This document shows positions 1 to 64,000 of a stretch of DNA of 64,000 bases, piece after piece. This DNA is from Spiribacter vilamensis (GTDB taxonomy: Bacteria > Pseudomonadota > Gammaproteobacteria > Nitrococcales > Nitrococcaceae): the NCBI RefSeq assembly GCF_004217415.1, contig NZ_SHLI01000001.1:930001-994000 (forward strand), in the 5' to 3' direction. Below the pieces are notes generated by a model. The model saw only the letters and a list, made by a program, of their open reading frames with translations, made no database searches and was not told the origin of the DNA. The number at the start of each line of letters is the position of its first letter. Positions within the stretch are counted from its first letter, which is position 1. A program made the translations under genes and the position numbers.

Positions 1-27
1 GGTCAATGACTGGAGCGCGTCACTCAT
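1..27 (-). CDS. pheS: Phenylalanyl-tRNA synthetase alpha subunit, first 9 codons only
   Basis: An ATG at 27-25 on the minus strand opens a frame reading MSDALQSLT and runs off the window edge. It lies just beyond the terminator that follows rplT, where pheS is found in the standard gammaproteobacterial order thrS-infC-rpmI-rplT-pheS-pheT. The identity rests on this position; nine residues are too few to identify by sequence. Confidence 0.55.
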
Positions 28-46
28 GGTTATTCCCGTTGCAGAC

Positions 47-76
47 AAAAAAAAGGGGAAGACAACGGCCTTCCCC
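47..76 (-). terminator. Rho-independent terminator after rplT
   Basis: On the minus strand GGGGAAG pairs perfectly with CTTCCCC (7 bp, 8-nt loop), followed by eight T residues. It lies 25 bp past the rplT stop and before the presumed pheS start, so it probably ends or attenuates transcription of the infC-rpmI-rplT unit. Confidence 0.85.
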
Positions 77-101
77 TGCTGGCCGTCCCTTGCCGGGACG
101 T

Positions 102-458
102 TTACGCCAGCGCCGCCTTCGCGCGCTCGGCAATCGCGCTGAAGCCGGCGGCATCATGCACCGCCATATCGGCGAGCATCTTGCGGTCCACCTCAATCTC
201 GGCCTGCTTGAGACCGTTCATGAGCCGGCTGTAGGACAGCCCGTTGATACGGGCCGCGGCGTTGATGCGCTGGATCCACAACGCGCGGAACTCGCGCTTG
301 CGAACCCGGCGATCCCGGTAGGCGTACTGGCCGGCCTTAATGACCGCCTGGTTAGCTACCTTGAACGTCTTGTGACGTGCGCCGTAGTAACCCTTCGCCT
401 TGCCGAGGACCTTCTTGTGGCGGCGGCGTGCAGTGACGCCACGCTTTACTCTGGCCAT
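102..458 (-). CDS. rplT: 50S ribosomal protein L20
   Basis: This 118-aa protein begins [19 protein letters not shown] and has the basic N-terminal extension, the [14 protein letters not shown] segment and the [20 protein letters not shown] segment typical of L20. Its length equals that of E. coli L20. L20 binds 23S rRNA early in large-subunit assembly, and in enterobacteria it also represses translation of rpmI-rplT. It follows rpmI by 28 bp and is followed by a strong terminator. Identification is certain; autoregulation here is assumed from the family. Confidence 0.98.
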
Positions 459-486
459 CTTCAGAATCCTCTCTGTTCAGTTTAAA

Positions 487-684
487 TCAGCTGTAGGGAA
501 GTAGCCGCCGAATCATCGGCGTATCCCGCTTTGCAACCAGTGTGGTCGCTCGCAACTCCACCTTCCGCTTCGCATCCTTTTTGGTCAGGATGTGGTTGTG
601 GAAGGCATGCGCCCGCTTGTAACGACCGCTCGCGGTCTTGCGGAAGCGCTTGGCGGCGCCACGGTTCGTCTTCATCTTCGGCAT
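487..684 (-). CDS. rpmI: 50S ribosomal protein L35
   Basis: This is a 65-aa basic protein beginning [17 protein letters not shown], with the typical L35 ending [11 protein letters not shown]. The ATG at 684 is chosen over an in-frame start at 717 because a GGAG motif lies about 9 nt upstream, L35 proteins are about 65 aa, and the extra codons are made from the T-run of the hairpin at 706-732. It lies between infC and rplT as in other gammaproteobacteria. It is a structural protein of the large ribosomal subunit. Confidence 0.97.
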
Positions 685-705
685 GAACCGCTTCTCCGTT
701 GCCAC

Positions 706-732
706 AAAAAAGAACACCCGGCGAACCGGGCG
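706..732 (-). terminator. UUCG-capped hairpin with U-tract between infC and rpmI (possible attenuator)
   Basis: On the minus strand CGCCCGG pairs with CCGGGTG across a UUCG tetraloop (one G-U wobble) and is followed by TTCTTTTTT. This has the form of an intrinsic terminator, placed 22 bp upstream of the rpmI start and inside the thrS-infC-rpmI-rplT unit. It could lower read-through from infC into rpmI-rplT or take part in L20 feedback. The structure is seen in the sequence; the regulatory role is inferred. Confidence 0.7.
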
Positions 733-759
733 CTCACCCGACGGAGGCCGAAACCTCCG

Positions 760-1320
760 CTATTTCCCCTTGCGGGGAGACATCGTCATCACCATCAACC
801 GGCCTTCCATCTTGGGCCGCTGATCAACGGTGGCATCGTCTTCCAGATCTTTCTCGACCCGCTGCAACAGCTCGAGACCCAGCTCCTGGTGAGCCATCTC
901 CCGGCCCCGGAAGCGCAGTGTAACCTTTACCTTGTCGCCTTCCTCGAGGAATCGCTTGAGATTACGCAGCTTGACGTCGTAATCGCCCACGTCCGTCCCG
1001 GGCCGGAATTTTACTTCCTTGACCTCGATCTGCTTCTGCTTCTTCTTGGCAGCCTGTTGTTTCTTGGACTGCTCGAACTTCCACTTGCCGAAGTCCATCA
1101 CCCGGCAGACGGGCGGGTCGGCGTTCGGGTCCAGTTCGACCAGGTCCAGACTCACGCCCTGCGCCCGACTGACAGCCTCGTCGGTACCGACGATACCGAC
1201 CTGTTCGCCGTTTTCGTCGATCATCCGGACACGGGGGACCTGAATATCCTCGTTGATCCGCCGGTTCTCACCGGCGCCGGGCTGCTGGCGACGCGCCCCC
1301 GGCTTTCTGCGTATAGCGAT
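760..1320 (-). CDS. infC: Translation initiation factor IF-3, AUC start codon
   Basis: The 186-aa product carries the IF3 core: [35 protein letters not shown] and the C-terminal domain with [11 protein letters not shown]. The first ATG in frame (1224) would delete much of the N-terminal domain. The frame stays open back to an ATC at 1320-1318, which sits 7 nt after a perfect GGAGG (1332-1328) inside the end of thrS and restores IF3 length (E. coli 180 aa). Rare AUU, AUC or AUA starts on infC are well known and let IF3 repress its own translation. The IF3 N-terminus would read (M)[16 protein letters not shown]3 controls start-codon and initiator-tRNA fidelity on the 30S subunit. Confidence 0.93.
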
Positions 1321-1322
1321 GC

Positions 1323-3248
1323 TTAATCCTCCACAAGCGTTCGGCCCAGACGGGCAACATCCTGATTGAGACGCTCCATGAACGTCTCCAGCGGCATGGA
1401 ACCGAGATCCTCACCGATCCGTGTACGGACCGCAACCTGTCCCGATTCCCGCTCCTTGTCACCGACGACTGCCATATACGGCACTCGACGAATCGTATGC
1501 TCACGGATCTTAAAGCCGATCTTCTCGTTCCTCAAGTCACACTCCGCCCGGAATCCCCTTTCAGTCAGGGACTTCTGAATCGATCGGGCGTAATCCGCGT
1601 GGCGATCGGTGATGTTGACGACCTCGACCTGGGTCGGCACGAGCCAGACCGGCCAGTCGCCCCCGTAGTGCTCGGTGAGGACGCCGATGAACCGCTCGAA
1701 CGATCCGAAGATCGCGCGGTGGAGCATCACCGGCACTTCCCGATCGCCGCTTTCAGCGACGTATTCCGCATCGAGCCGGCCCGGCATGGAGAAGTCCACC
1801 TGCATGGTCCCGCACTGCCAGACCCGGTTGAGGCAGTCGCGCATGGCGAGCTCGATCTTGGGCCCGTAGAAGGCGCCCTCCCCCGGGTTGACGGTGAACG
1901 CCATATCTTTCGCCTGGAGCGCGTGTTCGAGCGCCGATTCGGCCCGATCCCAGAGGGCGTCCTCGCCGACGCGCTTCTCCGGCCGTGTAGACAGTGCGAC
2001 CTGGACCTCGTCGAAACCGAAGTCGTGATAGACGCTGAATGCCAGATCCAGAAAAGCCGACACCTCGTCCTGGAGCTGGTCCTCGGTACAGAAGATATGG
2101 GCATCGTCCTGCGTGAAATTGCGCACGCGCATCAGCCCGTGAAGCGTGCCGGACGGCTCGTTGCGATGACAGTTGCCGAACTCCGACAGGCGAAGTGGCA
2201 GATCGCGATAGCTCTTCAGCCCCTGGTTGTATACCTGGACATGGCAGGGGCAGTTCATGGGCTTGACCGCGTAGTCGCGGTGCTCCGAGTGCGTCGTGAA
2301 CATGTCCTCGCGGAACTTCTCCCAGTGACCGGAACGCTCCCATAGGCTGCGGTCCACCAGCTCGGGCGTCCGGATCTCCTGGTAGCCATGCGCCGACAGG
2401 CGCCCACGCAGATAGTCCTGCAGCGTCGTGTAGATACGCCAGCCGTTGGGATGCCAGAACACCATGCCCGGGGATTCTTCCTGGATGTGGAAGAGGTCCT
2501 GGCTGCGTGCGATACGACGGTGATCGCGCTTCTGCGCCTCCTCGAGGAGTTTGAGATGCGCCTTCAGGGCCTTGCGATCGCCGAATGCCGTCCCGTAGAT
2601 ACGCTGCAGCATCTCGTTGTTGGCGTCGGCGCGCCAGTAGGCCCCCGCCAGCTTGGTGAGCTTGAACGCCTTCAGGAACCGCGTGTTGGGCACATGCGGG
2701 CCGAGGCACATATCCACGTATTCCTGGTGATGGTAGAGCGCCATCGAATCGACGTCGGTCAGGTTCTCGACCAGCTCGACCTTGTAGTTCTCGCCGCGCT
2801 CGCGGAACAGCTGAAGCGCCTCGTAGCGCGGTGTCACGCGCTTGACCACATCGTATTCCTGGTCGATCAGCGCCGCCATGCGCTGCTCGATTTGCTCCAG
2901 ATCTTCCGGGTGGAAGCCGGCGTCGTAGCGGATGTCGTAATAGAAACCGCCCTCCACCACCGGGCCGATCGCCATCTGTGCCTCTGGATAGAGCTGCTTG
3001 ACCGCCTGACCGAGCAGGTGGCAGCACGAGTGGCGGATAATTTCGAGACCTTCCGGATCTTTTGGCGTAATGATCTGCAGATCGGCGTCGGTATCGATCG
3101 GATCACAGGCATCGACCAGCGTGCCATTAACGCGGCCGGCGACCGTCGCCTTTGCAAGGCCGGCGCCAATATCCTGTGCGACTTCGAGAACGGATAACGG
3201 AGTGGCGTAGTCGCGCTGACTGCCATCGGGAAGGGTGATAAGGGGCAT
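1323..3248 (-). CDS. thrS: Threonyl-tRNA synthetase
   Basis: This 641-aa class II aminoacyl-tRNA synthetase attaches threonine to tRNA-Thr. It begins [20 protein letters not shown] (TGS domain). The second, editing domain shows [19 protein letters not shown], giving the zinc/editing HxxxH-type site. The catalytic core has [14 protein letters not shown] and [20 protein letters not shown], and the anticodon-binding domain is at the C-terminus. Length matches E. coli ThrRS (642 aa). Its stop lies 2 bp before the AUC start of infC, and its last codons contain the infC ribosome-binding site, so the two genes are translationally adjacent. Confidence 0.98.
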
Positions 3249-3309
3249 TCAAGGCTCCACAGTGGTGACCCATACCAGAGGCCACTTGCATTGATCAGGG
3301 GACAGGATG

Positions 3310-3386
3310 TGGTAGGCGCGAGTGGATTCGAACCACCGACCCCCACCATGTCAAGGTGGTGCTCTAACCTACTGAGCTACGCGCCT
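3310..3386 (-). tRNA. tRNA-Val, anticodon GAC
   Basis: The minus strand folds into a standard cloverleaf: acceptor AGGCGCG/CGCGCCU, D-stem GCUC/GAGC, anticodon stem CCACC/GGUGG with loop UUGACAU (anticodon GAC), and T-arm GGUGG-UUCGAAU-CCACU. The terminal CCA is encoded. It reads GUC/GUU valine codons. It lies 61 bp upstream of thrS on the same strand. Confidence 0.96.
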
Positions 3387-3602
3387 GTCGTCAGGGGCGA
3401 AAGTATAGCGGCATTGGGCGGATTTGCCAAAGGGTTGAAGACCCAATGGGTCCATACGCTGCTTTGACCAAAACCTGCTGGCCTACAAGGCAGAACGCGA
3501 ACGCGTTAGCCAGGAGGCAATGGACGAGCTGACTGAGGAGACAGGGCCTGGATGTGGGGTACTGACGTGCGTTTTGCCGTGGCATCCGACACTAAGGCTG
3601 GT

Positions 3603-4754
3603 TCAGGTCACTCTTGTATACCCCCCTTTCACACCATCTTTTGCCAACACCCACTGCCAGAGTTGAATATTACGAGCACGAAAAGCGCCGGCACAGGAAA
3701 GTAGATAATAACGCCACATTCGGTAGAAGCGCTCGCCAAGCTCAGCCTGAAATTCAGGCCAGGCCGCTTCAAAGTTCCGGCACCACGCCAATAGCGTTTT
3801 ATCATAGTCGGCACCGAAGTTATGCAAATCTTCCACCACGAACAGCTCGTCCACCGCATCACCAATCTGGCCAAGCGAGGGCAATTCACCGTTCGGGAAA
3901 ATATACTTGTCAATCCACGGGTCAGGGTAGGAATTGCGCAGATTCCTGCCAATGGTATGCAGTAAGAAAAGCCCACCCGGGTTCAGGCAACGGTGGGCGA
4001 CCTCCATAAAGGTACGATGGTTTTTCGATCCAACATGCTCGAACATGCCAACGCTGACGATACGATCAAATTTTTCATCTATTTCCCGGTAATCCGTCAG
4101 GCGAAAATCCAGCTTGAGATGAGGGTACTTCGCTGTGGCCCACTCCACCTGTTCTTTTGAAATGGTCATGCCTACCGCCTCTACCCCGTAATGCTCGGCC
4201 GCATAAGCCATAAGGCTGCCCCAGCCGCATCCGATGTCCAGCAGGCGCATGCCAGGCTGCAACTGCAGCTTGCGGCAGATCAGATCCAGCTTGGCGAGCT
4301 GCGCCTCCTCCAGATTACTTGCATCTTTCCAGTATCCGCAGGTGTAGGTCATGCGGGAGTCGAGCATGGCGCCGTAGAATCTGTTTCCCAGATCGTAATG
4401 GCTCTTGCCAACCTCCCAGGCACGTTTTTCAGTTTGCCGATTCAGATACTTGGTTTTGAGGATATGGGGGAGGATTTTAGTCGGCTTGATCTGGTCGGGA
4501 ATTTTGCCGCTGAGCAGTTTATAAAAGAATTCGTCCAGCTCATCTACTTCCCAGGCGCCATTCATGTAGGCCTCACCGAAACCAAGGTTACCCTGAGCCA
4601 TGGCTGCCTCGGGTACGCCGTGTGCATTGAAACGAATATCCCACGGTCGAGACCCACCAATCTTTATATCAGCTTTTGCCAGTAAATCCGCCGCGAACTG
4701 ATGCGTCTTTTTGTCGGGGTCAAAAAAAGCGACACTGGATTTTTCTGTGCTCAT
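3603..4754 (-). CDS. cfa: Cyclopropane-fatty-acyl-phospholipid synthase
   Basis: The 383-aa product matches E. coli Cfa in length (382 aa). It has the SAM-binding motif MRLLDIGCGWGSLMAYAAE, the preceding DSRMTYTCGYW and NLEEAQLAKLDLICRKL segments, and GMFEHVGSKNHRTFMEV. It methylenates cis double bonds of membrane phospholipid acyl chains using S-adenosylmethionine, usually for stress protection. The ATG at 4754 (MSTEKSS) is chosen because upstream in-frame codons overlap the rhodanese gene and give an unrelated Arg-rich extension. It follows the rhodanese stop by 23 bp, so it may be the last gene of the arsenic cluster. Confidence 0.95.
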   Translation of the reverse strand: MSTEKSSVAFFDPDKKTHQFAADLLAKADIKIGGSRPWDIRFNAHGVPEAAMAQGNLGFGEAYMNGAWEVDELDEFFYKLLSGKIPDQIKPTKILPHILKTKYLNRQTEKRAWEVGKSHYDLGNRFYGAMLDSRMTYTCGYWKDASNLEEAQLAKLDLICRKLQLQPGMRLLDIGCGWGSLMAYAAEHYGVEAVGMTISKEQVEWATAKYPHLKLDFRLTDYREIDEKFDRIVSVGMFEHVGSKNHRTFMEVAHRCLNPGGLFLLHTIGRNLRNSYPDPWIDKYIFPNGELPSLGQIGDAVDELFVVEDLHNFGADYDKTLLAWCRNFEAAWPEFQAELGERFYRMWRYYLLSCAGAFRARNIQLWQWVLAKDGVKGGYTRVT

Positions 4755-4777
4755 CACTACCGCCGTTGCCGCTGGTC

Positions 4778-5656
4778 TCAAACAGACTGATCGACGCCGC
4801 CGGGATTCTGCCCGGCGGGGTGCACCGGGCTTGCGCGTTCGACGGTTGCAGGCATCTGCACCCGGCTCCATTCGGCCCACGATCCCTCGTAGTTTTGCAC
4901 GTGTACAAAGCCCGCGATCGTTAGTGCCAGAACGGTATGCGCGGCGCGAATGCCACCCTGGCAATAGGTAATGATTTCAGCCTCCGGCCGTAACCCGAGC
5001 AGCGTGAAGTGCGCGCGCAACTCATCTGCAGACCGGAAGCGGCGGGTGGCGGGATCAAGGCAGTCGGTCCAGACCATATGCAGGGCGCCAGGAATGTGCC
5101 CGGCCATAGAGGCTTCGGTTGGTGTGGCACGCAGCCACTCCGCATCCCCGCGCACGTCGACAATCTGCCGATCCGGGTCGTCTATCGCGGCGCGCACATC
5201 CGCCGTTTCGGCAAGGTATTCCGGGTTTGGATATGCTTTGAACGCCCCCGGTTCCGGAGCCGGCGGGGCTTCGTCGGTCCTGGGCAGCCCTGTCGATATC
5301 CAGTTGTCCCAACCGCCATCCAGAACAACCGCGTTGTCGTGGCCGTAGTAGCGTAGAACCCACCACAGCCGCGCACCGAACAGGTTGTTACCGTCGTCAT
5401 AAGCCACCACCAGCGTGTCCGGCCCGACACCAAGCCGGGCCATTTCCGCTGCGAAATCCTCGGGGTCTATCACCCGACCGGATTGGTGCAACAGCGGAGT
5501 AAGCATGAGTTGCCGCGCGCCGGGGATGTGCGCCTCGGCATAACCGTCGCCCTTACGGGCATCGACGATCACCAGCCCCGGCGCGTCCAGTCGTGCGGCC
5601 AACCAGTCGCCACTGACAAGGGGCGTTTCGGGCATGTCCGCCGTTGCAGTCCTCAC
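4778..5656 (-). CDS. Two-domain rhodanese-type sulfurtransferase
   Basis: The 292-aa product has two rhodanese repeats. The N-terminal one (about 15-130) has the RKGDGYAEAHIPGARQL segment and no catalytic Cys. The C-terminal one carries the active-site loop YCQGGIRAAH and the upstream HIPGALHMVW motif. Such enzymes move sulfane sulfur from thiosulfate or 3-mercaptopyruvate to thiol acceptors. The GTG at 5656 is supported by AGGAGG 7 nt upstream, and it overlaps the arsA stop, so the two genes are translationally coupled. Its place in an arsenic operon suggests help with thiol or sulfur supply or formation of thioarsenic species; that role is inferred. Confidence 0.9.
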   Translation of the reverse strand: MRTATADMPETPLVSGDWLAARLDAPGLVIVDARKGDGYAEAHIPGARQLMLTPLLHQSGRVIDPEDFAAEMARLGVGPDTLVVAYDDGNNLFGARLWWVLRYYGHDNAVVLDGGWDNWISTGLPRTDEAPPAPEPGAFKAYPNPEYLAETADVRAAIDDPDRQIVDVRGDAEWLRATPTEASMAGHIPGALHMVWTDCLDPATRRFRSADELRAHFTLLGLRPEAEIITYCQGGIRAAHTVLALTIAGFVHVQNYEGSWAEWSRVQMPATVERASPVHPAGQNPGGVDQSV

Positions 5657-7407
5657 ACCAATTCCTCCTGATGCCCGACAAGCGCACGCAACTTTGCGGC
5701 TCCGATCGGGTCTTCAGCGAGCATCGGAACAACCGCGTATCGGGAACTCAGGGTTGTTTCGACCCGGGTTATTTCCGATGCCTCTGTTGCAGCCCGTGCA
5801 ACCAGCAGTGGATGGCTGGTCTCGGTGGCTGCCAGGCTGGCGTTGACCACCCAGGCGTAAGGCGTGATTTCCGCTCTTTTCAGATCGTCCTGTAGGCGCG
5901 CGGCTTCCAGCACCGGTGTGGTTTCCGGCAGGGTCACGATCAGCACTTTGGTCTGCTTCGGATCCTGCAGACGCATCATCGGTGTCACCATGTTTGCGCT
6001 CGTCTCTCCGGCATGACGCATGATGTCCCGGTGGTACGAGCCGGTTGCATCCAGCAGCAACAGTGTATGACCGGTCGGGGCCGTATCCATGATCACGAAT
6101 TTATGCCCGGCTTCGCGGATGGTTCTGGAGAAAGCCTGGAACACCGCGATTTCCTCGGTGCAGGGTGAGCGCAGATCTTCCTCCAGCATCTTGCGGCCCT
6201 CCGCATCGAGGCTGGCACCACGGGTCGCCATGATGTGATCGCGATAAGTCTGGGTTTCCACCTCGGGATCAATGCGACTGACGGTCAGGTTGTCGACATC
6301 GCCCGCAAGGGTTTCAGTCAGGTGAGCAGCCGGGTCGGTTGTGGTCAGCAATACCTCGTGGCCACGGGCGGCCAGCTCTACGGCAGCGGCTACTGCGATC
6401 GTGGTCTTGCCAACCCCGCCTTTGCCCATGGTCATCACCAGGCCCTTACCATCGGCCTCAATGTCATCAACCAGGCGGGAAAGGGGGGGCAAATTATCCA
6501 GAGCACGCCGGGGTGTCCCGGAGCGCATGGTTTCAACCGGCTGATTCATTCGCCGCAGGGCATCCAGCCCCACCAGGTTTTCAGGGCGCAGGTAGAAGTG
6601 GCTTTGCGGTAAACCCGCGAGATCTGAATCGACTTCTTCCACGGCGGTGCGCTCACGCTCAATCATACTGGCGGCCAGAGCATCGTCTGAACCCTCAGCC
6701 GGCATCATGCCGTTAATGGCGAGATGCTGATTGCGTATGCCGATATCGGCCAGCTCCCGGTGGGTTCGCGCGGCTTCCGCCATTGAACTTGTCCGGGGGC
6801 GGGCCACCAGGATGAGACGGGTCAGGTACTCGTCAGAAAGGCTGTCGACGGCGGCCGCGTAGCGCTCGCGTTGCTGCTCCAGCCCAGCCAGGGGCCCGAG
6901 GCAGGAGGCGTCACCCCCGGTTTCCAGGAACCCGGTCCAGGCACCAGGTAACTTCAGCAGCCGTATGGTATGGCCGGTGGGCGCGGTGTCGAAAACAATA
7001 TGGTCGTAGCGCCCGATCAGTGCCTCGTCCGTGAGCATGGCAGTGAACTTGTCAAACGCGGCGATCTCGGTGGTGCAGGCCCCCGAGAGCTGTTCCTGGA
7101 TGCTGGCAACAGCCTCCTCTGGCAGACGTTCCCGTACGGGACCGAGGATCCGTTCACGATACTCTTCCGCCGCCGCTTCAGGATCGATTTCCAGTGCTTC
7201 AAGCCCAGCAACATCGGGAATCGGCTTGATGTGATTACCAATGCGGGTATCGAACACCTGGCCGACATTGGATGCCGGATCGGTACTCACCAGCAACACT
7301 TTCTGCCCCGCGTCCGCAAGGTTAACGGACGTAGCGCAGGCCAGTGAGGTTTTACCAACGCCCCCTTTGCCGGTGAAGAATACGAACTTAGGTAGATTAT
7401 CGAACAT
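5653..7407 (-). CDS. arsA: Arsenical pump-driving ATPase ArsA
   Basis: The 584-aa protein is close to plasmid R773 ArsA (583 aa). Two homologous halves each have a GKGGVGKT Walker A loop (about residues 13-20 and 328-335) and a DTAPTGHT motif. The metal-site cysteines are kept at about C111 (GACTTEIAAF), C169 (DASCLGPL) and C416 (SPCTEEIAVF), equivalent to R773 C113/C172/C422. It hydrolyses ATP to drive arsenite efflux, here presumably through the ACR3 permease of the same operon. The ATG at 7407 is preferred to upstream starts because AAGGA lies 8 nt before it. It lies 11 bp after arsD. Confidence 0.97.
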   Translation of the reverse strand: MFDNLPKFVFFTGKGGVGKTSLACATSVNLADAGQKVLLVSTDPASNVGQVFDTRIGNHIKPIPDVAGLEALEIDPEAAAEEYRERILGPVRERLPEEAVASIQEQLSGACTTEIAAFDKFTAMLTDEALIGRYDHIVFDTAPTGHTIRLLKLPGAWTGFLETGGDASCLGPLAGLEQQRERYAAAVDSLSDEYLTRLILVARPRTSSMAEAARTHRELADIGIRNQHLAINGMMPAEGSDDALAASMIERERTAVEEVDSDLAGLPQSHFYLRPENLVGLDALRRMNQPVETMRSGTPRRALDNLPPLSRLVDDIEADGKGLVMTMGKGGVGKTTIAVAAAVELAARGHEVLLTTTDPAAHLTETLAGDVDNLTVSRIDPEVETQTYRDHIMATRGASLDAEGRKMLEEDLRSPCTEEIAVFQAFSRTIREAGHKFVIMDTAPTGHTLLLLDATGSYHRDIMRHAGETSANMVTPMMRLQDPKQTKVLIVTLPETTPVLEAARLQDDLKRAEITPYAWVVNASLAATETSHPLLVARAATEASEITRVETTLSSRYAVVPMLAEDPIGAAKLRALVGHQEELV

Positions 7408-7418
7408 TTCCGTCATCC

Positions 7419-7793
7419 TTAGCAGCAGGAGCTTTTCGTGTTTGATGAGCAGCACGGCGAGGCTGATGCGGCGCTATCCTGATCCTCAAATGCCAGACTG
7501 CTCCAGGCAGCCAGCTCCTCGCGTGAGGGAAAGCGCGCCCTGGAAACCATCTCACCATCCACCAGGATCGCCGGTAGACCATCGCTTCCGGAGGCCTGTA
7601 TTAACGCGTTCACTTGCTCATTGATCGTGAACTCTGCGGGCTCCTGGCTCAGGTTGATCCGCCGCACGGTCACGCCCTGGCTCTGCAGCCAGTCCAGGTC
7701 GGCGGCAAACGTTATTACCTGTTGGTCGACGTCGGCGCCACAAACGCCGGTTGAGCAACACATGGGTGGGTCATAAACGGTGACTGTCGTCAT
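7419..7793 (-). CDS. arsD: Arsenite metallochaperone ArsD
   Basis: This 124-aa protein has C12, C13 and C18 (YDPPMCCSTGVC), the same positions as the arsenite-binding triad of R773 ArsD. It also has vicinal cysteine pairs near the C-terminus (CCSSNTKSSCC). ArsD passes As(III) or Sb(III) to ArsA and weakly represses some ars promoters. The start at 7793 is chosen because GAGG lies 8 nt upstream; the codon two triplets earlier is too close to it. It lies directly upstream of arsA, as expected for the chaperone-ATPase pair. Confidence 0.95.
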   Translation of the reverse strand: MTTVTVYDPPMCCSTGVCGADVDQQVITFAADLDWLQSQGVTVRRINLSQEPAEFTINEQVNALIQASGSDGLPAILVDGEMVSRARFPSREELAAWSSLAFEDQDSAASASPCCSSNTKSSCC

Positions 7794-7826
7794 TTCCATA
7801 TCCTCTATTCTTCGCGTCGGTTTTAA

Positions 7827-8630
7827 TCAATTGCCCTCTTCAGGCACCAGCAAAACGGGCACATCCAGCCCGCGGCAGGCCGCCTCGGCCACACTCCCCA
7901 GAAGCAGCTGCTGCAAAGGATTGCGCCCCCGCTTGCCAAGCACGAGGAGGTCCACGTTTTCCGCATTGGCTATCTCGGTCAGCGCGCGACGCGGATCACC
8001 CTCCGCGACACGGGTCTCAAGCGATGCAATGCCTTCGGAGAGCTCCGCCAGATGAGACTTCGCCTCGGCGACGGCACTGCTCTCGCTCCCGGCGTCATCG
8101 AGCACCGTGACGGCCAGCGCCCTCTGCGCCTGCCCGGCCAGATCGGCGAAAACCGCCTCCGCGGACTTCGCGGCTGTTGAACCATCCGTCGCCAGGAGAA
8201 CGGTTCGATCGCTTGCCAGGCATTCCTCGCCCACGGGCTCCAGCCATAGCGGCAGTCCTGCCAGTCGAGCGGTGTCAAGCGCGATACTGCCGAGGAAAAA
8301 CTCATGGAAGCGGCTCTGGCCCCGGCTGCCGATCAGCAGCAGATCAGCGCCGGTATCATCAGCGGCCGCGACCAGCTCCCCCCCGGGCTCGCCGGTTCGG
8401 ATCTGCCAGTCCACATCCAGACCCGATGCCCCGAGCTGTTCGGCCTCCTCCGTCAGGCGCTGCTCGTACCAGGCCCGGTGGCTTTCCTCGGGCACTGCTG
8501 GATAGCGGCTGCTCAGTACATACACCAGTGTTGCGCGTTCCAGCCCCGAATCCCGTAATGCCTCGACCCGCCGGCGAACACAGGGCCAGGCCGGTGAAAA
8601 ATCGATTCCGATCAGTGCGTGCTTAAACAT
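7827..8630 (-). CDS. Tandem universal stress protein (UspA family)
   Basis: The 267-aa protein has two Usp domains. Each has the ATP-binding signature G-x2-G-x9-G-[S/T]: GSRGQSRFHEFFLGS in the first half and GKRGRNPLQQLLLGS in the second. The domain starts MFKHALIGIDFS and TVLLATDGSTAAK are also typical. Usp proteins bind nucleotides and support survival under stress; no enzymatic role can be read here. ATG 8630 follows AGGAG by 6 nt and begins 10 bp after acr3, so it is part of the arsenic operon. Usp genes are often found beside arsenite permeases. Confidence 0.93.
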   Translation of the reverse strand: MFKHALIGIDFSPAWPCVRRRVEALRDSGLERATLVYVLSSRYPAVPEESHRAWYEQRLTEEAEQLGASGLDVDWQIRTGEPGGELVAAADDTGADLLLIGSRGQSRFHEFFLGSIALDTARLAGLPLWLEPVGEECLASDRTVLLATDGSTAAKSAEAVFADLAGQAQRALAVTVLDDAGSESSAVAEAKSHLAELSEGIASLETRVAEGDPRRALTEIANAENVDLLVLGKRGRNPLQQLLLGSVAEAACRGLDVPVLLVPEEGN

Positions 8631-8640
8631 CACTCTCTCC

Positions 8641-9717
8641 TTAGCTACTCGCCTGCGCTTCCGGGAAATACCCGCGCGTCTGATTGGCGATCCAGACCAG
8701 CCCCAGCATTAATGGCACCTCGACCAGGACGCCGACCACGGTGGCCAGCGCCGCCCCGGACTGCATCCCGAATAGCGAGATCGCTGCCGCCACGGCCAGC
8801 TCGAAGAAGTTGCTGGCGCCGACCATCGCGCCCGGGGCCGCCACGCTGTGGGGCACGCTCCAGGCCTTGGCCCAGCCGTAGGCGATCGCAAAGATCAGGA
8901 AGGTCTGAACAATCAGCGGCACCGCGATCAGGACGATGTGCAGCGGGTTTTGCAGGATGACCTCGCCCTGGAATGCGAACAGCAGCACCAGCGTCAGGAT
9001 CAGGCCAACGGGTGTCACCGGGCCCAACCGCTTCATGAAGACGTTGTCGAAGTAATCGATGCCCTTGCTGGCGATTACGTAGCGGCGCGTGGCGTAGCCG
9101 GCGGTCAGCGGAATCACGATGTAGAGAAAGACCGACAGCCCGATCGTCTCCCAGGGAACGGTCATATCCGAGAGCCCCAGCAGGAACATCACGATCGGCG
9201 CGAACGCGAACAGCATGATGAGATCGTTGAGTGATACCTGCACCAGGGTGTAGGCGGCGTCCCCCCGCGTGAGGTAGCTCCAGACGAAGACCATGGCGGT
9301 ACAAGGGGCTGCCCCTAGCAGAATCGCGCCGGCCAGGTACTCACGGGCCAGGCCCGCCTCGATCAGTGGTTCGAAGAGCACGACCAGGAAGAACCACGCA
9401 ATGGCGAACATCGTGAAAGGCTTGATCAACCAGTTCACCGTCGTGGTGATAATCAACCCCTTGGGCTGGCGACGTACGCCCGCGATGGAATCGAAATCCA
9501 CCTGCACCATCATCGGGAAGATCATGGCCCAGATCAGGATCGCGACCGGGATTGACACCTGTGCGTACTCGAAACGCGACAGCAGCTCGGGCACCACGGG
9601 CGCGAACTGGCCCACGGCAATGCCGGTCACGATCGCCAGCGCCACCCACACCGACAGGTAGCGCTCAAAGAGGCCCATGCCCTCCTTGATATCCGGGGAA
9701 TTATCAGTCTTGCTCAC
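8641..9717 (-). CDS. acr3: ACR3-family arsenite efflux permease
   Basis: The 358-aa inner-membrane protein has about ten hydrophobic segments and the ACR3 hallmark LLGAAPCTAMVFVWSYLTRG with the conserved essential Cys, plus LIMLFAFAPIVMFLLG. It exports As(III), probably energised by ArsA here. The start codon is GTG (9717), 6 nt after GGAGG. It is the first gene of a minus-strand operon acr3-usp-arsD-arsA-rhodanese(-cfa). Neither an arsR regulator nor an arsC reductase is recognisable upstream. Confidence 0.95.
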   Translation of the reverse strand: MSKTDNSPDIKEGMGLFERYLSVWVALAIVTGIAVGQFAPVVPELLSRFEYAQVSIPVAILIWAMIFPMMVQVDFDSIAGVRRQPKGLIITTTVNWLIKPFTMFAIAWFFLVVLFEPLIEAGLAREYLAGAILLGAAPCTAMVFVWSYLTRGDAAYTLVQVSLNDLIMLFAFAPIVMFLLGLSDMTVPWETIGLSVFLYIVIPLTAGYATRRYVIASKGIDYFDNVFMKRLGPVTPVGLILTLVLLFAFQGEVILQNPLHIVLIAVPLIVQTFLIFAIAYGWAKAWSVPHSVAAPGAMVGASNFFELAVAAAISLFGMQSGAALATVVGVLVEVPLMLGLVWIANQTRGYFPEAQASS

Positions 9718-10044
9718 GCTTAACCTCCATCAATTTCTCGGTAAGCCCGCCCAGGTCCCGGGAAGCCAGCACGGCCCGGAGCGTGTCCCGGGTGCCACTC
9801 ACCCCGACGCCCCTCCTGCTCCAGCAACAACAGGCTGTTGGGTCGGGTTATGTCTGAAAGCGCTCAAAAGCACGTCTCAAATGTCAGCGTTACCCGTATA
9901 TATGTATATGCGTATGTAAAGATAAGCAGATTCTCAGGTGACCAGGCGCTATGTCAATATCCGTTTGCCGTGGATGTGATCTTTCCCATCCCCAGTGGAA
10001 ACCTCGGTAACTTGCAGACTGGAGGTGAACCATGGCGACGACGA
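9718..10044. other. Intergenic region upstream of the ars operon
   Basis: I find no supportable gene here. The minus strand contains a short open frame (about 9712-9800) that ends over the acr3 start and resembles nothing I recognise; it could be the tail of a lost upstream ars gene. An AT-rich tract at about 9895-9930 with repeated TATATG/CATATA elements in otherwise GC-rich DNA is the most likely place for an ars promoter/operator. Confidence 0.35.
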
Positions 10045-10290
10045 TCAGGAACATGACCAGGAACAGGTAGCCGCGCTAGAGCGCCGAGCATCGAACCAAA
10101 GCCCCGCACTTGCTGAGGGGGTAGGTATCGCCGCCACGGCCCACGAGACGCCGTTCAGCCGGGCGGTACCGATGAGGCTGCAGATAAACGCCACGCTTTC
10201 CCCGCCCCGGTCGGAGCCGGCGAAGAGGTAGTTCCTGCGTCCCTGCGGCACGGTACGTAGCGCCCGATAGGCGGCGTTGTTGTCGATCTT
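10045..10290 (-). pseudogene. IS66-family transposase (TnpC) C-terminal remnant
   Basis: One minus-strand frame reads KIDNNAAYRALR followed by GRRNYLFAGSDRGGESVAF and ICSLIGTARLNGVSW. This is the conserved end of IS66 transposases (consensus like IDNNPVERAIRP...GRKNYLFAGSDEGG...SLIETAKLNGV). No start, DDE core or intact ends remain, and the sequence breaks off on both sides. It marks an old insertion at the boundary between the ars operon and the antiporter module. Confidence 0.85.
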
Positions 10291-10405
10291 CGTGCTTGCG
10301 TCGCAAGTGCGCCTAGCAACCGGCTTCCTGAGCGCAGCCCGTCTCGCAGAGCGCTCGGAAGCCCGAGTAACCGCCGGCCTGCAGTGCCCTGATTAGCGCC
10401 CGAAT

Positions 10406-10539
10406 GCGACGAACAACTCTCATGGCCTCGAGCGCGTGACATTGAGAAACCGACGTGACCCACCTATGTGCACACATGTGGGCGGTTAGCTTGTCACTGT
10501 ATTTACAACCGCAAATGCGCGCAAAGGGGAAAATTGAGT
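10406..10539. repeat. Non-coding direct repeat, copy A (~134 bp)
   Basis: This segment is about 84% identical, in the same orientation and almost without gaps, to 13079-13213. Shared blocks include CAACTCTCATGGC, CGTGACATTGAGAA, TGTGCACACATGTGGGC and CGCAAATGCGC. It contains a partly decayed palindrome around TGTGCACA. The two copies flank the 2.5-kb block with the membrane protein and K+/H+ antiporter. I see no coding capacity. Confidence 0.85.
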
Positions 10540-10629
10540 GGTGCTCAGTTTCAATCGCTCGCTAGAGAGCTGTCATCCGTGCCTAAGCTGCGCGTTTGCC
10601 AAAGAGGTGGAAAGCCCTTGGAGAGCGCA

Positions 10630-11178
10630 CTACATCATCCGATTTTTATCACGCGACAGATCAATGTCCACGCCGCCGGCCGCCATGATGTCGCGCAGCA
10701 AAACGATGATACCGGCAACGCAGAGGAACAGACTGAAAATCAACGCGACGGTCTGAACATGGCGTAACACAAAGAAAAACCCGGGCTTTTCGATGGGGAT
10801 CCAGATAATCGGCGCCATTACGCCCAGTAGAAAGATGAAGGCATAGAGGAGATAGCGGATAAACTCCACGGGGACTTTGCGTATCGTCAGGCCGTAGACC
10901 AGCACCGCGACGATCAGCACGCTCGCCGTGGCCTGAACCACGATCATGGCGCGGTCCTGGATAAAGGCGATCCGGCCTTCTTCGTAAGCCACCGCACCCA
11001 CTTCACCGAAAACGGTCACCAGCGCGAGATTGATCAGCAGGAACAGCAGGCAGAGGCCGTTGGGGAGCCACAGCATCGGATCCTGCCGCTGCATTCGGAA
11101 GCCACCGATCCACCACCAGGTACCAGCCCAGAGGGGTAAGGCCAGCGTGTAGGTTGCAATGGCGATCATCTGGTGCAT
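10630..11178 (-). CDS. Five-helix membrane protein, unknown function
   Basis: The 182-aa product has about five hydrophobic segments, including YTLALPLWAGTWWWIGG, GLCLLFLLINLALVTVFG, ASVLIVAVLVYGL, LLYAFIFLLGVMAPIIW and VALIFSLFLCVAGIIVLL, and a short charged C-terminus. I recognise no catalytic motif or family. The ATG at 11178 follows GGAG by 7 nt. It is divergent from the antiporter gene with a 75-bp shared intergenic region, so the two may be co-controlled; both lie between the two copies of the 134-bp repeat. Confidence 0.75.
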   Translation of the reverse strand: MHQMIAIATYTLALPLWAGTWWWIGGFRMQRQDPMLWLPNGLCLLFLLINLALVTVFGEVGAVAYEEGRIAFIQDRAMIVVQATASVLIVAVLVYGLTIRKVPVEFIRYLLYAFIFLLGVMAPIIWIPIEKPGFFFVLRHVQTVALIFSLFLCVAGIIVLLRDIMAAGGVDIDLSRDKNRMM

Positions 11179-11253
11179 AAACACGCTCCATCCGTCCAGT
11201 CGTTCGTCGTTGAGGTTATCATCGAGTTTTCATTATGACTGGACGAAATCACC

Positions 11254-12969
11254 ATGCTTGAATGGCTACCTCCCCTGGTTCTGATCGGTTCGAGCCTTGT
11301 GCTCGTGTCGGTGCTGACCAGTGTGCTGGCCTTTCGTATTGGCGCGCCGCTCTTGCTGTTTTTCCTGGCGATTGGCCTGATCGCCGGTGAGGACGGACTG
11401 GGGGTCGTCTATAACGACTGGTCCGGGGCCTACCTGATTGGCAGCATGGCGCTTGCCATCATCCTGTTTGACGCAGGCTTCGGGACCAAACTCCGCTACT
11501 TCAAAAAGGCGGCGGCGCCGGCGCTGACCCTGGCCACCCTCGGGGTCCTGATCACCACCGGCTTTGTCGGCGTTGCTGCACACGTCCTGTTTGGTCTGCC
11601 CTGGACCCATGCCCTGTTACTGGGGGCGATTGTCAGCTCCACTGACGCCGCGGCGGTGTTCTACCTGCTGCGCGTGGGCGGGATTACGCTGAGAGAGCGC
11701 GTGCGGGCGACACTGAGCGTGGAGTCGGGCTCCAACGACCCGATCGCGATTTTCCTGGTGACCGCGCTGGTGGAGTTGATCCGCGCACAATCCGCCCTGG
11801 GAGAGCTCACCTTTGAGGTGTTGACGGGCTTCGGGTTGCAGATGGGAGGCGGGATCGGCGTCGGCCTCGTCGGCGGATGGTTACTGGTGCGGCTGATGAA
11901 CACCATCGACCTCGAGGCCGCGCTCTATCCCATTCTTGTGCTCGCAGCCGCACTGCTGCTGTTCGGCGCGGCGAGCCAGTTCGGCGGCAGTGGCTTCGTG
12001 GCGGTATACGTCGCCGGCCTGGTGGCGGGTAACCACGCTGTCCCCCATCGAACGGCACTCCGGCGCTTTCAGGATGGCACCACCTGGCTTGCCCAGATCC
12101 TGATGTTTCTGGTGCTGGGCCTGCTCGCCACACCCTCGGACTTTCCCGCGGTGATACTGCCCGCAATGGGCCTTGCGCTTTTCCTGATGTTCGTCGCACG
12201 GCCGATTGCCGTGGGGATCTGCCTGCTGCCCTTTCGTTTCTCGCCCAAAGAGACGGCGTTCATTGGCTGGGTGGGGTTGCGCGGGGCGGTGTCCATTCTG
12301 CTGGCGATCCTGCCCTTTCTCGGAGGGATCGAGAATGCCCAGCGGTTTTTCAACGTCGCCTTCATCATGGTGCTCACCTCGCTGCTGGTGCAGGGGTGGA
12401 CCATCAAGCCCGTAGCGCAGCGACTGGGGTTGATCGTGCCCAGACGCCTGGGGCCGGTGGAGAAAATCGAACTGGAACTGCCCGGCACCGCGCATCATGA
12501 ACTGGTTGTCTATCACGTAATGCCCGAGAGCCCCATTGTTGGCGGGGCGCGCCTGCCGCGCTGGGCCCGTCCGGCGCTGGTGCTCAGAGACGGCCGATCC
12601 ATGCATTTTCGCAAGGCCGGCTATTTGCAGCCCGATGACTACATCTACATATTCATGTCGCCCCAGTACGCCGCGGCGCTGGATCACCTGTTCGCCGGCA
12701 GTCCCCGGCAGGAGGTATCGGCGCGGAAGTTTTTCGGCGACTTCGCCATCGCCACCGACGCCCCGATGAAGGCGCTCATCGATGTCTACGGGGTCAAACT
12801 GCCGCCAACCGCAACCAAAGTGGAGACCACCTCGGTGGGGGCGTATCTACAGTCCCGACTAAAGCGTCCCGAGCCAGGGGACCGGGTCCGCCTGGGCTCG
12901 GTGGTTTTGATTGTTCGGGCGATCGATGACAGGAACAGGATCACGGCCATCGGGTTATCCTTTGATTAG
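11254..12969 (+). CDS. K+/H+ antiporter, CPA1 family (NhaP2/CvrA-like)
   Basis: This 571-aa protein matches the NhaP2/CvrA architecture (E. coli CvrA 578 aa). About twelve membrane helices span 1-390, with ESGSNDPIAIFLVTALVEL holding the conserved N-D ion-binding pair and the FIGWVGLRGAVSILLAIL segment. A TrkA-C/RCK-C domain (about 400-480) and a C-terminal transporter-associated domain (about 485-571) follow. It exchanges cytoplasmic K+ (or Na+) for protons, for osmotic and pH balance. The last codons (ITAIGLSFD) contain one copy of a 23-bp sequence repeated at 13751. Confidence 0.93.
   Translation: MLEWLPPLVLIGSSLVLVSVLTSVLAFRIGAPLLLFFLAIGLIAGEDGLGVVYNDWSGAYLIGSMALAIILFDAGFGTKLRYFKKAAAPALTLATLGVLITTGFVGVAAHVLFGLPWTHALLLGAIVSSTDAAAVFYLLRVGGITLRERVRATLSVESGSNDPIAIFLVTALVELIRAQSALGELTFEVLTGFGLQMGGGIGVGLVGGWLLVRLMNTIDLEAALYPILVLAAALLLFGAASQFGGSGFVAVYVAGLVAGNHAVPHRTALRRFQDGTTWLAQILMFLVLGLLATPSDFPAVILPAMGLALFLMFVARPIAVGICLLPFRFSPKETAFIGWVGLRGAVSILLAILPFLGGIENAQRFFNVAFIMVLTSLLVQGWTIKPVAQRLGLIVPRRLGPVEKIELELPGTAHHELVVYHVMPESPIVGGARLPRWARPALVLRDGRSMHFRKAGYLQPDDYIYIFMSPQYAAALDHLFAGSPRQEVSARKFFGDFAIATDAPMKALIDVYGVKLPPTATKVETTSVGAYLQSRLKRPEPGDRVRLGSVVLIVRAIDDRNRITAIGLSFD
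12943..12965. repeat. 23-bp perfect direct repeat, copy 1 (in antiporter 3' end)
   Basis: The 23 bases beginning ACGGCCATCG and ending ATCCTTTGA are repeated exactly at 13751-13773. This copy encodes the end of the antiporter. Together the copies bracket the ~790-bp segment with repeat B and the GlcG/HbpS-like gene. Confidence 0.9.
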
Positions 12970-13078
12970 GCTTCAATGATGGAGGTTGACGACGTCCAGC
13001 CGAGCGATGCCCTCGCCTGGTCGGAGCCGGCGGCTGGCCGCGGAGGTCGGCCTGGAGCACCCCGGTGTACGCCCAAGG

Positions 13079-13213
13079 GCGACGAGCAACTCTCATGGCA
13101 TCAAGATCGTGACATTGAGAATTCGACATGACTCACGTGTGTGCACACATGTGGGCAGTTAACTTGTCACTGGATTTACAATCGCAAATGCGCACTCAAA
13201 GAAAAAGTTGAGT
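13079..13213. repeat. Non-coding direct repeat, copy B (~135 bp), upstream of the GlcG/HbpS-like gene
   Basis: This is the second copy of 10406-10539. It contains a 20-bp near-perfect palindrome, CACGTGTGTGCACACATGTG (one mismatched pair; the inner 12 bp TGTGTGCACACA is perfect). It ends 59 bp before the start codon at 13272, so it covers the likely promoter of that gene. The palindrome could be an operator; copy A keeps a weaker version. The rest of the 12970-13271 gap shows no gene. Confidence 0.85.
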
Positions 13214-13271
13214 TATATTCGGCTTCCGTTTTTTGCGAGATCGATCAATCCTGAAAACCTGGAGAAAAAGC

Positions 13272-13739
13272 ATGGCCACCGAGGTATTTCGACGCACGAC
13301 CCATCTGCCGCTCAAGCAAGCACGCCAGATCATTAGCGCCGCCCTGGCGGAGGCGAGACGGCAAGAACTTGAGCCCCTGACGGTGGTGGTGCTCGATGAC
13401 GGCGGGCATCTCGTTTCCGCCGATAGCGAGGATGGCTCCGGCGTACTGAGGCTCCAGATCGCCCAGGGCAAAGCCGGTGCTGCCCTGGGATTCGGCGTCT
13501 CGAGCTCTACGGTCGGGGAACGCACTCAAGGCCGAGACGCTTTCGTGACTGGCGTCGCCGCTGCCTCCGAAGGTCGATTCGTCCCCGTTCCCGGCGGTGT
13601 CCTGGTCCTCGACGGGAAGCGGGAAATCATCGGTGCCGTGGGTGCCAGCGGCGATAGCCCCGGCAACGACCAGGCCTGTGTCCTGGCCGGCATCGATGCC
13701 GCGGGTCTTGGCATCGGCCTTGATGCCGCTGAGGGCTGA
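13272..13739 (+). CDS. GlcG/HbpS-family protein (haem-binding-like)
   Basis: The 155-aa product has the GlcG/HbpS fold signature: LKQARQIISAALAEARRQ, LTVVVLDDGGHLVSADSEDG, repeated Gly-rich segments, and IGAVGASGDSPGNDQACVLA at the end. Family members include extracellular haem-binding HbpS and glycolate-operon GlcG; the true ligand is usually unknown. The ATG at 13272 follows GGAG by 7 nt; an upstream in-frame start (13233) lacks this. I see no signal peptide, so a cytoplasmic location is likely. Repeat B lies just upstream and the gene sits between 23-bp direct repeats, suggesting acquisition as a small cassette. Confidence 0.85.
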   Translation: MATEVFRRTTHLPLKQARQIISAALAEARRQELEPLTVVVLDDGGHLVSADSEDGSGVLRLQIAQGKAGAALGFGVSSSTVGERTQGRDAFVTGVAAASEGRFVPVPGGVLVLDGKREIIGAVGASGDSPGNDQACVLAGIDAAGLGIGLDAAEG

Positions 13740-13750
13740 CGGCGCGTCGG

Positions 13751-13773
13751 ACGGCCATCGGGTTATCCTTTGA
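13751..13773. repeat. 23-bp perfect direct repeat, copy 2
   Basis: This is an exact copy of 12943-12965, the 3' end of the antiporter gene, lying 11 bp after the GlcG/HbpS-like stop codon. It is a scar of duplication or insertion. Confidence 0.9.
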
Positions 13774-13796
13774 CTGATGTTCAGGAAAAGCCCGAC

Positions 13797-14486
13797 TTAA
13801 TGCTTCCTGAGCCACTCCAGGAGAGCGTCGGCGGTGGCTGCCGAGGATGGCGGGTTCTGGCCGGTGATCAGCTGGCCGTCGACACGCACGTAGGACGTGA
13901 AGTCATCAGCCTTCGAGTAGATGCCGCCGCAGGCCTGGAGCGCGTCCTCCACACGATGAGGCACCACATCGGTCAGCCCGACCGCGTCCTCTTCGCCATT
14001 GGTGAAGCCCGTCACCTCGCGTCCCTTGACCAGCGGCTCATTGTCATCGGTCTTCACGCCCACCAGCACAATCGGCGCGTGGCAGACGGTCGCCACCGGT
14101 TTGCCCTGCGCGATAAAGGTCTCGATCAGACGGATCGAGTCGGCATCTTCGGCGAGGTCCCAGAGCGGGCCATGGCCACCGGGATAGAACACGGCATCAA
14201 AGTCGTCAGCGCTCATATCGCTGAGTCGATGCGTCGTGGCCAGCGCGGCCTGCGCGTCCGTATCGATCTCGAAGCGCCGCGTCGCGTCCGTGTGGCTCTC
14301 CTCCGCATCACTCGCCGGATCAACCGGCGGCTGTCCGCCTTGCGGAGAGGCCAGCGTCAGAGTCGCGCCTTCGTCCTTGAGCGTGTAATAAGGGGCCGCA
14401 AGCTCTTCAAGCCAGAAGCCGGTCTGGCGACCGGTGTCTCCAAGTTGATCGTGCGAGGTCAAAACAATCAGAATCCGTGGGGTCAT
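13797..14486 (-). CDS. DJ-1/PfpI superfamily protein, Hsp31-like (putative glutathione-independent glyoxalase)
   Basis: This 229-aa protein has the nucleophile elbow VATVCHAPIVLVG with the conserved Cys, the acidic partner in GFWLEELAAPY, and the segments ADDFDAVFYPGGHGPLWDL and VTGFTNGEEDAVGL of the YDR533C/Hsp31 subfamily. Such proteins convert methylglyoxal to lactate and/or act as stress chaperones. The ATG at 14486 follows GGGAG by 6 nt; an adjacent in-frame TTG is too close to it. It neighbours the haemoglobin and alcohol dehydrogenase genes. The exact activity is inferred from the subfamily. Confidence 0.9.
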   Translation of the reverse strand: MTPRILIVLTSHDQLGDTGRQTGFWLEELAAPYYTLKDEGATLTLASPQGGQPPVDPASDAEESHTDATRRFEIDTDAQAALATTHRLSDMSADDFDAVFYPGGHGPLWDLAEDADSIRLIETFIAQGKPVATVCHAPIVLVGVKTDDNEPLVKGREVTGFTNGEEDAVGLTDVVPHRVEDALQACGGIYSKADDFTSYVRVDGQLITGQNPPSSAATADALLEWLRKH

Positions 14487-14604
14487 CAATTACTCCCTTG
14501 AGAGAATCCGCGTATGGAAGCGGGCGGCTGCTACCGCCGCTATCGATTGATTTGGGGGCTCGCCAACGGGAAAACAAGAGAGACTCGAGGACAAAGCCCA
14601 CAGC

Positions 14605-14985
14605 ATGACCTCAAAGCCTGACCTGGACAGCCCGGAGGCCATCCACGCCCTGGTGGAGGGCTTCTACGAGCGCCTGCTCAACGACCCACTGATGCGCCCG
14701 GTCTTCATGGAGACCGCAGGGATCCGGATCGAGGACCACTTGCCGACGATCGAGGCGTACTGGCGCAAGATGCTCCTCGGCGAGAAGGGGTGCTATACCC
14801 GCAACATGGTGGCGAAACACGAAGCGGTCCACGCAAAAGGTCCGCTCAGGCCGGAGCATTTCGAGCGCTGGAGCGAGCATTTCCACCAGACGCTGGATGA
14901 GCTTTTTTCCGGTCCGATGACGGATCGTGCCCATCTGCTGGCGGACCGGATTCTCGTGAATCTCCAGCGCCGGCTGCTGGGTTGA
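14605..14985 (+). CDS. Group III truncated haemoglobin
   Basis: The 126-aa globin matches the group III (P) family. It opens with IHALVEGFYERLLNDPLMRPVF and has the HEAVHAKGPLRPEHFERW segment with the F-helix histidine (H72 or H76) that ligates haem iron, then FHQTLDELFSGP. Group III globins are linked to NO or peroxide handling, but physiology varies. It is convergent with the downstream alcohol dehydrogenase (8-bp gap). Confidence 0.93.
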   Translation: MTSKPDLDSPEAIHALVEGFYERLLNDPLMRPVFMETAGIRIEDHLPTIEAYWRKMLLGEKGCYTRNMVAKHEAVHAKGPLRPEHFERWSEHFHQTLDELFSGPMTDRAHLLADRILVNLQRRLLG

Positions 14986-14993
14986 GTCTAAAT

Positions 14994-16052
14994 TCAGGCG
15001 GCGTTTTTCAGGGTCGCCATGTCGATCACGTAGCGGTACTTCACCTGGCTCTTCTGCACCTTCTCGTAGGCATCGTTGATGTTGTTGATGTCCAGCATCT
15101 CGATGTCGCAACGCACGTCGTGTTCGGCGCAGAAGTCCAGCACCTCCTGGGTTTCGGGCATGCCACCGATCAGTGAGCCCGCCAGCACGCGGCGCTTCAG
15201 CACCAGGTTGCCCGCGTTCAGGGTCGGATCCACGGGCTCCAGCAGACCCACGAGGATATGGGTGCCGTCATACTTGAGGCAGGCAAGGTAGGGGTTCAGG
15301 TCGTGCTGCACCGGCACGGTATCGAGCATGAAATCGAACGTCTCGGCCGCGTCCGCCATCTGCTGATCATCGGTAGAGATAATCACGTGATGGGCGCCCT
15401 GATTTTTCGCCTCGGCGACCTTGTTTTCGGACCGGGTAAAGATGGTGACTTCCGCCCCCATGGCCCGCGCGAACTTAACGCCCATGTGCCCGAGGCCACC
15501 CATGCCGATCACACCGACCTTATGGCCGGCCTTTACGCCGTAGTGACGCAGCGGTGAGTAGGTGGTGATGCCGGCGCAGAGCAGCGGCGCGGCGGCGGCC
15601 ATTTCCAGTTTCTCGGGGATACGCACCACGAAGCGTTCGCTGACTACGACCTTCTCGGAATAACCACCCATTGTGATGGACCCGTCGTGGCGGTCCTGGC
15701 CGTTATAAGTGGCTGTCATCCCGTTGAGGCAGTACTGCTCCAGCCCGTCCTGGCAGGCCTCGCATTCGCGGCAGGCATCGACCATGCAACCGACGCCGAC
15801 ACGGTCACCCGCCTGGTAGTTACCGACCTGATCGCCGACGGCTGTCACGCGGCCCACGATCTCGTGGCCCGGCACCAGCGGATACTGGGTGACTCCCCAG
15901 TCGTTGTGCGCGAAGTGGATGTCGGTATGGCAGACGCCGCAATAATCGATCTCGATGGCGACGTCATCCGCCCTCAGTTCGCGGCGGTCGATACCGTGCG
16001 GCGCGAGACCGGAGTCGGGTGCGGTGGCGGCGTAGGCTTTGGTGTTGGTCAT
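14994..16052 (-). CDS. Zinc-dependent NAD(P)-alcohol dehydrogenase (CAD/YahK-like)
   Basis: The 352-aa medium-chain dehydrogenase has the catalytic zinc region DYCGVCHTDIHFAHNDWG and LVPGHEIVGRV, and four cysteines for the structural zinc in the segment DACRECEACQDGLEQYC. The nucleotide-binding motif is GMGGLGHMGVKFARAMGA. It resembles cinnamyl-alcohol-type and YahK aldehyde reductases, which reduce aldehydes with NADPH. It lies by Hsp31-like and haemoglobin genes, so aldehyde detoxification is plausible. Confidence 0.93.
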   Translation of the reverse strand: MTNTKAYAATAPDSGLAPHGIDRRELRADDVAIEIDYCGVCHTDIHFAHNDWGVTQYPLVPGHEIVGRVTAVGDQVGNYQAGDRVGVGCMVDACRECEACQDGLEQYCLNGMTATYNGQDRHDGSITMGGYSEKVVVSERFVVRIPEKLEMAAAAPLLCAGITTYSPLRHYGVKAGHKVGVIGMGGLGHMGVKFARAMGAEVTIFTRSENKVAEAKNQGAHHVIISTDDQQMADAAETFDFMLDTVPVQHDLNPYLACLKYDGTHILVGLLEPVDPTLNAGNLVLKRRVLAGSLIGGMPETQEVLDFCAEHDVRCDIEMLDINNINDAYEKVQKSQVKYRYVIDMATLKNAA

Positions 16053-16198
16053 GGCTGTCGTTCTCTGTTCCGAATGAGTTCCAGTTTAATCCCATCAACG
16101 CTGCGCTTGTCGGTCGATCCAGTCAAACCGTGTGATTGACATCTGCAACCCGGCGACTCGTGGTATCGTCCATACGCAATACTGCTGACGGAATTGCG

Positions 16199-16981
16199 AT
16201 GACTGTCTCCTCCCCCATCATGCTGGGCCTGATCGGCAGCCTGATTGCCGGTTCAATGACCGCGGTCGGCGCGACACCTGTCCTGTTCGGGCGCGTGCCG
16301 TCCCGAGCCATCCGTGATCTGTCCCTGGGTTTCGCCGCCGGCGTCATGCTCTCGGCCTCGTTTTTCTCGCTGATTGTCCCGGCGCTTGATGCCGCCGAGA
16401 TCCGTTACGGAAACGCCGTGACACCCGCCGGGATCGTGTGTATCGCGATCCTCCTCGGAATGGGTGCCGTTGCGCTGCTCAATAACCGCCTGCCCCACGA
16501 GCATTTCCGCACCGGTCGCGAAGGCCCCGAGTCGGTGTCACTGCGCCGGGTATGGCTGTTCATCATCGCGATCACCATCCACAACTTCCCGGAAGGTCTT
16601 GCAGTCGGCGTCGGGTTCGGCTCAGGCGGCATCAATGGCGGTCTGCCGCTTGCCATCGGCATCGGACTGCAGAATATGCCGGAGGGACTGGCGGTTGCCG
16701 TCTCACTGCTCGGCGAGGGCTATTCACGCCGCCGCTCCTGGACGATTGCCGCACTGACCGGCATGGTCGAACCCGTCGGAGGCATGCTGGGTGCCGGCAT
16801 TATTACCGTGTCGGAACCGCTGCTCCCGTGGGGGCTGGCGTTTGCCGCCGGCGCCATGCTCTATGTCATCAGCCACGAGATCATTCCCGAGACGCATCGC
16901 CGTGGCCATCAGGACAAGGCAACACTGGGCCTGTCCGTCGGACTGGTGCTGATGCTCTTCCTGGACGTCAGCCTCGGGTAG
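16199..16981 (+). CDS. ZIP-family divalent metal transporter (ZupT-like)
   Basis: The 260-aa membrane protein has the two metal-site motifs of ZIP transporters: [15 protein letters not shown] in the fourth helix and [15 protein letters not shown] in the fifth. E. coli ZupT is 257 aa. It imports Zn2+ and other divalent metals. The ATG at 16199 (MTVSSPIML) is favoured because the first helix starts right after it; upstream in-frame codons add a polar stretch. The second motif has Gln-Asn where many ZIPs have His-Asn, which may affect selectivity. Its 3' end overlaps the convergent oxoprolinase gene by 14 bp. Confidence 0.92.
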
Positions 16982-19900
16982 AACCGTTCGCTTCGCCATA
17001 GCCACCCGCCGTGGGTGTGATGACGGTAATCGCCTCGCCCGCTTCGATGCGGGTCTGGGCGCAGGCCGCCAGCACCTCGTCGCGGCCGTCGTTGCGGCGG
17101 ACGAGTGTCCGACCCGAACGCCCGGCGCTACCCCCGGCGATACCCAGCGGCGGCCGGTCGCGGTGCGAGGAGAGGATGGCGCAGTCCATGGCCTCGAGGA
17201 ATCGCAGCCGGCGATGCGTGCCGTCGCCGGCATGAAAGGCTCCGCGGCCGCCCGAGCCGGCAACCAGCGAGAAGTCCTCCAGCAACACCGGAAAGCGAAG
17301 CTCCAGCACCTCGGGATCGGTCAGGCGGGAATTGGTCATGTGCACGTGCACGCCGTCCGTGCCGTTAAACCCGCGTCCCGAATTCATCCGGCCCGCGGGT
17401 GAGCCCGAGCAGATCGTCTCGTAATACTGGTAGGTGTCGTTGCCGAAGGTCAGGTTGTTCATCGTGCCCTGCGAGTTGGCCATCGCCCCGAGCGCCCCGA
17501 ACAGCGCGCTGGTGACATGCTGCGAGGTCTCGACATTGCCCGCCACCACGGCGCGCGGGTAGGCCGGTGCGAGCATGCAGCCCTCGGGGATGTGGATTCG
17601 CAGCGGTTCGAGACAGCCCGCGTTCATCGGGATCGGCGCCTCAACCATCACGCGGAACACGTAGAGCACCGCGGCCCGGGTGACGGGCTCGGGCGCGTTG
17701 AAGTTGTTGGCGCGCGCATCGCTGGTGCCGGTGAAATCGATCAGCGCCTCGCGGGCGTCGTGATCGACGCTGATCCTGACACGGATTGTCTGGCCGGTAT
17801 CGGTCGGGTATTCGTATTCGCAATCGCTCAACCCGCCGATCAGGCGGCGGACCGACTCGGCGGCGTTCTCCTGGACATGCACCATGTATGCCTGCACCGC
17901 ATCGAGCCCGTATTCCGCGACCATGTGGCGCAACTCGGCGATACCGCGTGCATTGGCGGCTACCTGCGCCCTCAGATCGGCGATGTTCTGATCCGGGTTG
18001 CGGCAAGGGTAGGGGTGATCGGTGAGCAGCGTGCGTAGCGCGTCTTCACGAAATTGGCCACGCGCCACGACACGGACGTTATCGATCAGCACGCCCTCTT
18101 CGTCGACGCTCGTCGCCAGTGGCGTCATCGAGCCCGGCGCGGTGCCACCGACATCGGCGTGATGCCCGCGCGAGGCGACCCAGAAAAGGATCGCCTCGCC
18201 GGCCGCGTCAAAGACCGGCGTTACTACGGTGATGTCGGGCAGGTGCGTCCCGCCGTTATAGGGCGCGTTCAGCGCGAACACATCGCCGGGGTTCACATCG
18301 CCCGCATTTGACCGAATCACGGTCTCCACGGATTTTTCCATCGACCCGAGGTGCACCGGCATGTGCGGTGCATTGGCGACCAGCGCCCCCGAGGCATTGA
18401 AGACCGCGCAGGAGAAATCCAGCCGTTCCTTGATGTTCACCGATTGCGCGGTGTTCTGCAGGGCGACGCCCATCTGTTCGGCGATGTTCATGAACAGATT
18501 GTTGAACACCTCCAGCAACACCGGATCGGCCTTCTGCGCCCCGATCGCCCGATCGCGACGCATTGCCGCGTGACGGGTTAGCAGCACATGGTCGTGGGAG
18601 GTAATGGCCGCCTCCCAGCCCGGTTCCACGACAATGGTCTGATTGGGCTCGATGATCAGGGCCGGACCGCGCACCCGGTGGCCCGGCGCGAGGCGCTCAC
18701 GGTGGAACACGTCCGCCTCCCGCCAGTCACCACCGGAGAAGACCGATACACGGCGATCGCTCTCCGCCTGCACGCGACTCACGGCCCAGGGTATCTCCGG
18801 GACGGCGCCGCCATCGGCCTCGCCCGCCTCCATTTCAACCGCCTCGATCATCAGGCGCTTTTCGGGGCTCACAAACCCGAACTGCGCCTCGTGCGCGGCC
18901 TCGAAGTCGACCCGGGCGGCTGCAAGATTGTGACCGTCAAAGGCGACGGGCAGGGCCGTATCCGTGCCCTCGTATTTCAGGTGCAGAGTGGCGCGCGTTG
19001 CGATCGCGTCATCGGCAACCCCCTGGGCGCGCATCTCGTCCCGAACCTCGCGGCCGAGGCGCTCCATCGCCGTATCGATCCCGGCACGGCTGCCCTCCTC
19101 CAGCGGGATCTCGAGCGCTCGCTGGCGTGTCGTGAAGACCTGGCTGAGCCCGATCCCGTAGGCCGACAGCAGCCCGGAGAGCGGGTGGACGAGGATCGAT
19201 TGCATGCCGAGCGCGTCCGCCACTCGACAGGCGTGCTGCCCGCCCGCGCCCCCGAAGGAATTGAGCAGGTAGCGCGTCACGTCATAGCCGCGCTGCACAC
19301 TGATCTTCTTGATGGCACCGGCCATATTCTCGATCGCGATGTGGATGAACCCCTCGGCGACCGCCTCCGGCGAGCGACCCTCGCCGGTCTCGGCGGCGAT
19401 TGCCCGGAACGCCTCAACCACGGTGTCGCGGTCGAGAGGCCGGTCCTGATCGGGGCCGAAGATCGCCGGGAAGAGTTCGGGATTGAGCGTGCCGAGCATG
19501 ACATTGGCATCGGTCACGGTCAGCGGGCCGCCGCGGCGGTAACAGGCCGGGCCGGGATCGGCACCGGCGCTGTCGGGGCCGACACGAAAACGCCCCGGCT
19601 CGGCATGCAGTATCGAGCCTCCCCCGGCCGCGACCGTGTGCACGCGCATCATCGGCGCCCGCATTCGAACACCCGCCACCTCGGTGTCGAGCGCGCGTTC
19701 GTAATCGCCGGCGAAATGCGCGACATCGGTCGAGGTACCGCCCATATCGAAGCCGATGACCTCCTCGAAACCCGCCACCTCGGCACTGCGTGCCATGCCG
19801 ACCACGCCGCCCGCCGGACCCGAGAGGATCGCGTCCCTGCCCTGGAATCGCTCGGCCGCCGTCAGCCCGCCCGACGACATCATGAACTGTAGCGTCGGAC

Positions 19901-20621
19901 CGGGTTCACCGGCCGCCGTCGCACCGAGGGCATCTTTCACCCGCGCCACGTACCGGCGCAGGATGGGGGAGAGATAGGCATCGACGACCGTGGTGTCACC
20001 CCGTCCCACCAGCTTGATCAGCGGCGAGACCTCGTGACTTACCGATACCTGGCCAAACCCCCGCGCGCGAACGTGATCGGCCAGCATCGCCTCGTGCTCG
20101 GGGTTGCACCAGGCATGCATCAGGACGATCGCGACGGCATCAATCCCGTCCTCCCGCAACGCCTCGAGATCGGCATCGAGGCTCGCGGTATCGAGCGGCG
20201 TCGCTACCGTGCCATCGGCAAAGAGACGTTCCTCGACCCCGATGACGCGTTCATAGAGCATCTCGGGCAGGATGATTTCCTTGGCGAAGATATCCGGCCG
20301 CGCCTGGTAGGCGAGGCGAAGCGCATCACGGAAGCCGGACGTGGTCAGCAGCGCAGTACGATCGCCCTTGCGCTCCAGCAGACCGTTAGTCGCCACCGTC
20401 GTCCCCATGCGAACGGTGCCGATCCGGTCGGGGTCGGGCGTGGCGGCATCGGCGTCGAGCAGCTGCCGGATGCCCTCGATGGCGGCATCGTCGTAGGCCT
20501 CGGCGTTCTCCGACAGCAGCTTGAGTGGGTGCAGCACGCCATCCGGGGCACGGCCGATCACATCGGTAAAGGTACCGCCACGGTCAATCCAGAAATCCCA
20601 GCGCTCATCCGCGGCCGCCAT
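16968..20621 (-). CDS. 5-oxoprolinase / hydantoinase, fused HyuA-HyuB (OplAH)
   Basis: The 1217-aa protein joins a HyuA-type N-terminal half (ATP-binding motif [11 protein letters not shown] at about 13-23, [14 protein letters not shown] in the central domain) to a HyuB half starting near residue 690 ([39 protein letters not shown]). Full-length fused enzymes are ATP-dependent 5-oxoprolinases that open pyroglutamate to glutamate; separated forms are hydantoinases. The fusion and length (~1200-1290 aa in the family) favour 5-oxoprolinase. It is divergent from ldhA, with a strong inverted repeat between them. Confidence 0.93.
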
Positions 20622-20664
20622 GGTCTGTCGCCCTTTGATGTTGTGCTACTTCAGCCAAACAGAA

Positions 20665-20700
20665 ACCGGTTGACCGCGACAAGGCTGGCGGTCAACCGGT
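20665..20700. repeat. Perfect 13-bp inverted repeat between oplAH and ldhA
   Basis: ACCGGTTGACCGC (20665-20677) is followed after 10 bp by its exact reverse complement GCGGTCAACCGGT (20688-20700). There is no U-tract, so it is not a classic terminator. It sits 44 bp upstream of the oplAH start and just upstream of the ldhA promoter, so it could be an operator shared by both genes or a hairpin in the oplAH leader. Confidence 0.85.
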
Positions 20701-20711
20701 CGTAACCATGC

Positions 20712-20739
20712 TTTAACCGTCCTCTACATTCTTTATACT
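20712..20739 (+). promoter_or_regulatory. Predicted sigma-70 promoter of ldhA
   Basis: The -35 element TTTAAC (20712-20717) and the -10 element TATACT (20734-20739) are separated by 16 bp, and lie about 39 bp upstream of the ldhA start. Confidence 0.6.
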
Positions 20740-20777
20740 GCACTACGAATTGCACCCAGCGGGGAACGAAATCGAAT

Positions 20778-21776
20778 ATGCGCATCTACTTTTTCAGCGC
20801 ACAGAAATACGACCGTGAATTCATGGAGCGGGGGAACGAGAACCACGGATTCGAGCTGGCATTCACGGAATCGCCACTCAACGCCGATACCGCCCGGCTG
20901 GCCAACGGCGCCGAGGTTATCTGCGCCTTCGTCAACGACACGCTCGACGCACCCTGCCTGCAGGCGCTGGCGGACGCGGGAGTCCGGATAGTCGCGATGC
21001 GCTGCGCCGGTTTCAACAATGTCGATGTCCCCGAGGCCAAGCGCCTGGGGTTGTCGGTGGTCACCGTACCGGCTTACTCCCCCGAGGCGGTTGCCGAGCA
21101 CACCCTGGCACTGATCCTGACCCTCAACCGTAATACGCATCGTGCCTACGCCCGCGTTCGCGAGGGTGATTTCAACCTCAAGGGGCTGCTCGGGTTCAAT
21201 CTCAACGGCCGCACCGTCGGGCTGGTCGGGACCGGTCGCATCGGTGTCGCCACCGCAAGGGTCCTATCGGGACTGGGCGTGCAGCTGCTGGGGTTCGACG
21301 TCTACGAGAATCCGGCCTTCGAGGCGCTGGGCGGTCGTTACGTCGAGCTCGACGACCTCTACGCCCAGTCCGACATCATCAGCCTGCACTGCCCGCTCAC
21401 CGACGCCAATCACTACATGATCAACGCCACATCGATTGCGCGCATGAAAGACGGGGTGATGCTGGTGAATACCAGCCGTGGCGGGCTGATCGACACCGAG
21501 GCGGTCATCGAGGCGCTGAAATCCCGCAAGGTCGGTCACCTGGCGCTCGATGTCTATGAACAGGAAAGCGATATCTTCTTTCGCGATCTCTCCGACGAGA
21601 TCCTGGCGGACGACATGCTCTCGCGGCTGCTCACCTTCCCGAACGTGCTCATTACCGGCCACCAGGGCTTCTTCACCGAGGAGGCCATGACGCAGATTGC
21701 CGAGGTCACACTGGCGAATGTGGCGGCCGTCGCCGGCAATGAGCCTTGCGACAATGAATTGACACGGCGACTCTGA
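20778..21776 (+). CDS. ldhA: D-lactate dehydrogenase (2-hydroxyacid dehydrogenase, LdhA type)
   Basis: The 332-aa protein fits LdhA (E. coli 329 aa). It has the NAD-binding motif VGLVGTGRIGVATA, the catalytic Arg in MLVNTSRGGLIDTEAV, LALDVYEQESDIFF, and the catalytic His in VLITGHQGFFTEEA. It interconverts pyruvate and D-lactate with NADH. The start is supported by the good promoter upstream. The GGDEF-EAL gene follows 14 bp later and may be cotranscribed. Confidence 0.95.
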   Translation: MRIYFFSAQKYDREFMERGNENHGFELAFTESPLNADTARLANGAEVICAFVNDTLDAPCLQALADAGVRIVAMRCAGFNNVDVPEAKRLGLSVVTVPAYSPEAVAEHTLALILTLNRNTHRAYARVREGDFNLKGLLGFNLNGRTVGLVGTGRIGVATARVLSGLGVQLLGFDVYENPAFEALGGRYVELDDLYAQSDIISLHCPLTDANHYMINATSIARMKDGVMLVNTSRGGLIDTEAVIEALKSRKVGHLALDVYEQESDIFFRDLSDEILADDMLSRLLTFPNVLITGHQGFFTEEAMTQIAEVTLANVAAVAGNEPCDNELTRRL

Positions 21777-21790
21777 TCCAAGGGGCGCGC

Positions 21791-24295
21791 ATGGACACCG
21801 CGACCACAAACGCCTTTTTCGAGGCGATCTACGAATCGGCCGACATCGGAATCTGCGTGACCGATGAAAATCGATGCTTCGTGCGGGTCAATGACGCCTA
21901 TTGCACCACCTACGGGTATACACGCGAGGAGCTGATCGGGCGGCCCTTCACTACCGTCCTGCCGGAGGGTCTGCGCGAGACCGCCGGGCGCATGCACGAC
22001 GAGTTCCTCGCCGGTGGCGACGAGAGCGCCGGTGAGTGGCAGGTCGTCCGCAAGGACGGGGCCGTGCGCGACATCATGGTAACCGCCGGCCGCGTCGTCA
22101 TGGCCGATGGTCGTCGCTACAAGGTCACCACCGTGACCGACATCTCCGAGCGCAAGGCCACCGACCGCGCCCTGCGACAGACCGAGGGCGAGTTACGCTC
22201 ACTCATTGAAAACATGCCCGATGGCGTTCTTTTCGAGGACAGCAACCGACGGGTGCGGCTTGCGAACCAGGCGCTTATCGATCTGCTACGGATCCCCGAG
22301 CGGCCTGATGCGATCGTGGGCAGCGACTGCCGGGATGCGGCGCAGGCGATAAAACCTCTGTTCACCGACCCCGAGGGCTTTGCCACAACCATCGAGGAAG
22401 ACGTCGCCCACTGTGTGCCGGCGCTCGCGGAAAGACTGGAGACAATGGACGGCCGCATACTGCAACGCGACTACGTACCCATCCCGCGCGGGACCGGCGA
22501 GCCCCCCGGCCATCTCTGGCGCTACCAGGACATTACCGAGCGGATCCGTGGGGCCGAGCGGCTCGAGCGCATGGCCTACTTCGATACGCTGACCGGCCTA
22601 CCCAATCGCTTCCTGCTCAATGACCGGCTGGAGCAGGCCATGATGCGACTCAATCGTTCGTCGCACCTGATCGCGGTCGCCTATATCGATCTGGACGGGT
22701 TCAAGACGATCAACGACCGGCATGGCTACACTCGCGGGGACTGGGCGCTGACCGGTATTGCAAGGCGTCTGCGCCAGAACCTGCGCGAGAGCGACATCCT
22801 CGCCCGGGTGGGGGGCGATGAATTCGTCGTCGTTCTTGATGGACTCAGGAATCGTGCGGACGGTGACAGGGTCATCAACAATCTCCACGAGACCGTGACT
22901 CGATACACCGAATCGAGGGGATATCGGCTGGCGATGACCGCCAGCATCGGCGTGACGTTCTACCCGCAGACAGAGCGCCTGGAGTCCGAGCAGCTGGTCC
23001 GCCAGGCCGATCAGGCCATGTATGTTGCCAAGCGCTCGGGAAAGAATCGCTACGTCACGTTCGACCCGGATCATGACCATGCCATTCGCGGTCAGCACGA
23101 GACGATTGATGCGGTCCGGCAGGCGCTGGCCGCCGGGCAGCTGCTACTCCACTACCAGCCCAAGGTCGACATGCGCTCGGGTCGGGTGATCGGTGCCGAG
23201 GCACTGCTCCGCTGGCAGCATCCGGTGCGAGGGCTTCTGACACCCGGCGATTTCCTGCCCGCGCTCGAGCGGACCGCGGCGGCGGTGGAGGTGGGCGACT
23301 GGGTGCTGGAAACCGTGGCCAGCCAGATCGTCGCCTGGCGCCGGCAGGGGTATGAGGTCCCGGTCAGTATCAATGTCGATGGTCACCAGATCGCTCAGCC
23401 CGACTTCGTCACCAAACTCGAGGACTGCCTGCATCGCCATCCGGAGATGGAGCCGAACGATCTCGAACTGGAAGTGCTCGAGAGCAGCGCACTCGATGAT
23501 ATCGATCGTGTCCGTGCGGTCATCGTTGCCTGCGGGGAGCTCGGGATCGGGTTCGAACTGGATGACTTCGGGACCGGCTATTCGACACTCAATTATCTCA
23601 AGCGCCTCCCGGCACCGGTGTTGAAAATCGATCAGAGCTTTGTGCGCAACATGCTCGACGATGCCAACGATCTGGCGATTCTCAACGCCGTCCAGGGTCT
23701 TGCCAGCGCCTTCTCGCGGCATATGATCGCGGAGGGTGTCGAGACGCTGGAACACGGCACGATGCTCCTGGCGCTTGGCTGCCAGTTCGCCCAGGGGTAC
23801 GGCATTGCCCGCCCCATGCCCCCCGAGGCCCTGCCGTCATGGATCGATTCCTGGGCACCGCCGGCACAATGGCAATCCAGTCAGCCCGTCGACCGCGACG
23901 ATCTCCCGGCCCTGTTCGCGATGGTCGATCACCGCCAGTGGATCCACGAACTCGAACAGGCCGTTTATCATCAGGGTCCGCCACCCACGCTTGAGCCGGA
24001 TGAGCGCCGTCTCGGCCAATGGCTGGCGGCCAGTATCATTCCGATCTCCGAGGCGGCACTGACTGTCACCAACCGTCAGCGCCGCACCGCACTGAACCGC
24101 ATCAGGTCGATTCACCAGTCGCTGTTCGCCGAAGCCGAGCTGCTTGTTACCGCCGGCACCGTACCGGATGCCGAGACCTGGCAGTCGCTCAAGACCCGTA
24201 GCGACGAGATGATTGATCTGCTATTCAACACACTCGGGCAGCAGGAACAGAGGAATGACGCCCCGCATTCCGGGCCGACTTTCCCCAACTCATAA
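21791..24295 (+). CDS. PAS-PAS-GGDEF-EAL c-di-GMP enzyme with degenerate CZB-like C-terminus
   Basis: This 834-aa protein has two PAS domains (about 8-120 and 135-250). A GGDEF domain follows with an intact active site, GGDEF at 341-345, and an I-site RESD at 332-335. The EAL domain (about 440-690) keeps E470-A-L, DDFGTGYS (591-598), K612 and EGVET. So it could both make and degrade c-di-GMP, with PAS sensing setting the balance. The C-terminus (about 708-815) resembles the zinc-binding CZB fold (DHRQWIHELEQAV, RRLGQWLA, IRSIHQSL), but the usual Cys before LGxW is Arg740, so zinc sensing may be lost. I see no membrane segment. It starts 14 bp after ldhA. Confidence 0.92.
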   Translation: MDTATTNAFFEAIYESADIGICVTDENRCFVRVNDAYCTTYGYTREELIGRPFTTVLPEGLRETAGRMHDEFLAGGDESAGEWQVVRKDGAVRDIMVTAGRVVMADGRRYKVTTVTDISERKATDRALRQTEGELRSLIENMPDGVLFEDSNRRVRLANQALIDLLRIPERPDAIVGSDCRDAAQAIKPLFTDPEGFATTIEEDVAHCVPALAERLETMDGRILQRDYVPIPRGTGEPPGHLWRYQDITERIRGAERLERMAYFDTLTGLPNRFLLNDRLEQAMMRLNRSSHLIAVAYIDLDGFKTINDRHGYTRGDWALTGIARRLRQNLRESDILARVGGDEFVVVLDGLRNRADGDRVINNLHETVTRYTESRGYRLAMTASIGVTFYPQTERLESEQLVRQADQAMYVAKRSGKNRYVTFDPDHDHAIRGQHETIDAVRQALAAGQLLLHYQPKVDMRSGRVIGAEALLRWQHPVRGLLTPGDFLPALERTAAAVEVGDWVLETVASQIVAWRRQGYEVPVSINVDGHQIAQPDFVTKLEDCLHRHPEMEPNDLELEVLESSALDDIDRVRAVIVACGELGIGFELDDFGTGYSTLNYLKRLPAPVLKIDQSFVRNMLDDANDLAILNAVQGLASAFSRHMIAEGVETLEHGTMLLALGCQFAQGYGIARPMPPEALPSWIDSWAPPAQWQSSQPVDRDDLPALFAMVDHRQWIHELEQAVYHQGPPPTLEPDERRLGQWLAASIIPISEAALTVTNRQRRTALNRIRSIHQSLFAEAELLVTAGTVPDAETWQSLKTRSDEMIDLLFNTLGQQEQRNDAPHSGPTFPNS

Positions 24296-24299
24296 AGCC

Positions 24300-25070
24300 A
24301 TGCACATACAGACACTGGGGAGCAGCGGGGGTCTCGAATCCGGCAACGGGACCACGGCCTTCCACATCGCCCCCGCCACCCTGATCGACGCCGGAACGGG
24401 CAGCCAGCGGCTCGAGCGGGCACAGCTCGACTCGCTGAGCGATGTCCTGCTCACGCATGCGCATGCCGACCACATCGCCGGCCTGCCCCTGCTGATCGAC
24501 GCACTGTTCGATACGCTGACCACGACCGGCCGTGCGCTGAATGTCCACGCGTTGCCCGAGACCATCCAGTCCCTCAGGGCCCATGTCTTCAATAACGACA
24601 TCTGGCCCGATTTCAGTCGCCTGCCCAGCGCCCGTGCCGGCGTTCTGCGCTTTCACCCCCTCACGCCGTGGCAGCCGCTCAGCCTCGCTGGCGAGGGTGA
24701 TTCAAGACTGACGGTTACCCCCTTTCCGGTGGCCCACACCGTCCCCACCTGCGGCTTTTGCATCGACGACACCGACACCCGGACCGCCATCTGCGGCGAT
24801 ACCGGGCTGAGTGACGTCAGTATCGATGCACTGAATCGGCTCGCGCCGCTGACGGATCTCTACATCGAGTGCGGGCTCAGCAACGCGCATGACCGGCTCG
24901 CCGAGCAGGCCCGCCATTTGACCCCCGACCGGTTGACCCGATTGCTCGGGGCGCTCGACGTTCAGCCGGAGCGGGTCTGGATTACCCACCTCAAGCCGCT
25001 GCAGCGCGAGGCGATTATCGAGATGCTGCGGGCGCAGCTACCACCCAGCCTGTGCTGGGCACTGGCATAA
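24300..25070 (+). CDS. MBL-fold class II cyclic-nucleotide phosphodiesterase-like protein
   Basis: The 256-aa product is a metallo-beta-lactamase-fold hydrolase with the metal motif THAHADHIAGL, followed by VFNNDIWPDFSRLP, AHTVPTCGF, CGDTG and WITHLKPL. The NNDIWPDF segment and overall order resemble class II 3',5'-cyclic-nucleotide phosphodiesterases. Start ATG 24300 begins MHIQTLGSSGG, where the fold begins. It lies 4 bp after the GGDEF-EAL gene, so two second-messenger enzymes are probably cotranscribed. cAMP as substrate is inferred; another MBL phosphoesterase activity is possible. Confidence 0.75.
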   Translation: MHIQTLGSSGGLESGNGTTAFHIAPATLIDAGTGSQRLERAQLDSLSDVLLTHAHADHIAGLPLLIDALFDTLTTTGRALNVHALPETIQSLRAHVFNNDIWPDFSRLPSARAGVLRFHPLTPWQPLSLAGEGDSRLTVTPFPVAHTVPTCGFCIDDTDTRTAICGDTGLSDVSIDALNRLAPLTDLYIECGLSNAHDRLAEQARHLTPDRLTRLLGALDVQPERVWITHLKPLQREAIIEMLRAQLPPSLCWALA

Positions 25071-25085
25071 CGCAGTACATCCGCG

Positions 25086-26558
25086 TCACTCGCCCTCGAT
25101 CTTCATGCCGAGCGTCTCGGTGAGCGGCGCGTTGACGAAGGGGACGCGCTGCAGCTCCGTTACCCCCACCGGCTGTTCGGGTGAGAACCCGACGTAGAGC
25201 CGCTCGCCGCCATCGAGGAAATCGGCAACCTCGTCACGAATCAATCGCGCATCGGAACGGTTCATGAACCCGCCCGCCACATTGAGCGCACCCTGGGCCT
25301 GCATGGACAGGACCTCCCGACCGCCCATCCGATCGGCGATCATGTCGAGCGCCCCGTCATCGGTGTACTGGAGCGAGAAGTGACGGATGCCAACGCTTCG
25401 CTGCAACGTCCCGAGCATCCGCGTCATTGCCTGGTTATCGGCGGCCTCCATGTCCTCGAGCGTCTCGAAGGGAACCCCCGTCAGCGCTGCATCGATCTCG
25501 ATCCCGCCGGCATCCCCCATCTCGAGCGCCATGAGCATTTCGAGATCACCGGCCTCGAAATCGCTTTCAGCGGACAGGCTCGAGTCCAGGCTGACGCGAT
25601 TCGAGTCGAATGCCCGGAAAATCGCGGCGTAGCCGGGACCGAGCTCGTTCAGCGGCCGGTTGTCGGGTTTCAGCAGGTGGAGGTCCTCCATGCTCACGGC
25701 CATGCGCGTGATCCGGCGACCTTCGACTTCCAGGTCGTCGACACCGGCCCGGGCCAGGCCCGCAATCACCTCGCCATTGGTATAGGTCAGCCCCTCGACC
25801 GACCAGTCAGCCGCGGCCGACATGTCGATATCGTCGGGGAGTTCGGCCGTAATGCCGGCAATCGCCGGGAGGCTGACCGCTCCCATCTCGGCTGAGTCCA
25901 GCGCGACGCTCTGCCCCTCGAAGTCGCCGCCGCCAGGGCCCTTGATGCGAAGCTCGCCGTCCGTGGCGCGAAGCGCATAGACGATTCCCGCATCAATCGA
26001 CTCGAGCGACAGCGTGCCGACCTCGAGCCGTGCGTCATCCTCGTCGATCGTCATTCCGGTGAGCTTCATCGGCCCGGTGGTGAGTCCGGTAATCCGCTCC
26101 TCGATCGCCGTCCGTTCAGCCTTGCCAGAGGCAAGCGTGACGAGGAACTCGGCATCCGCGTACGAGAGATCGTTCACCTCGAACCGATCGATGGTCACGT
26201 CCTGGTCCAGCGCGGCGGAGGCGATGGTGATATCCCGCGCCCGGAGCGACTTCACCCGCTCCTCGCCGGGCGTGAGGGTGAGGGAACCGATCGAGAGCCG
26301 GGAATCGGTCCGATCGTTGCTGATCGCGACATCGCTTAAAACGGCGCTCTGCGAGAGGGGCTGGCCGTCGATGGCGGCCGCGGAGACATCAACGCCGGCA
26401 TTCACCGCCTCGATACTCGACTGGAAGTTGCCGAACGCCGCCTCGGCACTGGACTGTGCGGCCGCGGAGAGCGCCGCATAACCGCCGATGGCGATCACGA
26501 CAACCAGTGCGCCACCGATCCCTGCCCGAGTCATGTTCCTGTTACTACTACTGTTCAC
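25086..26558 (-). CDS. DUF945 family protein (YdgA-like), membrane-anchored periplasmic
   Basis: The 490-aa product has an N-terminal anchor (GIGGALVVVIAIGGYAALSA) and a long repetitive beta-rich periplasmic part with many short Gly/Asp-containing strands, ending in PFVNAPLTETLGMKIEGE. This is the layout of DUF945/YdgA proteins of gammaproteobacteria, whose role is unknown. The GTG at 26558 is chosen because GGAGG lies 5 nt upstream; it gives a short N-terminus before the anchor. It is convergent with the phosphodiesterase gene and divergent from the methyltransferase gene. Confidence 0.75.
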   Translation of the reverse strand: MNSSSNRNMTRAGIGGALVVVIAIGGYAALSAAAQSSAEAAFGNFQSSIEAVNAGVDVSAAAIDGQPLSQSAVLSDVAISNDRTDSRLSIGSLTLTPGEERVKSLRARDITIASAALDQDVTIDRFEVNDLSYADAEFLVTLASGKAERTAIEERITGLTTGPMKLTGMTIDEDDARLEVGTLSLESIDAGIVYALRATDGELRIKGPGGGDFEGQSVALDSAEMGAVSLPAIAGITAELPDDIDMSAAADWSVEGLTYTNGEVIAGLARAGVDDLEVEGRRITRMAVSMEDLHLLKPDNRPLNELGPGYAAIFRAFDSNRVSLDSSLSAESDFEAGDLEMLMALEMGDAGGIEIDAALTGVPFETLEDMEAADNQAMTRMLGTLQRSVGIRHFSLQYTDDGALDMIADRMGGREVLSMQAQGALNVAGGFMNRSDARLIRDEVADFLDGGERLYVGFSPEQPVGVTELQRVPFVNAPLTETLGMKIEGE

Positions 26559-26671
26559 TATCACCTCCCGTTTGCCGGCAATTATAGGCCACCGGCACCG
26601 GTATTGCTCTCCCACTTCCGCACCCACACACTACCGTCGAAATTAAAACTTCCGGATAGGGAAACAGGCCG

Positions 26672-27571
26672 TTGAAGAACACCACAATCACCCTCCTCGA
26701 TGGCGGCATGGGCCAGGAACTCCGCCGGCGCAGCCAGAAGCCCGCCTCGCCGCTCTGGTCGACGCAGGTCATGCTCGATGAGCCCGAGCTCGTGACCGCG
26801 GCGCATCGCGATTTCATTGACGCGGGGGCCGAGGTCATTACCGCCAACACCTACGCCGCCACGCCGCCGCGCCTGGAGCGCGACGGGCAGCCCGACTGGT
26901 TCGAATCACTCCATGCCGCGGCACTGGACGCGGCCCACCGGGCCCGGGACGAAGCCGGCCGGTCGGCGCGCGTCGCCGGCTGCCTGCCGCCGCTGGTCGC
27001 GAGCTATCACGCGGATGTCGCGCCGGATGATGCGACATGCCTCGATGACTACCGGCGGATCGTATCCGTGCAGGCGAGCGGGATTGATCTTTTCATCGTC
27101 GAGACCATGTCGCTGACCCGCGAGGCCGTCGCGGCCACCCGGGCGGCGAGGGAGAGTGGCCTGCCGGTCTGGGTGGCCTTCACGGTGGATGACGAGAATG
27201 GCCATCAACTGCGCTCCGGCGAACCCCTGATCGATGCCGCCCGGGCCGTGATCGACGCGGGCGCCGAGGCGGTAATGGCCAACTGCTCTTTCCCCGAGGC
27301 CGTGACGAAGGCCATGTCGGATCTAAGCGGTCTCGGCGTGCCGTTTGGCGGTTATGCCAACGGGTTTACCGCGGCCGCCAACCTCCAGCCCGGGGGCACC
27401 GTGGACGCCCTGACCGCACGCGAGGAGCTCACCCCCACGGCCTACGCGGTCCATGTCCGGGACTGGATCAACGCCGGCGCGACGCTCGTCGGCGGCTGCT
27501 GCGAGATCGGCCCGGCGCATATCGCCGCACTGCGGGAGATGCTGGACACCGAAGTCGGTTCGCCCTCCTAG
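26672..27571 (+). CDS. Homocysteine S-methyltransferase family protein (MmuM-like)
   Basis: The 299-aa barrel protein begins with LLDGGMGQELRRR and has the three zinc-binding cysteines: one in MANCSFPEAV and a pair in GATLVGGCCEIGPAHI. It transfers a methyl group from S-methylmethionine, SAM or a related donor to homocysteine, giving methionine. The first start is TTG (26672), about 9 nt after AGGGA. Its end overlaps the convergent DUF3320 gene by 4 bp. The exact methyl donor cannot be read from sequence. Confidence 0.92.
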   Translation: MKNTTITLLDGGMGQELRRRSQKPASPLWSTQVMLDEPELVTAAHRDFIDAGAEVITANTYAATPPRLERDGQPDWFESLHAAALDAAHRARDEAGRSARVAGCLPPLVASYHADVAPDDATCLDDYRRIVSVQASGIDLFIVETMSLTREAVAATRAARESGLPVWVAFTVDDENGHQLRSGEPLIDAARAVIDAGAEAVMANCSFPEAVTKAMSDLSGLGVPFGGYANGFTAAANLQPGGTVDALTAREELTPTAYAVHVRDWINAGATLVGGCCEIGPAHIAALREMLDTEVGSPS

Positions 27572-28278
27572 GGGACGGCCCCGACCTGCAACCCCTCGCC
27601 CTGCGCCACCAGCCAGCCGGTGTCGAGCAGGGCCTGTACCCGGGGCTGCAGCCGCTCGCGGGCGTTGCCGGTGAGCCGGGTAAACCCGATGGCATGAATG
27701 CCCGCGTTCATCGCCGTCTCGCGATCATCGGCATCGCCATCGAGTACGACGCGGAATAGTGCCAGCATCAGCTCGTCATCGCTCACGTACTCCAGTTGGC
27801 GCGTTTTCTCCGGCGCGGCCCGCCAGTCCCGGTACGACGGTTTCAGGGCCTGCTCCGGCCGCGCCACGCGGCCTGCCTGCCACTGCAGCGACGGCGTCGC
27901 CGAGAGCGCTTCGAGGCGTTCCTCGATGCGCGCCCGAATCCGCGAGCCGAGGCGGCCGACGCCCGCGGCATCAAGCAGCCGATCCGCGAGCACGTCGAAA
28001 TGCACCGGCCCCTCGGCATCGACCACCTGCTCGATGGCGGTATCGAGGGCGGCGTCGGGAATGGCGTGGAAGTCGTCGTAACCACCCAGGCCAAGCCGGA
28101 CGGGATCGACCGATTGATAGGGCCTGATCGGCAGCAGATCGGGCATCCATCGCGTCGGCGCCGCCAGCCGGCCGGGATGCAGTCGCGCGGCGGACGCATC
28201 GGGATCGGGCCGGCGCAGCACTTGCTCATGGAGGGCCACGGCGGCCACCAGGCCCCCCGGCTGATTCGTCGTCGTCAT
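27568..28278 (-). CDS. Standalone DUF3320 protein
   Basis: The 236-aa product resembles DUF3320, which usually forms the C-terminal part of large helicase-nuclease proteins: AIEQVVDAEGPVHFDVLADR, LGSRIRARIEERLEAL, and YVSDDELMLALFRVVLDGD. Here it is free-standing, with no helicase or nuclease motif. The ATG overlaps the stop of the DUF4236 gene (ATGA), so the two are translationally coupled. In large proteins DUF3320 is thought to be a DNA- or partner-binding wHTH-like module; that would be its guess here. Confidence 0.7.
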   Translation of the reverse strand: MTTTNQPGGLVAAVALHEQVLRRPDPDASAARLHPGRLAAPTRWMPDLLPIRPYQSVDPVRLGLGGYDDFHAIPDAALDTAIEQVVDAEGPVHFDVLADRLLDAAGVGRLGSRIRARIEERLEALSATPSLQWQAGRVARPEQALKPSYRDWRAAPEKTRQLEYVSDDELMLALFRVVLDGDADDRETAMNAGIHAIGFTRLTGNARERLQPRVQALLDTGWLVAQGEGLQVGAVP

Positions 28279-29255
28279 GACTCCCCCGCCACCGTCAGCT
28301 CCACTCCCAGCGACTCGACCAGCACATCGAGCATCGCATCCTGCAGGATCGTCCGCTCGCCCAGCGCAAGGCAGGCGTCGTCAATGGCGAACACCGCCTC
28401 GGTCCGCATCGTGTCATCCACCCGATCGGCAAAGGCGCGGGCGATCTGATGGAGAACGCCCAGAATCGGCGCCGGATCGTCACTGTCCCGGCTGTCCCCC
28501 AGCCAGTCCTGCAGTGACCGGGCGGCGACATTCACGTCTGCCAGCAGCGATGGTGTGAACGGGTCATCCGGGACGGTGGCTGAGGCCATCGCCGGGTCGA
28601 GGGTCGATTCACCCCGCCCCATCACGGCGGTCAGCGCAATGAGTGCCGCGAAGAGATCGCGGAGCGGTTCGCGCGTCGGGTCGACGTCCTGTGCGGCAAG
28701 GACCCGCTCACCCGCCGGCGCGATCTCCGTCATCTCGAACGCAATACGCTCCCGGGCCTGCTGCGCCTGCTGCCAGCGACCCACGCCCCACTGCACCACC
28801 ACGGCAACCCCCCGCCCCAGGAGCTTCGCGCTCCAGCCGATCCCGGCAAGCACCAGGTAGACCCCGTTGATGGCGGCCGCCTTCTGCCCGCGCAGTTGCA
28901 CACCGGCAAACTTGGCCGATGAACGACCGGGACGGATCCAGTTGACCGTACCGATCCCGGTTTTCGAGGAGACGCTGACACCGCTTTTCGACAGGTTGAA
29001 ACGTGCGGCATCCGAGCCATACCGCCCGCGGAGGACGAAGCGGCCATTCTGCATGGCGATCTGCGTGTTCTTCGCCAGCCGGGTGGATACCCGCACTCCC
29101 TGGCTCGTGTTGCCGGTCAGGTTGATGCCCGCGGCCTTGACATGCGCCCGCAGCGCCACGCCTCCGGTGCGGCTCGCCCGCAGGTAGCGCCCGGTGTGCT
29201 CGATGCGCTTTTGCCGGCCGTCGCGATCCTTTTCGCCGAACTTGAACAAACCCAT
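28275..29255 (-). CDS. DUF4236 N-terminal domain protein
   Basis: The 326-aa product begins MGLFKFGEKDRDGRQKRIEH. Its first half contains the DUF4236-like segment RFNLSKSGVSVSSKTGIGTV, then a probable hydrophobic segment (AINGVYLVLAGIGWSAKLLG) and a helical, acidic second half. Function is unknown. The ATG overlaps the stop of the upstream serine hydrolase (TGATG) and its own stop overlaps the DUF3320 start. This forms a tightly coupled three-gene unit. Confidence 0.6.
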   Translation of the reverse strand: MGLFKFGEKDRDGRQKRIEHTGRYLRASRTGGVALRAHVKAAGINLTGNTSQGVRVSTRLAKNTQIAMQNGRFVLRGRYGSDAARFNLSKSGVSVSSKTGIGTVNWIRPGRSSAKFAGVQLRGQKAAAINGVYLVLAGIGWSAKLLGRGVAVVVQWGVGRWQQAQQARERIAFEMTEIAPAGERVLAAQDVDPTREPLRDLFAALIALTAVMGRGESTLDPAMASATVPDDPFTPSLLADVNVAARSLQDWLGDSRDSDDPAPILGVLHQIARAFADRVDDTMRTEAVFAIDDACLALGERTILQDAMLDVLVESLGVELTVAGES

Positions 29256-30286
29256 CAATTCCCACGACACGCCGTGCGTGCCAGCCGATCGGTCAGCGCA
29301 TGTAACTGATCCCGGTAGCCCGTCCGGCCCGACGGATGGTCGGGGTCGGAGGTCATGACCACGGTCATCGAGAGACTGGGGATCACGTAGAGCATCTGCC
29401 CCCCGTAACCCCAGCCGTAGTAGCCCTCATGGCCGGCGAAATCGCGGATAAACCAGCCATAGCCATAGCCATCGTTGGTCCATCGTGAGCGCCCCCGGAT
29501 CTGCCAGCTCGCATCGACCCAGCCCCCGGGAAGGAGGCGCTGGCCCGACGCCGTCACGCCGTCGCGTCGATAGAGCTCACCCAGTGCCAGCAGCGCCACC
29601 GGTCGCATGGCCACCTGGTTACCGCCAAAGGCAATGCCCTGCGGATCGGTGATCCAGTCCACGACCTCGACACCGGCCGGCGCCAGCCAGCGGTTGGCCA
29701 GCGTATAGCTCGCGTCGCCGGTGCGGCGCTCGAGAATGGCCGAGAGCAGATGGGTATTGCCGGTCGAGTAACGCATCTCGCCGCCCGGGCGGCCCGACAT
29801 GGGTTGATCGAGCACCGATTCCACCCAGTTATTGCTGGCGACCCAGGCGCCGTAGTTCTCGCCGGAGGTACGCTCGAGCCCCGCCTGCATGGCCAGCAGA
29901 TGGGCAACGCTCAGGTCGTCGAGGCGCGGGTCCGGTTGCGGTGGCAAAGCATCGGGCAACAGATCGGCAACCCGGGCGTCGACGCCCGAGAGCACACCCC
30001 GCTCGATCGCCGCTCCGACCACGGCGGCGATCAGCGTTTTGGACGCGGATTTGACATTGGTCGCGGCATCGGGCGACACGCCGCGGTAGCCCCGGGCGAT
30101 GACGGATTCCCCCTCGATCGCGACATGGAGGGTTCGCAGCGTGTCGAATCGCTGCGCTGATTCCGCCACCTCGACCAGTCCGCTTTCATTGACCCGGCAG
30201 TCCAATGCAGCCGCCGGTGAGGCGAGCAATAAAGCCCCTACCAACATGAACACCATCACCGTAACGATCCCGTGAGCGCTTGCCAT
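29255..30286 (-). CDS. Exported serine hydrolase, class C beta-lactamase family
   Basis: The product (343 aa from the ATG at 30286) has a signal peptide (VFMLVGALLLASPAAALDC) and the serine beta-lactamase fold: SxxK in VKSASKTLIAAVVGA and YxN-like RYSTGNTHLLSAIL. Members include esterases, DD-peptidases and 6-aminohexanoate-dimer hydrolase-like proteins; true beta-lactamase activity is not implied. Start choice is uncertain: codons further upstream overlap the divergent zinc-finger gene, and no clear Shine-Dalgarno is seen. First gene of the hydrolase-DUF4236-DUF3320 unit. Confidence 0.82.
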   Translation of the reverse strand: MASAHGIVTVMVFMLVGALLLASPAAALDCRVNESGLVEVAESAQRFDTLRTLHVAIEGESVIARGYRGVSPDAATNVKSASKTLIAAVVGAAIERGVLSGVDARVADLLPDALPPQPDPRLDDLSVAHLLAMQAGLERTSGENYGAWVASNNWVESVLDQPMSGRPGGEMRYSTGNTHLLSAILERRTGDASYTLANRWLAPAGVEVVDWITDPQGIAFGGNQVAMRPVALLALGELYRRDGVTASGQRLLPGGWVDASWQIRGRSRWTNDGYGYGWFIRDFAGHEGYYGWGYGGQMLYVIPSLSMTVVMTSDPDHPSGRTGYRDQLHALTDRLARTACRGN

Positions 30287-30316
30287 CGCGGGAGACAATA
30301 GTCTAAAAAGATCTAC

Positions 30317-30583
30317 ATGGCGAAAGGATTTGGCAGCGAAGATGCCGCGCAGGACGAGATCGAGGGCGCCGTCGGTGATGCGGTCCGGCGCGCGCAGGAC
30401 GCCCTGCCCCACGGCGTCAGCCGGACGCGCTGCGAGGAATGCGACGCCGTGATCCCCGAAGGGCGTCGTAACGCCCTGCCCGGGGTTCGGCTCTGCGTGC
30501 AGTGCCAGGAGATCCAGGACCAGGCACAGGGCCCGCAATCGGCCTATAACCGCCGCGGCAGCAAGGACAGTCAGTTACGCTGA
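30317..30583 (+). CDS. DksA/TraR C4-type zinc finger protein (YbiI-like)
   Basis: The 88-aa product has a CxxC-x17-CxxC zinc finger (TRCEECDAVIPEGRRNALPG then LCVQCQ) and a short acidic N-terminus. This is the layout of YbiI/TraR proteins, which lack the DksA coiled-coil. Some of these bind the RNA polymerase secondary channel. It overlaps the convergent MBL-fold gene by 9 bp. Confidence 0.88.
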   Translation: MAKGFGSEDAAQDEIEGAVGDAVRRAQDALPHGVSRTRCEECDAVIPEGRRNALPGVRLCVQCQEIQDQAQGPQSAYNRRGSKDSQLR

Positions 30584-31465
30584 CGGCGGGCTCCAGTGCG
30601 CCCCGAACTCATCCACCGGAATCTTCAGATAGCGCAGTCCGTTGGCCTCCGCCGGCGGGAAGTGACCGGCGCGGATATTCACCTGCACGGCGGGCAGGAT
30701 GAGCACGGGCATCGGCAGCGTGGCGTCGCGGGCCTCGCGCATGGCGACGTAATCATCCTCGCTGACGCCATTGCCCAAGTGGATATTGCCGGCCCGCTGC
30801 TCACCGATCGTCGTCAGGCACTCGGGGCCGCGCTCGTCGGTGCCGTAATCATGCAGGACGAACAGTCGGTGGCTGTCCGGTAGGGCATCGAACAGCCGGT
30901 GGATCGAGCGGTAGAGCTCACGCGCGGAACCCGCCGGGAAGTCACAGCGGGCGGTACCGGCATCGGGCATGAACAGCGTGTCACCGACAAACACCGCATC
31001 ACCGATGACATAGGTGATGTGGTCGCTGGTGTGCCCCGGCGTGTGGAAGACCTGCACCGGCAGCTCACCAATAGTGAAGGTCTGCCCGTCCGCAAAGCGC
31101 TGGTCGAACTGGCTGCCATCGACACGGAAGTCGTCACCGAGGTTGAAGAGCCACGCAAAGCGCGTCTGCACCTCGGTGATCCGCTCGCCAATGGCGGTGG
31201 GCGCGTTGAACACTCCCTGGAGGAACGGCATTGCCGTGATGTGATCGGCGTGGGCATGGGTCTCGAGCAGCCAGTCGACGGTGAGCCCCTCGGCCCGGAC
31301 GATTTCCACCAATTGCTGCGCCGTTTCCGTCCCGCTGCGGCCCGACTGCGGATCGAAGTCGAGGGCCGGATCGATAATCGCCGCCCGGCGACTGACCGGA
31401 TCCCACACCACGTACGAAAAGGTATGGCTGGGCGGGTGGAAGACGGATCGGACAATCGGTTTCAC
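30575..31465 (-). CDS. MBL-fold hydrolase, persulfide-dioxygenase/ETHE1-like
   Basis: The 296-aa protein has the glyoxalase II/ETHE1 motif ETHAHADHITAMPFLQ, GELPVQVFHTPGHTSDHI, the metal-bridging Asp in VFVGDTLFMPDAG, and the late His in FVLHDYGTD. ETHE1-like enzymes oxidise glutathione persulfide; the longer C-terminus with EDDYVAMREARDATL is typical of BLH-type members. There is no ATG near the fold start; a GTG at 31465 begins VKPIVRSVFHPPSH about 10 nt after AGGAG. It could use a different thioester or persulfide substrate. Confidence 0.85.
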   Translation of the reverse strand: MKPIVRSVFHPPSHTFSYVVWDPVSRRAAIIDPALDFDPQSGRSGTETAQQLVEIVRAEGLTVDWLLETHAHADHITAMPFLQGVFNAPTAIGERITEVQTRFAWLFNLGDDFRVDGSQFDQRFADGQTFTIGELPVQVFHTPGHTSDHITYVIGDAVFVGDTLFMPDAGTARCDFPAGSARELYRSIHRLFDALPDSHRLFVLHDYGTDERGPECLTTIGEQRAGNIHLGNGVSEDDYVAMREARDATLPMPVLILPAVQVNIRAGHFPPAEANGLRYLKIPVDEFGAHWSPPSA

Positions 31466-31556
31466 GGGCCGGCGACTCCTGATGGGTAGATGTCCTGCAC
31501 TGTAGGAAACCCGGTGCCGATGGCCAAGCGATTCCGTTTGGCCGCCTGACCTTCGC

Positions 31557-31838
31557 CTATTCCACGAGATAGCCGATGTAATACAGCAGGATGAAAAAGA
31601 ACGTGAACGGGGCGCACATCCAGATCTGCCAGTCCGGCCACTCCCCAAAGGAAAGGCGATGGATCCCCCCAGGGACGTGCCCGACCACCAGTCCGACCAG
31701 CAAAGCCGTAAGGTTGACAACCAGCACCTCGCCGACCCAAGTGCTCCATGGATTCCCGTCGCGCGGATAGAAACTGAGCCACACCGGAACCATCAGCACA
31801 TAAATGAACAGTAACTGATTGAATTTCCTATTCAGCAT
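31557..31838 (-). CDS. Small membrane protein, unknown
   Basis: The 93-aa product has three hydrophobic segments (LLFIYVLMVPVWLSFY, VLVVNLTALLVGLVVG, FTFFFILLYYIGYLVE). I recognise no motif. It starts 4 bp after the preceding small membrane protein gene, so the pair is likely cotranscribed. Confidence 0.65.
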   Translation of the reverse strand: MLNRKFNQLLFIYVLMVPVWLSFYPRDGNPWSTWVGEVLVVNLTALLVGLVVGHVPGGIHRLSFGEWPDWQIWMCAPFTFFFILLYYIGYLVE

Positions 31839-31842
31839 CTCT

Positions 31843-32088
31843 CTAGTCCTCGTCGGGAGGCCGTCCCAGCAGGGCGGCGACGGATTCGTTATGGCGCCGA
31901 ACGGTGTGATCACCCCAGTAAATGGACGCACCCCAGCAGATAAACGGAATAATCCCGGTTCCCACCGTGCTCAGTGCGATCACTATCAGTAGTAGCGCCC
32001 CACCCGCGCTCGAGTAGAAAAGCCCGAGGGGACCGAATGCCACGGTGAGAAGAGCCGATGTCGTACGGGACTTGGTGCGCAGATTCAT
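31843..32088 (-). CDS. Small two-helix membrane protein, unknown
   Basis: The 81-aa product has two hydrophobic segments (ALLTVAFGPLGLFYSSAGG and LLIVIALSTVGTGIIPF) and a charged C-terminal tail (VRRHNESVAALLGRPPDED). I recognise no catalytic motif. It is the first gene of a two-gene minus-strand unit. Confidence 0.65.
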   Translation of the reverse strand: MNLRTKSRTTSALLTVAFGPLGLFYSSAGGALLLIVIALSTVGTGIIPFICWGASIYWGDHTVRRHNESVAALLGRPPDED

Positions 32089-32146
32089 TGCAATAAAGAC
32101 ACTGATCGATGCTGGAAGATTCAGGCTATCGTGCGGAAGGTGACGG

Positions 32147-32698
32147 TTGAACCTGAAACAGGACTACCTGTTCCTGATTCACTTCGCCCGGGCGTATGCG
32201 CTGGCCGCCTACAAGAGCCGGTCGCTCGCGGATCTGCGCCAGGCCCACGAGGGATTGAAGGCCATTGTCGATCTCGAGCTGGGCCTGCACGTGGATTATT
32301 GCCGGGAGTGGGGTATCAGCGAGACCGAACTCGAGGCACTGCCAGAGGCGCGAGCTACCCTCGCCTATACCCGCTACGTGCTCGACACCGGCCATCGCGG
32401 TGACCTGCTCGACCTGCATGTGGCGCTGGCACCGTGCGTGATCGGCTATGGCGAGGTTGCCGACTGGATCAACCAGCGCCCGACCACCGTGCGCGGCGAG
32501 GCCAACCCCTTTGACGCCTGGATTGGCATGTACGAGAGCGAGGAATTCCGGGCCGCCATGACGGCCGAACGGGAGTGGATCGACGCCCGGCTGGCCGGGG
32601 CCACACCGGAGCGGTTCGACGAGCTCGTCACCGTCTTTCGTGACGCCACTCGGCTCGAGATCGACTTCTGGGCGATGGGGCTGGAGGAGCGGGAGTAG
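32147..32698 (+). CDS. TenA/thiaminase II-family protein, N-terminally shortened
   Basis: The 183-aa product matches the TenA fold from its third helix on: LKQDYLFLIHFARAYALA (with the Asp equivalent to B. subtilis D44), ALAPCVIGYGEVADW (catalytic Cys135 equivalent) and RLEIDFWAMG (Glu205 equivalent). TenA enzymes hydrolyse aminopyrimidine thiamine breakdown products for salvage. The first ~35-40 residues of normal TenA are missing. A TGA lies two codons before the only start (TTG 32147), and no matching N-terminus is seen upstream in any frame. It may be a decayed gene or a short functional variant. Confidence 0.8.
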   Translation: MNLKQDYLFLIHFARAYALAAYKSRSLADLRQAHEGLKAIVDLELGLHVDYCREWGISETELEALPEARATLAYTRYVLDTGHRGDLLDLHVALAPCVIGYGEVADWINQRPTTVRGEANPFDAWIGMYESEEFRAAMTAEREWIDARLAGATPERFDELVTVFRDATRLEIDFWAMGLEERE

Positions 32699-32702
32699 CC
32701 GC

Positions 32703-33554
32703 TTAACGCAGGCGGTAGGCCACCGGCACGGTAAGCGTCATCTGCTCGCCGGGGACGGCATCCGGCATCGCCGGGAGCGGGTTGGCGCGCTCCATCATCC
32801 GCCGGGTCGCGCGGTCGAGGATCGGATGATCGGAGTTGGCACCGATCCGGTAATCCAGGATCTCGCCGGCACGGTTGAACGTAAAGGTCACCTGAGTCGT
32901 GCCCTCGTGACGCTGTTGTCGAGCGCGGCGGGGATATTCCTTGTGGCGCGCGAGGTGGGCCTGGATGCGGTCCGTGTAATCGGCCTTTGCTCCCGGATCG
33001 CCGCCGGCACCGCTGTCGTCTTCTCGATCCGTGCCCTCGCCAACCTGCTGGCCGGATTGGTCACCACTGCCCGACTCCCCGACCTGATCGCTGACTACTT
33101 CCTCGGGAGCCTCGTCGGAAGCAGTTTCGGCCGGTGCTGTGGTAGCTGTTTCGGTTGTTTCAGTGGGTGCTGTCTCGGCCGAAGCTGGCTTCACCGGTTC
33201 TGCGCCTGTGCGCTCGTCCACCGCCACGGCGATCTGCGGGTCGTCGGCGTCCGCGGCCACCGGCGCGACCGGCTCCGCTTTGACGGCTTCAGTCCGGGCG
33301 TCTTCTGGCTTCGTGACGGCCGGCTCGACGGACTCCACTGGCTCACGCGCCGAATCCGCCTCGGCATTCTCGGGCTCCACGGCCTCCGCGCCCGGCGGCG
33401 TCCCGCCGGTCTGTCCCAGGCCGACCTTAATACCTCCAGTGCCGGGCGCTTGGGCACCGGTCTCGGGTTCGTGCCACAACAGCACCATGACGACGGCGAC
33501 GTGAATAATGAGCGCCACCACCACGCCCACCAGGGCCGGCCAGCGCGCCCCCAT
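32703..33554 (-). CDS. TonB family energy transducer
   Basis: The 283-aa product has a single N-terminal membrane anchor (ALVGVVVALIIHVAVVMVLL), a long Pro/Ala/Glu/Thr-rich periplasmic linker (about 40-190), and a C-terminal TonB domain (YPRRARQQRHEGTTQVTFTF). It links the ExbB/ExbD motor to outer-membrane receptors. The linker is Glu/Thr-rich, unlike the Pro-Lys linker of E. coli TonB. ATG 33554 lies about 8 nt after GGGAG; an in-frame GTG at 33560 is closer. Last gene of the operon. Confidence 0.9.
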   Translation of the reverse strand: MGARWPALVGVVVALIIHVAVVMVLLWHEPETGAQAPGTGGIKVGLGQTGGTPPGAEAVEPENAEADSAREPVESVEPAVTKPEDARTEAVKAEPVAPVAADADDPQIAVAVDERTGAEPVKPASAETAPTETTETATTAPAETASDEAPEEVVSDQVGESGSGDQSGQQVGEGTDREDDSGAGGDPGAKADYTDRIQAHLARHKEYPRRARQQRHEGTTQVTFTFNRAGEILDYRIGANSDHPILDRATRRMMERANPLPAMPDAVPGEQMTLTVPVAYRLR

Positions 33555-33556
33555 CC

Positions 33557-33976
33557 TCACTCACTCCCCGTCACGGTGAGCAGGTCGATCCCCTCGGCGC
33601 CCGCGTCACGTAGCTGCTCCATGATGGCGACGACGCGGAGCGCCGGCACCCGCCCGTCGGCCTTGACCCGCACCTGCCGATTGCTGCCGGCATCGAGCAT
33701 AGTCAAGACGGTGTCCGAGAGCGCTCCCATCGCCACGCTCTCACCGCCCACCGCCAAGCGCTGATCGGTGCCCACGAGCACGGTTATCCGACCGGCCGGC
33801 TCGGTCTCGCTGCCGGAGCTCGGCGGTTCGATGGCGAATCGGTCGCTGGCCGCCAGCTGGCCGGCCACCATGAAGAAGATCAGCAGCAGGAACACGATAT
33901 TGATCAGCGGCAGGATGCGCTCGTCGTCGCTGATCCCGCGATGTTGCGGCTGGACGAGATGGCGGCGACGGGTCAT
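33557..33976 (-). CDS. ExbD-like protein 2, membrane Asp replaced by Asn
   Basis: The 139-aa protein has one N-terminal helix and a periplasmic ExbD domain. The membrane motif reads ILPLINIVFLLLIFFMVAG: Asn sits where ExbD/TolR carry the proton-carrying Asp (PLIDVV). The neighbouring ExbD keeps the Asp. So this copy probably cannot carry protons itself and may form a mixed ExbD dimer or play a structural role. It overlaps the first exbD stop by 1 bp (TAATG). Confidence 0.88.
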   Translation of the reverse strand: MTRRRHLVQPQHRGISDDERILPLINIVFLLLIFFMVAGQLAASDRFAIEPPSSGSETEPAGRITVLVGTDQRLAVGGESVAMGALSDTVLTMLDAGSNRQVRVKADGRVPALRVVAIMEQLRDAGAEGIDLLTVTGSE

Positions 33977-34398
33977 TAGCGTCCGTCCCCGATCAGCGAG
34001 ACGTTATCGATATCGGCCGTGTCGAGCCGGTCGAGCACATCGACCGTGCGCTGCAGTGACACCCCTTCGGCCGGTCTAATCAGCACGCGAAGATCCGGGT
34101 CGGTGTCGGTCTGTTGCCGCAAGCGCTCCACCAGTGACGGCAACTCGATGGCCTTTCCGGCCAGGCGCAATCCACCGGCCCGCACCTCGACCAGCATGGC
34201 GCCGGTCAGGGCGTCGCCGCTGCCCGCCCGCTGTGGCGGGTCCAGCTCGATGGCGCGCCAGTCCAGGAAGCTGGAGGCGAGCATGAAGAACATCAGCAGG
34301 ATGAACACCACATCGATGAGCGGGGTCAGGCTGATGAGGTTGCGTCGGCCGCGGGGTCTATTCGCCAGACGCGGCGCGGGGCTTCTGGCCACCGTCAT
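33976..34398 (-). CDS. ExbD-like protein 1 (biopolymer transport)
   Basis: The 140-aa protein has the canonical ExbD membrane motif LTPLIDVVFILLMFFMLAS with the proton-carrying Asp, and a periplasmic domain with DPDLRVLIRPAEGVSLQ. It works with ExbB as the proton-driven stator that energises TonB. Its start overlaps the exbB end by 41 bp, so expression is tightly coupled. Confidence 0.92.
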   Translation of the reverse strand: MTVARSPAPRLANRPRGRRNLISLTPLIDVVFILLMFFMLASSFLDWRAIELDPPQRAGSGDALTGAMLVEVRAGGLRLAGKAIELPSLVERLRQQTDTDPDLRVLIRPAEGVSLQRTVDVLDRLDTADIDNVSLIGDGR

Positions 34399-35029
34399 CG
34401 CTCGTCCCCTCCGCCAGATCCGGGGTGAATACGCGGGTCACGGTATCGTCCATGGCGTGGGCCAGGCGCTCGATCCGGCGCTCCAGCCAGCCCAGCAACG
34501 CGACCACCGGAATCGCCACCGCCAGACCGATGGCCGTGGTCAGCAGGGCCTGCCAGATACCGCTCGAGAGCACTGCCGGATTGACCTGGTTACCCGCGTT
34601 CTCCAGCTGCTGGAAGGCCTCGATCATGCCCAGCACAGTCCCGAACAATCCCAGCAGCGGTGCCAGCGAGCCGATCAGCTCCAGCGCACGAAACCCACCG
34701 CGCAGGCGCTCGAGGACCTCGCTGCCGTAGCGCACCACCTCCTCGCGCACGTGTCCTTCGTCGAGACCGCGAAGGTAACCCCGAAACGCGCGTGCCAGGC
34801 TTTGCGCCACCGGCCCCGCATCGGCCGCGGCACGGGTCAGGGCATCGTCGGATCGGCCCCGCTGCCACAGCGCCAGGGCCTGCTCGGCATCACGCCGCTC
34901 GGCGATCCGGGCGATGCGGAACTGGATGAGCTTTGTGACGATGATGCTGACCGCCACCACCGACATGATCAGCAGAATCATGGCCACCACCCCGCCGGCC
35001 TGCAGGATTTCCAATGTTGCCTCGTCCAT
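34358..35029 (-). CDS. ExbB/MotA/TolQ-family proton channel protein
   Basis: The 223-aa protein has three membrane helices: VVAMILLIMSVVAVSIIVTK, then the conserved GSLAPLLGLFGTVLGMIEAF and ALLTTAIGLAVAIPVVALLG segments that form the channel with ExbD. It belongs with the two ExbD proteins and TonB downstream. The overlap with exbD1 supports one operon. Confidence 0.93.
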   Translation of the reverse strand: MDEATLEILQAGGVVAMILLIMSVVAVSIIVTKLIQFRIARIAERRDAEQALALWQRGRSDDALTRAAADAGPVAQSLARAFRGYLRGLDEGHVREEVVRYGSEVLERLRGGFRALELIGSLAPLLGLFGTVLGMIEAFQQLENAGNQVNPAVLSSGIWQALLTTAIGLAVAIPVVALLGWLERRIERLAHAMDDTVTRVFTPDLAEGTSDDGGQKPRAASGE

Positions 35030-35040
35030 TGCCGGTTGCC

Positions 35041-35448
35041 TTATTCCACGAACGCTACGTCACTGCGCGAACTCACCAAGACCTCTCCCGCGCAGTCCGG
35101 TGCCCCGCCACAGTGAGTCACGCCGTTCAGAAGGATCCGATTGATCTCGCTGCATGCGGTGCCCTCGATACGAAAGACCTCCACGCGGGTTTTGTCGGCT
35201 GGCAATGGCCCGAGCTCCACCGCCAGGTGCTTGCTGATAATACCGTCGCCGTCGAACATCACCAGATCGAGCTGGAGGCTCTCCAAAGCCTGGTCCTGGC
35301 TGTTATTGGTGACCATATAGGCCTTACAGCTGTCGCCATCGGCCTCGAGCTTGTTGAGCTCGACACTGACCGGCGCCGCGGCGGCGACCCCGACACCCAG
35401 CCAGGCGAGCGAGACGCCCAGTAGCATCCATTGACTCCAGCGCAGCAT
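35041..35448 (-). CDS. Exported protein, first gene of the TonB operon, unknown
   Basis: The 135-aa product has a clear signal peptide (SQWMLLGVSLAWLGVGVAAA) and a compact domain with VELNKLEADGDSCKAYMVTN and four cysteines likely forming disulfides (SCK, TACS, THC, PDC). I do not recognise a catalytic role. ATG 35448 is chosen so that the signal peptide is at the N-terminus. It lies 11 bp upstream of exbB, suggesting a periplasmic accessory for the TonB system. Confidence 0.7.
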   Translation of the reverse strand: MLRWSQWMLLGVSLAWLGVGVAAAAPVSVELNKLEADGDSCKAYMVTNNSQDQALESLQLDLVMFDGDGIISKHLAVELGPLPADKTRVEVFRIEGTACSEINRILLNGVTHCGGAPDCAGEVLVSSRSDVAFVE

Positions 35449-35637
35449 TGCGCCCTCCCCTTGTCGTATCACTGACACCAATAAAAGCATGGCAGCTGCT
35501 ACGCGCGGCGGCCAGTGGGCGCCGAATCCAGCGATCGGGGAGCCAGGATGACCCCGCCTGCTGGGCTTCGATCAAACCCGATCTTCTCCCGGCTCCGTCC
35601 CTTGCCGTATCCGGCATAACGCACTAGCGTTCGAGGC

Positions 35638-36684
35638 ATGGATGCAGTGATTGCTTCAACTCTCGATACGGCGCTCGTGGCGGCCCCGTGGCTTCTGCTG
35701 GGGCTGGTGGCGGCCGGCATCGTCCAGGCGCTGATGCCGGCGAGCACGCTACAGCGGTGGATGGGCGGCCGCGGCATTGGCGGCGTTACCCGCGCGGCGA
35801 TCATTGGTGCGCCCCTGCCGCTTTGCTCCTGCGGCGCGATTCCCACCGCGATGGCGCTTCACAAAGCCGGGGCCGGGCGGGGTCCGACCACGGCATTCCT
35901 GATCGGAACCCCCGGCATTGGTATCGACTCGCTGGCGGTCAGCTACGCCCTGCTGGGGCCGTTCATGACCCTCGCGCGGGCCGGTATGGCGGTTGGTACG
36001 GCCATTGTGACCGGGTTGATGGTGGCCATGACCGACCGGCACCCGATAGGTCCGGCAAGCCCGGCGGCGGCTGCCTGTGGCTGCACGAGTCAGGAAGGCT
36101 GTACTGATGACGGCGAGGCAGCCAGTGGTTTGATCCGCCGGCTCCGCGACGGGCTGCGCTACGCGTTCACCGAGGTGCTCGATGATTTGAGCCTCTGGCT
36201 CTTGATCGGCCTCGGGATGGCAGGGGTGCTGATCGGGCTCGTCCCACCCGCTACCCTTGCCGAGTTCAGCACCCACCCGGGCGCCAAGGCCTTGATGGCC
36301 ATAGTGGGCATCCCGATGTATATCTGCGCGACAGCGGCCACACCGATCGCCGCCGGTCTGCTGATCGCGGGAGCGACGCCGGGCACGGTCCTCGTCTTTC
36401 TGGTAGCGGGTCCGGTTACCTCAATGGCAACGCTCGGCATGCTCGGACGTCGGCTCGGCCGGGCGGCCCTTGGTGCCTACCTCGCGGGGATTATCGGTGC
36501 GACGATCGGCGTCGGTCTGTTCGTCGATGCCGTGGCCGGCTGGAGCGGCCTGAATGTCTCGGCGCAGGTAGGTAGCGCCGCCGAGTGGCTGCCGGTCTGG
36601 CTCAAGGCCGTGTGCCTGCTCGTCCTCGCCGGATTCATGATCCGACCGGTGCGCCGGCGAATCGGCAACGTGTTTGATGGCTGA
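35638..36684 (+). CDS. SO_0444-type Cu/Zn efflux permease (DUF318)
   Basis: The 348-aa membrane permease has the signature GAPLPLCSCGAIPTAMALHK and a cytoplasmic loop with cysteines (AAACGCTSQEGCTDD) that could bind metal, plus IPMYICATAATPIAAGLL. This is the DUF318/SO_0444 group, assigned to Cu/Zn efflux; related DUF318 proteins such as ArsP export organic arsenicals. The substrate here is not certain. It overlaps the following YceI-like gene. Confidence 0.85.
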   Translation: MDAVIASTLDTALVAAPWLLLGLVAAGIVQALMPASTLQRWMGGRGIGGVTRAAIIGAPLPLCSCGAIPTAMALHKAGAGRGPTTAFLIGTPGIGIDSLAVSYALLGPFMTLARAGMAVGTAIVTGLMVAMTDRHPIGPASPAAAACGCTSQEGCTDDGEAASGLIRRLRDGLRYAFTEVLDDLSLWLLIGLGMAGVLIGLVPPATLAEFSTHPGAKALMAIVGIPMYICATAATPIAAGLLIAGATPGTVLVFLVAGPVTSMATLGMLGRRLGRAALGAYLAGIIGATIGVGLFVDAVAGWSGLNVSAQVGSAAEWLPVWLKAVCLLVLAGFMIRPVRRRIGNVFDG

Positions 36685-37408
36685 CGGACGACGGCTCCAT
36701 CGTTTCCCGATACTGCTCTCAGGCGCCCTCCTTTTGATCCTGACGGGCTGCTCGAGCGTTGATTCATCCGATCGCTCGGCCAACTCGCAGACAGTGGACG
36801 CGGGTACTCCCACCACGGGCGCCTTGCCCGACGGGCAGCGATACGTCGTGGATGCCGCCGCGTCGAACCTGCGGATCCTGCTGGAGGCCGAAGGTCCACT
36901 CGCGGCACTCGGCCATCCCCATGTCATCGGCGGGCCGGTGATCGAGGGGACGGTCGTGATCGCCGATCCCTGGCAGGACTCCGCCTTCCGCCTCGAAGTC
37001 CCGGTTGCAGCACTCGAGGTGGACCGTTCCGCGTGGCGCGCCATCGAAGGACTGGAGCCGGAGGTCCCCGACAGTGCCATCGCGGCGACCCGCGAGAACA
37101 TGCTGGGCGAGAGCCAGCTCAATGCCGGCGAGCACCCGCTGATCCGGCTGGAGAGCCTGGAGATCACCGGACCCGAATGGCAGCCGGATGTGCGTTTCAG
37201 GGTCACGATCGCCGGTGAGACGTCGGTCCATTCGGTCCCCGTGGCGCTGGAGCGGGATGGCGACAGCCTTACCGCCACCGGGCAGCTGCGAACGCGGTTC
37301 AGCGAGCTGGGGCTAGCGCCCTACTCCGCGCTGGGCGGCGGGCTGCGCGTCGCGGACGAGATAACGATCCGCTTCCGGATAACGGGGGTGACCGCCGATG
37401 CCCAGTAG
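36677..37408 (+). CDS. YceI-like lipoprotein
   Basis: The 243-aa product has a lipoprotein signal peptide with lipobox LILTGCSS, then a YceI-like lipid-binding beta-barrel region (RYVVDAAASNLRILLEAEGP, GHPHVIGGPVIEGTVV, FRVTIAGETSVHSVPVAL). YceI proteins bind long isoprenoid lipids in the periplasm. It overlaps the permease stop by 8 bp and the next lipoprotein start by 11 bp, so three genes form one unit. Confidence 0.8.
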   Translation: MADGRRLHRFPILLSGALLLILTGCSSVDSSDRSANSQTVDAGTPTTGALPDGQRYVVDAAASNLRILLEAEGPLAALGHPHVIGGPVIEGTVVIADPWQDSAFRLEVPVAALEVDRSAWRAIEGLEPEVPDSAIAATRENMLGESQLNAGEHPLIRLESLEITGPEWQPDVRFRVTIAGETSVHSVPVALERDGDSLTATGQLRTRFSELGLAPYSALGGGLRVADEITIRFRITGVTADAQ

Positions 37409-38231
37409 CCGCCTCATGAAGCGTTACCTCACGGTGATCCTAGTCAGTCTGACCATCGCCGCCTGCAGCCGCGTGGAAATGGCCTACGAGAATGCCGACT
37501 GGCTCGGCGCCTGGCGCATCGGCGGCTATCTCGACCTCACCTCGGAGCAGCGCGGCCGCCTGCGTGATGGCCTCGGCGCCTACCAGGCCTTCCATCGCGA
37601 GCATCGCCTGCCCGCCATCAATACGTACCTGGACGAAGTCGATAACGTCCTTGCGACGTCCGACCCCGCCAAAGCCGACGTGGACGCGCTGTTCATCGAG
37701 GGCGAGGCACTCATCCGGAACAACGTCAGTGACGTCATCCCCCTCGCCGCGGAGCTCCTTCGGGAGCTGGACAGCGAGCAGATCGACGCCCTCGAGGCGA
37801 CCCTGGCGGAGGGGCGGGAGGCATACGTCGAGCGCCTGCTGGTCGACCAGGAGGAGCGCGCCATCGAGCGCACCGGGGACTGGGTAGGGCCGCTTGATGA
37901 CACCCAGCGGGAGACGTTGACGCAGTGCGTGGCGGAGATGCCGGATGTGAGCGACGAGTGGCAGGCCTGGCGCCGGGAAACCGAGGAGACGCTGGTCACG
38001 ATGCTGCGCAATGACGCATCACAATCCGAGGTCCAGGCGTTTCTGCGGGAATGGCTGCTCGAGGATGCCGCCCGTTCACCGGTGCTACAGGACTATCGCC
38101 AGACCAGCCGGGCGCTGTGGCGGCGCTGTACCCACCGCACCCTCGCCCTGCTCACCGCCGAGCAGCGCAGCCATGCGCGGGAGCAACTCGCCGGCTATCG
38201 TGGTGATCTGGAGACAGTGGCGGCAAGGTAG
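37398..38231 (+). CDS. DUF6279 family lipoprotein
   Basis: The 277-aa product has lipobox LTIAACSR and the DUF6279 opening VEMAYENADWLGAWRIGGYL followed by an all-helical, acidic domain with LTSEQRGRLRDGL and QRETLTQCVAEMPD. Such lipoproteins are common in gammaproteobacteria and have no known role. Last gene of the permease-YceI-DUF6279 unit. Confidence 0.85.
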   Translation: MPSSRLMKRYLTVILVSLTIAACSRVEMAYENADWLGAWRIGGYLDLTSEQRGRLRDGLGAYQAFHREHRLPAINTYLDEVDNVLATSDPAKADVDALFIEGEALIRNNVSDVIPLAAELLRELDSEQIDALEATLAEGREAYVERLLVDQEERAIERTGDWVGPLDDTQRETLTQCVAEMPDVSDEWQAWRRETEETLVTMLRNDASQSEVQAFLREWLLEDAARSPVLQDYRQTSRALWRRCTHRTLALLTAEQRSHAREQLAGYRGDLETVAAR

Positions 38232-38366
38232 CGACCCTATAAAGGTGCAGGAGGCCATAGTGGTAGAGCTTCGGCGCTCGCTGCTGCTCTCCACTGACGA
38301 ACAGCCTGCTTCAGAACGTCGAGCAGGGGGTGCTGCCGTACTCGTCGAGGGATTAACCGATCACGC

Positions 38367-38546
38367 ATGGTCCGCCATCGCACGCTGCGCAATAATCTCC
38401 TGCTGATTGCGTTGACGGTCTGGGTGGTGCTGTTTCCGGGAAGCGGGCTTGTCTGGCGGGCCTTTCCGGATCTGCCTCCGCCGCCGGATGAGCTGGCTGC
38501 GCCGCTCTTTCATCCCGCCGCGCTGGCCTCATTGAACGACTCTTAG
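38367..38546 (+). CDS. Possible 59-aa single-helix membrane protein
   Basis: ATG 38367 opens a frame with one hydrophobic helix (NNLLLIALTVWVVLFPGSGL) followed by a Pro-rich tail (AFPDLPPPPDELAAPLF) and a stop at 38544-38546. No clear Shine-Dalgarno is seen and I recognise no family. It may be a small membrane peptide or a gene remnant. Confidence 0.3.
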   Translation: MVRHRTLRNNLLLIALTVWVVLFPGSGLVWRAFPDLPPPPDELAAPLFHPAALASLNDS

Positions 38547-38640
38547 GTCTTATAACGACTCTACAGAGAGCCCCTTTTGTACGCCTGACCGTTGAACTGA
38601 CACCGGCCGGTTTGGATTCACATGATTTAACGATAGCAGT

Positions 38641-38662
38641 AGTATTACCAATGCAGTATTAC
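38641..38662 (+). promoter_or_regulatory. Candidate operator of the AbrB-PIN toxin-antitoxin pair
   Basis: The 8-mer AGTATTAC occurs twice, at 38641-38648 and 38655-38662, 14 bp apart centre to centre (about 1.3 helical turns). It is AT-rich, 17 bp before the antitoxin start, and fits a site for the self-repressing antitoxin. The role is inferred from other VapBC/MazE loci. Confidence 0.5.
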
Positions 38663-38679
38663 TAATCGAGGTTCGAGTC

Positions 38680-38928
38680 GTGCGTGTAACAAGCAAAGGG
38701 CAGATCACCATCCCGCAGGATATTCGGCGACTCGCCGGGATGCCCCCGGGTAGTGAGGTCGAATTCCAGTTCCGGGACGGTGAAGTCGTGTTGGAGAAAG
38801 TCGAAGTGGACCCCGTCCAGCAACGCCAACGCATCGAGGCCACCATCCGATCAGTGGCGGGTAGTGCGACGGCCGATCCCGCATTGCGGACCGACGACAT
38901 CCTGCGGATGACCCGCGGCGAGGATTGA
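38680..38928 (+). CDS. AbrB/MazE-fold antitoxin (VapB type)
   Basis: The 82-aa product has the SpoVT-AbrB DNA-binding signature RVTSKGQITIPQDIRRLAGM and PGSEVEFQFRDGEVVLEKV, with an acidic C-terminal tail that would mask the toxin. The GTG start (38680) follows GAGG by 8 nt. The PIN toxin gene starts 2 bp after its stop. Together they form a VapBC-like module. Confidence 0.9.
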   Translation: MRVTSKGQITIPQDIRRLAGMPPGSEVEFQFRDGEVVLEKVEVDPVQQRQRIEATIRSVAGSATADPALRTDDILRMTRGED

Positions 38929-38930
38929 GC

Positions 38931-39332
38931 ATGGTTCTTGTCGACAGCAATGTCCTCCTGGACATTGTGACGGGCGACCCTGATTGGCGGTCCTGGTCGG
39001 AGACGGCATTGGCCGATGCGTTGCTGACTGGCGCTGTCGTTATTAATCCACTGGTGTATGCCGAATTATCGATTGCCTACCGACAGGTGGAGGAACTGGA
39101 TGCCGTCCTTGACCGGTTGCGGATTCAGCGAGCGGATCTACCGTGGGAGGCAGCCCACCGGGCAGGGCAGGCATTTCTGAAGTATCGCCGTGCCGCCGGC
39201 AGCAAGTCATCGCCCTTACCCGACTTTTATATTGGTGCGCATGCAGAAGTCTCCGGTGTTCCACTGCTCACACGCGACGCCAGGCGCTATCGAACTTATT
39301 TCCCAGCGGTGTCGCTTATCACACCTCGGTAA
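38931..39332 (+). CDS. PIN-domain ribonuclease toxin (VapC type)
   Basis: The 133-aa protein has the PIN acidic residues: D5 in VLVDSNVLLD, Glu in PLVYAELSIAY, and Asp in PLPDFYIGAHA and LLTRDARRYRTYFP. VapC toxins cleave tRNA or rRNA when not bound by VapB. ATG 38931 follows GAGG by 7 nt, within the antitoxin's last codons. Confidence 0.92.
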   Translation: MVLVDSNVLLDIVTGDPDWRSWSETALADALLTGAVVINPLVYAELSIAYRQVEELDAVLDRLRIQRADLPWEAAHRAGQAFLKYRRAAGSKSSPLPDFYIGAHAEVSGVPLLTRDARRYRTYFPAVSLITPR

Positions 39333-39386
39333 GGTGAGACCCCGCCAGAGACACAGGCAAATCCAATGAAAAAGGCCGTCGGCCTT

Positions 39387-39600
39387 GTGACGATCCTCGT
39401 CACCGGTGCCACCGGTTACATCATGGGTGCAGAGTGCCGAATCTGGAATCTGGGCACGGGGCGATATCGCCGAATACTATGCCGATCCTACCCGCGCCGA
39501 GCAGGAGCTCGGCTGACGAGCGGCGTACGACCTTGATGCGATGATGCGCGATGCCTGGCACTGGCAGCGGAAGAATCCGAGGGGGGTTGGCTCGCGGTGC
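39387..39600 (+). pseudogene. galE: UDP-glucose 4-epimerase remnant with large internal deletion
   Basis: The 5' part reads VTILVTGATGYI, the N-terminal NAD-binding strand-loop of GalE. About 60 bp later the sequence reads GDIAEYYADPTRAEQELG, then a stop (TGA in place of the usual Trp codon), then RAAYDLDAMMRDAWHWQRKNP, the GalE C-terminus. About 270 central residues are missing. The gene was lost by deletion and a nonsense mutation. Confidence 0.85.
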
Positions 39601-39633
39601 GTAGGCCCCGCGATCACCTTCAGCCCTGATGTT

Positions 39634-39659
39634 TTGGTGTTATGCTGCACTAACACCAA
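39634..39659 (+). promoter_or_regulatory. Palindromic operator of the RHH-PIN pair
   Basis: TTGGTGTTA and TAACACCAA form a perfect 9-bp inverted repeat with an 8-bp spacer, 20 bp before the antitoxin start. Ribbon-helix-helix antitoxins typically bind such palindromes and repress their own operon. The binding is inferred from position. Confidence 0.7.
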
Positions 39660-39679
39660 CCAGCTGGAGCCAATTACTC

Positions 39680-39943
39680 ATGAGCCGACTTACCATAACG
39701 CTGGACGATGATTTGCACCGCGCGCTCAAAGAGGCGGCGGCCCGACAGGGCCGCTCGATCGGAAACCTGATTGAAGAGAGCCTGCAGCTGCGCGGCATCA
39801 AGCCGACCGAAGACGCGCAGGCACTGGTTGAGCGAGCGCGTCATCAGGCGCAAATGGACGAGGAGGCCGCGTTGACGCTTGCCACCGCCGAAGTGCGAGA
39901 CGAGCGAGAGGAGCAGCCGGCGGCCTCGAACCCTGCTCGATGA
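39680..39943 (+). CDS. Ribbon-helix-helix antitoxin
   Basis: The 87-aa product begins MSRLTITLDDDLHRALKEAA, a CopG/RHH DNA-binding strand and helix with ARQGRSIGNLIEESLQLRG. The C-terminal half is acidic and likely wraps the toxin. Its stop overlaps the toxin start by 4 bp (ATGA). The palindrome upstream fits autoregulation. Confidence 0.9.
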   Translation: MSRLTITLDDDLHRALKEAAARQGRSIGNLIEESLQLRGIKPTEDAQALVERARHQAQMDEEAALTLATAEVRDEREEQPAASNPAR

Positions 39944-40365
39944 GGGTCTTCGTTATTGACACAAACGTGCTGGTAGCAGGGCTCATCACCCGCGATCGCC
40001 AAAGCCCCACCGCCCGAGTGCTCGACGCAATGCTGGATGGTCGCCTGCCGTCTCTGCTCTCTCCGGCATTGCTTGCCGAATACCAAACCGTTCTGGCCCG
40101 CCCTAAGCTTGCCTCGCTCCATCGTCTGGATCAGTCCCGGATTGATGTTCTGCTCACAACGGTGACGGTCAGCGCGCTCTGGCGTGAGCCGTTGCGAACG
40201 GGTGATGCCCCCGACCCCGGTGACAACCACCTCTGGGCGTTACTCGATGAAGAATCCCGAGCTGCTCTGGTTACCGGCGATCAGCGATTGCTTGATCAGC
40301 CCCATAACCATGCACCTGTGATCACGCCCGGCCAGTGCCTGAGTATCATCAATACGTACGAATGA
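39940..40365 (+). CDS. PIN-domain toxin, putative TA toxin family
   Basis: The 141-aa protein has PIN motifs VFVIDTNVLVAGLI, LLAEYQTVLARPKL, DNHLWALLDE and ALVTGDQRLL, with the expected acidic residues. It matches the group annotated as putative toxin-antitoxin PIN toxins, which pair with RHH antitoxins. It is followed 28 bp later by a decayed SecB-like gene. Confidence 0.9.
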   Translation: MRVFVIDTNVLVAGLITRDRQSPTARVLDAMLDGRLPSLLSPALLAEYQTVLARPKLASLHRLDQSRIDVLLTTVTVSALWREPLRTGDAPDPGDNHLWALLDEESRAALVTGDQRLLDQPHNHAPVITPGQCLSIINTYE

Positions 40366-40393
40366 TGGGCAATCACGCCAAAGAGAATCTCTC

Positions 40394-40716
40394 ATGACAC
40401 CTGCACTGCAGCTTGAGCACTATTTCTTCAAACGCCTTCTGGTGGACACCCGTTTGCCGGACAGCGAACAGACCCCCGATTTCGAGTACCCGCTCGAGGT
40501 GTCCACCAAATCGAAGTCGAGGTCTACGGGATCTTCCGGGCCTCCGGTGATCAGTCGCAGGACGACAAGGAGAGGGAGGTGCGCCTCACCGGGGCGCCGA
40601 TCCTGTACGACGCGGCCCGCGAGCACCTGCTGGCCGTGACAGGCCGCGGGCCATGGCCCGCCCTGATGCTACCGATCGCGAGCTTTGTGCCGGAGGGCTC
40701 GGATAAGTCGAATTGA
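40394..40716 (+). pseudogene. SecB-like chaperone remnant, frameshifted
   Basis: One frame reads MTPALQLEHYFFKRLLVDTR to about FEYPLEV; after a single-base shift the next frame reads HQIEVEVYGIFRASGDQ and later AREHLLAVTGRGPWPALMLP, ASFVPEG and a stop at 40714. These are the opening and closing segments of SecB-fold proteins. A middle part is also missing, so the gene is broken. Its place right after a TA pair recalls toxin-antitoxin-chaperone (TAC) modules. The SecB assignment rests on short segments. Confidence 0.6.
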
Positions 40717-40860
40717 GGCTCGAATAGCGCGATATTCGTGCCGCCGGACGGATCACGGGCCAAAGTGAACTCAAAGACGAGTGCCCAGCACCTCATACCG
40801 ATTGACCACACACATCTCCTTCTTATCAGCGCCGGCAACCTTGTCGATTGTTAAGTACCG

Positions 40861-41889
40861 CTACTCCCTTCCCCCCAACCGGCTCCGAATCTCCCCCGAT
40901 GTCGGCAGGCGATAGCTCGTGCTGCGGCCGCCGCCCGGATTTGGCAACAGCAGACCGCGCTCGACGAGGCCGCGGATGTCACGCAAAGCGGTGTCAGTGG
41001 AGCACTTTGCGAGCCGAGCGTACTTCGAGGTGTTCATAAAGCCCTCAAAGCCGGCATCAAGCATGCGATTCAGCACCAGGCGCTGCCGTTCACTGACCGG
41101 CCCATCATTGGCCATTTCCCAGATCTGCGCCTTGTAGAGAACCGCCATCGACGTGCTTTCGGCGGATTCCAGCGCGCGACCCAGGCAGTCCAGAAACCAG
41201 GCCAACCATTCCGTTAGATCGGTCGACCCGCGCTGCTGGCGCTCCAGGCGCGCGTAATAGTGTCCTCGCTCCGTCTCGATCTGAGCCGACATGCTATAGA
41301 AACGATCTCGCATTCCGTCGGCGCGCGCCAGGGCCATATCGGTTATTGCCCTGGCGATCCTGCCATTACCGTCCTCGAAGGGATGAAGAGTGACAAACCA
41401 GAAATGCGCAATACCGGCTCTAAGGACCGGGTCGGTGTCATCCGGCGCTTCGAACCAGTCCAGGAAGCGCCCGATTTCCACATCGATGCGATCCGCCGCA
41501 GGGGCCTCGTAATGCACTCGCTCCTTGCCCACTGGCCCGGAGACCACCTGCATCGGCCCTGCCGAGTCCGGACGCCAGTCGGCTACCGTGATGCGCTGTA
41601 TACCGGTACGACCCGTGGGGGACAGCGCGGCATGCCAGTCGAACAGGCGCTCGGTGGTGAGCGGACTGTCGAATGATCGCGTTGCATCGAGCATCATCTC
41701 GACAGTGCCCTCGACGTTACGTCCGGCGGGCACATAGCCTCCGATGTCGATCCCGAGCCAGCGCGCGATCGAAGAACGGACCTCGCGTGGATTGAGGTTT
41801 TCCCCCTCGATAGATGAGGAGGTCACGACGTCAGTGGTTAGCGTCTCGAGACTGGCCTCGCGCCGAAGCTCAAAGCCCAGGCCCTCCAT
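40861..41889 (-). CDS. Fic-domain protein with winged helix; natural N-terminus cut by a nonsense codon
   Basis: The 342-aa frame from ATG 41889 has an N-terminal inhibitory motif SSSIEG (S24-xxx-E28-G29), the Fic active site HPFEDGNGRIARA, and a C-terminal winged helix (CSTDTALRDIRGLVERGLLL). Fic enzymes usually transfer AMP to protein targets. Upstream, an ATG at 42000 opens MPWIHE, then TAA at 41982-41980, then PNWPAFTWNNDALVDRLADI and 16 further codons that continue in frame into this ORF and match the usual N-terminus of the family. So the original gene probably began at 42000. It is either a pseudogene or is restarted at 41889. Confidence 0.85.
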   Translation of the reverse strand: MEGLGFELRREASLETLTTDVVTSSSIEGENLNPREVRSSIARWLGIDIGGYVPAGRNVEGTVEMMLDATRSFDSPLTTERLFDWHAALSPTGRTGIQRITVADWRPDSAGPMQVVSGPVGKERVHYEAPAADRIDVEIGRFLDWFEAPDDTDPVLRAGIAHFWFVTLHPFEDGNGRIARAITDMALARADGMRDRFYSMSAQIETERGHYYARLERQQRGSTDLTEWLAWFLDCLGRALESAESTSMAVLYKAQIWEMANDGPVSERQRLVLNRMLDAGFEGFMNTSKYARLAKCSTDTALRDIRGLVERGLLLPNPGGGRSTSYRLPTSGEIRSRLGGRE

Positions 41890-41998
41890 CCGCCCGAGGA
41901 GCCAGCCCTGGCGATGACGGATATCCGCTAGCCGATCGACCAGGGCATCGTTGTTCCAGGTGAAAGCCGGCCAGTTAGGTTATTCGTGGATCCAGGGC

Positions 41999-42027
41999 AT
42001 ATTTACCGCACTCCCTACGGTGAATAT
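41999..42027. promoter_or_regulatory. Inverted repeat at the original fic start, with a third half-site
   Basis: ATATTTACCG (41999-42008) and CGGTGAATAT (42018-42027) form an inverted repeat with one mismatch. A third half-site ATTCACCG lies at 42035-42042. It overlaps the original ATG at 42000, so binding would block transcription. The protein's own winged helix is a candidate ligand. Confidence 0.55.
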
Positions 42028-42077
42028 GCCGGACATTCACCGCAGCGACAAATCGATGCAGTGAATTGGCCAGGCGG

Positions 42078-42596
42078 TTACTCGGCCTTGCGTCGTTTGC
42101 GTTTCCGGGCTCGTTGACGCGCCCGGAACGCCAGGAACCTGCCGGTGAGCGAGTACCCGAGCAGCGCCACGGGGCCGGCAATCAACAGGCTGCCGATGAC
42201 GGTAAAGATGAGCTCGTCGCCCGGGCCCTGCAAAAACCACGCATTGGGCCTGCGGGAAATCATCGGCAAAGCGCACAGCACCCTCTCGCCTAGCTCGTGA
42301 AACCCCCAGTAGAACGGGGCCGTGGTGAACGGGTTGCTGACGAACGATGCGGCGAATGCCATCGGGAAATTCCCGGCAAGCAGGAGACAGGCCGCGAGCA
42401 TCAGCGCCGTCTGGAAACCAACCGTGGGTGTCAGGCCGACGAACAGACCAATCGCCACGCCTCGCGCGATGGCCTCGGGCTCGCCTTTCATGCTGCCGGC
42501 AGCGTGCAGGGTCCGGTGCACACGGGGGTGTCGGCGGAGCCACCTCTGTGCCCTCCAGCGCAGGGCGCGTAGGCGGATAGCTAGCGCATTCAGCAC
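42078..42596 (-). CDS. DUF2062 membrane protein
   Basis: The 172-aa product has a basic N-terminus (RWRAQRWLRRHPRVHRTL), the DUF2062 core ARGVAIGLFVGLTPTVGFQT and FVSNPFTTAPFYWGFHELG with several hydrophobic helices, and a basic tail (RARQRARKRKRRKAE). Family role unknown; members are inner-membrane proteins. The start at 42596 is GTG. Confidence 0.88.
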   Translation of the reverse strand: MLNALAIRLRALRWRAQRWLRRHPRVHRTLHAAGSMKGEPEAIARGVAIGLFVGLTPTVGFQTALMLAACLLLAGNFPMAFAASFVSNPFTTAPFYWGFHELGERVLCALPMISRRPNAWFLQGPGDELIFTVIGSLLIAGPVALLGYSLTGRFLAFRARQRARKRKRRKAE

Positions 42597-42813
42597 TGGC
42601 GGCTCTTCCCGATCGCGTTGCTCACCACGATCGCTTCCCGACGAATACGGATATTCGCCACCCCTTTCAGTCTCGCCATCCCCGGCTCCTGTCTAATTTC
42701 TGCGAATAGTAGAGCACGCGGCGCCTGTCAGTGAGATGAACCGTAATCGGAAAGGATTGGGATGCCTGAGCACTGGCCCGAACGGGACGGAATCCGCGCA
42801 GCTAGCGTTGGTG

Positions 42814-43923
42814 TTACCGGGGGCCCGTTGGGCCGCTACTGTCGCCCTCGGCATCCTCCAGCGGTGGGAGATTGAATAGTAGCGACGTAAGTCCGCGATT
42901 GATGTAGTAGTTCTCCCGCCCGAGCCTTTGCTTATCCAGAATCCCGTCCGCTGCCAGCGCATCCAGATACCGGGTTGCCGTCGCCCGTGAGACACCCAGA
43001 TCATGCTCGACAAAAGCGACCTTGGTGTAAGGGTGCCGAAAGATGTTGTTAATGAGGTCCTGGCTGTAGAAACGATGACGGTCTCGAACGAGGTGTTTAT
43101 GGCTTTGCAACAGACTGCCAATCGCCTCGACCAGCCGGGTCGTATGCGCCGCTGTAACGGCAACTCCCCGTAACAGATAGACGAGCCAGCCTTCCCATTC
43201 ACCGGTATTACGGACGTGCTGTAATTCGGCGTAGTAACGCGCCTTGGTCTGGCTGATATAGCGGCTGAGATAAAGGATCGGTGAATCCAGAAGACCGTCG
43301 CGAACCAGTGACAGCACATCAATAATCCGTCCGGTGCGGCCATTACCGTCGTAGAATGGCTGAATAGTTTCGAACTGATGATGGACGACCGCCATTCGGA
43401 TCAGCGGGTCCGGCGGTGCCTCTTCATGCAGATAGCGCTCAAGCTGCGACATCAGGTCAGGCAAGCGCTCCGGCGATGGGGGCTGGTAAACCACCTCGCC
43501 GGTCTGTTGATTCTGGAGCACCGTCCCCGGGGTCTTGCGAAAGCCCGCGGTGTTGCCCTCCAGAACGGCCTGGATTTCCAGAATCGTATTGACTGTTAGC
43601 AACCCCGTGCCGCGCACTGCGTGGAGTCCGGCCTGCAAACCATCGACATAGCGCGCCACCTCTTTACTCGCTGGATCAGCCTGCTCCGGCTGGACCTGTT
43701 GGCGGTAAAGGGCATCCTGCGTCGTGATGATGTTCTCGATCTCGGAACTACTCTGCGCCTCTTGCAGGGAGAGCGTAGAGATGAGCAGGTCTTCATTGGG
43801 GATCGTCTTCGCCACCCCTTTCAGCTCTGCCAGACGCCGATGGGCAGCCACCAGGGCACGCATCACCGGTAACGTCTCGAGGCCCTGAATCGGCGGAAAG
43901 TATTCATCCATCACTAACCCCAT
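42814..43923 (-). CDS. Fic-domain protein with C-terminal winged helix
   Basis: The 369-aa product has the Fic active site QPFYDGNGRTGRI, an N-terminal inhibitory motif in QSSSEIENIITTQ (S-xxx-E-N), and a C-terminal winged helix (LGVSRATATRYLDALAADG). It probably AMPylates a protein partner and may regulate its own promoter. Start is uncertain between ATG 43923 and ATG 43911. A 28-bp palindrome lies just upstream. Confidence 0.92.
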   Translation of the reverse strand: MGLVMDEYFPPIQGLETLPVMRALVAAHRRLAELKGVAKTIPNEDLLISTLSLQEAQSSSEIENIITTQDALYRQQVQPEQADPASKEVARYVDGLQAGLHAVRGTGLLTVNTILEIQAVLEGNTAGFRKTPGTVLQNQQTGEVVYQPPSPERLPDLMSQLERYLHEEAPPDPLIRMAVVHHQFETIQPFYDGNGRTGRIIDVLSLVRDGLLDSPILYLSRYISQTKARYYAELQHVRNTGEWEGWLVYLLRGVAVTAAHTTRLVEAIGSLLQSHKHLVRDRHRFYSQDLINNIFRHPYTKVAFVEHDLGVSRATATRYLDALAADGILDKQRLGRENYYINRGLTSLLFNLPPLEDAEGDSSGPTGPR

Positions 43924-43949
43924 CGCCAACTCTGGCAGTCGCTTGCTTC

Positions 43950-43977
43950 CTGCTCAAAAATCGCGATTATTGAGCAG
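43950..43977. promoter_or_regulatory. 28-bp near-perfect palindrome upstream of the fic gene
   Basis: CTGCTCAA and TTGAGCAG flank a perfect inner palindrome AATCGCGATT; only one pair (two A's) breaks the symmetry over 28 bp. It sits 26 bp upstream of the start at 43923. It is a strong candidate operator for the winged helix of this Fic protein. Confidence 0.7.
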
Positions 43978-44038
43978 GTCATCCGCGACGTTCTCACAAT
44001 CCGGCGATCTTGAGTAGCATCTCGTCGGCCGCGAAGCC

Positions 44039-46480
44039 CTATTCAATGATCGCCACCAGTTCCGCCAGCACACGCAGATCCCCGATATCGTCCTCGGCCT
44101 CGAAAACGATGTCTTCGTATCCGGGGGCATTGGTTTCACAGCGCAGCACGATGCGGGCGTGCCGCCAGCCGTCTTCGGTTTGCGTCTTCTCGCTGTGATA
44201 GCGCTTGACGGTCAGGCCGCTCTGCGTCTCCGCGTCCTGGATATCTCGATGCTGCACAAGCACGATCCTGCCCTCACGCGTCCCGGCCGGATTAGCGCGG
44301 AACAGGCAGAGAGAGCCGTTGGGGATGGACCGGTTCATGGACTCGCCGACAACCCGCATAACGAAATGGTCGGTCTTCGCGTTGAAGGCCTCGGGCAGCA
44401 CCACCCGTTGATCAGACTCTACGGGTCGGGACTGGTGGACGGGAGACTCGGCAAAGGCACCCGCCGCGGCCTTCATTTCAACGAACGGAACCGCGTTATC
44501 GGCGGGTGTGACGGCGTCAGCGTCAAGAAAATCCAGCCCCGCGGGGTCGGATTCACTGTCAGCGCCGGGATTATTCGCCGTCTGGCCGCCTTCCCCGTTA
44601 CGCGCCGGTGCCGGCCGCGCGATCGCCTCGGCGGCACGCGCAGCAAACCAGTCCTGCGTCTCCCGGTCGGTGCAATACACGAAGCACCCCTTCATGCCTC
44701 GACTCATCAGCGTGCGGTAGGTGTTGCGTATGATCCGGTCGGCCTTTGCGGTCGCGGCGGCGGGGTCGTTGGCGAACGCGGTCTTGTAGCCGCGCAGCGA
44801 CCGATCCGTTTTCGCGCGTTCACCCGGCTGCGTGACGACACGGCCGTCCCGCACCACCAGGTCAGGACCGATGATCACGCCCACATAGTCCATTTCCAGG
44901 CCCTGGACGGTGTGGATGCAGCCGACCTGGTCAATGGAATGGGGTTTTTCGAGGTATCGGCCCTCATCCTCTACGAGGTTCCAGGCCATGGCGAAGTCTT
45001 CCCCCGGGAACTCGATATCAACGGCGCCGGCGGTCTTTTTGCTAACCCAGTCCCAGCAATAACCGGCGACCAGTCGGGCCTTACTGCCGGCGCGGTCGAG
45101 CTCGAAGATCCGGTCCTTGAGCGCACTCGGCGAGTCCACGACCTCGAAGTGATAGGGGACGTCCTGCAGATCGTCCTGGGCCGTCGGGCGGATACCGAGT
45201 AACTGGTCCAGCCACGCCAGGTAGCCATCGGACCCGTTGCAGCGGAACTGTGACTGCAGGACGACGCGCTGCAGAGTCGCGCCCGCCCGCTCGGCCCAGT
45301 CCCGGATCTCGTCGATCGATCCGGTATCCGCCCAGGTGACCTGCTGGTCCTCGTCGATGAAAAAGATGCTCGCCTTTGCTGCGCGGATGATGTCGCGGAT
45401 CTGGTTCGTGCCGGCCTTCTGGTACTGCGAGCGCTCCACGAGGCGATGCGCCTCGTCCACCACCAGGGCATCCATTTCATCGTCGGCGGCGGCGTCGTAG
45501 CTGGCCGAGCCCTTGAAGAGGTTATCGAACCGGTTTTTGCGCATCGTGCCGGTCAGCCGTGCCTGGTAGACCTGGCGCGGCGCCCGGTTGGTCGTGACGT
45601 AGTGCGTTGTGCACTCGCGGTTGATGAGTTCGACGAGCAGGTTGATGGCGACCACGGATTTGCCGGTGCCGGGCCCGCCCTCTACGATCAGGACCTGCTT
45701 GCCGCCCGTCCGCGCCAGCCCGACCACCTCGAGCGCCGCCTCGTAGGCGAGCTTCTGGTCGTCGATCATCAGGAATTCCCGATGGCCGCGCAAGAGACTG
45801 GACAGCGAGGCCGCCAGATCGCGGGAGGGCCGGATCTCGCCATGCTCGATGCGATAGAGCGTCTGGTTCCGGTCGCCGGTTTTTACGTAACGGCCGATGA
45901 AATCCCGCAGCCGCCGCGGATCGTGTTTGAGAAAGACCGGGGCCCGATCGAGATGCTCGCGGTAGTGCTCGTCGCAGACTCCATCGCGTTCAACACAATT
46001 GTGCAGGTAGACACAGGGCGCCAGCCGAACAGCCTCGTCCTCGACGGTGGCATTGAAGTCCCGAAGCAGCGAGGCGTAGCTCCAGGCCTGGTAGGACGGA
46101 TGGGTGGTCTCGCGCTCGCGGCCGCCGAGCCAGGTCCGCACGATGGCGTCCTTTGACGTCGCGGTGACGTCACTCCACTGCTTGAGCTCGACGATGACGC
46201 AGACGGCCTGATCGTGCTCGTCACTGCCGGAGACGATTATATCGACGCGCTTCGAGGTCTGCGGGATGCGGTATTCGATGGCAATGCCCGCGTCATCGGG
46301 GATCGTCGGGCCCTCGAGGACGTTTTTCATGCGCAGCAGCGATTCCTCCCAGGACTTGCGCTCGCTGTCGCCGACGCCGCCCTGCCCGGTTCGCTGCATG
46401 GCCGCCAGGATCCGCTCGGCGATGCGGTTGTCCCCCACATCGCGCAGAAACCCGGGTTTATCACTGGTGTAGACGAGCAT
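44039..46480 (-). CDS. Nuclease-helicase (DUF2075-like) with C-terminal S24/LexA-like peptidase domain
   Basis: The 813-aa protein has an N-terminal PD-(D/E)xK-like core (RVDIIVSG, with D80, and VCVIVELKQW, with E98 and K100) and a DUF2075/SF1 helicase-like ATPase with Walker A GGPGTGKS (268-275), Walker B DALVVDEAHRL and FFIDEDQQVTW. The C-terminal S24 domain (about 665-813) has Ser714 in VVGESMNRSIPNGS, a candidate Lys759 in LTVKRYHSEK, and A673-G674 in VEMKAAAGAF, 40 residues before the Ser. LexA and UmuD cut themselves at such a dipeptide when RecA filaments form. So a nucleic-acid-cutting helicase may be released or switched by self-cleavage. Divergent from the methyltransferase gene. 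The combined role is inferred. Confidence 0.85.
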   Translation of the reverse strand: MLVYTSDKPGFLRDVGDNRIAERILAAMQRTGQGGVGDSERKSWEESLLRMKNVLEGPTIPDDAGIAIEYRIPQTSKRVDIIVSGSDEHDQAVCVIVELKQWSDVTATSKDAIVRTWLGGRERETTHPSYQAWSYASLLRDFNATVEDEAVRLAPCVYLHNCVERDGVCDEHYREHLDRAPVFLKHDPRRLRDFIGRYVKTGDRNQTLYRIEHGEIRPSRDLAASLSSLLRGHREFLMIDDQKLAYEAALEVVGLARTGGKQVLIVEGGPGTGKSVVAINLLVELINRECTTHYVTTNRAPRQVYQARLTGTMRKNRFDNLFKGSASYDAAADDEMDALVVDEAHRLVERSQYQKAGTNQIRDIIRAAKASIFFIDEDQQVTWADTGSIDEIRDWAERAGATLQRVVLQSQFRCNGSDGYLAWLDQLLGIRPTAQDDLQDVPYHFEVVDSPSALKDRIFELDRAGSKARLVAGYCWDWVSKKTAGAVDIEFPGEDFAMAWNLVEDEGRYLEKPHSIDQVGCIHTVQGLEMDYVGVIIGPDLVVRDGRVVTQPGERAKTDRSLRGYKTAFANDPAAATAKADRIIRNTYRTLMSRGMKGCFVYCTDRETQDWFAARAAEAIARPAPARNGEGGQTANNPGADSESDPAGLDFLDADAVTPADNAVPFVEMKAAAGAFAESPVHQSRPVESDQRVVLPEAFNAKTDHFVMRVVGESMNRSIPNGSLCLFRANPAGTREGRIVLVQHRDIQDAETQSGLTVKRYHSEKTQTEDGWRHARIVLRCETNAPGYEDIVFEAEDDIGDLRVLAELVAIIE

Positions 46481-46564
46481 CCTGCTCCTTTGAACCGGCC
46501 TTATGTCTGGTCAAATGCATTGCAGACGATACATCCTGTCGGGGCAAGCACCAGGGACAGGGCC

Positions 46565-47194
46565 ATGGCTGATTTCTACTCGGAAAACGCAGAGACGCTT
46601 TTCGAGCGCTACAACGCGCTGGATTTCGAGGCGGTGCATGCGGCGCTGATGCCCCTGCTGCCCAGCACGCCGGGGACGGCGCTGGATGTTGGTGCGGGTT
46701 CCGGGCGCGATGCGCTCGCGCTGGCGCAGCGAGGCTGGGAAGTGGTGGCAGTGGAACCAGCGCGGCGGCTGCGGGAACTGGGTGAGGCTTATACCCAGGG
46801 CCAGTCGGTTCAGTGGATGGATGATCAGCTGCCGGATCTGAACCGGAGCTGCGCGCTTTCAGAGCGTTTCAACCTGATCCTGCTATCTGCGGTGTGGATG
46901 CATGTACCGCCCGGGCGGCGGCAGCAGTCGCTCAGGACGCTAGCCGATCTGCTAACGCCAGGGGGCGTCCTCTACCTGACATTGCGACATGGACCGGGTG
47001 ATGGTGAGCGGGCTTTCTACCCAGTGAGTCACAACGAAGTCGTCGATCTTGGCGCTCGCGAAGGCCTGGCCAACATTAACCTCAAAGCGCAGGTACCCCA
47101 ACCGCTTGACCTGCAGGGCCGTGCTGCGGTCACTTGGGAGACGATTTGCTTGCAACGCCCCAGCGAGACCGACCAAAACACCGATCCGGCATAA
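46565..47194 (+). CDS. Class I SAM-dependent methyltransferase
   Basis: The 209-aa protein has motif I ALDVGAGSGRDALALAQRGW, the acidic ribose-binding region VVAVEPARRLRELG, and LTPGGVLYLTLRHG. It lacks the DPPY/NPPY motif of DNA amino-methyltransferases, so a small-molecule or protein substrate is more likely. It lies between the two S24-bearing helicases and 15 bp before the second, so it may be cotranscribed with it. Confidence 0.88.
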   Translation: MADFYSENAETLFERYNALDFEAVHAALMPLLPSTPGTALDVGAGSGRDALALAQRGWEVVAVEPARRLRELGEAYTQGQSVQWMDDQLPDLNRSCALSERFNLILLSAVWMHVPPGRRQQSLRTLADLLTPGGVLYLTLRHGPGDGERAFYPVSHNEVVDLGAREGLANINLKAQVPQPLDLQGRAAVTWETICLQRPSETDQNTDPA

Positions 47195-47209
47195 GGAAAT
47201 AGAACGCTC

Positions 47210-50200
47210 ATGGCCGAGCACGCCCCTTCGGCAGCAACGCCCCTCCCCCGGCTAATCCGCGGCGGTGCCGATGATCCGCTGCTGCCGCAGCTGCTGACCT
47301 CGATCCGTCACGCCTCCGAGATTGAGCTGGCGGTCTCGTTTATCAAAAGCAGCGGGCTCGCCCTGATCTTCAACGCCCTCAGCGAGCGCTGCAACCAGGA
47401 AGCCCCGGTCCGCATTCGGATTATCACCAGCGATTACCTAGGCGTGACCGACGGCCAAGCTCTCCGCAACTTAATGCTGTTGGCCGAGCGTGGCGCCGAT
47501 GTGCGGGTATTCGAGACTCACGGCAGGAGCTTTCATCTCAAGGCCTATATCTTTACCCGCGAGGGTGGCCATCGGGGTGAGGCATTCATTGGCTCGAGCA
47601 ATATCAGCCGCGAGGCGCTCACCGCCGGTCTCGAGTGGAACTACCGGGTCGAGGAGCCCGATGCCGCCGGGGAAGCGCGGCTTGCCGAGATCCGCGAGGC
47701 ATTCCAGGCGATCTTCACCGCCGATGAGGCACGTGTACTGGATTACGCATGGATCGAGGGGTATGAGCGGCGGCGTCCTGTGGACCGCCCAGCGATCGCA
47801 CCGGGCAGTGATGATCATGAACTCCCCCCGCCCGATCCGACCTCGACGCAAGTCGAGGCCCTAGCCGCCCTGCGAACCTCCCGCGAGGCGGGCCACGCCC
47901 GGGGCTTGGTGGTAATGGCCACGGGCCTCGGCAAGACCTACCTCGCCGCATTCGATGCCGCGCAGGCCGGCGCAGGCCGTGTGCTGTTCGTCGCCCATCG
48001 CGCCGAAATCCTGCTGCAGGCGGAGGCCACGTTCCAGCGCGTTTTCCCGAAGGCGCAGATCGGTCGCTACCAGGGTAATGAGCGCGACACGAATGCCGAT
48101 ATGCTGTTCGCCTCAGTCCAGACGCTGCATCAGGCGCACCACCTAGCGCAGTTCGATCCCGACGCGTTCGAATACATCATTATCGACGAATTCCACCACG
48201 CGGCCGCCGGCACCTATCGTCGTTTACTGCAGCATTTCGCGCCCACCTTCTTGCTGGGTCTGACGGCGACGCCGGATCGTGCCGACCAGGCCAATATCCT
48301 GTCGCTCTGCGACGATAATCTCGTCTATAGCGCGGACCTGTTCGATGGGATTCGGGCGTCGCTGCTCTGCCCATTCCATTATTACGGCATCCTCGATGAG
48401 ACCATCGACTACCAGTCATTGCCCTGGCGGAATCGCCAGTTCGAGGAGCAGGCCCTCGAAAACCAATTGGCCACCCGAGGCCGAGCTCGCCATAACCTGC
48501 GCGAATGGCGCGAGAAGGCCGGTCAGCGCACCCTCGCCTTCTGTGGCTCACGTCGGCATGCGGACTTTATGGCCGATTATTTCCAGCGTGCCGGGGTATC
48601 GGCAGTCTCTGTTCATGGCACCTCGGCGACCAGCCGTGATGAGGCCATCGAGCACCTAACCGATGGCCGTCTCGCGGTGGTCTTCTCGGTGGATCTATTC
48701 AGCGAGGGCGTGGATATCCCGGTGGTGGATACCGTCCTGCTGCTACGACCCACCGAATCGCCGGTGCTCTTTCTGCAACAAATCGGCCGTGGGCTGCGCC
48801 GGGCCGACGGCAAAGACCACCTGATCGTCCTGGACTTCGTGGGCAACCATCGCGCGTTTCTGAACCGCCCGCAGGCCTTGTTCAAGAGCGAGACCACAGG
48901 TGACGGTTTACGCGGATTTACCAAGGCCTACCGCAACAACACGCTCGAGCTGCCGCCCGGGTGCTTCGCCAACTACGACCTGCAGTTCATCGAATTCCTT
49001 GAAAGCCTGATTCCCGGCAATGCGGGAGAGGAATTCGAGAATCTGCGGGCCGCCCTTGGCCGTCGCCCGACGGCGACCGAGGCCTATCGTGCCGGTCTTA
49101 GTCTGAAGAAGCTGCGCGACAGCGCCGGGCACTGGTGGGCGTTCGTCGACAGCAAAGGCGAGCTGACCGAGGCAGAGGCGCATTGTGTGACCGCGCACGG
49201 TAACTTCCTGCGCGAGGTCGAGACCACGGCGATGACCAAGTCGTACAAGATGGTGCTGCTGGAGGCGCTGTTAGAGATCGACGGGTTCACCATACCGCCG
49301 ACGTTGGAGGCACTCACCGCGGCGTCCGCCCGAATCTTCCACCGACGGCCCACTCTTCTCGCCGATCTGCCCCAGGCCCTGCAGTCGACTGACGCACTTG
49401 ATAGCGAGAGCCTCGCCCGAGAGTGGCGCAAGAACCCGATCTACTTCTGGACCAAGGGAGATAAGGGACCGGAGGTTGATCGCTGGTTTGTTGTCGAGCG
49501 CGACCACTTTCGCCCTAACTTCGCGTTGGATGGCCAGGTCGATAAAGCGACGTTTACCGATATGGTTCAGGAGTTGGTGGACTATCGGCTCGCGCAGTAT
49601 CGGCCCAAGAAAGGTGATACAGGCGGCACTACGGTCATTGCGTTTCCAGGCGGACAGCATCAATCAACGCTCCCCTACTACCCGGATCTGCAAATCGCCT
49701 GCGGGCACTTTCGTACAAGCAATCCCGAGGAACCGGAGCAGATCGGCGTGCCTGCGGGCGTTGGGCGTATTGATCCCGAGCGCCACTTCGTCGCCCGGGC
49801 CCGCGGTGACTCGATGAACGGCGGCAAGCATCCCATTCAGGATGGTGATTACCTGCTGATGGAATGGGCCACCCCGACATCCGCTGGCTCAATCACCGGC
49901 TCAACGCTGGCGTTGGAGCGTGGCGACGAGGCCGGTGATACGCAGTACCTGTTGCGCGAAGTCGTTAAGAATGGCGATGGGCAGTATTGGCTACGAGCCC
50001 GGAATCCAGAGTATGAGGATCTCCCCGCAGACGAATCCATGCGCACCTTCGCGCGACTGAAGGAGATCCTAGACCCACTCGCAATGGCGAAGGGGCAAAA
50101 CTATTACCGCCAAGAGATCCCACCGCTTTTCGGTGAGGTCTTCAATGCGGCCATCTGGGAGACTGGCCACGTAGTGCTGCCTGATCGAACTCATATCCTG

Positions 50201-50491
50201 CTGGTAACGCTCAACAAGCAGGGCAAGCAGACTGAACACCGGTACCTGGATCACTTCATCGACGATCACACCTTCCATTGGCAGAGCCAGAACCGGACTA
50301 CACCTAGAGACAAGCGCGGGCTAGAAATCGTCGAGCAATCCAAGCGAGCAACGCGGATCCATTTGTTTGTGCGTGAGCATGGTCTAGGACCAGACGGCCG
50401 AGCTGCACCATTCCGCTATATCGGAGAGGTGGAGTATCTATCGCATGAGGGGGAGAAGCCAATGGGTGTGAGGTTTCGGCTGATGTCGTAG
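47210..50491 (+). CDS. PLD nuclease-SF2 helicase-S24-DUF3427 protein
   Basis: The 1093-aa protein has an N-terminal PLD nuclease (FHLKAYIF with H109 and K111, then FIGSSNIS). An SF2 helicase follows with motif I MATGLGKT (235-242), motif II DEFHH (326-330), and motif VI LQQIGRGLRRADGK. An S24 domain (about 815-930) has Ser868 in RARGDSMNGGKHPIQDGD, candidate Lys920 (REVVKNGDG), and C831-G832 in LQIACGHF, 36 residues before the Ser as in UmuD (Cys-Gly). A C-terminal DUF3427 part ends at 1093. Self-cleavage at 831/832 would separate nuclease-helicase from the rest. It is likely cotranscribed with the methyltransferase. Good ribosome site AAGGAAA upstream. Confidence 0.88.
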   Translation: MAEHAPSAATPLPRLIRGGADDPLLPQLLTSIRHASEIELAVSFIKSSGLALIFNALSERCNQEAPVRIRIITSDYLGVTDGQALRNLMLLAERGADVRVFETHGRSFHLKAYIFTREGGHRGEAFIGSSNISREALTAGLEWNYRVEEPDAAGEARLAEIREAFQAIFTADEARVLDYAWIEGYERRRPVDRPAIAPGSDDHELPPPDPTSTQVEALAALRTSREAGHARGLVVMATGLGKTYLAAFDAAQAGAGRVLFVAHRAEILLQAEATFQRVFPKAQIGRYQGNERDTNADMLFASVQTLHQAHHLAQFDPDAFEYIIIDEFHHAAAGTYRRLLQHFAPTFLLGLTATPDRADQANILSLCDDNLVYSADLFDGIRASLLCPFHYYGILDETIDYQSLPWRNRQFEEQALENQLATRGRARHNLREWREKAGQRTLAFCGSRRHADFMADYFQRAGVSAVSVHGTSATSRDEAIEHLTDGRLAVVFSVDLFSEGVDIPVVDTVLLLRPTESPVLFLQQIGRGLRRADGKDHLIVLDFVGNHRAFLNRPQALFKSETTGDGLRGFTKAYRNNTLELPPGCFANYDLQFIEFLESLIPGNAGEEFENLRAALGRRPTATEAYRAGLSLKKLRDSAGHWWAFVDSKGELTEAEAHCVTAHGNFLREVETTAMTKSYKMVLLEALLEIDGFTIPPTLEALTAASARIFHRRPTLLADLPQALQSTDALDSESLAREWRKNPIYFWTKGDKGPEVDRWFVVERDHFRPNFALDGQVDKATFTDMVQELVDYRLAQYRPKKGDTGGTTVIAFPGGQHQSTLPYYPDLQIACGHFRTSNPEEPEQIGVPAGVGRIDPERHFVARARGDSMNGGKHPIQDGDYLLMEWATPTSAGSITGSTLALERGDEAGDTQYLLREVVKNGDGQYWLRARNPEYEDLPADESMRTFARLKEILDPLAMAKGQNYYRQEIPPLFGEVFNAAIWETGHVVLPDRTHILLVTLNKQGKQTEHRYLDHFIDDHTFHWQSQNRTTPRDKRGLEIVEQSKRATRIHLFVREHGLGPDGRAAPFRYIGEVEYLSHEGEKPMGVRFRLMS

Positions 50492-50800
50492 AAGCGATAG
50501 GCCGTTTCGGAGCTGAAATACGGTCGAAATGACTGCTCTCGGTAGCTGATGCTTTCTATTTTAAGACGTCCAGTAGATCATTTTGCCGCTTGGCTGGGGT
50601 CTGTGGAGATTTTTGTGTGTGAGCCGCTCCATTGATTTCAGGCTTCAAGGATAAACCGGTCTTCGAACTGGATGGCGAGCTGCGTCTTAGCAGCATGCCA
50701 CTGGACGAGCGGTTGGTTCCGTAAGCTTCTCTTTTAAGCGACACCTACCTTGACAGACAGCGCTCCCCCTCAACTGATTATCGCTTTATAGAAACTCGAC
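50492..50800. other. Intergenic region between convergent defence units
   Basis: I find no supportable gene. One plus-strand frame reads FKDKPVFELDGELRLSSMPL and stops, with no start or ribosome site; it may be a leftover coding tail. The region separates the S24-helicase unit from the type III operon end. Confidence 0.4.
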
Positions 50801-53800
50801 TTATGAAAATCTCTCCGAAAAGCTCGCATAATTGTCGTCAACTCTGAACTCGACCTCGTTGCCCAGTGCTTCGAAATGCGCCTCACCGCACTTGATCTTC
50901 GCCTTCTCCGTCGGGCGTAGCGCATCGTAGAAGAGACTCCCTTTCGACTCCACGACGAAGTACAGGCGTTCTTGGCCATCAGTATCGACTACGACTGCCC
51001 AATCCGGATTGTACGCACCGAGCGGTGTATCGATATGGAACCAGGGTGGCAATTTGGCGTAGACCTTGATTTCGTCGTTGCGCTCGAACGCCTCCGCGAA
51101 GTTCGCCTCCACGTCGGAGTCGTAGACCACGTGGTCATACACGGACTTCTCGCTCTCGATCATGTTTCGACTGAGATACCCGAACAGTTCTTCCTGTTCA
51201 AACAGCTCTTGGGCGTAGAACTGATCGTCGCCGAGCTTCTGATACTTGATGCCATCCACGATGAACAGCTCCATTTGGCGGCGGATGATCTCCTGCACCT
51301 GCTCAACGAACTTCTGTGGGTTACCCCGGAAGTCACTCAGGCGCTCGCTCCGAACCAGGATCTCCACCAATGTGCGCCGAGTCAGGTTCGTCTCGTTCTG
51401 CAGGAAGCCGACGATATCGGGTAGCTGGAAGTCCCGGGCATCGTAGGTTGCGGGGGTCTCTTTCACCGCCTCAGCATCCACGCCTCCTCGCGTCACATCC
51501 AGGCGGGCGGTGCGCGTCACGAAACGGGCTTTGCCCACGCGAAGGTTATCGCGAATCTCCTCGGCACACCGCTCTATCAAGGCTTGTACGTCAAAGTCCA
51601 CCCGATAGGTCGTGTGGTGTTTGATTCGGTCCCAGAGAGCCTTGAAGTCATCACTCAGGTAGACGGCTTTATTGAGCTTTACCTGGCGCCGATCATCCTT
51701 GTTCTGGATATGTAGCCGACCGGCCAACTTACGCAGCACTGCGGTAATTGAATCGGCGTGCTCGGACGCCTGCTCTGGGAGTGACACTTCGCCAGTCTTT
51801 AAATCCCGCCGCAGGTCATCCTGCACTTTGCCGTTGGCGTCGATATAGCCCTGATCACGCAGGTGGGCCCAGACGGTTTCTGACGCTTCAACCCCGAAGT
51901 AACCGGATTCACCTTCCTGAGTTTCCACGGGGATTCCCGCGAACATGTGCTTCTCAACAACCCCAAAGCGAATGCCCTCCTCCCTTTCGATCTCGGACTG
52001 GAGCTGTTTAGCGAAGTCCTCGTAGGACTCATTGGCCATGACGGTCAGCGTATTAACATCAAAGCCGTGCACCCGCTCACCGTCCTGGTTTACGGCCAGG
52101 CGAAGGCCTCGGCCGATCTCCTGGCGTTTTTTCATGGTGGACTGCGTCTCGTTGAGCGTGCAGATCTGGAAGACGTTCGGGTTGTCCCACCCCTCCTTGA
52201 GAGCCGAGTGGGAGAAGATAAACTTGAGCCGTACCTCAAAGCTCAGTAGCCGCTCCTTGTCCTGCATAATAAGCTGATAGGCGCCTTCATCGGCTTGGGT
52301 CTGCCCTTCGCCGCGGGAGTCCTTCAGACGCGCCTCCCCCTTGGCATCCTTCTTCTTATCTTGGGCGAAATAGCCGTTGTGCACGTCGCGGGCCTCAGTT
52401 TCCAGATCCACCTCACCAAACAGGCTCTGGTACTTGGGCTTTCGAGCAGCACGCAGGTACTCCTCCTCGAAAATCCGGGCATACTTTCCAGGTTGAGGGT
52501 TGCCGTCCTCGTCGTACGTCTTGTAGTTGGCAACGCGATCAATAAAGAAGAGGCTGAGCACTTTGATACCACGAGGCTGTAGCTTCAGCTCCTTCTCCAG
52601 GTGCTCCTCGATGGTCTTGCGGATCTGCAGCCGTTTGTACTCATCCTCATCCACCTGCCCGATGGCTTGGCCAAGACGAACAATGTCCGGCTGGCTCGTG
52701 AAGCTGACGTACTCGTTGCCCGGCTCGCAGTAAATGTCTTCGATGATGTAACCATCGTAGACGCTACGGCCGCCACTGGTATCCAGTAGATCTTCCCCAC
52801 TGCGCACCCACTTCGCCTTGCGCGCCACTTTGCCGCCTTTCTGAAGCAGATCCAGCTCGAGCCTGGCGCGAATCGGGCTCTTGCGATTATCTACCTCCAG
52901 CAGCTTCACGTAGGCCTTGTTATGACTATCCTGAACTTCGATACCAGAGACCTCGATTTGCTTGACGAGCTTGCGCTCGTAGGCATCCACCGAATCGAGC
53001 CGATAGAGCATATGGTGCTTGTCCAGATGAGTCGCCGAGTACCGCAGCGTGCAAAGCGGGTTTAACGAGCGTATGGCCTCCCGGCTCTTCTCCGTGCTCG
53101 CCACACTTTGAGGCTCGTCGATAATGACAACGGGGTTCGTGGCCTGGATGAATTCGATGGGCTTGTTACCGGTCATGCGGTCGTGAGGACGATGGATAAT
53201 ATTCGCCTTGTCCTCTTTCTCCGAGTCCTCAAAACTGCGCCGAAAGGCGTCGATATTGATCACCATGATCTGGATCGTGTCGCTGGTGGCAAAGTTGCGG
53301 ACCTGGCCGAGCTTCTGTGAGTCATACACGAAGTAATCGAACGGAGTGTTGTCGTAGAGGCCCTTGAAGTGCGGCTCCGTCATCTGGAGTGACTTATATA
53401 CGCCCTCCTTGATGGCCACGGACGGCACCACAACGATGAACTTAGTAAAATCGTAACGATGATTCAGCTCGAAGACCGAGCGCAGGTACACATACGTCTT
53501 ACCCGTGCCTGTCTCCATCTCCACCGTGAAATCCAGCGTATCTAGCTCGGTCGACGGGGCAACACCGTTGCGGAGTTGGATGTCTCGCACGTTCTCCAAG
53601 ACATCTTCGTCCAAGAGGCGAAGCCGGTTTCCCACTCCCAGATCACCACTCTCCTGGCCGAAATTCATGGCCATCTGTGGCTCACCCTGCAACGGCGCGA
53701 CGGTGAAGTTGGTCTGGCACACCTCCTGGCCTTCGAACAAATGCGTGACGGCGTCGATTGCCTCGCGCTGGTAGTCCAGACTGCCATCAAACTGAATCTT

Positions 53801-53803
53801 CAT
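50801..53803 (-). CDS. Type III restriction enzyme, Res subunit
   Basis: The 1000-aa protein has SF2 motif I EMETGTGKTYVY (about 95-106), motif II IIDEPQS (228-234), and later helicase motifs (NVFQICTLNET, KRQEIGRGLRLAVNQ). The C-terminal endonuclease has PD-(D/E)xK residues in YNPDWAVVV (D934) and VVESKGS (E952, K954). With Mod it cuts DNA carrying unmodified sites, using ATP-driven movement. It overlaps the RhuM gene by 4 bp and is the last gene of the operon. Confidence 0.95.
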   Translation of the reverse strand: MKIQFDGSLDYQREAIDAVTHLFEGQEVCQTNFTVAPLQGEPQMAMNFGQESGDLGVGNRLRLLDEDVLENVRDIQLRNGVAPSTELDTLDFTVEMETGTGKTYVYLRSVFELNHRYDFTKFIVVVPSVAIKEGVYKSLQMTEPHFKGLYDNTPFDYFVYDSQKLGQVRNFATSDTIQIMVINIDAFRRSFEDSEKEDKANIIHRPHDRMTGNKPIEFIQATNPVVIIDEPQSVASTEKSREAIRSLNPLCTLRYSATHLDKHHMLYRLDSVDAYERKLVKQIEVSGIEVQDSHNKAYVKLLEVDNRKSPIRARLELDLLQKGGKVARKAKWVRSGEDLLDTSGGRSVYDGYIIEDIYCEPGNEYVSFTSQPDIVRLGQAIGQVDEDEYKRLQIRKTIEEHLEKELKLQPRGIKVLSLFFIDRVANYKTYDEDGNPQPGKYARIFEEEYLRAARKPKYQSLFGEVDLETEARDVHNGYFAQDKKKDAKGEARLKDSRGEGQTQADEGAYQLIMQDKERLLSFEVRLKFIFSHSALKEGWDNPNVFQICTLNETQSTMKKRQEIGRGLRLAVNQDGERVHGFDVNTLTVMANESYEDFAKQLQSEIEREEGIRFGVVEKHMFAGIPVETQEGESGYFGVEASETVWAHLRDQGYIDANGKVQDDLRRDLKTGEVSLPEQASEHADSITAVLRKLAGRLHIQNKDDRRQVKLNKAVYLSDDFKALWDRIKHHTTYRVDFDVQALIERCAEEIRDNLRVGKARFVTRTARLDVTRGGVDAEAVKETPATYDARDFQLPDIVGFLQNETNLTRRTLVEILVRSERLSDFRGNPQKFVEQVQEIIRRQMELFIVDGIKYQKLGDDQFYAQELFEQEELFGYLSRNMIESEKSVYDHVVYDSDVEANFAEAFERNDEIKVYAKLPPWFHIDTPLGAYNPDWAVVVDTDGQERLYFVVESKGSLFYDALRPTEKAKIKCGEAHFEALGNEVEFRVDDNYASFSERFS

Positions 53804-54876
53804 TTCTGACTCTCTTCTGCGTCACCACCACTAAGCTGAGCTCCCTTGCGGGCCAGGTCTTCCAAAGCTCGCATTGTGTCCTCCTCACCCTTGGCTTCTT
53901 TCAGAGAGCGGCGCCGCTCATCGAACTGGGCATATTCGTCACGAGCCTTCTGGTCCGCCACACTCTTGCGCACGCTCCCGTGGCCACTCAAGACATCACG
54001 GTCATTGAACTCCAGGAACTGGTCGAGCTTCTCCTGCCAGTCGTTGATGAACACCTGACGGCGGCGCCTCGCCTGATCTTCGGCGAAGTCCAGCCACATG
54101 GTGACGATGCGGTTCAGCTCGTTGATTTCATCTGCATTGAGGTAGTTTTTTGCCACAGTCACATCCGCTGAGCGAACCTCCCCACCCTTCCAGCTCGTGA
54201 GCCCCATATTGGGTGAAGCGTGATCAGCACGTCTGTGGATTAACTCCGGCGCCGTCTGGCCGGTCGCCGCGTAGTGGAGCTTATTCTGGACGTGCTGGAA
54301 GAAGCGCTGGGTTTCCTTGGCGCTGGGCTCATAGTCCGCGGCCAAGGCAAATATCTCTCGCACCCGCAGATACATCCGACGCTCGCTGGCGCGGATGTCG
54401 CGGATGCGTTCCAGTAGTTCGTCGAAGTAGTCGGGCACGCCAGGGCCGGGCGGGTTCTTGAGTCGCTCATCATCCATGGCGAAACCCTTGATCAGGTATT
54501 CCCGCAGTCGGTCCGTGGCCCAACGGCGGAACTGGGTACCCCGTTGACTCCGCACCCGATAGCCCACGGCAAGAATGGCATCCAAACTGTAGTGCTTAAC
54601 CCTGTATCGCTTGCCGTCCGGTCCAGTAGTCAAGTAATCCTTGATAACTGCCGAGCGATCTAACTCGCCTTCTTCCAAGAGGTTCCGCAGGTGCAGGCTG
54701 ATGTTCTGTTTGCTGGTCTGATAGAGCTCGGCAATGAGCGCCTGGCTCAACCAGATGGTGTCATCCTCGAAACGGCATTCGACCCGGGTCGACCCATCCT
54801 CACTCTGGTAGACGAAGAACTCGCCTCTAGACGAGGCGACATCGTCGTCCGGCCTTTCGCTACCTTCCTCACTCAT
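53800..54876 (-). CDS. RhuM family protein
   Basis: The 358-aa protein matches the RhuM virulence family: FFVYQSEDGSTRVECRFEDD, TIWLSQALIAELYQTSKQNI, YSLDAILAVGYRVRSQRGT, FRRWATDRLREYLIKGFAMD. The N-terminal part resembles a KilA-N/Bro DNA-binding domain. The function of RhuM is not settled. It sits between mod and res in the restriction operon, where such genes recur. Confidence 0.9.
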   Translation of the reverse strand: MSEEGSERPDDDVASSRGEFFVYQSEDGSTRVECRFEDDTIWLSQALIAELYQTSKQNISLHLRNLLEEGELDRSAVIKDYLTTGPDGKRYRVKHYSLDAILAVGYRVRSQRGTQFRRWATDRLREYLIKGFAMDDERLKNPPGPGVPDYFDELLERIRDIRASERRMYLRVREIFALAADYEPSAKETQRFFQHVQNKLHYAATGQTAPELIHRRADHASPNMGLTSWKGGEVRSADVTVAKNYLNADEINELNRIVTMWLDFAEDQARRRRQVFINDWQEKLDQFLEFNDRDVLSGHGSVRKSVADQKARDEYAQFDERRRSLKEAKGEEDTMRALEDLARKGAQLSGGDAEESQK

Positions 54877-54891
54877 GCGATCTCTCCCCGA

Positions 54892-56775
54892 TCAAAGACT
54901 CTTTACGTCTTCGATGCCCGCTTGGCGCAGGATCTGTACGGTATTGGTCTTCACCACATCGTCGGCAAAGCCCGCATCCTTGAACACGACACGCATCACC
55001 TCGGGGGTTAGCTCGTCCTTAAGCGCCGCGATGCCCTTGACCACATCTAGATTGACGTCGTCGGCCAGGCAGACGACCAGCGCTCCGGCACCGATGAGGA
55101 AGACCGTTCTGCCGGCGATGTCGCGCTCTTTGATAGGTACGGCTAGGTCTAAGCCGTACTTAAGCAGTAGTTCGTGGAGTACGTCACGTTGCGTTCGTTT
55201 AGGCTTAATGCTGTTGATGCTACCAAAAAGGGAAGCCTCTATTTCATCTTCTTTCGGATCCCAAGGAACAATATTGCTAGCACTAAGCTTAAGCACTTTG
55301 AAACCCATGTCACGTCGATAAGACGCGCCCTCAGAAGCATTGTCCACATCTATGCGTTCAACAACTCGGCGCACTCTTTCTCTACACACCTCAGCAACCG
55401 TACTCATTCCAAGTGAAGCTGCGGCTTTGCCGTGCGGAACCTCCTCATTTATTGGCTCAGGAAGCTGAACCATAAGAAAGCGTCCAGCTTGATGATTTAA
55501 TACAGCATGAGCTGTCGAACCAGATCCTGCAAAAAAATCAAGGCAAAGATCATCATCTTTGACTCCGGCAAGTTGTAGCATGCGCAGAATGAGGCTTGTC
55601 GGCTTCGTTGTGTCAAAAGGGACTTTTCCATCAAACAACGCCTTAAGCTCGTCAGAGGCCTTACGGGTAGTACCGGCGTCACGAGCAAACCAAATTGACT
55701 CCGGCGGTCGTCCTTCTTGTCTATATAGGTAAATTTTTCTAACAATTCGGCTTTCATCCTTAGAAAAAACTACTTCACCGCTTTTTATCTTTTCCTCCAT
55801 CTTTTCTTTACTCCACCGCCATCCATTCTCCGGTGGATCTATCGTTTTTCCAGAAGGTGTCGTCAATTGATATATCAGGTTAGGTCGGTAAAGTGCGTTC
55901 CTCACGTCCCCTGCTCGCCAAGCACCATTTGAGTCGTCATCAGGATTCGAATAGTTCTTATTATCTTCCTCAGACCTAGGAAGCGAGTGAAGCTGAAAGT
56001 TATCGCTTTTCCTAAAGCAGAGAACATAATTGTGATGCAAAGAAAATATCCCGCTGTATCCTTTAGGTTGAACGCTGTGCTGCCACACGACACAAGCTAC
56101 TTCATTCTCTTCACCAAAAATCTCTCCCATAATTTTTCTAAGATTTTCTATCTCATTATCATCTATCGAGACGAATATAATCCCATCATCCCGAAGCAGG
56201 TTGCGCGCTAGCCGCAGTCGCGGGTACATCATGTTCAGCCAGTTGGTGTGATACCGGCCGGAGGACTCGGAGTTGGCCGAAACTTTAAAGCCTTGGTCGT
56301 CAATCTGTCCCGTGTAGCGCAAGTAGGTGTCCAGGTTGTCCTGAAACCGGTCGGGGTAGATAAACTCCCCGCCCGTGTTGTAGGGCGGATCGATGTAAAT
56401 CATCTTCACCTGCTTGTGGTACGACTTCTGAAGAAGCTTAAGCACCTCTAGGTTGTCGCCCTCAATGAACAGGTTCTGAGTGGTGTCCCAGTTGACCGAC
56501 TCCTCCGGGCAGGGGCGCAGGGTCCCGGCGGACGGAGTCTGCGCAATCTGGCGGGCGCGTGCCTTGCCGTGCCAGCTAAAGCTGTAACGCTCGCGCTCAT
56601 CCTCCACATAGTCGCCCAAAATCTGCCGTAGGGCGTCGAAATCCACCTTCCAGCGCGAGCCATCCCGATCAGATCCTTCCGCGAACGCATCGGGGAACAG
56701 TTCGCGGAGCTTGTCGATGTTTTCCTGAACGATGTCCGGCGAGGCGCCGTCTTGCTTCGGGTCCAGCTTATCCAT
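54892..56775 (-). CDS. Type III restriction-modification methyltransferase (Mod)
   Basis: The 627-aa beta-class N6-adenine methyltransferase has catalytic motif IYIDPPYNTGGEF (DPPY at 129-132) and, later, the SAM motif LDFFAGSGSTAHAV (about 412-425). The region between them (about 215-410) is the target-recognition domain and is markedly AT-rich compared with flanking DNA (about 55.5-56.2 kb), which suggests domain exchange by recombination. It methylates one strand at the site and forms the Mod-Res complex. Confidence 0.95.
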   Translation of the reverse strand: MDKLDPKQDGASPDIVQENIDKLRELFPDAFAEGSDRDGSRWKVDFDALRQILGDYVEDERERYSFSWHGKARARQIAQTPSAGTLRPCPEESVNWDTTQNLFIEGDNLEVLKLLQKSYHKQVKMIYIDPPYNTGGEFIYPDRFQDNLDTYLRYTGQIDDQGFKVSANSESSGRYHTNWLNMMYPRLRLARNLLRDDGIIFVSIDDNEIENLRKIMGEIFGEENEVACVVWQHSVQPKGYSGIFSLHHNYVLCFRKSDNFQLHSLPRSEEDNKNYSNPDDDSNGAWRAGDVRNALYRPNLIYQLTTPSGKTIDPPENGWRWSKEKMEEKIKSGEVVFSKDESRIVRKIYLYRQEGRPPESIWFARDAGTTRKASDELKALFDGKVPFDTTKPTSLILRMLQLAGVKDDDLCLDFFAGSGSTAHAVLNHQAGRFLMVQLPEPINEEVPHGKAAASLGMSTVAEVCRERVRRVVERIDVDNASEGASYRRDMGFKVLKLSASNIVPWDPKEDEIEASLFGSINSIKPKRTQRDVLHELLLKYGLDLAVPIKERDIAGRTVFLIGAGALVVCLADDVNLDVVKGIAALKDELTPEVMRVVFKDAGFADDVVKTNTVQILRQAGIEDVKSL

Positions 56776-56793
56776 GATCTCTCTTGCTCTCGT

Positions 56794-57546
56794 TTATAGC
56801 CCGGCGGTCGCTAGCTGTAGCTGTTGTTCGAGCTGCTTGATACGGGTATTGACCTCAACCTGCCGGTTGAAGCGGGTTTCCTTCTTGATCTCGGCCCGCA
56901 GCCGGGAGATTTCCCCTTCCAACCGGTGGCACTCGGTCAGCGTTTCGCGTCGCTGCTTTTGCTGCTCGGGTCGGGAAGGCACGCGAAAGGTGCCGTTCAA
57001 TCGAGCGCAGGCCAGAGCAAGCAGCCTCTGGTGCCAACCGTCATATAGGGCGTAGTAATGTGACTGGGGCTGCTGGCGCAACGTCAGGCTTTGCAGAAAC
57101 GCCTGTTCGATTGCCTCCGGCGCCTCGTGATCCATCCAGGCGGTAGTTTGGATCTCTTCGGCCACCACCGCCCCACGTTCTGCTCGACTGGCACGCTTAT
57201 GGGCCGTGCTCACCACAAGCCCATTACTTTGCATGAGTATTAGTAACAGGGGGTACGGAATCGCCCGATGAATGATCTCGGCGAGGCGCTGAGCGCGCTT
57301 GGCATCTCGGAGCTCAACCTCAATCACCGCCAGCTCCGAATAATCCCGCTCGTCGTCCTGGTAAACGCTGACAGGCAACGTGCTTGGCTTGAGGGTGTAC
57401 TGCCAGGTCACCGTCTCCACGTCATCCGTAAATGCCCGACGGTCCGCCGCTGATAGTTCTGCGTTCTCGAAGAAGAGCTTCTTGTACACCCGTTTTCCCA
57501 GGTAAGCGGCCTCGGGCAAGGCGAGGTGTTCGTACACTTGAAGCAT
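56794..57546 (-). CDS. DUF4391 protein
   Basis: The 250-aa product resembles DUF4391: VTWQYTLKPSTLPVSV, ELAVIEVELRDAKRAQRLAE, IPYPLLLILMQSNGLVVSTA, and a C-terminal coiled coil (GEISRLRAEIKKETRFNRQV). The family recurs between an SNF2-like helicase and a type III Mod gene and has no assigned activity. The start overlaps the helicase stop (TGATG), so translation is coupled; mod follows 18 bp later. Confidence 0.85.
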   Translation of the reverse strand: MLQVYEHLALPEAAYLGKRVYKKLFFENAELSAADRRAFTDDVETVTWQYTLKPSTLPVSVYQDDERDYSELAVIEVELRDAKRAQRLAEIIHRAIPYPLLLILMQSNGLVVSTAHKRASRAERGAVVAEEIQTTAWMDHEAPEAIEQAFLQSLTLRQQPQSHYYALYDGWHQRLLALACARLNGTFRVPSRPEQQKQRRETLTECHRLEGEISRLRAEIKKETRFNRQVEVNTRIKQLEQQLQLATAGL

Positions 57547-60500
57547 CAGTTGGCCCCAGCGCCGTCCAGAACGATCAGATAACTCACCACTTCGAAGTCG
57601 TCCATCCCCTGGAAGCTATCACGGCTGATCACCGTCCCGCCGGGCTCAAACAAGCTCTCCACTCCGCGCTCCTCGGCTTTGCCGGTCACGGCGGCCACAG
57701 CCTGCGCCAGAAGCGCGCGGTAGTGGGCCATGTCCCAACCGTCACTTGTCGCGTGATTGAGCCGAGAGACGGCGCGCTCGTCCGGGCGGCTGCGCCCAAG
57801 GGTCAGGCGTTTCAACTGGTCCAGAACGCGCCGCGTATGCGTGCAGTTGAGCCGTACCTCGCCGTTGTCACCCACATAGACAAGGTAGTGGGGTGCCAAG
57901 GGGTATGTGGGGTCACCGTGGACGCGGGCGTTCATGTTGCGGAGGCAGAAGATCGCCCCGGGGCCCAAGTCCTCGCTCTCGATGAGATCGTCGATGGTCG
58001 TAACGGCGAATGCCCCCAACGACATGCGTTCGAGCTGCTCCCCGTGCTGCTTGAGGTATTCACCCAGATCCATCCGGTAGTCATTGAGCGTGAGGTCCGT
58101 GATGGAAATACCATCAGAAAGGTCTTCGATGCTGGGTACGTCATTCTGAAGCTGGTGGAGCTGGCGACGGCGATACTCCAGATCGTTCATCGCGTCGCCT
58201 TCGGCGTACTCTATGACGTTCTCTTCGCCGGTGGCGGAGATATCCAGAAGCACCATCCGCCCGGCGACACGGGCCTCCAGGTCGATGTACTCATCCAACT
58301 CCAAATTGGGCCAGAAGTTCGTGAGCTGGATCACCTCGTTTCTCGATCCAAGTCGATCGATGCGGCCGAAGCGTTGGATAATTCGTACCGGGTTCCAGTG
58401 AATGTCGTAGTTCACCAGGAAATCGCAGTCCTGAAGATTCTGCCCCTCGGAGATGCAATCTGTCGCAATGAGGATATCGATCTCTAGTTGCCCCTCGGCG
58501 CCCCGCTCTTTCGACAAGGGCGAGAATGCGGTGAGGATGGAGGGGATGTCGCGCCGAAGACCCGGCACGGTGCTGCGATTACCGTGGCTGTGCCCGGTGA
58601 CCTTCCCTGCGCGCAGCCCCAGTGTTTCCAACGCCCAATCGGCGATCTGCCCGTAGAGGTACTCCGCGGTATCAGCAAACGCGGTAAACACCAATACTTT
58701 GTTGTTCCCCGGATTAAAGGGATTCGCCCCCTTCTCCCGCACCTGCTCTTTGAGCTGTTCCAGCTTGGCATCGCGCTCCGCGGAGACGTCCCGTGCTTCA
58801 CGCAAAAGTTTTACAAGCTGCGCCTCATCTTCCTCGAGGTCCTGCCGCCAGCGCACGCGGTCCACATCCTGGATGAGCACCTTGACCTTGTTCCCCACCA
58901 GGTAAGGGTCGAAGGCTTCGTCTTCCACTTCGATGCCTTCAATACTCCACTCTTCGATGTCTGTGGCGTCGTGGTTGTCGAGCTTGTCTTTCAGATCCCG
59001 GACGCCACCCAGAAGCTTCTCTACCGTCAGCGCAAAGGCGTGGATGGAGCTCTCCATGCGTTTGAGCATATTCACCCGCATGAGATGAATCAGGCTTTCC
59101 TCGCGGTCCTTCTGCTTAAAGATAGAGCCACCGGACACCTGCATGTCGTACTTCCGGCTGTACTCCTCGAGCTTCTCCGGGAGGACGTAGCGCAATGGAG
59201 CGTAGGCGCTAAGGTGGAGCCGCCGGATATCGCGATTGATTTCGCGAAGCTCCGGGAATTGCCCCTGCAGGTCAATTGGCGGGTAGAGGTTCCTGGGTGG
59301 CCGGCGCCGAGGGAAGGCGCCGATCTCGCCCATGTCGTAGTACTTCTCGATGTGCTTACGGGACCGAGCGATCGTCAGTCTGTCCAGAAGGCTGAAATAG
59401 TCGAAGTTCAAGGCCTCAAGAAGATGCCCCGTCTTCCGGCGCTCGTCGCTTTCACGTAACCAGGCGTTAAAGCGCCTCTGGGCTTTTCCGAGCGTCGTGT
59501 CAATACTCGCAATGCCCTCGGGATAGAGCGCGTCATCGCGCCCCTCGGTAATGAAGGCGATCTGGTTCTTGAGGTCGTTCATCCGGTTATTCACCGGTGT
59601 GGCCGAAAGCATGAGGACCTTCGTCTTAACACCGGCCTGGATGATGTCGCGCATCAGTCGGCCGTAGCGGGTCAGCCCATCCTTCCGGGGCGGGTTGTTC
59701 CGGAAATTGTGGGATTCATCGATGACGACAAGATCGTAATTGCCCCAGTTAACGGTCTCGAGGTTGATCTCACCGGACATGCCTCCTTCTCGGGAGAGGT
59801 CCGTGTGGTTGAGAACGTCGAAGTTGAATCGGTCTTCCGCGAGCAGGTTCCGGGTATCGTTGACTGTGTAGAGGGCCCAGTTCTCGCGCAGCTTCTTCGG
59901 AGCCAGAACCAGAACTCTGTCGTTGCGGAGCTCGTAGTACTTAATGATCGCCAGTGCCTCGAACGTCTTCCCGAGGCCGACGCTGTCGGCGAGGATGCAT
60001 CCATTAAAGCGCTCGATCTTGTCGATTGCTCCCAGCACGCCGTCTCTCTGGAACCGATACAGCTTATTCCAGACCCGGGTGTCCTTGATGCCGGTCCGGG
60101 TTTTGATGATGTTCTCTTCGTCGAGCTCGCCCAGGTAGTCCTGGAATAGGTTGTGCAAGGTCAGAAAGTAGATGAGCTCCGGAGCCTTCGTCGAGTACAA
60201 ATCGTGGAGATGATCCAAAAGGGAAGCCTTCGCATCGCCTCCCTCTGCCGCTTCGTCCCAGATGGCGTTGAACCACTCAAGTAGCTGCGCGGCTTCCGCA
60301 TCGCTCTGCACCAGAGTATTCATGAGATAGGCATTCGAAGTCACAACGCCAAGCCCTGAAGTCGTCAGCGCGGAACTGCCGTGAACAGCGAACTTCGTGC
60401 CGTCCGCGTTCCCGGCATAGAACAAATTGTGCGCTGGCGTCGCCTTCGTACTGCGAACCTCCGCTCGTTCTTCAATCCACTTGGTACAGCGACGAGCGAC

Positions 60501-60758
60501 TGCAGCGGTATCCAGTCGGTTTCGTAGTCGTCGGTCTGCCTCACCGTCATTGATACAAACTGCAAGTCTCAGATGATCCTCACCAGACTGTTCGGGCAAT
60601 AGCAGCCGCGTTAGAGCCGTGCGCTCTAACGCCTGCTTCACGGCGAAGTAGGCGTGCACGGAGAAGTCACCAGAGAGGCACGATAGCCTCCCTCCCTTCT
60701 TGATACCGGTATCCAATGCCTCTTGGACTGTGCCGTGCCTTCGGTTGTCTATGAGCAT
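57546..60758 (-). CDS. SNF2-type helicase with degenerate PLD-like N-terminus
   Basis: The 1070-aa protein (from ATG 60758, MLIDNRRHGTVQEAL) has a PLD-like region (about 75-137) whose last strand reads KFAVHGSSALTTSGLG but lacks a clear HxK catalytic pair. An SNF2 ATPase follows with motif I ADSVGLGKTFEALA (Walker A about 258-265), motif II VVIDESHNFRN, motif III LMLSATPVNNRMND, and motif VI IIQRFGRIDRLGS. It probably moves on DNA. It is the first gene of the operon helicase-DUF4391-mod-rhuM-res. The start at 60758 is chosen because GGGGG precedes it; an upstream ATG at 60809 is possible. Confidence 0.88.
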   Translation of the reverse strand: MLIDNRRHGTVQEALDTGIKKGGRLSCLSGDFSVHAYFAVKQALERTALTRLLLPEQSGEDHLRLAVCINDGEADRRLRNRLDTAAVARRCTKWIEERAEVRSTKATPAHNLFYAGNADGTKFAVHGSSALTTSGLGVVTSNAYLMNTLVQSDAEAAQLLEWFNAIWDEAAEGGDAKASLLDHLHDLYSTKAPELIYFLTLHNLFQDYLGELDEENIIKTRTGIKDTRVWNKLYRFQRDGVLGAIDKIERFNGCILADSVGLGKTFEALAIIKYYELRNDRVLVLAPKKLRENWALYTVNDTRNLLAEDRFNFDVLNHTDLSREGGMSGEINLETVNWGNYDLVVIDESHNFRNNPPRKDGLTRYGRLMRDIIQAGVKTKVLMLSATPVNNRMNDLKNQIAFITEGRDDALYPEGIASIDTTLGKAQRRFNAWLRESDERRKTGHLLEALNFDYFSLLDRLTIARSRKHIEKYYDMGEIGAFPRRRPPRNLYPPIDLQGQFPELREINRDIRRLHLSAYAPLRYVLPEKLEEYSRKYDMQVSGGSIFKQKDREESLIHLMRVNMLKRMESSIHAFALTVEKLLGGVRDLKDKLDNHDATDIEEWSIEGIEVEDEAFDPYLVGNKVKVLIQDVDRVRWRQDLEEDEAQLVKLLREARDVSAERDAKLEQLKEQVREKGANPFNPGNNKVLVFTAFADTAEYLYGQIADWALETLGLRAGKVTGHSHGNRSTVPGLRRDIPSILTAFSPLSKERGAEGQLEIDILIATDCISEGQNLQDCDFLVNYDIHWNPVRIIQRFGRIDRLGSRNEVIQLTNFWPNLELDEYIDLEARVAGRMVLLDISATGEENVIEYAEGDAMNDLEYRRRQLHQLQNDVPSIEDLSDGISITDLTLNDYRMDLGEYLKQHGEQLERMSLGAFAVTTIDDLIESEDLGPGAIFCLRNMNARVHGDPTYPLAPHYLVYVGDNGEVRLNCTHTRRVLDQLKRLTLGRSRPDERAVSRLNHATSDGWDMAHYRALLAQAVAAVTGKAEERGVESLFEPGGTVISRDSFQGMDDFEVVSYLIVLDGAGAN

Positions 60759-61008
60759 CACACCCCCAAGGTCCAATCTAATCTCAGCCGATAAAATCGC
60801 ATGCTGCATTGAAACGACATATATATCGAGCCGTACGTCCAGCGCAGAATCACTTCGCTCACTCCGGACCAAACAAACAAGACGCCGATAAGAGAACCTT
60901 CAAGTGGAACCCGATTTTCGGACCAGGTGAGAAGTAAAGATTCAGAGCCTATCTGTTAGGTCCCAGACGATTGCATTGACAGCTGGCGAGTGAATCCCAG
61001 CATTAAGC

Positions 61009-62799
61009 TCATAGCCGCCGATAGTGCTCTCGGATCATTTCCGCCATCAATTTTCGTCGGTCGCTGAGGAATTCCTTATAGTTAGCCGCAGATACTTCAG
61101 CTATAGATTCAGGAATCGCATTTTCAACCAGATTCACTCGAAGGTTGTCGGAATCTCTGATCTCACCCAGCTTCAGCTGGCCAGTACGGCACTGCTCTTT
61201 GAGCCATGCCATATACTCCTTTGGCGGATGATCTTTGATCTTGATGTTGATCGGCGTCTCTGTCAGCGCCAGGTTTGCGACCTGATTGTAGTCGCCCGAT
61301 TTCGGGTATCCATTGTTAATTAGGTGGTTCTTCGGAACGATGTGGTGTAGATCACCATGTCCTTCAATCATTTGGGCTACGGTAACTGATTTTGAAAGGA
61401 ATCCGCGCCCCTTAGTAGCCACCCTCGCAGCGAGGTAGATTTGGAATGCAGGACTTCGCTTGCTGGGTGTGATTAATTGCTGAGGTAGTGCCACCCGCCA
61501 AAAACCATCGCCGAGCTCGGACTCTTCAAGCATTGCCAAGTAATCTGCAGCGCCATGTTCCGCGATGCGACGCAGATCCATCTCCCAAGTCGACTCAAAG
61601 GCGCCGACCGCCCGGCCTGTGAGTAGGGTCATAACAAACCAGCGTTTAACCAGCCGTGAGCGCTCACCCTCGACCAGGGAATGATCTTGTCGCAAGCGTA
61701 GATAGAGCGCGTAGGCAAAGTTGAGGGCGTTCTTCGAACCAATCATGCTGGCGTCAATAAACCCAGCTGATTTGATCATCATGACAAAGCCCTCAAGGTA
61801 AGTACGCCTTACTATTGCGTCAAGCGCATCACTGAATCGCTCGTAAGCATCAGGAATTCGGGACTCATCGATTTTACGCGTCTCAGGGTCCAGTCCAGAC
61901 AGCTCACTGACAATCGCTGCGGCCTTGCCTCGGCTGAACCCCACCAGACCTGCTATGCGTATGACATCTGTATACTGAGGTTGAAATAGCTCGTCAGACT
62001 GGTCTTTTAGCCATTCGATCTTTTTGATGTGCTCCGTCGAGGAGAACTCCGTATCATTTTGAGAGATGTCTTCGAAGGCGTGCCCCGCAACCGCAAGATG
62101 GCAGAAGTAGTCAATCAGCTTCCGAAGGTTGCGACCCTCATCTCCATAGGTTGCGATCTTGCTCATCACGAAATCCGCGCTCGATAGAGGAACACCCTTT
62201 GCGTTGATCCGAACAAATATCTCGGCCACAGTCTCAACATCGAGATCGTCAGCCAGCGAGATCACGCCGATCTGGGCATGCTCAATCCCCGCCAGGTTTG
62301 TAAACGTCTTCTCAACCGTCTCCTGATCAACATCGGGGTTGCGCCCGAAGTACTCTTTCAGGAACGACAGCTGACTCTTGGCGGAGAAAAACGTCGAGAT
62401 GTCGTGTACCCACTGGTTACTGTGTGCAATCGCTGGCGTCTTGGTCGCAAACTCCTCCGTTAACGGGTTGAAAGAGATAGCAATGCGCTGCTTCTGGTAG
62501 CGGTTTCCCACCACCTTCTGGCCGGCGATTGCTGCCCTCAAGGCGCTTACACGCTGCTGCCCATCAATAAGAATCTGCTGATGTGCAGCCACCTGACCGC
62601 CTTTGAGTTTGGCGCCCACTGACTGCCACGTGATCAGGTACCCCACCGGATAGCCGTTGTAGAGAGAGTCCATGAGGTCACGGACCTGCGACGTCTTCCA
62701 GACAAAGGGACGCTGCAGCTCTGGAATCGCGATTTTATCGCTGCGCACGTCCGATAGCACCTGGCTAATCGCGGTTTGTTTGACCTCATATTTGGCCAT
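61009..62799 (-). CDS. DUF262 protein with HNH-like C-terminus (GmrSD-type restriction-like)
   Basis: The 596-aa protein begins with the DUF262 signature: IPELQRPFVWKTSQVRDLMD and the nucleotide-binding DGQQR motif in ILIDGQQRVSALRA (79-83). The C-terminal part has GHGDLHHIVPKNHLINNG and NQVANLALTETPINIKI, an HNH-like nuclease core. Such DUF262-HNH proteins are related to GmrSD and BrxU, which cut modified DNA using nucleotides. It lies 250 bp upstream of the restriction operon and has the same orientation, so it may be independent or cotranscribed. Confidence 0.85.
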   Translation of the reverse strand: MAKYEVKQTAISQVLSDVRSDKIAIPELQRPFVWKTSQVRDLMDSLYNGYPVGYLITWQSVGAKLKGGQVAAHQQILIDGQQRVSALRAAIAGQKVVGNRYQKQRIAISFNPLTEEFATKTPAIAHSNQWVHDISTFFSAKSQLSFLKEYFGRNPDVDQETVEKTFTNLAGIEHAQIGVISLADDLDVETVAEIFVRINAKGVPLSSADFVMSKIATYGDEGRNLRKLIDYFCHLAVAGHAFEDISQNDTEFSSTEHIKKIEWLKDQSDELFQPQYTDVIRIAGLVGFSRGKAAAIVSELSGLDPETRKIDESRIPDAYERFSDALDAIVRRTYLEGFVMMIKSAGFIDASMIGSKNALNFAYALYLRLRQDHSLVEGERSRLVKRWFVMTLLTGRAVGAFESTWEMDLRRIAEHGAADYLAMLEESELGDGFWRVALPQQLITPSKRSPAFQIYLAARVATKGRGFLSKSVTVAQMIEGHGDLHHIVPKNHLINNGYPKSGDYNQVANLALTETPINIKIKDHPPKEYMAWLKEQCRTGQLKLGEIRDSDNLRVNLVENAIPESIAEVSAANYKEFLSDRRKLMAEMIREHYRRL

Positions 62800-62957
62800 C
62801 TAACGTATCCCTTCGCGGTTGATGCCTACCGGTAAATGGATCTATTTCTGTAGACGAGGATTGACCTGAACGACCTAAACACCAGCTTGTTGTGTAGGCT
62901 CTAGATGAGCGAGATCGGCCTATGAGGCAAAATCTCTGCATCTTGGTCTATGGAACA

Positions 62958-63881
62958 CTAAACCCAAACAAATCGCTCTCCGGATATCCTCTGCAATCCA
63001 TCCCATCGGTAAGCCGTTAACTTCCCCGTCGGCAGCGGTTCGGTCACTGTGTAATCAACGCACGCGACCTTGCTGCTCATCGGTTGTGGTGTACCGCGCA
63101 GCCAGTAATGGCCGACAAAAACCGGCTTATCGTCCTGATAGCCCGGGAGCTCGTGTGTCGGAACCTCTTCATCGGGCAACGTTGCGCGGGTCTGCTCATC
63201 CATCATTGCGATTGAGCGATAGGTCGCTTGGCCCTCGTCCCACCAGCGCGTGCGGATATGTCGGCGCTCGTTACGTTCTTTATCGAGGAACGTCGCACCG
63301 TCCGGGAGTGGGATTTCCAGGCCTTTTAGCACCGTTTCCACGGCCTCGTAGGCTTCGCTGCCTTTCTGTGCGACTTCCGGCCACGCCCGCTCTGTCAGTC
63401 GCTGCCCATCATCGGTGAGCGGACCTAGTGTCTCCAGCGCCCAGTGGTGCCAGCAGGCATGCACAACCCGCAAAGCCTCCAGATCGAGGTAGAGCGGCAG
63501 GGTCTTGAACCAGGCAATCATCTCGTCGTGCAGGTCACTGTCCTCACCGACCTGGTCCAGGAAGGCCGCATGCTGCTGGCGGTTCTTTTCTGAGTGCGGA
63601 CGCAGGCGTTCATCAGGACGATCGGGATGCGGGGTCTTGAAGGCCACGGCATTGAATTCGTGGTTGCCCATGACGGCGAGCGCTGAACCGCGCTCGATCA
63701 TGCGGCGGACCAACTCGTAGGTCTCGACCTGCTCCGGGCCGCGATCGATGAAGTCACCCAAAAAGATGGCGTGCCGCTCGGGATGGCGCCAGCTATGGCC
63801 ATCGTGATCATATCCAAGCTTCTGGAGGAGGGATTCCAGGCGGCTCGCATGTCCATGAATATCGCCGATGATGTCGTACAT
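62958..63881 (-). CDS. Metallophosphatase (calcineurin-like, PPP/ApaH-type)
   Basis: The 307-aa product has the metal motifs DIIGDIHGHASRLESLL, FLGDFIDRGPEQVETYELVR and AVMGNHEFNAVAF, then later His motifs VVHACWHHWAL and FVGHYWLRG. Substrate (phosphoprotein, diadenosine tetraphosphate or other) is not readable. It lies at the edge of the defence island, 158 bp from the DUF262 gene. Confidence 0.9.
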   Translation of the reverse strand: MYDIIGDIHGHASRLESLLQKLGYDHDGHSWRHPERHAIFLGDFIDRGPEQVETYELVRRMIERGSALAVMGNHEFNAVAFKTPHPDRPDERLRPHSEKNRQQHAAFLDQVGEDSDLHDEMIAWFKTLPLYLDLEALRVVHACWHHWALETLGPLTDDGQRLTERAWPEVAQKGSEAYEAVETVLKGLEIPLPDGATFLDKERNERRHIRTRWWDEGQATYRSIAMMDEQTRATLPDEEVPTHELPGYQDDKPVFVGHYWLRGTPQPMSSKVACVDYTVTEPLPTGKLTAYRWDGLQRISGERFVWV

Positions 63882-63962
63882 GACCTGTTCCCTGGTCCGT
63901 TGATCTGAAGGGAGCGTACTAGCCGTCCGGCGGCGGATCCAGCCCGAAAATTGGCCTTGCCA

Positions 63963-64000
63963 TCACAGCCAGCCCTCGAGCTCAGCCACCTCACCCTTTA
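63963..64000 (-). CDS. C-terminal end of a gene continuing past the window
   Basis: The minus strand reads KGEVAELEGWL then stop (63965-63963) and remains open to the window edge. Eleven residues are too few to identify a family. Confidence 0.35.
   Translation of the reverse strand, partial: KGEVAELEGWL

What the first reader, a model, noticed from the sequence alone, without database searches (positions are those of the whole stretch)
12943..13773. GlcG/HbpS-like gene bracketed by an exact 23-bp duplication of the antiporter end
The last bases of the antiporter gene are repeated perfectly 11 bp after the GlcG/HbpS-like gene, so a ~790-bp block appears inserted at the antiporter end with its target regenerated. 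23 bp is long for transposon target duplication and recalls integration of small cassettes or template switching.
Basis: seen in the sequence. Interest (0 to 1): 0.55.

Follow-up and report, generated by a model that had tools for sequence, protein, structure and literature searches.

The report
Imported gene beside a duplicated gene end
A small gene that probably came from another bacterial family sits just after an ion-pump gene, and the last 23 letters of the pump gene appear again on its far side; this is most likely an ordinary scar of DNA uptake rather than a new mobile element.

Summary
The 23-mer occurs exactly at 12943-12965 and 13751-13773, the second copy 11 bp after the GlcG/HbpS-like stop codon; it is far beyond chance. 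New detail: both copies run on in frame to Asp + stop (GAT-TAG and GAC-TGA), so both look like complete antiporter ends. The second lies about 20 bp from the stop of a convergent DJ-1 gene.

The gene between them (155 aa, PF03928) is closer to homologues from another family of the order (up to 69%) than to those of its own Spiribacter-type genus (53-60%); a tree forcing it into its genus is rejected (p-AU 0.004). The insert also holds scraps of decayed IS66 transposase, a remnant that recurs upstream of the antiporter at about 80% identity. No transposase or integrase gene was seen in the insert, and no Ku match in the genome. No held relative shows the empty site, so insertion is inferred, not shown.

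Best reading (0.42): foreign DNA was joined at the antiporter end by homology-assisted or illegitimate recombination and brought its own antiporter terminus. Rivals: a dead site-specific island, a long target-site duplication, template switching. A real but probably ordinary scar.

The parts
11254..12969 (+). potassium/proton antiporter gene, 571 aa, ending ...TAIGLSFD-TAG
   Evidence: NCBIfam PRK05326.1-2, 746.9 bits against a cut-off of 309; Pfam Na_H_Exchanger
12943..12965 (+). 23-bp repeat, copy 1, inside the antiporter's last codons, followed by T-TAG
13019..13074 (-). scraps of an IS66 tnpC gene with internal deletions (27 of 27 and 27 of 29 bases matching, plus a weak 14-base match)
13048..13213 (.). 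copy of the IS66-remnant-plus-unknown-tail repeat, 80% identical to 10375-10539
13272..13739 (+). GlcG/HbpS-like gene, 155 aa (PF03928), probable xenologue
13740..13750 (.). 11-bp right edge of the insert
13751..13773 (+). 23-bp repeat, copy 2, followed by C-TGA, i.e. Asp + stop in the antiporter frame
13797..14489 (-). convergent DJ-1/PfpI family gene; its stop lies 19 bp beyond the TGA of copy 2
10147..10539 (-). upstream decayed IS66 tnpC remnant (10147-10411) and the shared tail (to 10539)

Best explanation
A segment carrying a foreign GlcG/HbpS-like gene and an already decayed IS66 scrap was joined between the convergent antiporter and DJ-1 genes by homology-assisted illegitimate recombination, or by a short single crossover. 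The incoming DNA carried an antiporter 3' end of its own. One antiporter terminus (GAT-TAG) now closes the gene, and the other (GAC-TGA) remains as a 23-bp relic beside DJ-1. The repeat is then an overlap of two true antiporter ends, not the product of a staggered cut. Shown: the exact repeat, Asp-stop on both sides, the foreign position of the gene in the tree, the IS66 debris. Inferred: insertion as such, the donor, the order of events, the recombination route.
For: Both copies read ...GLSFD-stop with different Asp and stop codons, whereas only 426 of 55,972 GA dinucleotides in 400 kb of this genome are followed by a pyrimidine and a stop codon; two true ends need no such coincidence. Copy 1's TAG is shared with the two orthologues, of six examined, that have the same C-terminus, while TAG ends only 49 of 216 long frames in the sample. 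The gene looks foreign. No transposase or integrase gene seen in the block. A larger-scale parallel, duplication of part of a gene end around integrated DNA by single crossover, is described in E. coli (PMC3240628, passages).
Against: 23 bp is short for RecA-dependent crossover (recalled). No donor or empty-site genome was found. The 23 bases are identical although the codons just beyond differ, which needs two very similar alleles with different stops. The left edge of copy 2 is arbitrary in this model and unexplained.
Confidence: 0.42

Rival explanations
1. Remnant of a site-specific island that integrated into the 3' end of the antiporter gene. The element's attachment core matched the last 23 bp and its arm supplied Asp + TAG, restoring the gene; the native end (Asp + TGA) was displaced to the right; the integrase was later lost.
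For: Gene-end duplication with a restored stop is the classic outcome of such integration (recalled). Copy 2 lies where a native end next to convergent DJ-1 would lie.
Against: No integrase gene recognised in the block; the three PF00589 matches in the genome lie outside the window. The 23-mer is absent from viral contigs. The insert is only 785 bp. The shared TAG with orthologues would be coincidence.
Confidence: 0.18
2. Staggered break or transposition-like insertion with a 23-bp target-site duplication (fill-in of long overhangs); GAT-TAG at the left edge arose by chance or was favoured by selection.
For: Exact direct repeat at both edges. Long variable duplications are reported for IS1549/IS1634, 8-514 bp (PMC2266710, passages).
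Against: No inverted repeats reported at the edges, no transposase gene recognised in the block, no Ku match in the genome; Asp-stop on the insert side is a 0.76% event.
Confidence: 0.16
3. Template switching: during repair or replication the antiporter's last 23 bp were copied a second time at the right edge of the block, and the gene's native end is copy 1.
For: Copy 1's TAG matches the two orthologues with the same C-terminus; both edges are sharp.
Against: Copy 2's following C-TGA would be a 0.76% coincidence, and its fit as a compact end beside DJ-1 would be accidental.
Confidence: 0.14
4. IS66 moved the block (composite-transposon-like).
For: IS66 remnants on both sides of the antiporter, in direct orientation.
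Against: Both remnants are decayed and differ at 26 of 145 aligned bases, while the 23-mer is unchanged; probability about 0.01 to 0.12 if of the same age. No IS66 ends were identified at the 23-mer. IS66 makes 8-bp duplications (recalled).
Confidence: 0.05

Closest known systems
Homology-facilitated illegitimate recombination / single crossover with partial homology (PMC3240628, passages)
   Same: Foreign DNA joined at a gene end; part of the gene end duplicated around it
   Different: There the duplications sequenced were 109-950 bp; here 23 bp; no donor known
Integrase islands in gene 3' ends (recalled)
   Same: Gene-end core repeated on the far side; stop codon restored
   Different: No integrase gene recognised, no known attachment site, only 785 bp
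IS1549/IS1634 long target duplications (PMC2266710, passages)
   Same: Direct repeats much longer than usual
   Different: No such element or inverted repeats seen here
EfgA / DUF336 (HbpS-like) proteins (6bws; PMC8153426, passages)
   Same: Nearest solved relative of the GlcG-like protein, E 2.7e-16; full-length domain
   Different: Ligand and function untested; NCBIfam equivalog PRK09732.1 is far below its cut-off (37.1 against 246 bits)

Membership tests
HbpS-like protein family (PF03928) | Match to the family profile over its cut-off | tested here: met
   98.8 bits against a cut-off of 25, positions 1-127 of 128
HbpS-like protein family (PF03928) | Haem or aldehyde binding | not testable with these tools
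   Needs protein
Transposable element / IS insertion | Transposase gene in the insert | tested here: not met
   Only tnpC scraps, about 56 bp; PF03050 has no match inside the block
Transposable element / IS insertion | Terminal inverted repeats at the edges | tested here: not met
   None reported at 12966 or 13750, minimum 12 nt
Transposable element / IS insertion | Direct repeat of the target | tested here: inconclusive
   23-bp direct repeat present, but the flanks suggest two true gene ends
Site-specific island in a gene 3' end | Integrase gene in the element | tested here: not met
   PF00589 matches in the genome lie outside the window
Site-specific island in a gene 3' end | Empty site (attB) in relatives | tested here: inconclusive
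   No relative held with the antiporter-DJ-1 junction
Integron cassette | attC site and neighbouring integron integrase | not tested
   attC was not modelled; no inverted repeat reported at the right edge
Homology-assisted illegitimate recombination | Donor DNA with antiporter end next to the gene | tested here: inconclusive
   Not seen in the antiporter or GlcG regions read; same-species strains not held
Horizontal acquisition | Gene tree conflicts with kinship | tested here: met
   Grouping with seven genus rows rejected, p-AU 0.0042; the window protein has a long branch

The most novel reading that the evidence does not exclude
A minimal 785-bp non-autonomous gene cassette that enters the 3' end of a housekeeping gene through a 23-bp core and carries its own copy of the last codon and stop, so that the target gene is left whole.
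Probability: 0.08. Interest if true: 0.6.

Novelty: new member of a known kind. Interest (0 to 1): 0.2.

Why it matters
It is a readable scar of how a single foreign gene can be added to a small halophile genome without harming the neighbouring gene. If strains with the empty or donor arrangement turn up, the scar could tell staggered-cut insertion, site-specific integration and homology-assisted joining apart. As it stands it is a modest genome-evolution observation.

Tried and rejected
Chance repeat: rejected. IS66 as the mover: disfavoured. Ku-type end joining: no Ku match in the genome (the control matched 1 of 14 genomes). Viral attachment site: the 23-mer is absent from viral contigs; the one match to a degenerate form, in L126, lies in an A+T-rich viral contig with no further similarity and is taken as chance. 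Phage records: only short weak matches for the left junction (4 records, E 0.04 to 0.5) and none for the right. Plasmids: 53 records match the upstream IS66 remnant, none match 12966-13271; for the protein 55 records match, all under 60% identity. The 23-mer in genome contigs: none. Empty site: the antiporter DNA is found in 6 of 13 other genus genomes (a seventh, G013, has only 34 bp) and in none of the regions read is it beside GlcG or DJ-1. Identity of the ~130-bp tail of the 166-bp repeat: unsolved; among the 369 genomes of the class search, the only match outside the window's own genome was 30 bp at E 8e-4, and none among the 22 other family genomes. Promoter or terminator at the junctions: none by simple scan. 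The integrase region at G000:C1:1,047,089 has no tRNA in 16 kb and a longest exact direct repeat of 20 bp; not pursued. Literature on islands in gene ends: one search, no paper held all six terms.

Full report
Observation. The 23-bp sequence at 12943-12965 is repeated exactly at 13751-13773. It is the only exact direct repeat of 18 bp or more in the 64-kb window. 0 of 100 shuffles had two matches even with 3 mismatches allowed, and the longest local direct repeat in 30 Markov sequences was 17 bp. In a sample of 400 kb of the same genome, 11 exact direct repeats of at least 18 bp within 3 kb were found, three of them at least 23 bp: a tandem run, the loop of intergenic hairpins, and a probable ABC-protein motif (read from the letters). 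None of these three is a gene-end duplication on that reading; the other eight were not all inspected.

What is there. The genome has 2.08 Mb in two contigs. The nearest antiporter orthologue with a species name is from Spiribacter salilacus, 80% identical; an unnamed gammaproteobacterial assembly has 81%. The order of parts is: IS66 remnant (10147-10539), an unassigned gene (10630-11184, minus; no NCBIfam match), the potassium/proton antiporter (11254-12969), which holds repeat copy 1 in its last codons, 785 bp between the copies, repeat copy 2, and the convergent DJ-1/PfpI gene (13797-14489). The 785 bp hold IS66 tnpC scraps, a 166-bp copy of part of the upstream remnant and its tail (80%), and an intact GlcG/HbpS-like gene. 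An IS66 element with long open tnpC, tnpB and tnpA frames lies elsewhere in the genome (L047; the tnpB and tnpA names are my reading).

Key detail. Copy 1 continues GAT-TAG and copy 2 continues GAC-TGA; in the antiporter frame both spell ...GLSFD-stop. Six orthologous 3' ends were examined; two share GLSFD-stop, both as GAC-TAG, and four end differently. In the 400-kb sample only 426 of 55,972 GA dinucleotides are followed by a pyrimidine and a stop codon. If only one side were a true gene end, the other would be a sub-1% coincidence, unless selection favoured it. The stop of copy 2 lies 19 bp from the DJ-1 stop. DJ-1 homologues in G004 and G013 have unrelated 3' flanks, so they do not settle which junction is native.

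Foreign gene. The genome has one PF03928 protein. It is 69% identical to a homologue in G040 (another family of the order) and 53-60% identical to those of its own genus; by that search 8 of the 13 other genus genomes have a homologue, one of them (G010) as two partial matches. Of 27 homologues recovered, 3 short ones were dropped, leaving 24 plus the window protein. It joins two rows of the other family with modest support (91/86) and has a long branch. Holding it together with the seven genus rows is rejected, p-AU 0.0042. Long-branch effects are possible, so foreign origin is likely but not proven.

Relatives. The antiporter DNA is found in 6 of 13 other genus genomes. In three of the six regions fetched, thrS lies beside it on the same strand. 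In the window thrS (1323-3248, minus) is 8 kb away and on the opposite strand. In none of the regions read are GlcG or DJ-1 beside the antiporter.

Age. Over 145 aligned bases the two IS66-remnant copies differ at 26 positions. If the 23-mer were as old as that divergence, all 23 bases would be unchanged with probability about 0.01 if both copies drift, or 0.12 if only one does. This weakly suggests that the repeat is younger than the decay, so that IS66 did not make it.

Mechanism. I favour joining of foreign DNA that brought its own antiporter terminus, because it makes both Asp-stop ends true ends and fits the TAG shared with two orthologues. A larger-scale parallel is described in E. coli: most events there were duplications of part of lacZ by single crossover, 109-950 bp in 14 sequenced clones (PMC3240628, passages). 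A lost-integrase island explains the restored stop as well but lacks an integrase. A transposition-type duplication lacks edge inverted repeats and a transposase; IS1549 and IS1634 are reported to make direct repeats of 8-514 bp (PMC2266710, passages), but no such element is seen. Ku was not found. Template switching remains open.

Function of the gene. Its nearest solved relative is EfgA (6bws, E 2.7e-16), described as a formaldehyde sensor found almost exclusively in methylotrophs (PMC8153426, passages). With a DJ-1/PfpI gene, a globin-like gene and a zinc alcohol dehydrogenase next door, a role in aldehyde or redox stress is a guess, not a result.

Verdict. A real, non-random scar around a probably foreign gene, with an undecided and most likely ordinary mechanism.

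Noticed in passing
L118 15777-15859, 16423-16505, 16597-16679 (G000:C1 about 1,315,777-1,316,679): Three intergenic hairpins share a nearly constant 33-nt loop (GCTCATGAGATCGTCTTCGCCGATCAAAATCGC and a variant) while their arms of about 25 bp differ in sequence from hairpin to hairpin yet stay self-complementary (22, 20 and 23 of 25). These 3 were all that was found, up to 7 mismatches, in 497,504 bases (the window and 24 stretches of this genome).
   Followed up: partly
L119 2918-3030, 4405-4520, 5495-5580: A dispersed intergenic repeat of roughly 100 bp, three copies within 3 kb, with a core like CACACCCCCAATACGTA..GATCAGTGTGTATAGGGGATG.
   Followed up: no
window 10375-10539 and 13048-13213: Two copies of an IS66 fragment fused to a ~130-bp tail of unknown identity; in the genus and family genomes searched (22 others) the tail was found nowhere else.
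   Followed up: partly
window 13272-16052: EfgA-like DUF336 protein beside DJ-1/PfpI, globin-like and zinc alcohol dehydrogenase genes: a possible aldehyde-stress cluster.
   Followed up: partly
window 3310-11254: Between tRNA-Val/thrS and the antiporter lie about 8 kb with reading frames that look like arsenic-resistance genes (arsA, arsD, an ACR3-type pump; names from reading the translations, not tested) and the IS66 remnant; in three relatives thrS lies close to the antiporter instead.
   Followed up: partly

Follow-up and report, generated by a model that had tools for sequence, protein, structure and literature searches.

The window, the whole 64,000-nt stretch of Spiribacter vilamensis DNA analyzed here, contains a defence island in which two large genes lie back to back around a small methyltransferase gene. 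An ORF check of the window confirmed this arrangement, given in a preliminary description of the locus, and showed both large ORFs to be intact and divergent.

44039..46480, minus strand: P0001, 813 aa, with a nuclease-like N-terminus, a Schlafen-group-3 (DUF2075) helicase and a C-terminal S24 domain (ORF, Pfam)
about 46565..47194, plus strand: P0003, a class I SAM methyltransferase of the TehB/Methyltransf_25 type, with a 15-bp gap to P0002 downstream (ORF, Pfam)
47210..50491, plus strand: P0002, 1093 aa, SauUSI-like, with PLD nuclease, SF2 helicase, coupler, S24 domain and SRA reader in that order (ORF, Pfam, structure comparison)

Pfam also bore out the helicase families that had been named, SLFN-g3/DUF2075 for P0001 (E 4e-101) and PLDc_2, ResIII, Helicase_C and DUF3427 for P0002, as well as the placement of the S24 domain, which is terminal in P0001 and lies between helicase and DUF3427 in P0002. 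Each protein does carry such a domain: matches to PF00717 (Peptidase_S24) reached 29.1 bits for P0001 and 33.0 bits for P0002, against a curated cut-off of 23.3 bits. The only S24 genes in the 2.08 Mb genome are lexA, P0001 and P0002. Among 95 S24 matches from 56 gammaproteobacterial genomes, frames longer than 320 aa were seen only for P0001 and P0002. This survey (2 of 95 matches) and the conservation of residues in relatives exclude a chance origin of the fusions, and the preliminary description, which gives each protein an S24 (LexA-type) domain, is largely right.

In P0001, the following features were located.

44666..45700, minus strand: SLFN-g3/DUF2075 helicase domain, residues 261-605 (Pfam PF09848, E 4e-101)
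46181..46243, minus strand: PD-(D/E)xK-like core, D80 ... E98-L-K100, suggestive only (motif kept in homologues)
44042..44473, minus strand: S24 (LexA-type) domain with canonical residues, PF00717 over residues 670-765 (Pfam, alignments)
44459..44464, minus strand: A673-G674, predicted self-cleavage bond (A-G invariant in P0001-type relatives)
44339..44341, minus strand: S714, nucleophile (invariant)
44204..44206, minus strand: K759, dyad lysine (aligned to LexA K156, invariant in P0001-type relatives)

The helicase domain covers PF09848 in full (positions 1-354 of 354, 339 bits). At the N-terminus, for which Pfam returned no nuclease match, the motif 'RVDFILTG...VIVELKQW' is kept in homologues, with D80, E98 and K100 conserved. 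LexA cleaves itself at Ala84-Gly85 via Ser119/Lys156, triggered by RecA (PMC3834820). The corresponding A-G, Ser and Lys are kept across the P0001 type, GIY-YIG-DUF2075-S24 relatives included; the dyad column holds Lys in 11/11 P0001-type sequences and in 22/22 of the LexA/UmuD set, a count that leaves out one Arg row representing the frame of another protein. By these alignments, the S24 domain of P0001 has all the sequence hallmarks of a RecA-type autoprotease, conserved across relatives. Relatives that lack S24 are found at 46-53% identity. An AlphaFold model of the domain, built from 5 sequences only, had a pLDDT of 48 and was not used.

P0002 has a different set of domains.

47366..47674, plus strand: PLD nuclease domain with H109-x-K111 (Pfam PLDc_2; H in 74/74, K in 73/74)
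47837..48889, plus strand: SF2 helicase/translocase domain (Pfam; 7clg_A, E 8e-85; Walker A and DEFH conserved)
49691..50035, plus strand: S24 domain of lambda CI/LexA fold, Ser-Arg variant (Pfam; AlphaFold model; Z 14.3 to CI, 13.4 to LexA)
50087..50488, plus strand: SRA-type target recognition domain, the C-terminal DUF3427 (PF11907; SauUSI TRD, Z 12.7; SUVH5/6 SRA)

A single chain thus holds PLD nuclease, SF2 ATPase and SRA reader, with conserved catalytic motifs. Conservation of the PLD, Walker A and DEFH motifs indicates that the P0002-type nuclease-motor is under selection. P0002 belongs with the SauUSI-like type IV restriction enzymes, its activity being predicted from the family. The S24 domain sits on the sole link joining motor and coupler to the reader. 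In most relatives, the homologue of P0003 is fused to that of P0002. Pfam and PDB matches to P0003 were small-molecule, tRNA or peptide methyltransferases. DNA-methyltransferase motif IV (DPPY-like or PCQ) is absent from P0003, where the region reads LLSAVWMH or ACASLLH. As judged from these motifs, P0003 does not appear to be the protective DNA methyltransferase of a restriction-modification system.

The AlphaFold model of the P0002 S24 domain (pLDDT about 90) had the lambda CI/LexA fold. Its best structural match was CI bound to RecA, followed by LexA, over 119-125 residues. Individual residues were compared in 80 relatives.

49700..49705, plus strand: C831-G832, putative cleavage dipeptide (C in 79/80, G in 80/80; low-pLDDT loop directly after)
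49811..49813, plus strand: S868, nucleophile position (Ser in 80/80)
49826..49828, plus strand: K873, extra invariant lysine in SMNGGK (80/80)
49955..49957, plus strand: R916, at the dyad-lysine position by alignment (Arg in 80/80; six Arg codons used)
49967..49969, plus strand: K920, second conserved lysine, non-dyad (79/80; aligned to the second conserved Lys of the P0001 type)

Every residue singled out in the preliminary description is present (A673-G674, S714 and K759; C831-G832, S868 and K920), but the role given there to K920, that of dyad lysine, is not borne out. Alignments with hhalign and with MAFFT including LexA, together with the location within the hairpin strand, ruled out K920 as the catalytic lysine; the position of LexA K156 is taken by R916, four residues before K920. 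Because Arg is found in all relatives despite the use of all six codons, Arg itself appears to be selected. This invariance, along with that of C-G and Ser, places P0002 in a Ser-Arg branch of S24 domains, which comprises about 275 genome stretches, mostly with the small methyltransferase fused. With the dyad Lys replaced by an invariant Arg, LexA-type chemistry cannot be assumed, and the conserved change probably disables or alters the active site. A phage origin of the P0002-type domain was considered and rejected: the single IMG/VR contig recovered is itself a P0002 homologue plus methyltransferase, and none of 50,697 phage records matched. A search of the open-access literature on SauUSI/DUF3427, on DUF2075, on S24 in helicases or restriction enzymes and on LexA with SRA, with few subscription papers in its scope, found no prior description of the system or its Ser-Arg branch.

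One possible, if rather doubtful, reading is that the P0002 domain is a pseudo-protease, its LexA fold serving as a dimerization module or as a RecA-binding or DNA-end-sensing module that cuts no bond; P0001 may self-cleave all the same. The invariant Arg fits such a role, the same column being Lys in both LexA/UmuD and the P0001 type, and the C-terminal domains of LexA and CI do dimerize. Yet C-G and Ser are as invariant as Arg, whereas neither would be expected to persist in a dead protease, and the AlphaFold model shows a flexible loop following C-G, as expected of a cleavage loop.

Identity is 22% between the S24 domains of P0001 and P0002 and a similar 20-21% between either of them and LexA. 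Thus the earlier suggestion that both acquired the same protease cassette does not hold; the two belong to separate lineages. These separate lineages would suit a view we regard as somewhat improbable, in which two unrelated restriction-like genes merely adjoin in a defence island and their S24 domains act separately. P0001 relatives are frequently orphans, for about 76/80 P0002-type loci the fetched stretch contains no homologue of P0001, and two Marinobacter loci (L066 and L067) lack one at the same genomic site. Against chance, however, adjacency of DUF2075 and PLD-SF2-SRA genes is far more frequent than expected: both genomes of the gammaproteobacterial sample that hold the two genes have them side by side, and an L. 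plantarum plasmid has them adjoining, with pyrophosphohydrolases. Such adjacency also occurs without S24 in other bacteria. S24-bearing DUF2075 and DUF3427 genes, for which a search of other genomes had been suggested, adjoin in four Marinobacter genomes. Adjacency of P0001- and P0002-type genes is therefore recurrent but optional. For the proposed joint control of the pair, the Marinobacter neighbours speak in favour, and the separate S24 lineages and optional pairing speak against.

Control of the locus through an SOS box was also rejected. No LexA box was found at one mismatch within 43.9-50.9 kb; lexA of the same genome has a perfect one. In relatives, upstream boxes occurred in 9/70 cases versus a background of 7.7%, with no clear enrichment. 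By this measure, P0001 and P0002 do not appear to belong to the SOS regulon.

We favour, at a probability of roughly 0.38, the reading that the locus forms a module, within a defence island, of two nuclease-translocases that attack DNA and whose LexA-fold regulatory domains damp restriction via SOS. It builds on what was observed here, namely the domains, the folds of the P0002 S24 domain and reader, the residue conservation and the recurrence of the pair; the RecA trigger, the cleavage and the off-direction are what we infer. By family analogy, the SRA domain of P0002 would recognize foreign DNA by its modified cytosine, while translocation would fall to the SF2 motor and cutting to the PLD domain. 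RecA-ssDNA filaments, arising from phage replication, restriction products or host damage, would bind the LexA-fold domains of both proteins. In P0001, the filament would stimulate self-cleavage at A673-G674. The 673-residue product would end in -AAA and so resemble the LexA fragment degraded by ClpXP. In P0002, the altered Ser-Arg centre may cut C831-G832, or a conformational change alone may occur, either of which would uncouple reader from motor. LexA-type proteolysis by P0002 is doubtful, since Arg occupies the dyad position in every relative, and the lack of an upstream LexA box also counts against this reading. Because target recognition activates the SauUSI ATPase (PMC7913695), loss of the reader should turn the enzyme off. 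The net outcome would be restriction damped for as long as host RecA filaments are present, that is, SOS-coupled restriction alleviation.

The opposite direction, in which S24 restrains the nuclease-helicase and its release upon RecA filaments unleashes indiscriminate DNA attack (abortive infection), is unlikely, even though UmuD, activated by cleavage, is a precedent, the genes lie in a defence island, and cleavage of P0001 would leave the nuclease-helicase intact because S24 is terminal. Cleavage of P0002 would remove the reader, which SauUSI needs for ATPase activation (PMC7913695), and the -AAA end expected for the P0001 fragment is like that of the degraded LexA fragment.

Under the damping reading, LexA-like domains may give the cell a means of switching these defence enzymes in response to DNA damage. 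If so, the SOS signal would act on restriction directly within the enzyme, bypassing transcription, and DNA-damage-dependent restriction alleviation would gain a molecular handle. The S24 domain seems suited, as it stands, to reporting RecA filaments in the course of a phage infection, and the strict Ser-Arg conservation is a natural test of what variation the S24 catalytic dyad permits. A broader proposal, which we consider fairly unlikely, is that the whole MT-PLD-SF2-S24-SRA type IV branch (roughly 275 stretches) carries a RecA-responsive, self-cleaving motor-reader switch with a Ser-Arg centre, joined here by a partner nuclease-helicase with an independently acquired canonical LexA-type switch.

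Among known systems, clusters of DUF2075, PLD-SF2-DUF3427 and nucleotide pyrophosphohydrolase genes, such as that on L. plantarum plasmid NZ_CP028230, likewise have both enzyme families adjoining, but there the enzymes are shorter, no S24 is annotated and small pyrophosphohydrolases replace the methyltransferase. P0001 shares its helicase domain with the DUF2075/Schlafen-group-3 helicases (PF09848), which have PD-(D/E)xK-like or GIY-YIG N-termini; a C-terminal S24 domain is present only in P0001 and a minority of relatives. LexA, lambda CI and UmuD resemble P0002 in fold and both proteins in cleavage dipeptide and nucleophile Ser, and P0001 also in Lys. Unlike these repressors and polymerase subunit, the host proteins here are nuclease-helicases, and in P0002 an invariant Arg replaces the dyad Lys and the SMNGGK loop is longer. 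SauUSI matches P0002 in PLD nuclease, SF2 ATPase, coupler and C-terminal SRA reader, in identical order (E 8e-85 over residues 9-561; reader Z 12.7), whereas P0002 adds two elements that SauUSI lacks, a LexA-fold domain before the SRA reader and a usually fused SAM methyltransferase.

The genome containing the window (2.08 Mb, two contigs) holds three S24 genes by whole-genome search: lexA, P0001 and P0002. The last two are divergent and sit in a defence island whose other members include Fic proteins, a type III restriction system, a DUF4391–SNF2 helicase pair and a GmrSD-type gene.

40861-41889, minus strand: Fic-domain gene beside the pair
42814-43929, minus strand: a different Fic-domain gene, also beside the pair
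44039-46480, minus strand: P0001, 813 aa, intact
Start near 46565, end 15 bp 5' of P0002: methyltransferase gene (P0003)
47210-50491, plus strand: P0002, 1093 aa, intact
50801-53803, minus strand: type III restriction Res
53800-54876, minus strand: RhuM-family gene, interrupting the type III system between Res and Mod
54892-56775, minus strand: type III modification Mod
56794-60872, minus strand: DUF4391 gene and adjoining HKD+Snf2-type helicase (PADLOC C3a139), a defence-like pair
61009-62799, minus strand: GmrSD-type (DUF262) restriction gene

One of the two Fic genes is SoFic-like, and several P0002-type loci also have Fic genes close by.

P0001 matched the Schlafen-group-3/DUF2075 helicase family (E 4e-101) and Peptidase_S24 (29.1 bits; Pfam cut-off, 23.3 bits), while P0002 matched PLDc_2, ResIII, Helicase_C, Peptidase_S24 (33.0 bits) and DUF3427. 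Of 95 S24 matches from 56 gammaproteobacterial genomes, these two alone fell inside open frames longer than 320 aa. The N-terminal half of P0002 (residues 9-561) matched SauUSI (7clg_A, E 8e-85), and PADLOC assigned the protein to type IV restriction. Residues 795-1093, modelled with AlphaFold from 50 sequences (mean pLDDT 85.8), comprise two domains. Residues ∼819-956 resembled lambda CI (Z 14.3 for RecA-bound CI, 13.9 for a hyper-cleavable CI fragment) and LexA (Z 13.4), and residues 960-1093 the SRA reader of SauUSI (Z 12.7), with SUVH5/6 SRA domains matching too. The modelled domain order therefore places the LexA-fold domain as an insertion between coupler and reader.

A Ser-Lys dyad had been proposed for both proteins. 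In P0001 this stands: cleavage-type A673-G674, S714 and K759 are all found, and relatives keep A-G, Ser and Lys. In P0002, however, alignments and model put Arg916 at the position of LexA Lys156. This column (MAFFT) held Lys in 22/22 true LexA-type and 11/11 P0001-type sequences, and Arg in 50/50 of the P0002 type. Profile–profile alignment of the two types (E 9e-8) likewise set R916 opposite K759, and K920 opposite a second conserved lysine of the P0001 type. The model places R916 in the middle of a strand and K920 where that strand ends. Both alignments and the model thus speak against K920 as the dyad lysine. S868, G832, K873 and R916 were unchanged in all 80 relatives, and C831 and K920 were each kept in 79. 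Relatives use all six Arg codons at R916, among them AGA and AGG, from which a single base change would give Lys, so Arg is actively kept. The invariance of the C-G dipeptide suggests self-cutting via a putative Ser-Arg centre, with K920 or K873 as further candidate residues; lacking a general base, P0002 may not cut itself.

P0001-type S24 domains occurred in 5 of 398 proteobacterial genomes, every time within frames of 732-829 aa. A second architecture, with a GIY-YIG-like N-terminus before the DUF2075 helicase and P0001-type S24 (L045, L150, L151), also keeps A-G, Ser and Lys; these genes are orphans amid housekeeping genes. Since relatives without S24 are found at similar identity, the domain was gained or lost. 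On a Halomonas sp. PA16-9 plasmid (L034, 11920-14390), the S24 part of a P0001 homologue is out of frame near 13930, through sequencing error or in a broken gene. After cleavage, the predicted N-terminal fragment of the window version would end in -AAA. The LexA N-fragment, ending in -VAA, is degraded by ClpXP; by this likeness, -AAA could be a degradation signal.

For P0002 relatives, 84,980 species' genomes were scanned once, giving 275 matching stretches; the best 80 of these 275 loci were fetched, making 81 P0002-type loci with one viral contig. The P0002 homologue has an N-terminal extension of at least 180 residues in 60 of the 81, and in nearly all 60 the methyltransferase query matches inside it; in ∼13 further fetched loci the methyltransferase is a separate neighbour. 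One Marinobacter protein of 1287 aa unites all five parts: methyltransferase, PLD, SF2, S24 and DUF3427. Because it is fused or adjoining in most fetched loci, the methyltransferase belongs to the P0002-type system, as a separate gene in the window. DNA methyltransferase motif IV was not found in the P0003 family, where the region reads LLSAVWMH/ACASLLH, and none of the P0003 database matches was of DNA-methyltransferase type. Some P0002 relatives lack the reader, the chain stopping after S24. An HNH_2 endonuclease-domain gene lies beside the P0002 homologue at L053, L064, L072, L096, L116 and other loci, within 250 bp in 8 of the 12 loci having one.

The preliminary description held that both proteins had acquired the same protease cassette. 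Identity between the two S24 types is 22%, no closer than to LexA, so they look like separate acquisitions. Besides the pair in the window, P0001 and P0002 homologues adjoin, co-oriented, in four Marinobacter genomes (L071, L097, L104, L115), in most of which the methyltransferase is fused. Yet at Marinobacter L066 and L067, where the P0002 homologue has the same SbcC-like neighbour, no P0001 homologue was found; hence this partner is optional, and the four pairs may represent one event. SbcC-like genes (SbcD-like further upstream) flank the four pairs 5' at a common site, that of L115 apparently split over three frames. One Thioalkalivibrio genome has both homologues on different contigs. Among 274 gammaproteobacterial genomes, 11 had DUF3427 and 14 had a strong match to SLFN-g3. 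Both occurred in two, side by side each time, once with S24 (the window) and once without (G258); the chance of adjacency within 6 kb is ∼0.3–0.6% per genome. An L. plantarum plasmid has, in a row, pyrophosphohydrolase, PLD-SF2, pyrophosphohydrolase and DUF2075 genes. The partnership of the two enzyme families is real, and joint control through S24 is possible.

On RecA filaments, LexA cleaves itself at Ala84-Gly85 by Ser119/Lys156 (PMC3834820). Because P0001 has LexA-type residues, RecA-stimulated self-cleavage is a natural hypothesis for it. In P0002, cleavage or domain movement at the motor–reader link would uncouple target recognition from the attack on DNA. We favour a picture in which RecA filaments would damp restriction, an SOS-coupled restriction alleviation. 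Its main rivals are that cleavage activates the enzymes for abortive infection, or that the domain is a pseudo-protease with a structural role only. The genes are unlikely to be under direct transcriptional control by LexA, since no LexA box was found at P0001 or P0002 and relatives' loci showed no clear enrichment, whereas lexA of the same genome has a perfect box.

In the open-access literature searched, neither SauUSI-type nor DUF2075 enzymes were described as carrying S24 domains. In SauUSI, recognition of modified cytosine by the reader activates the ATPase (PMC7913695). P0002 shares with SauUSI the N-terminal half and the SRA reader, but SauUSI lacks the LexA-fold insertion.
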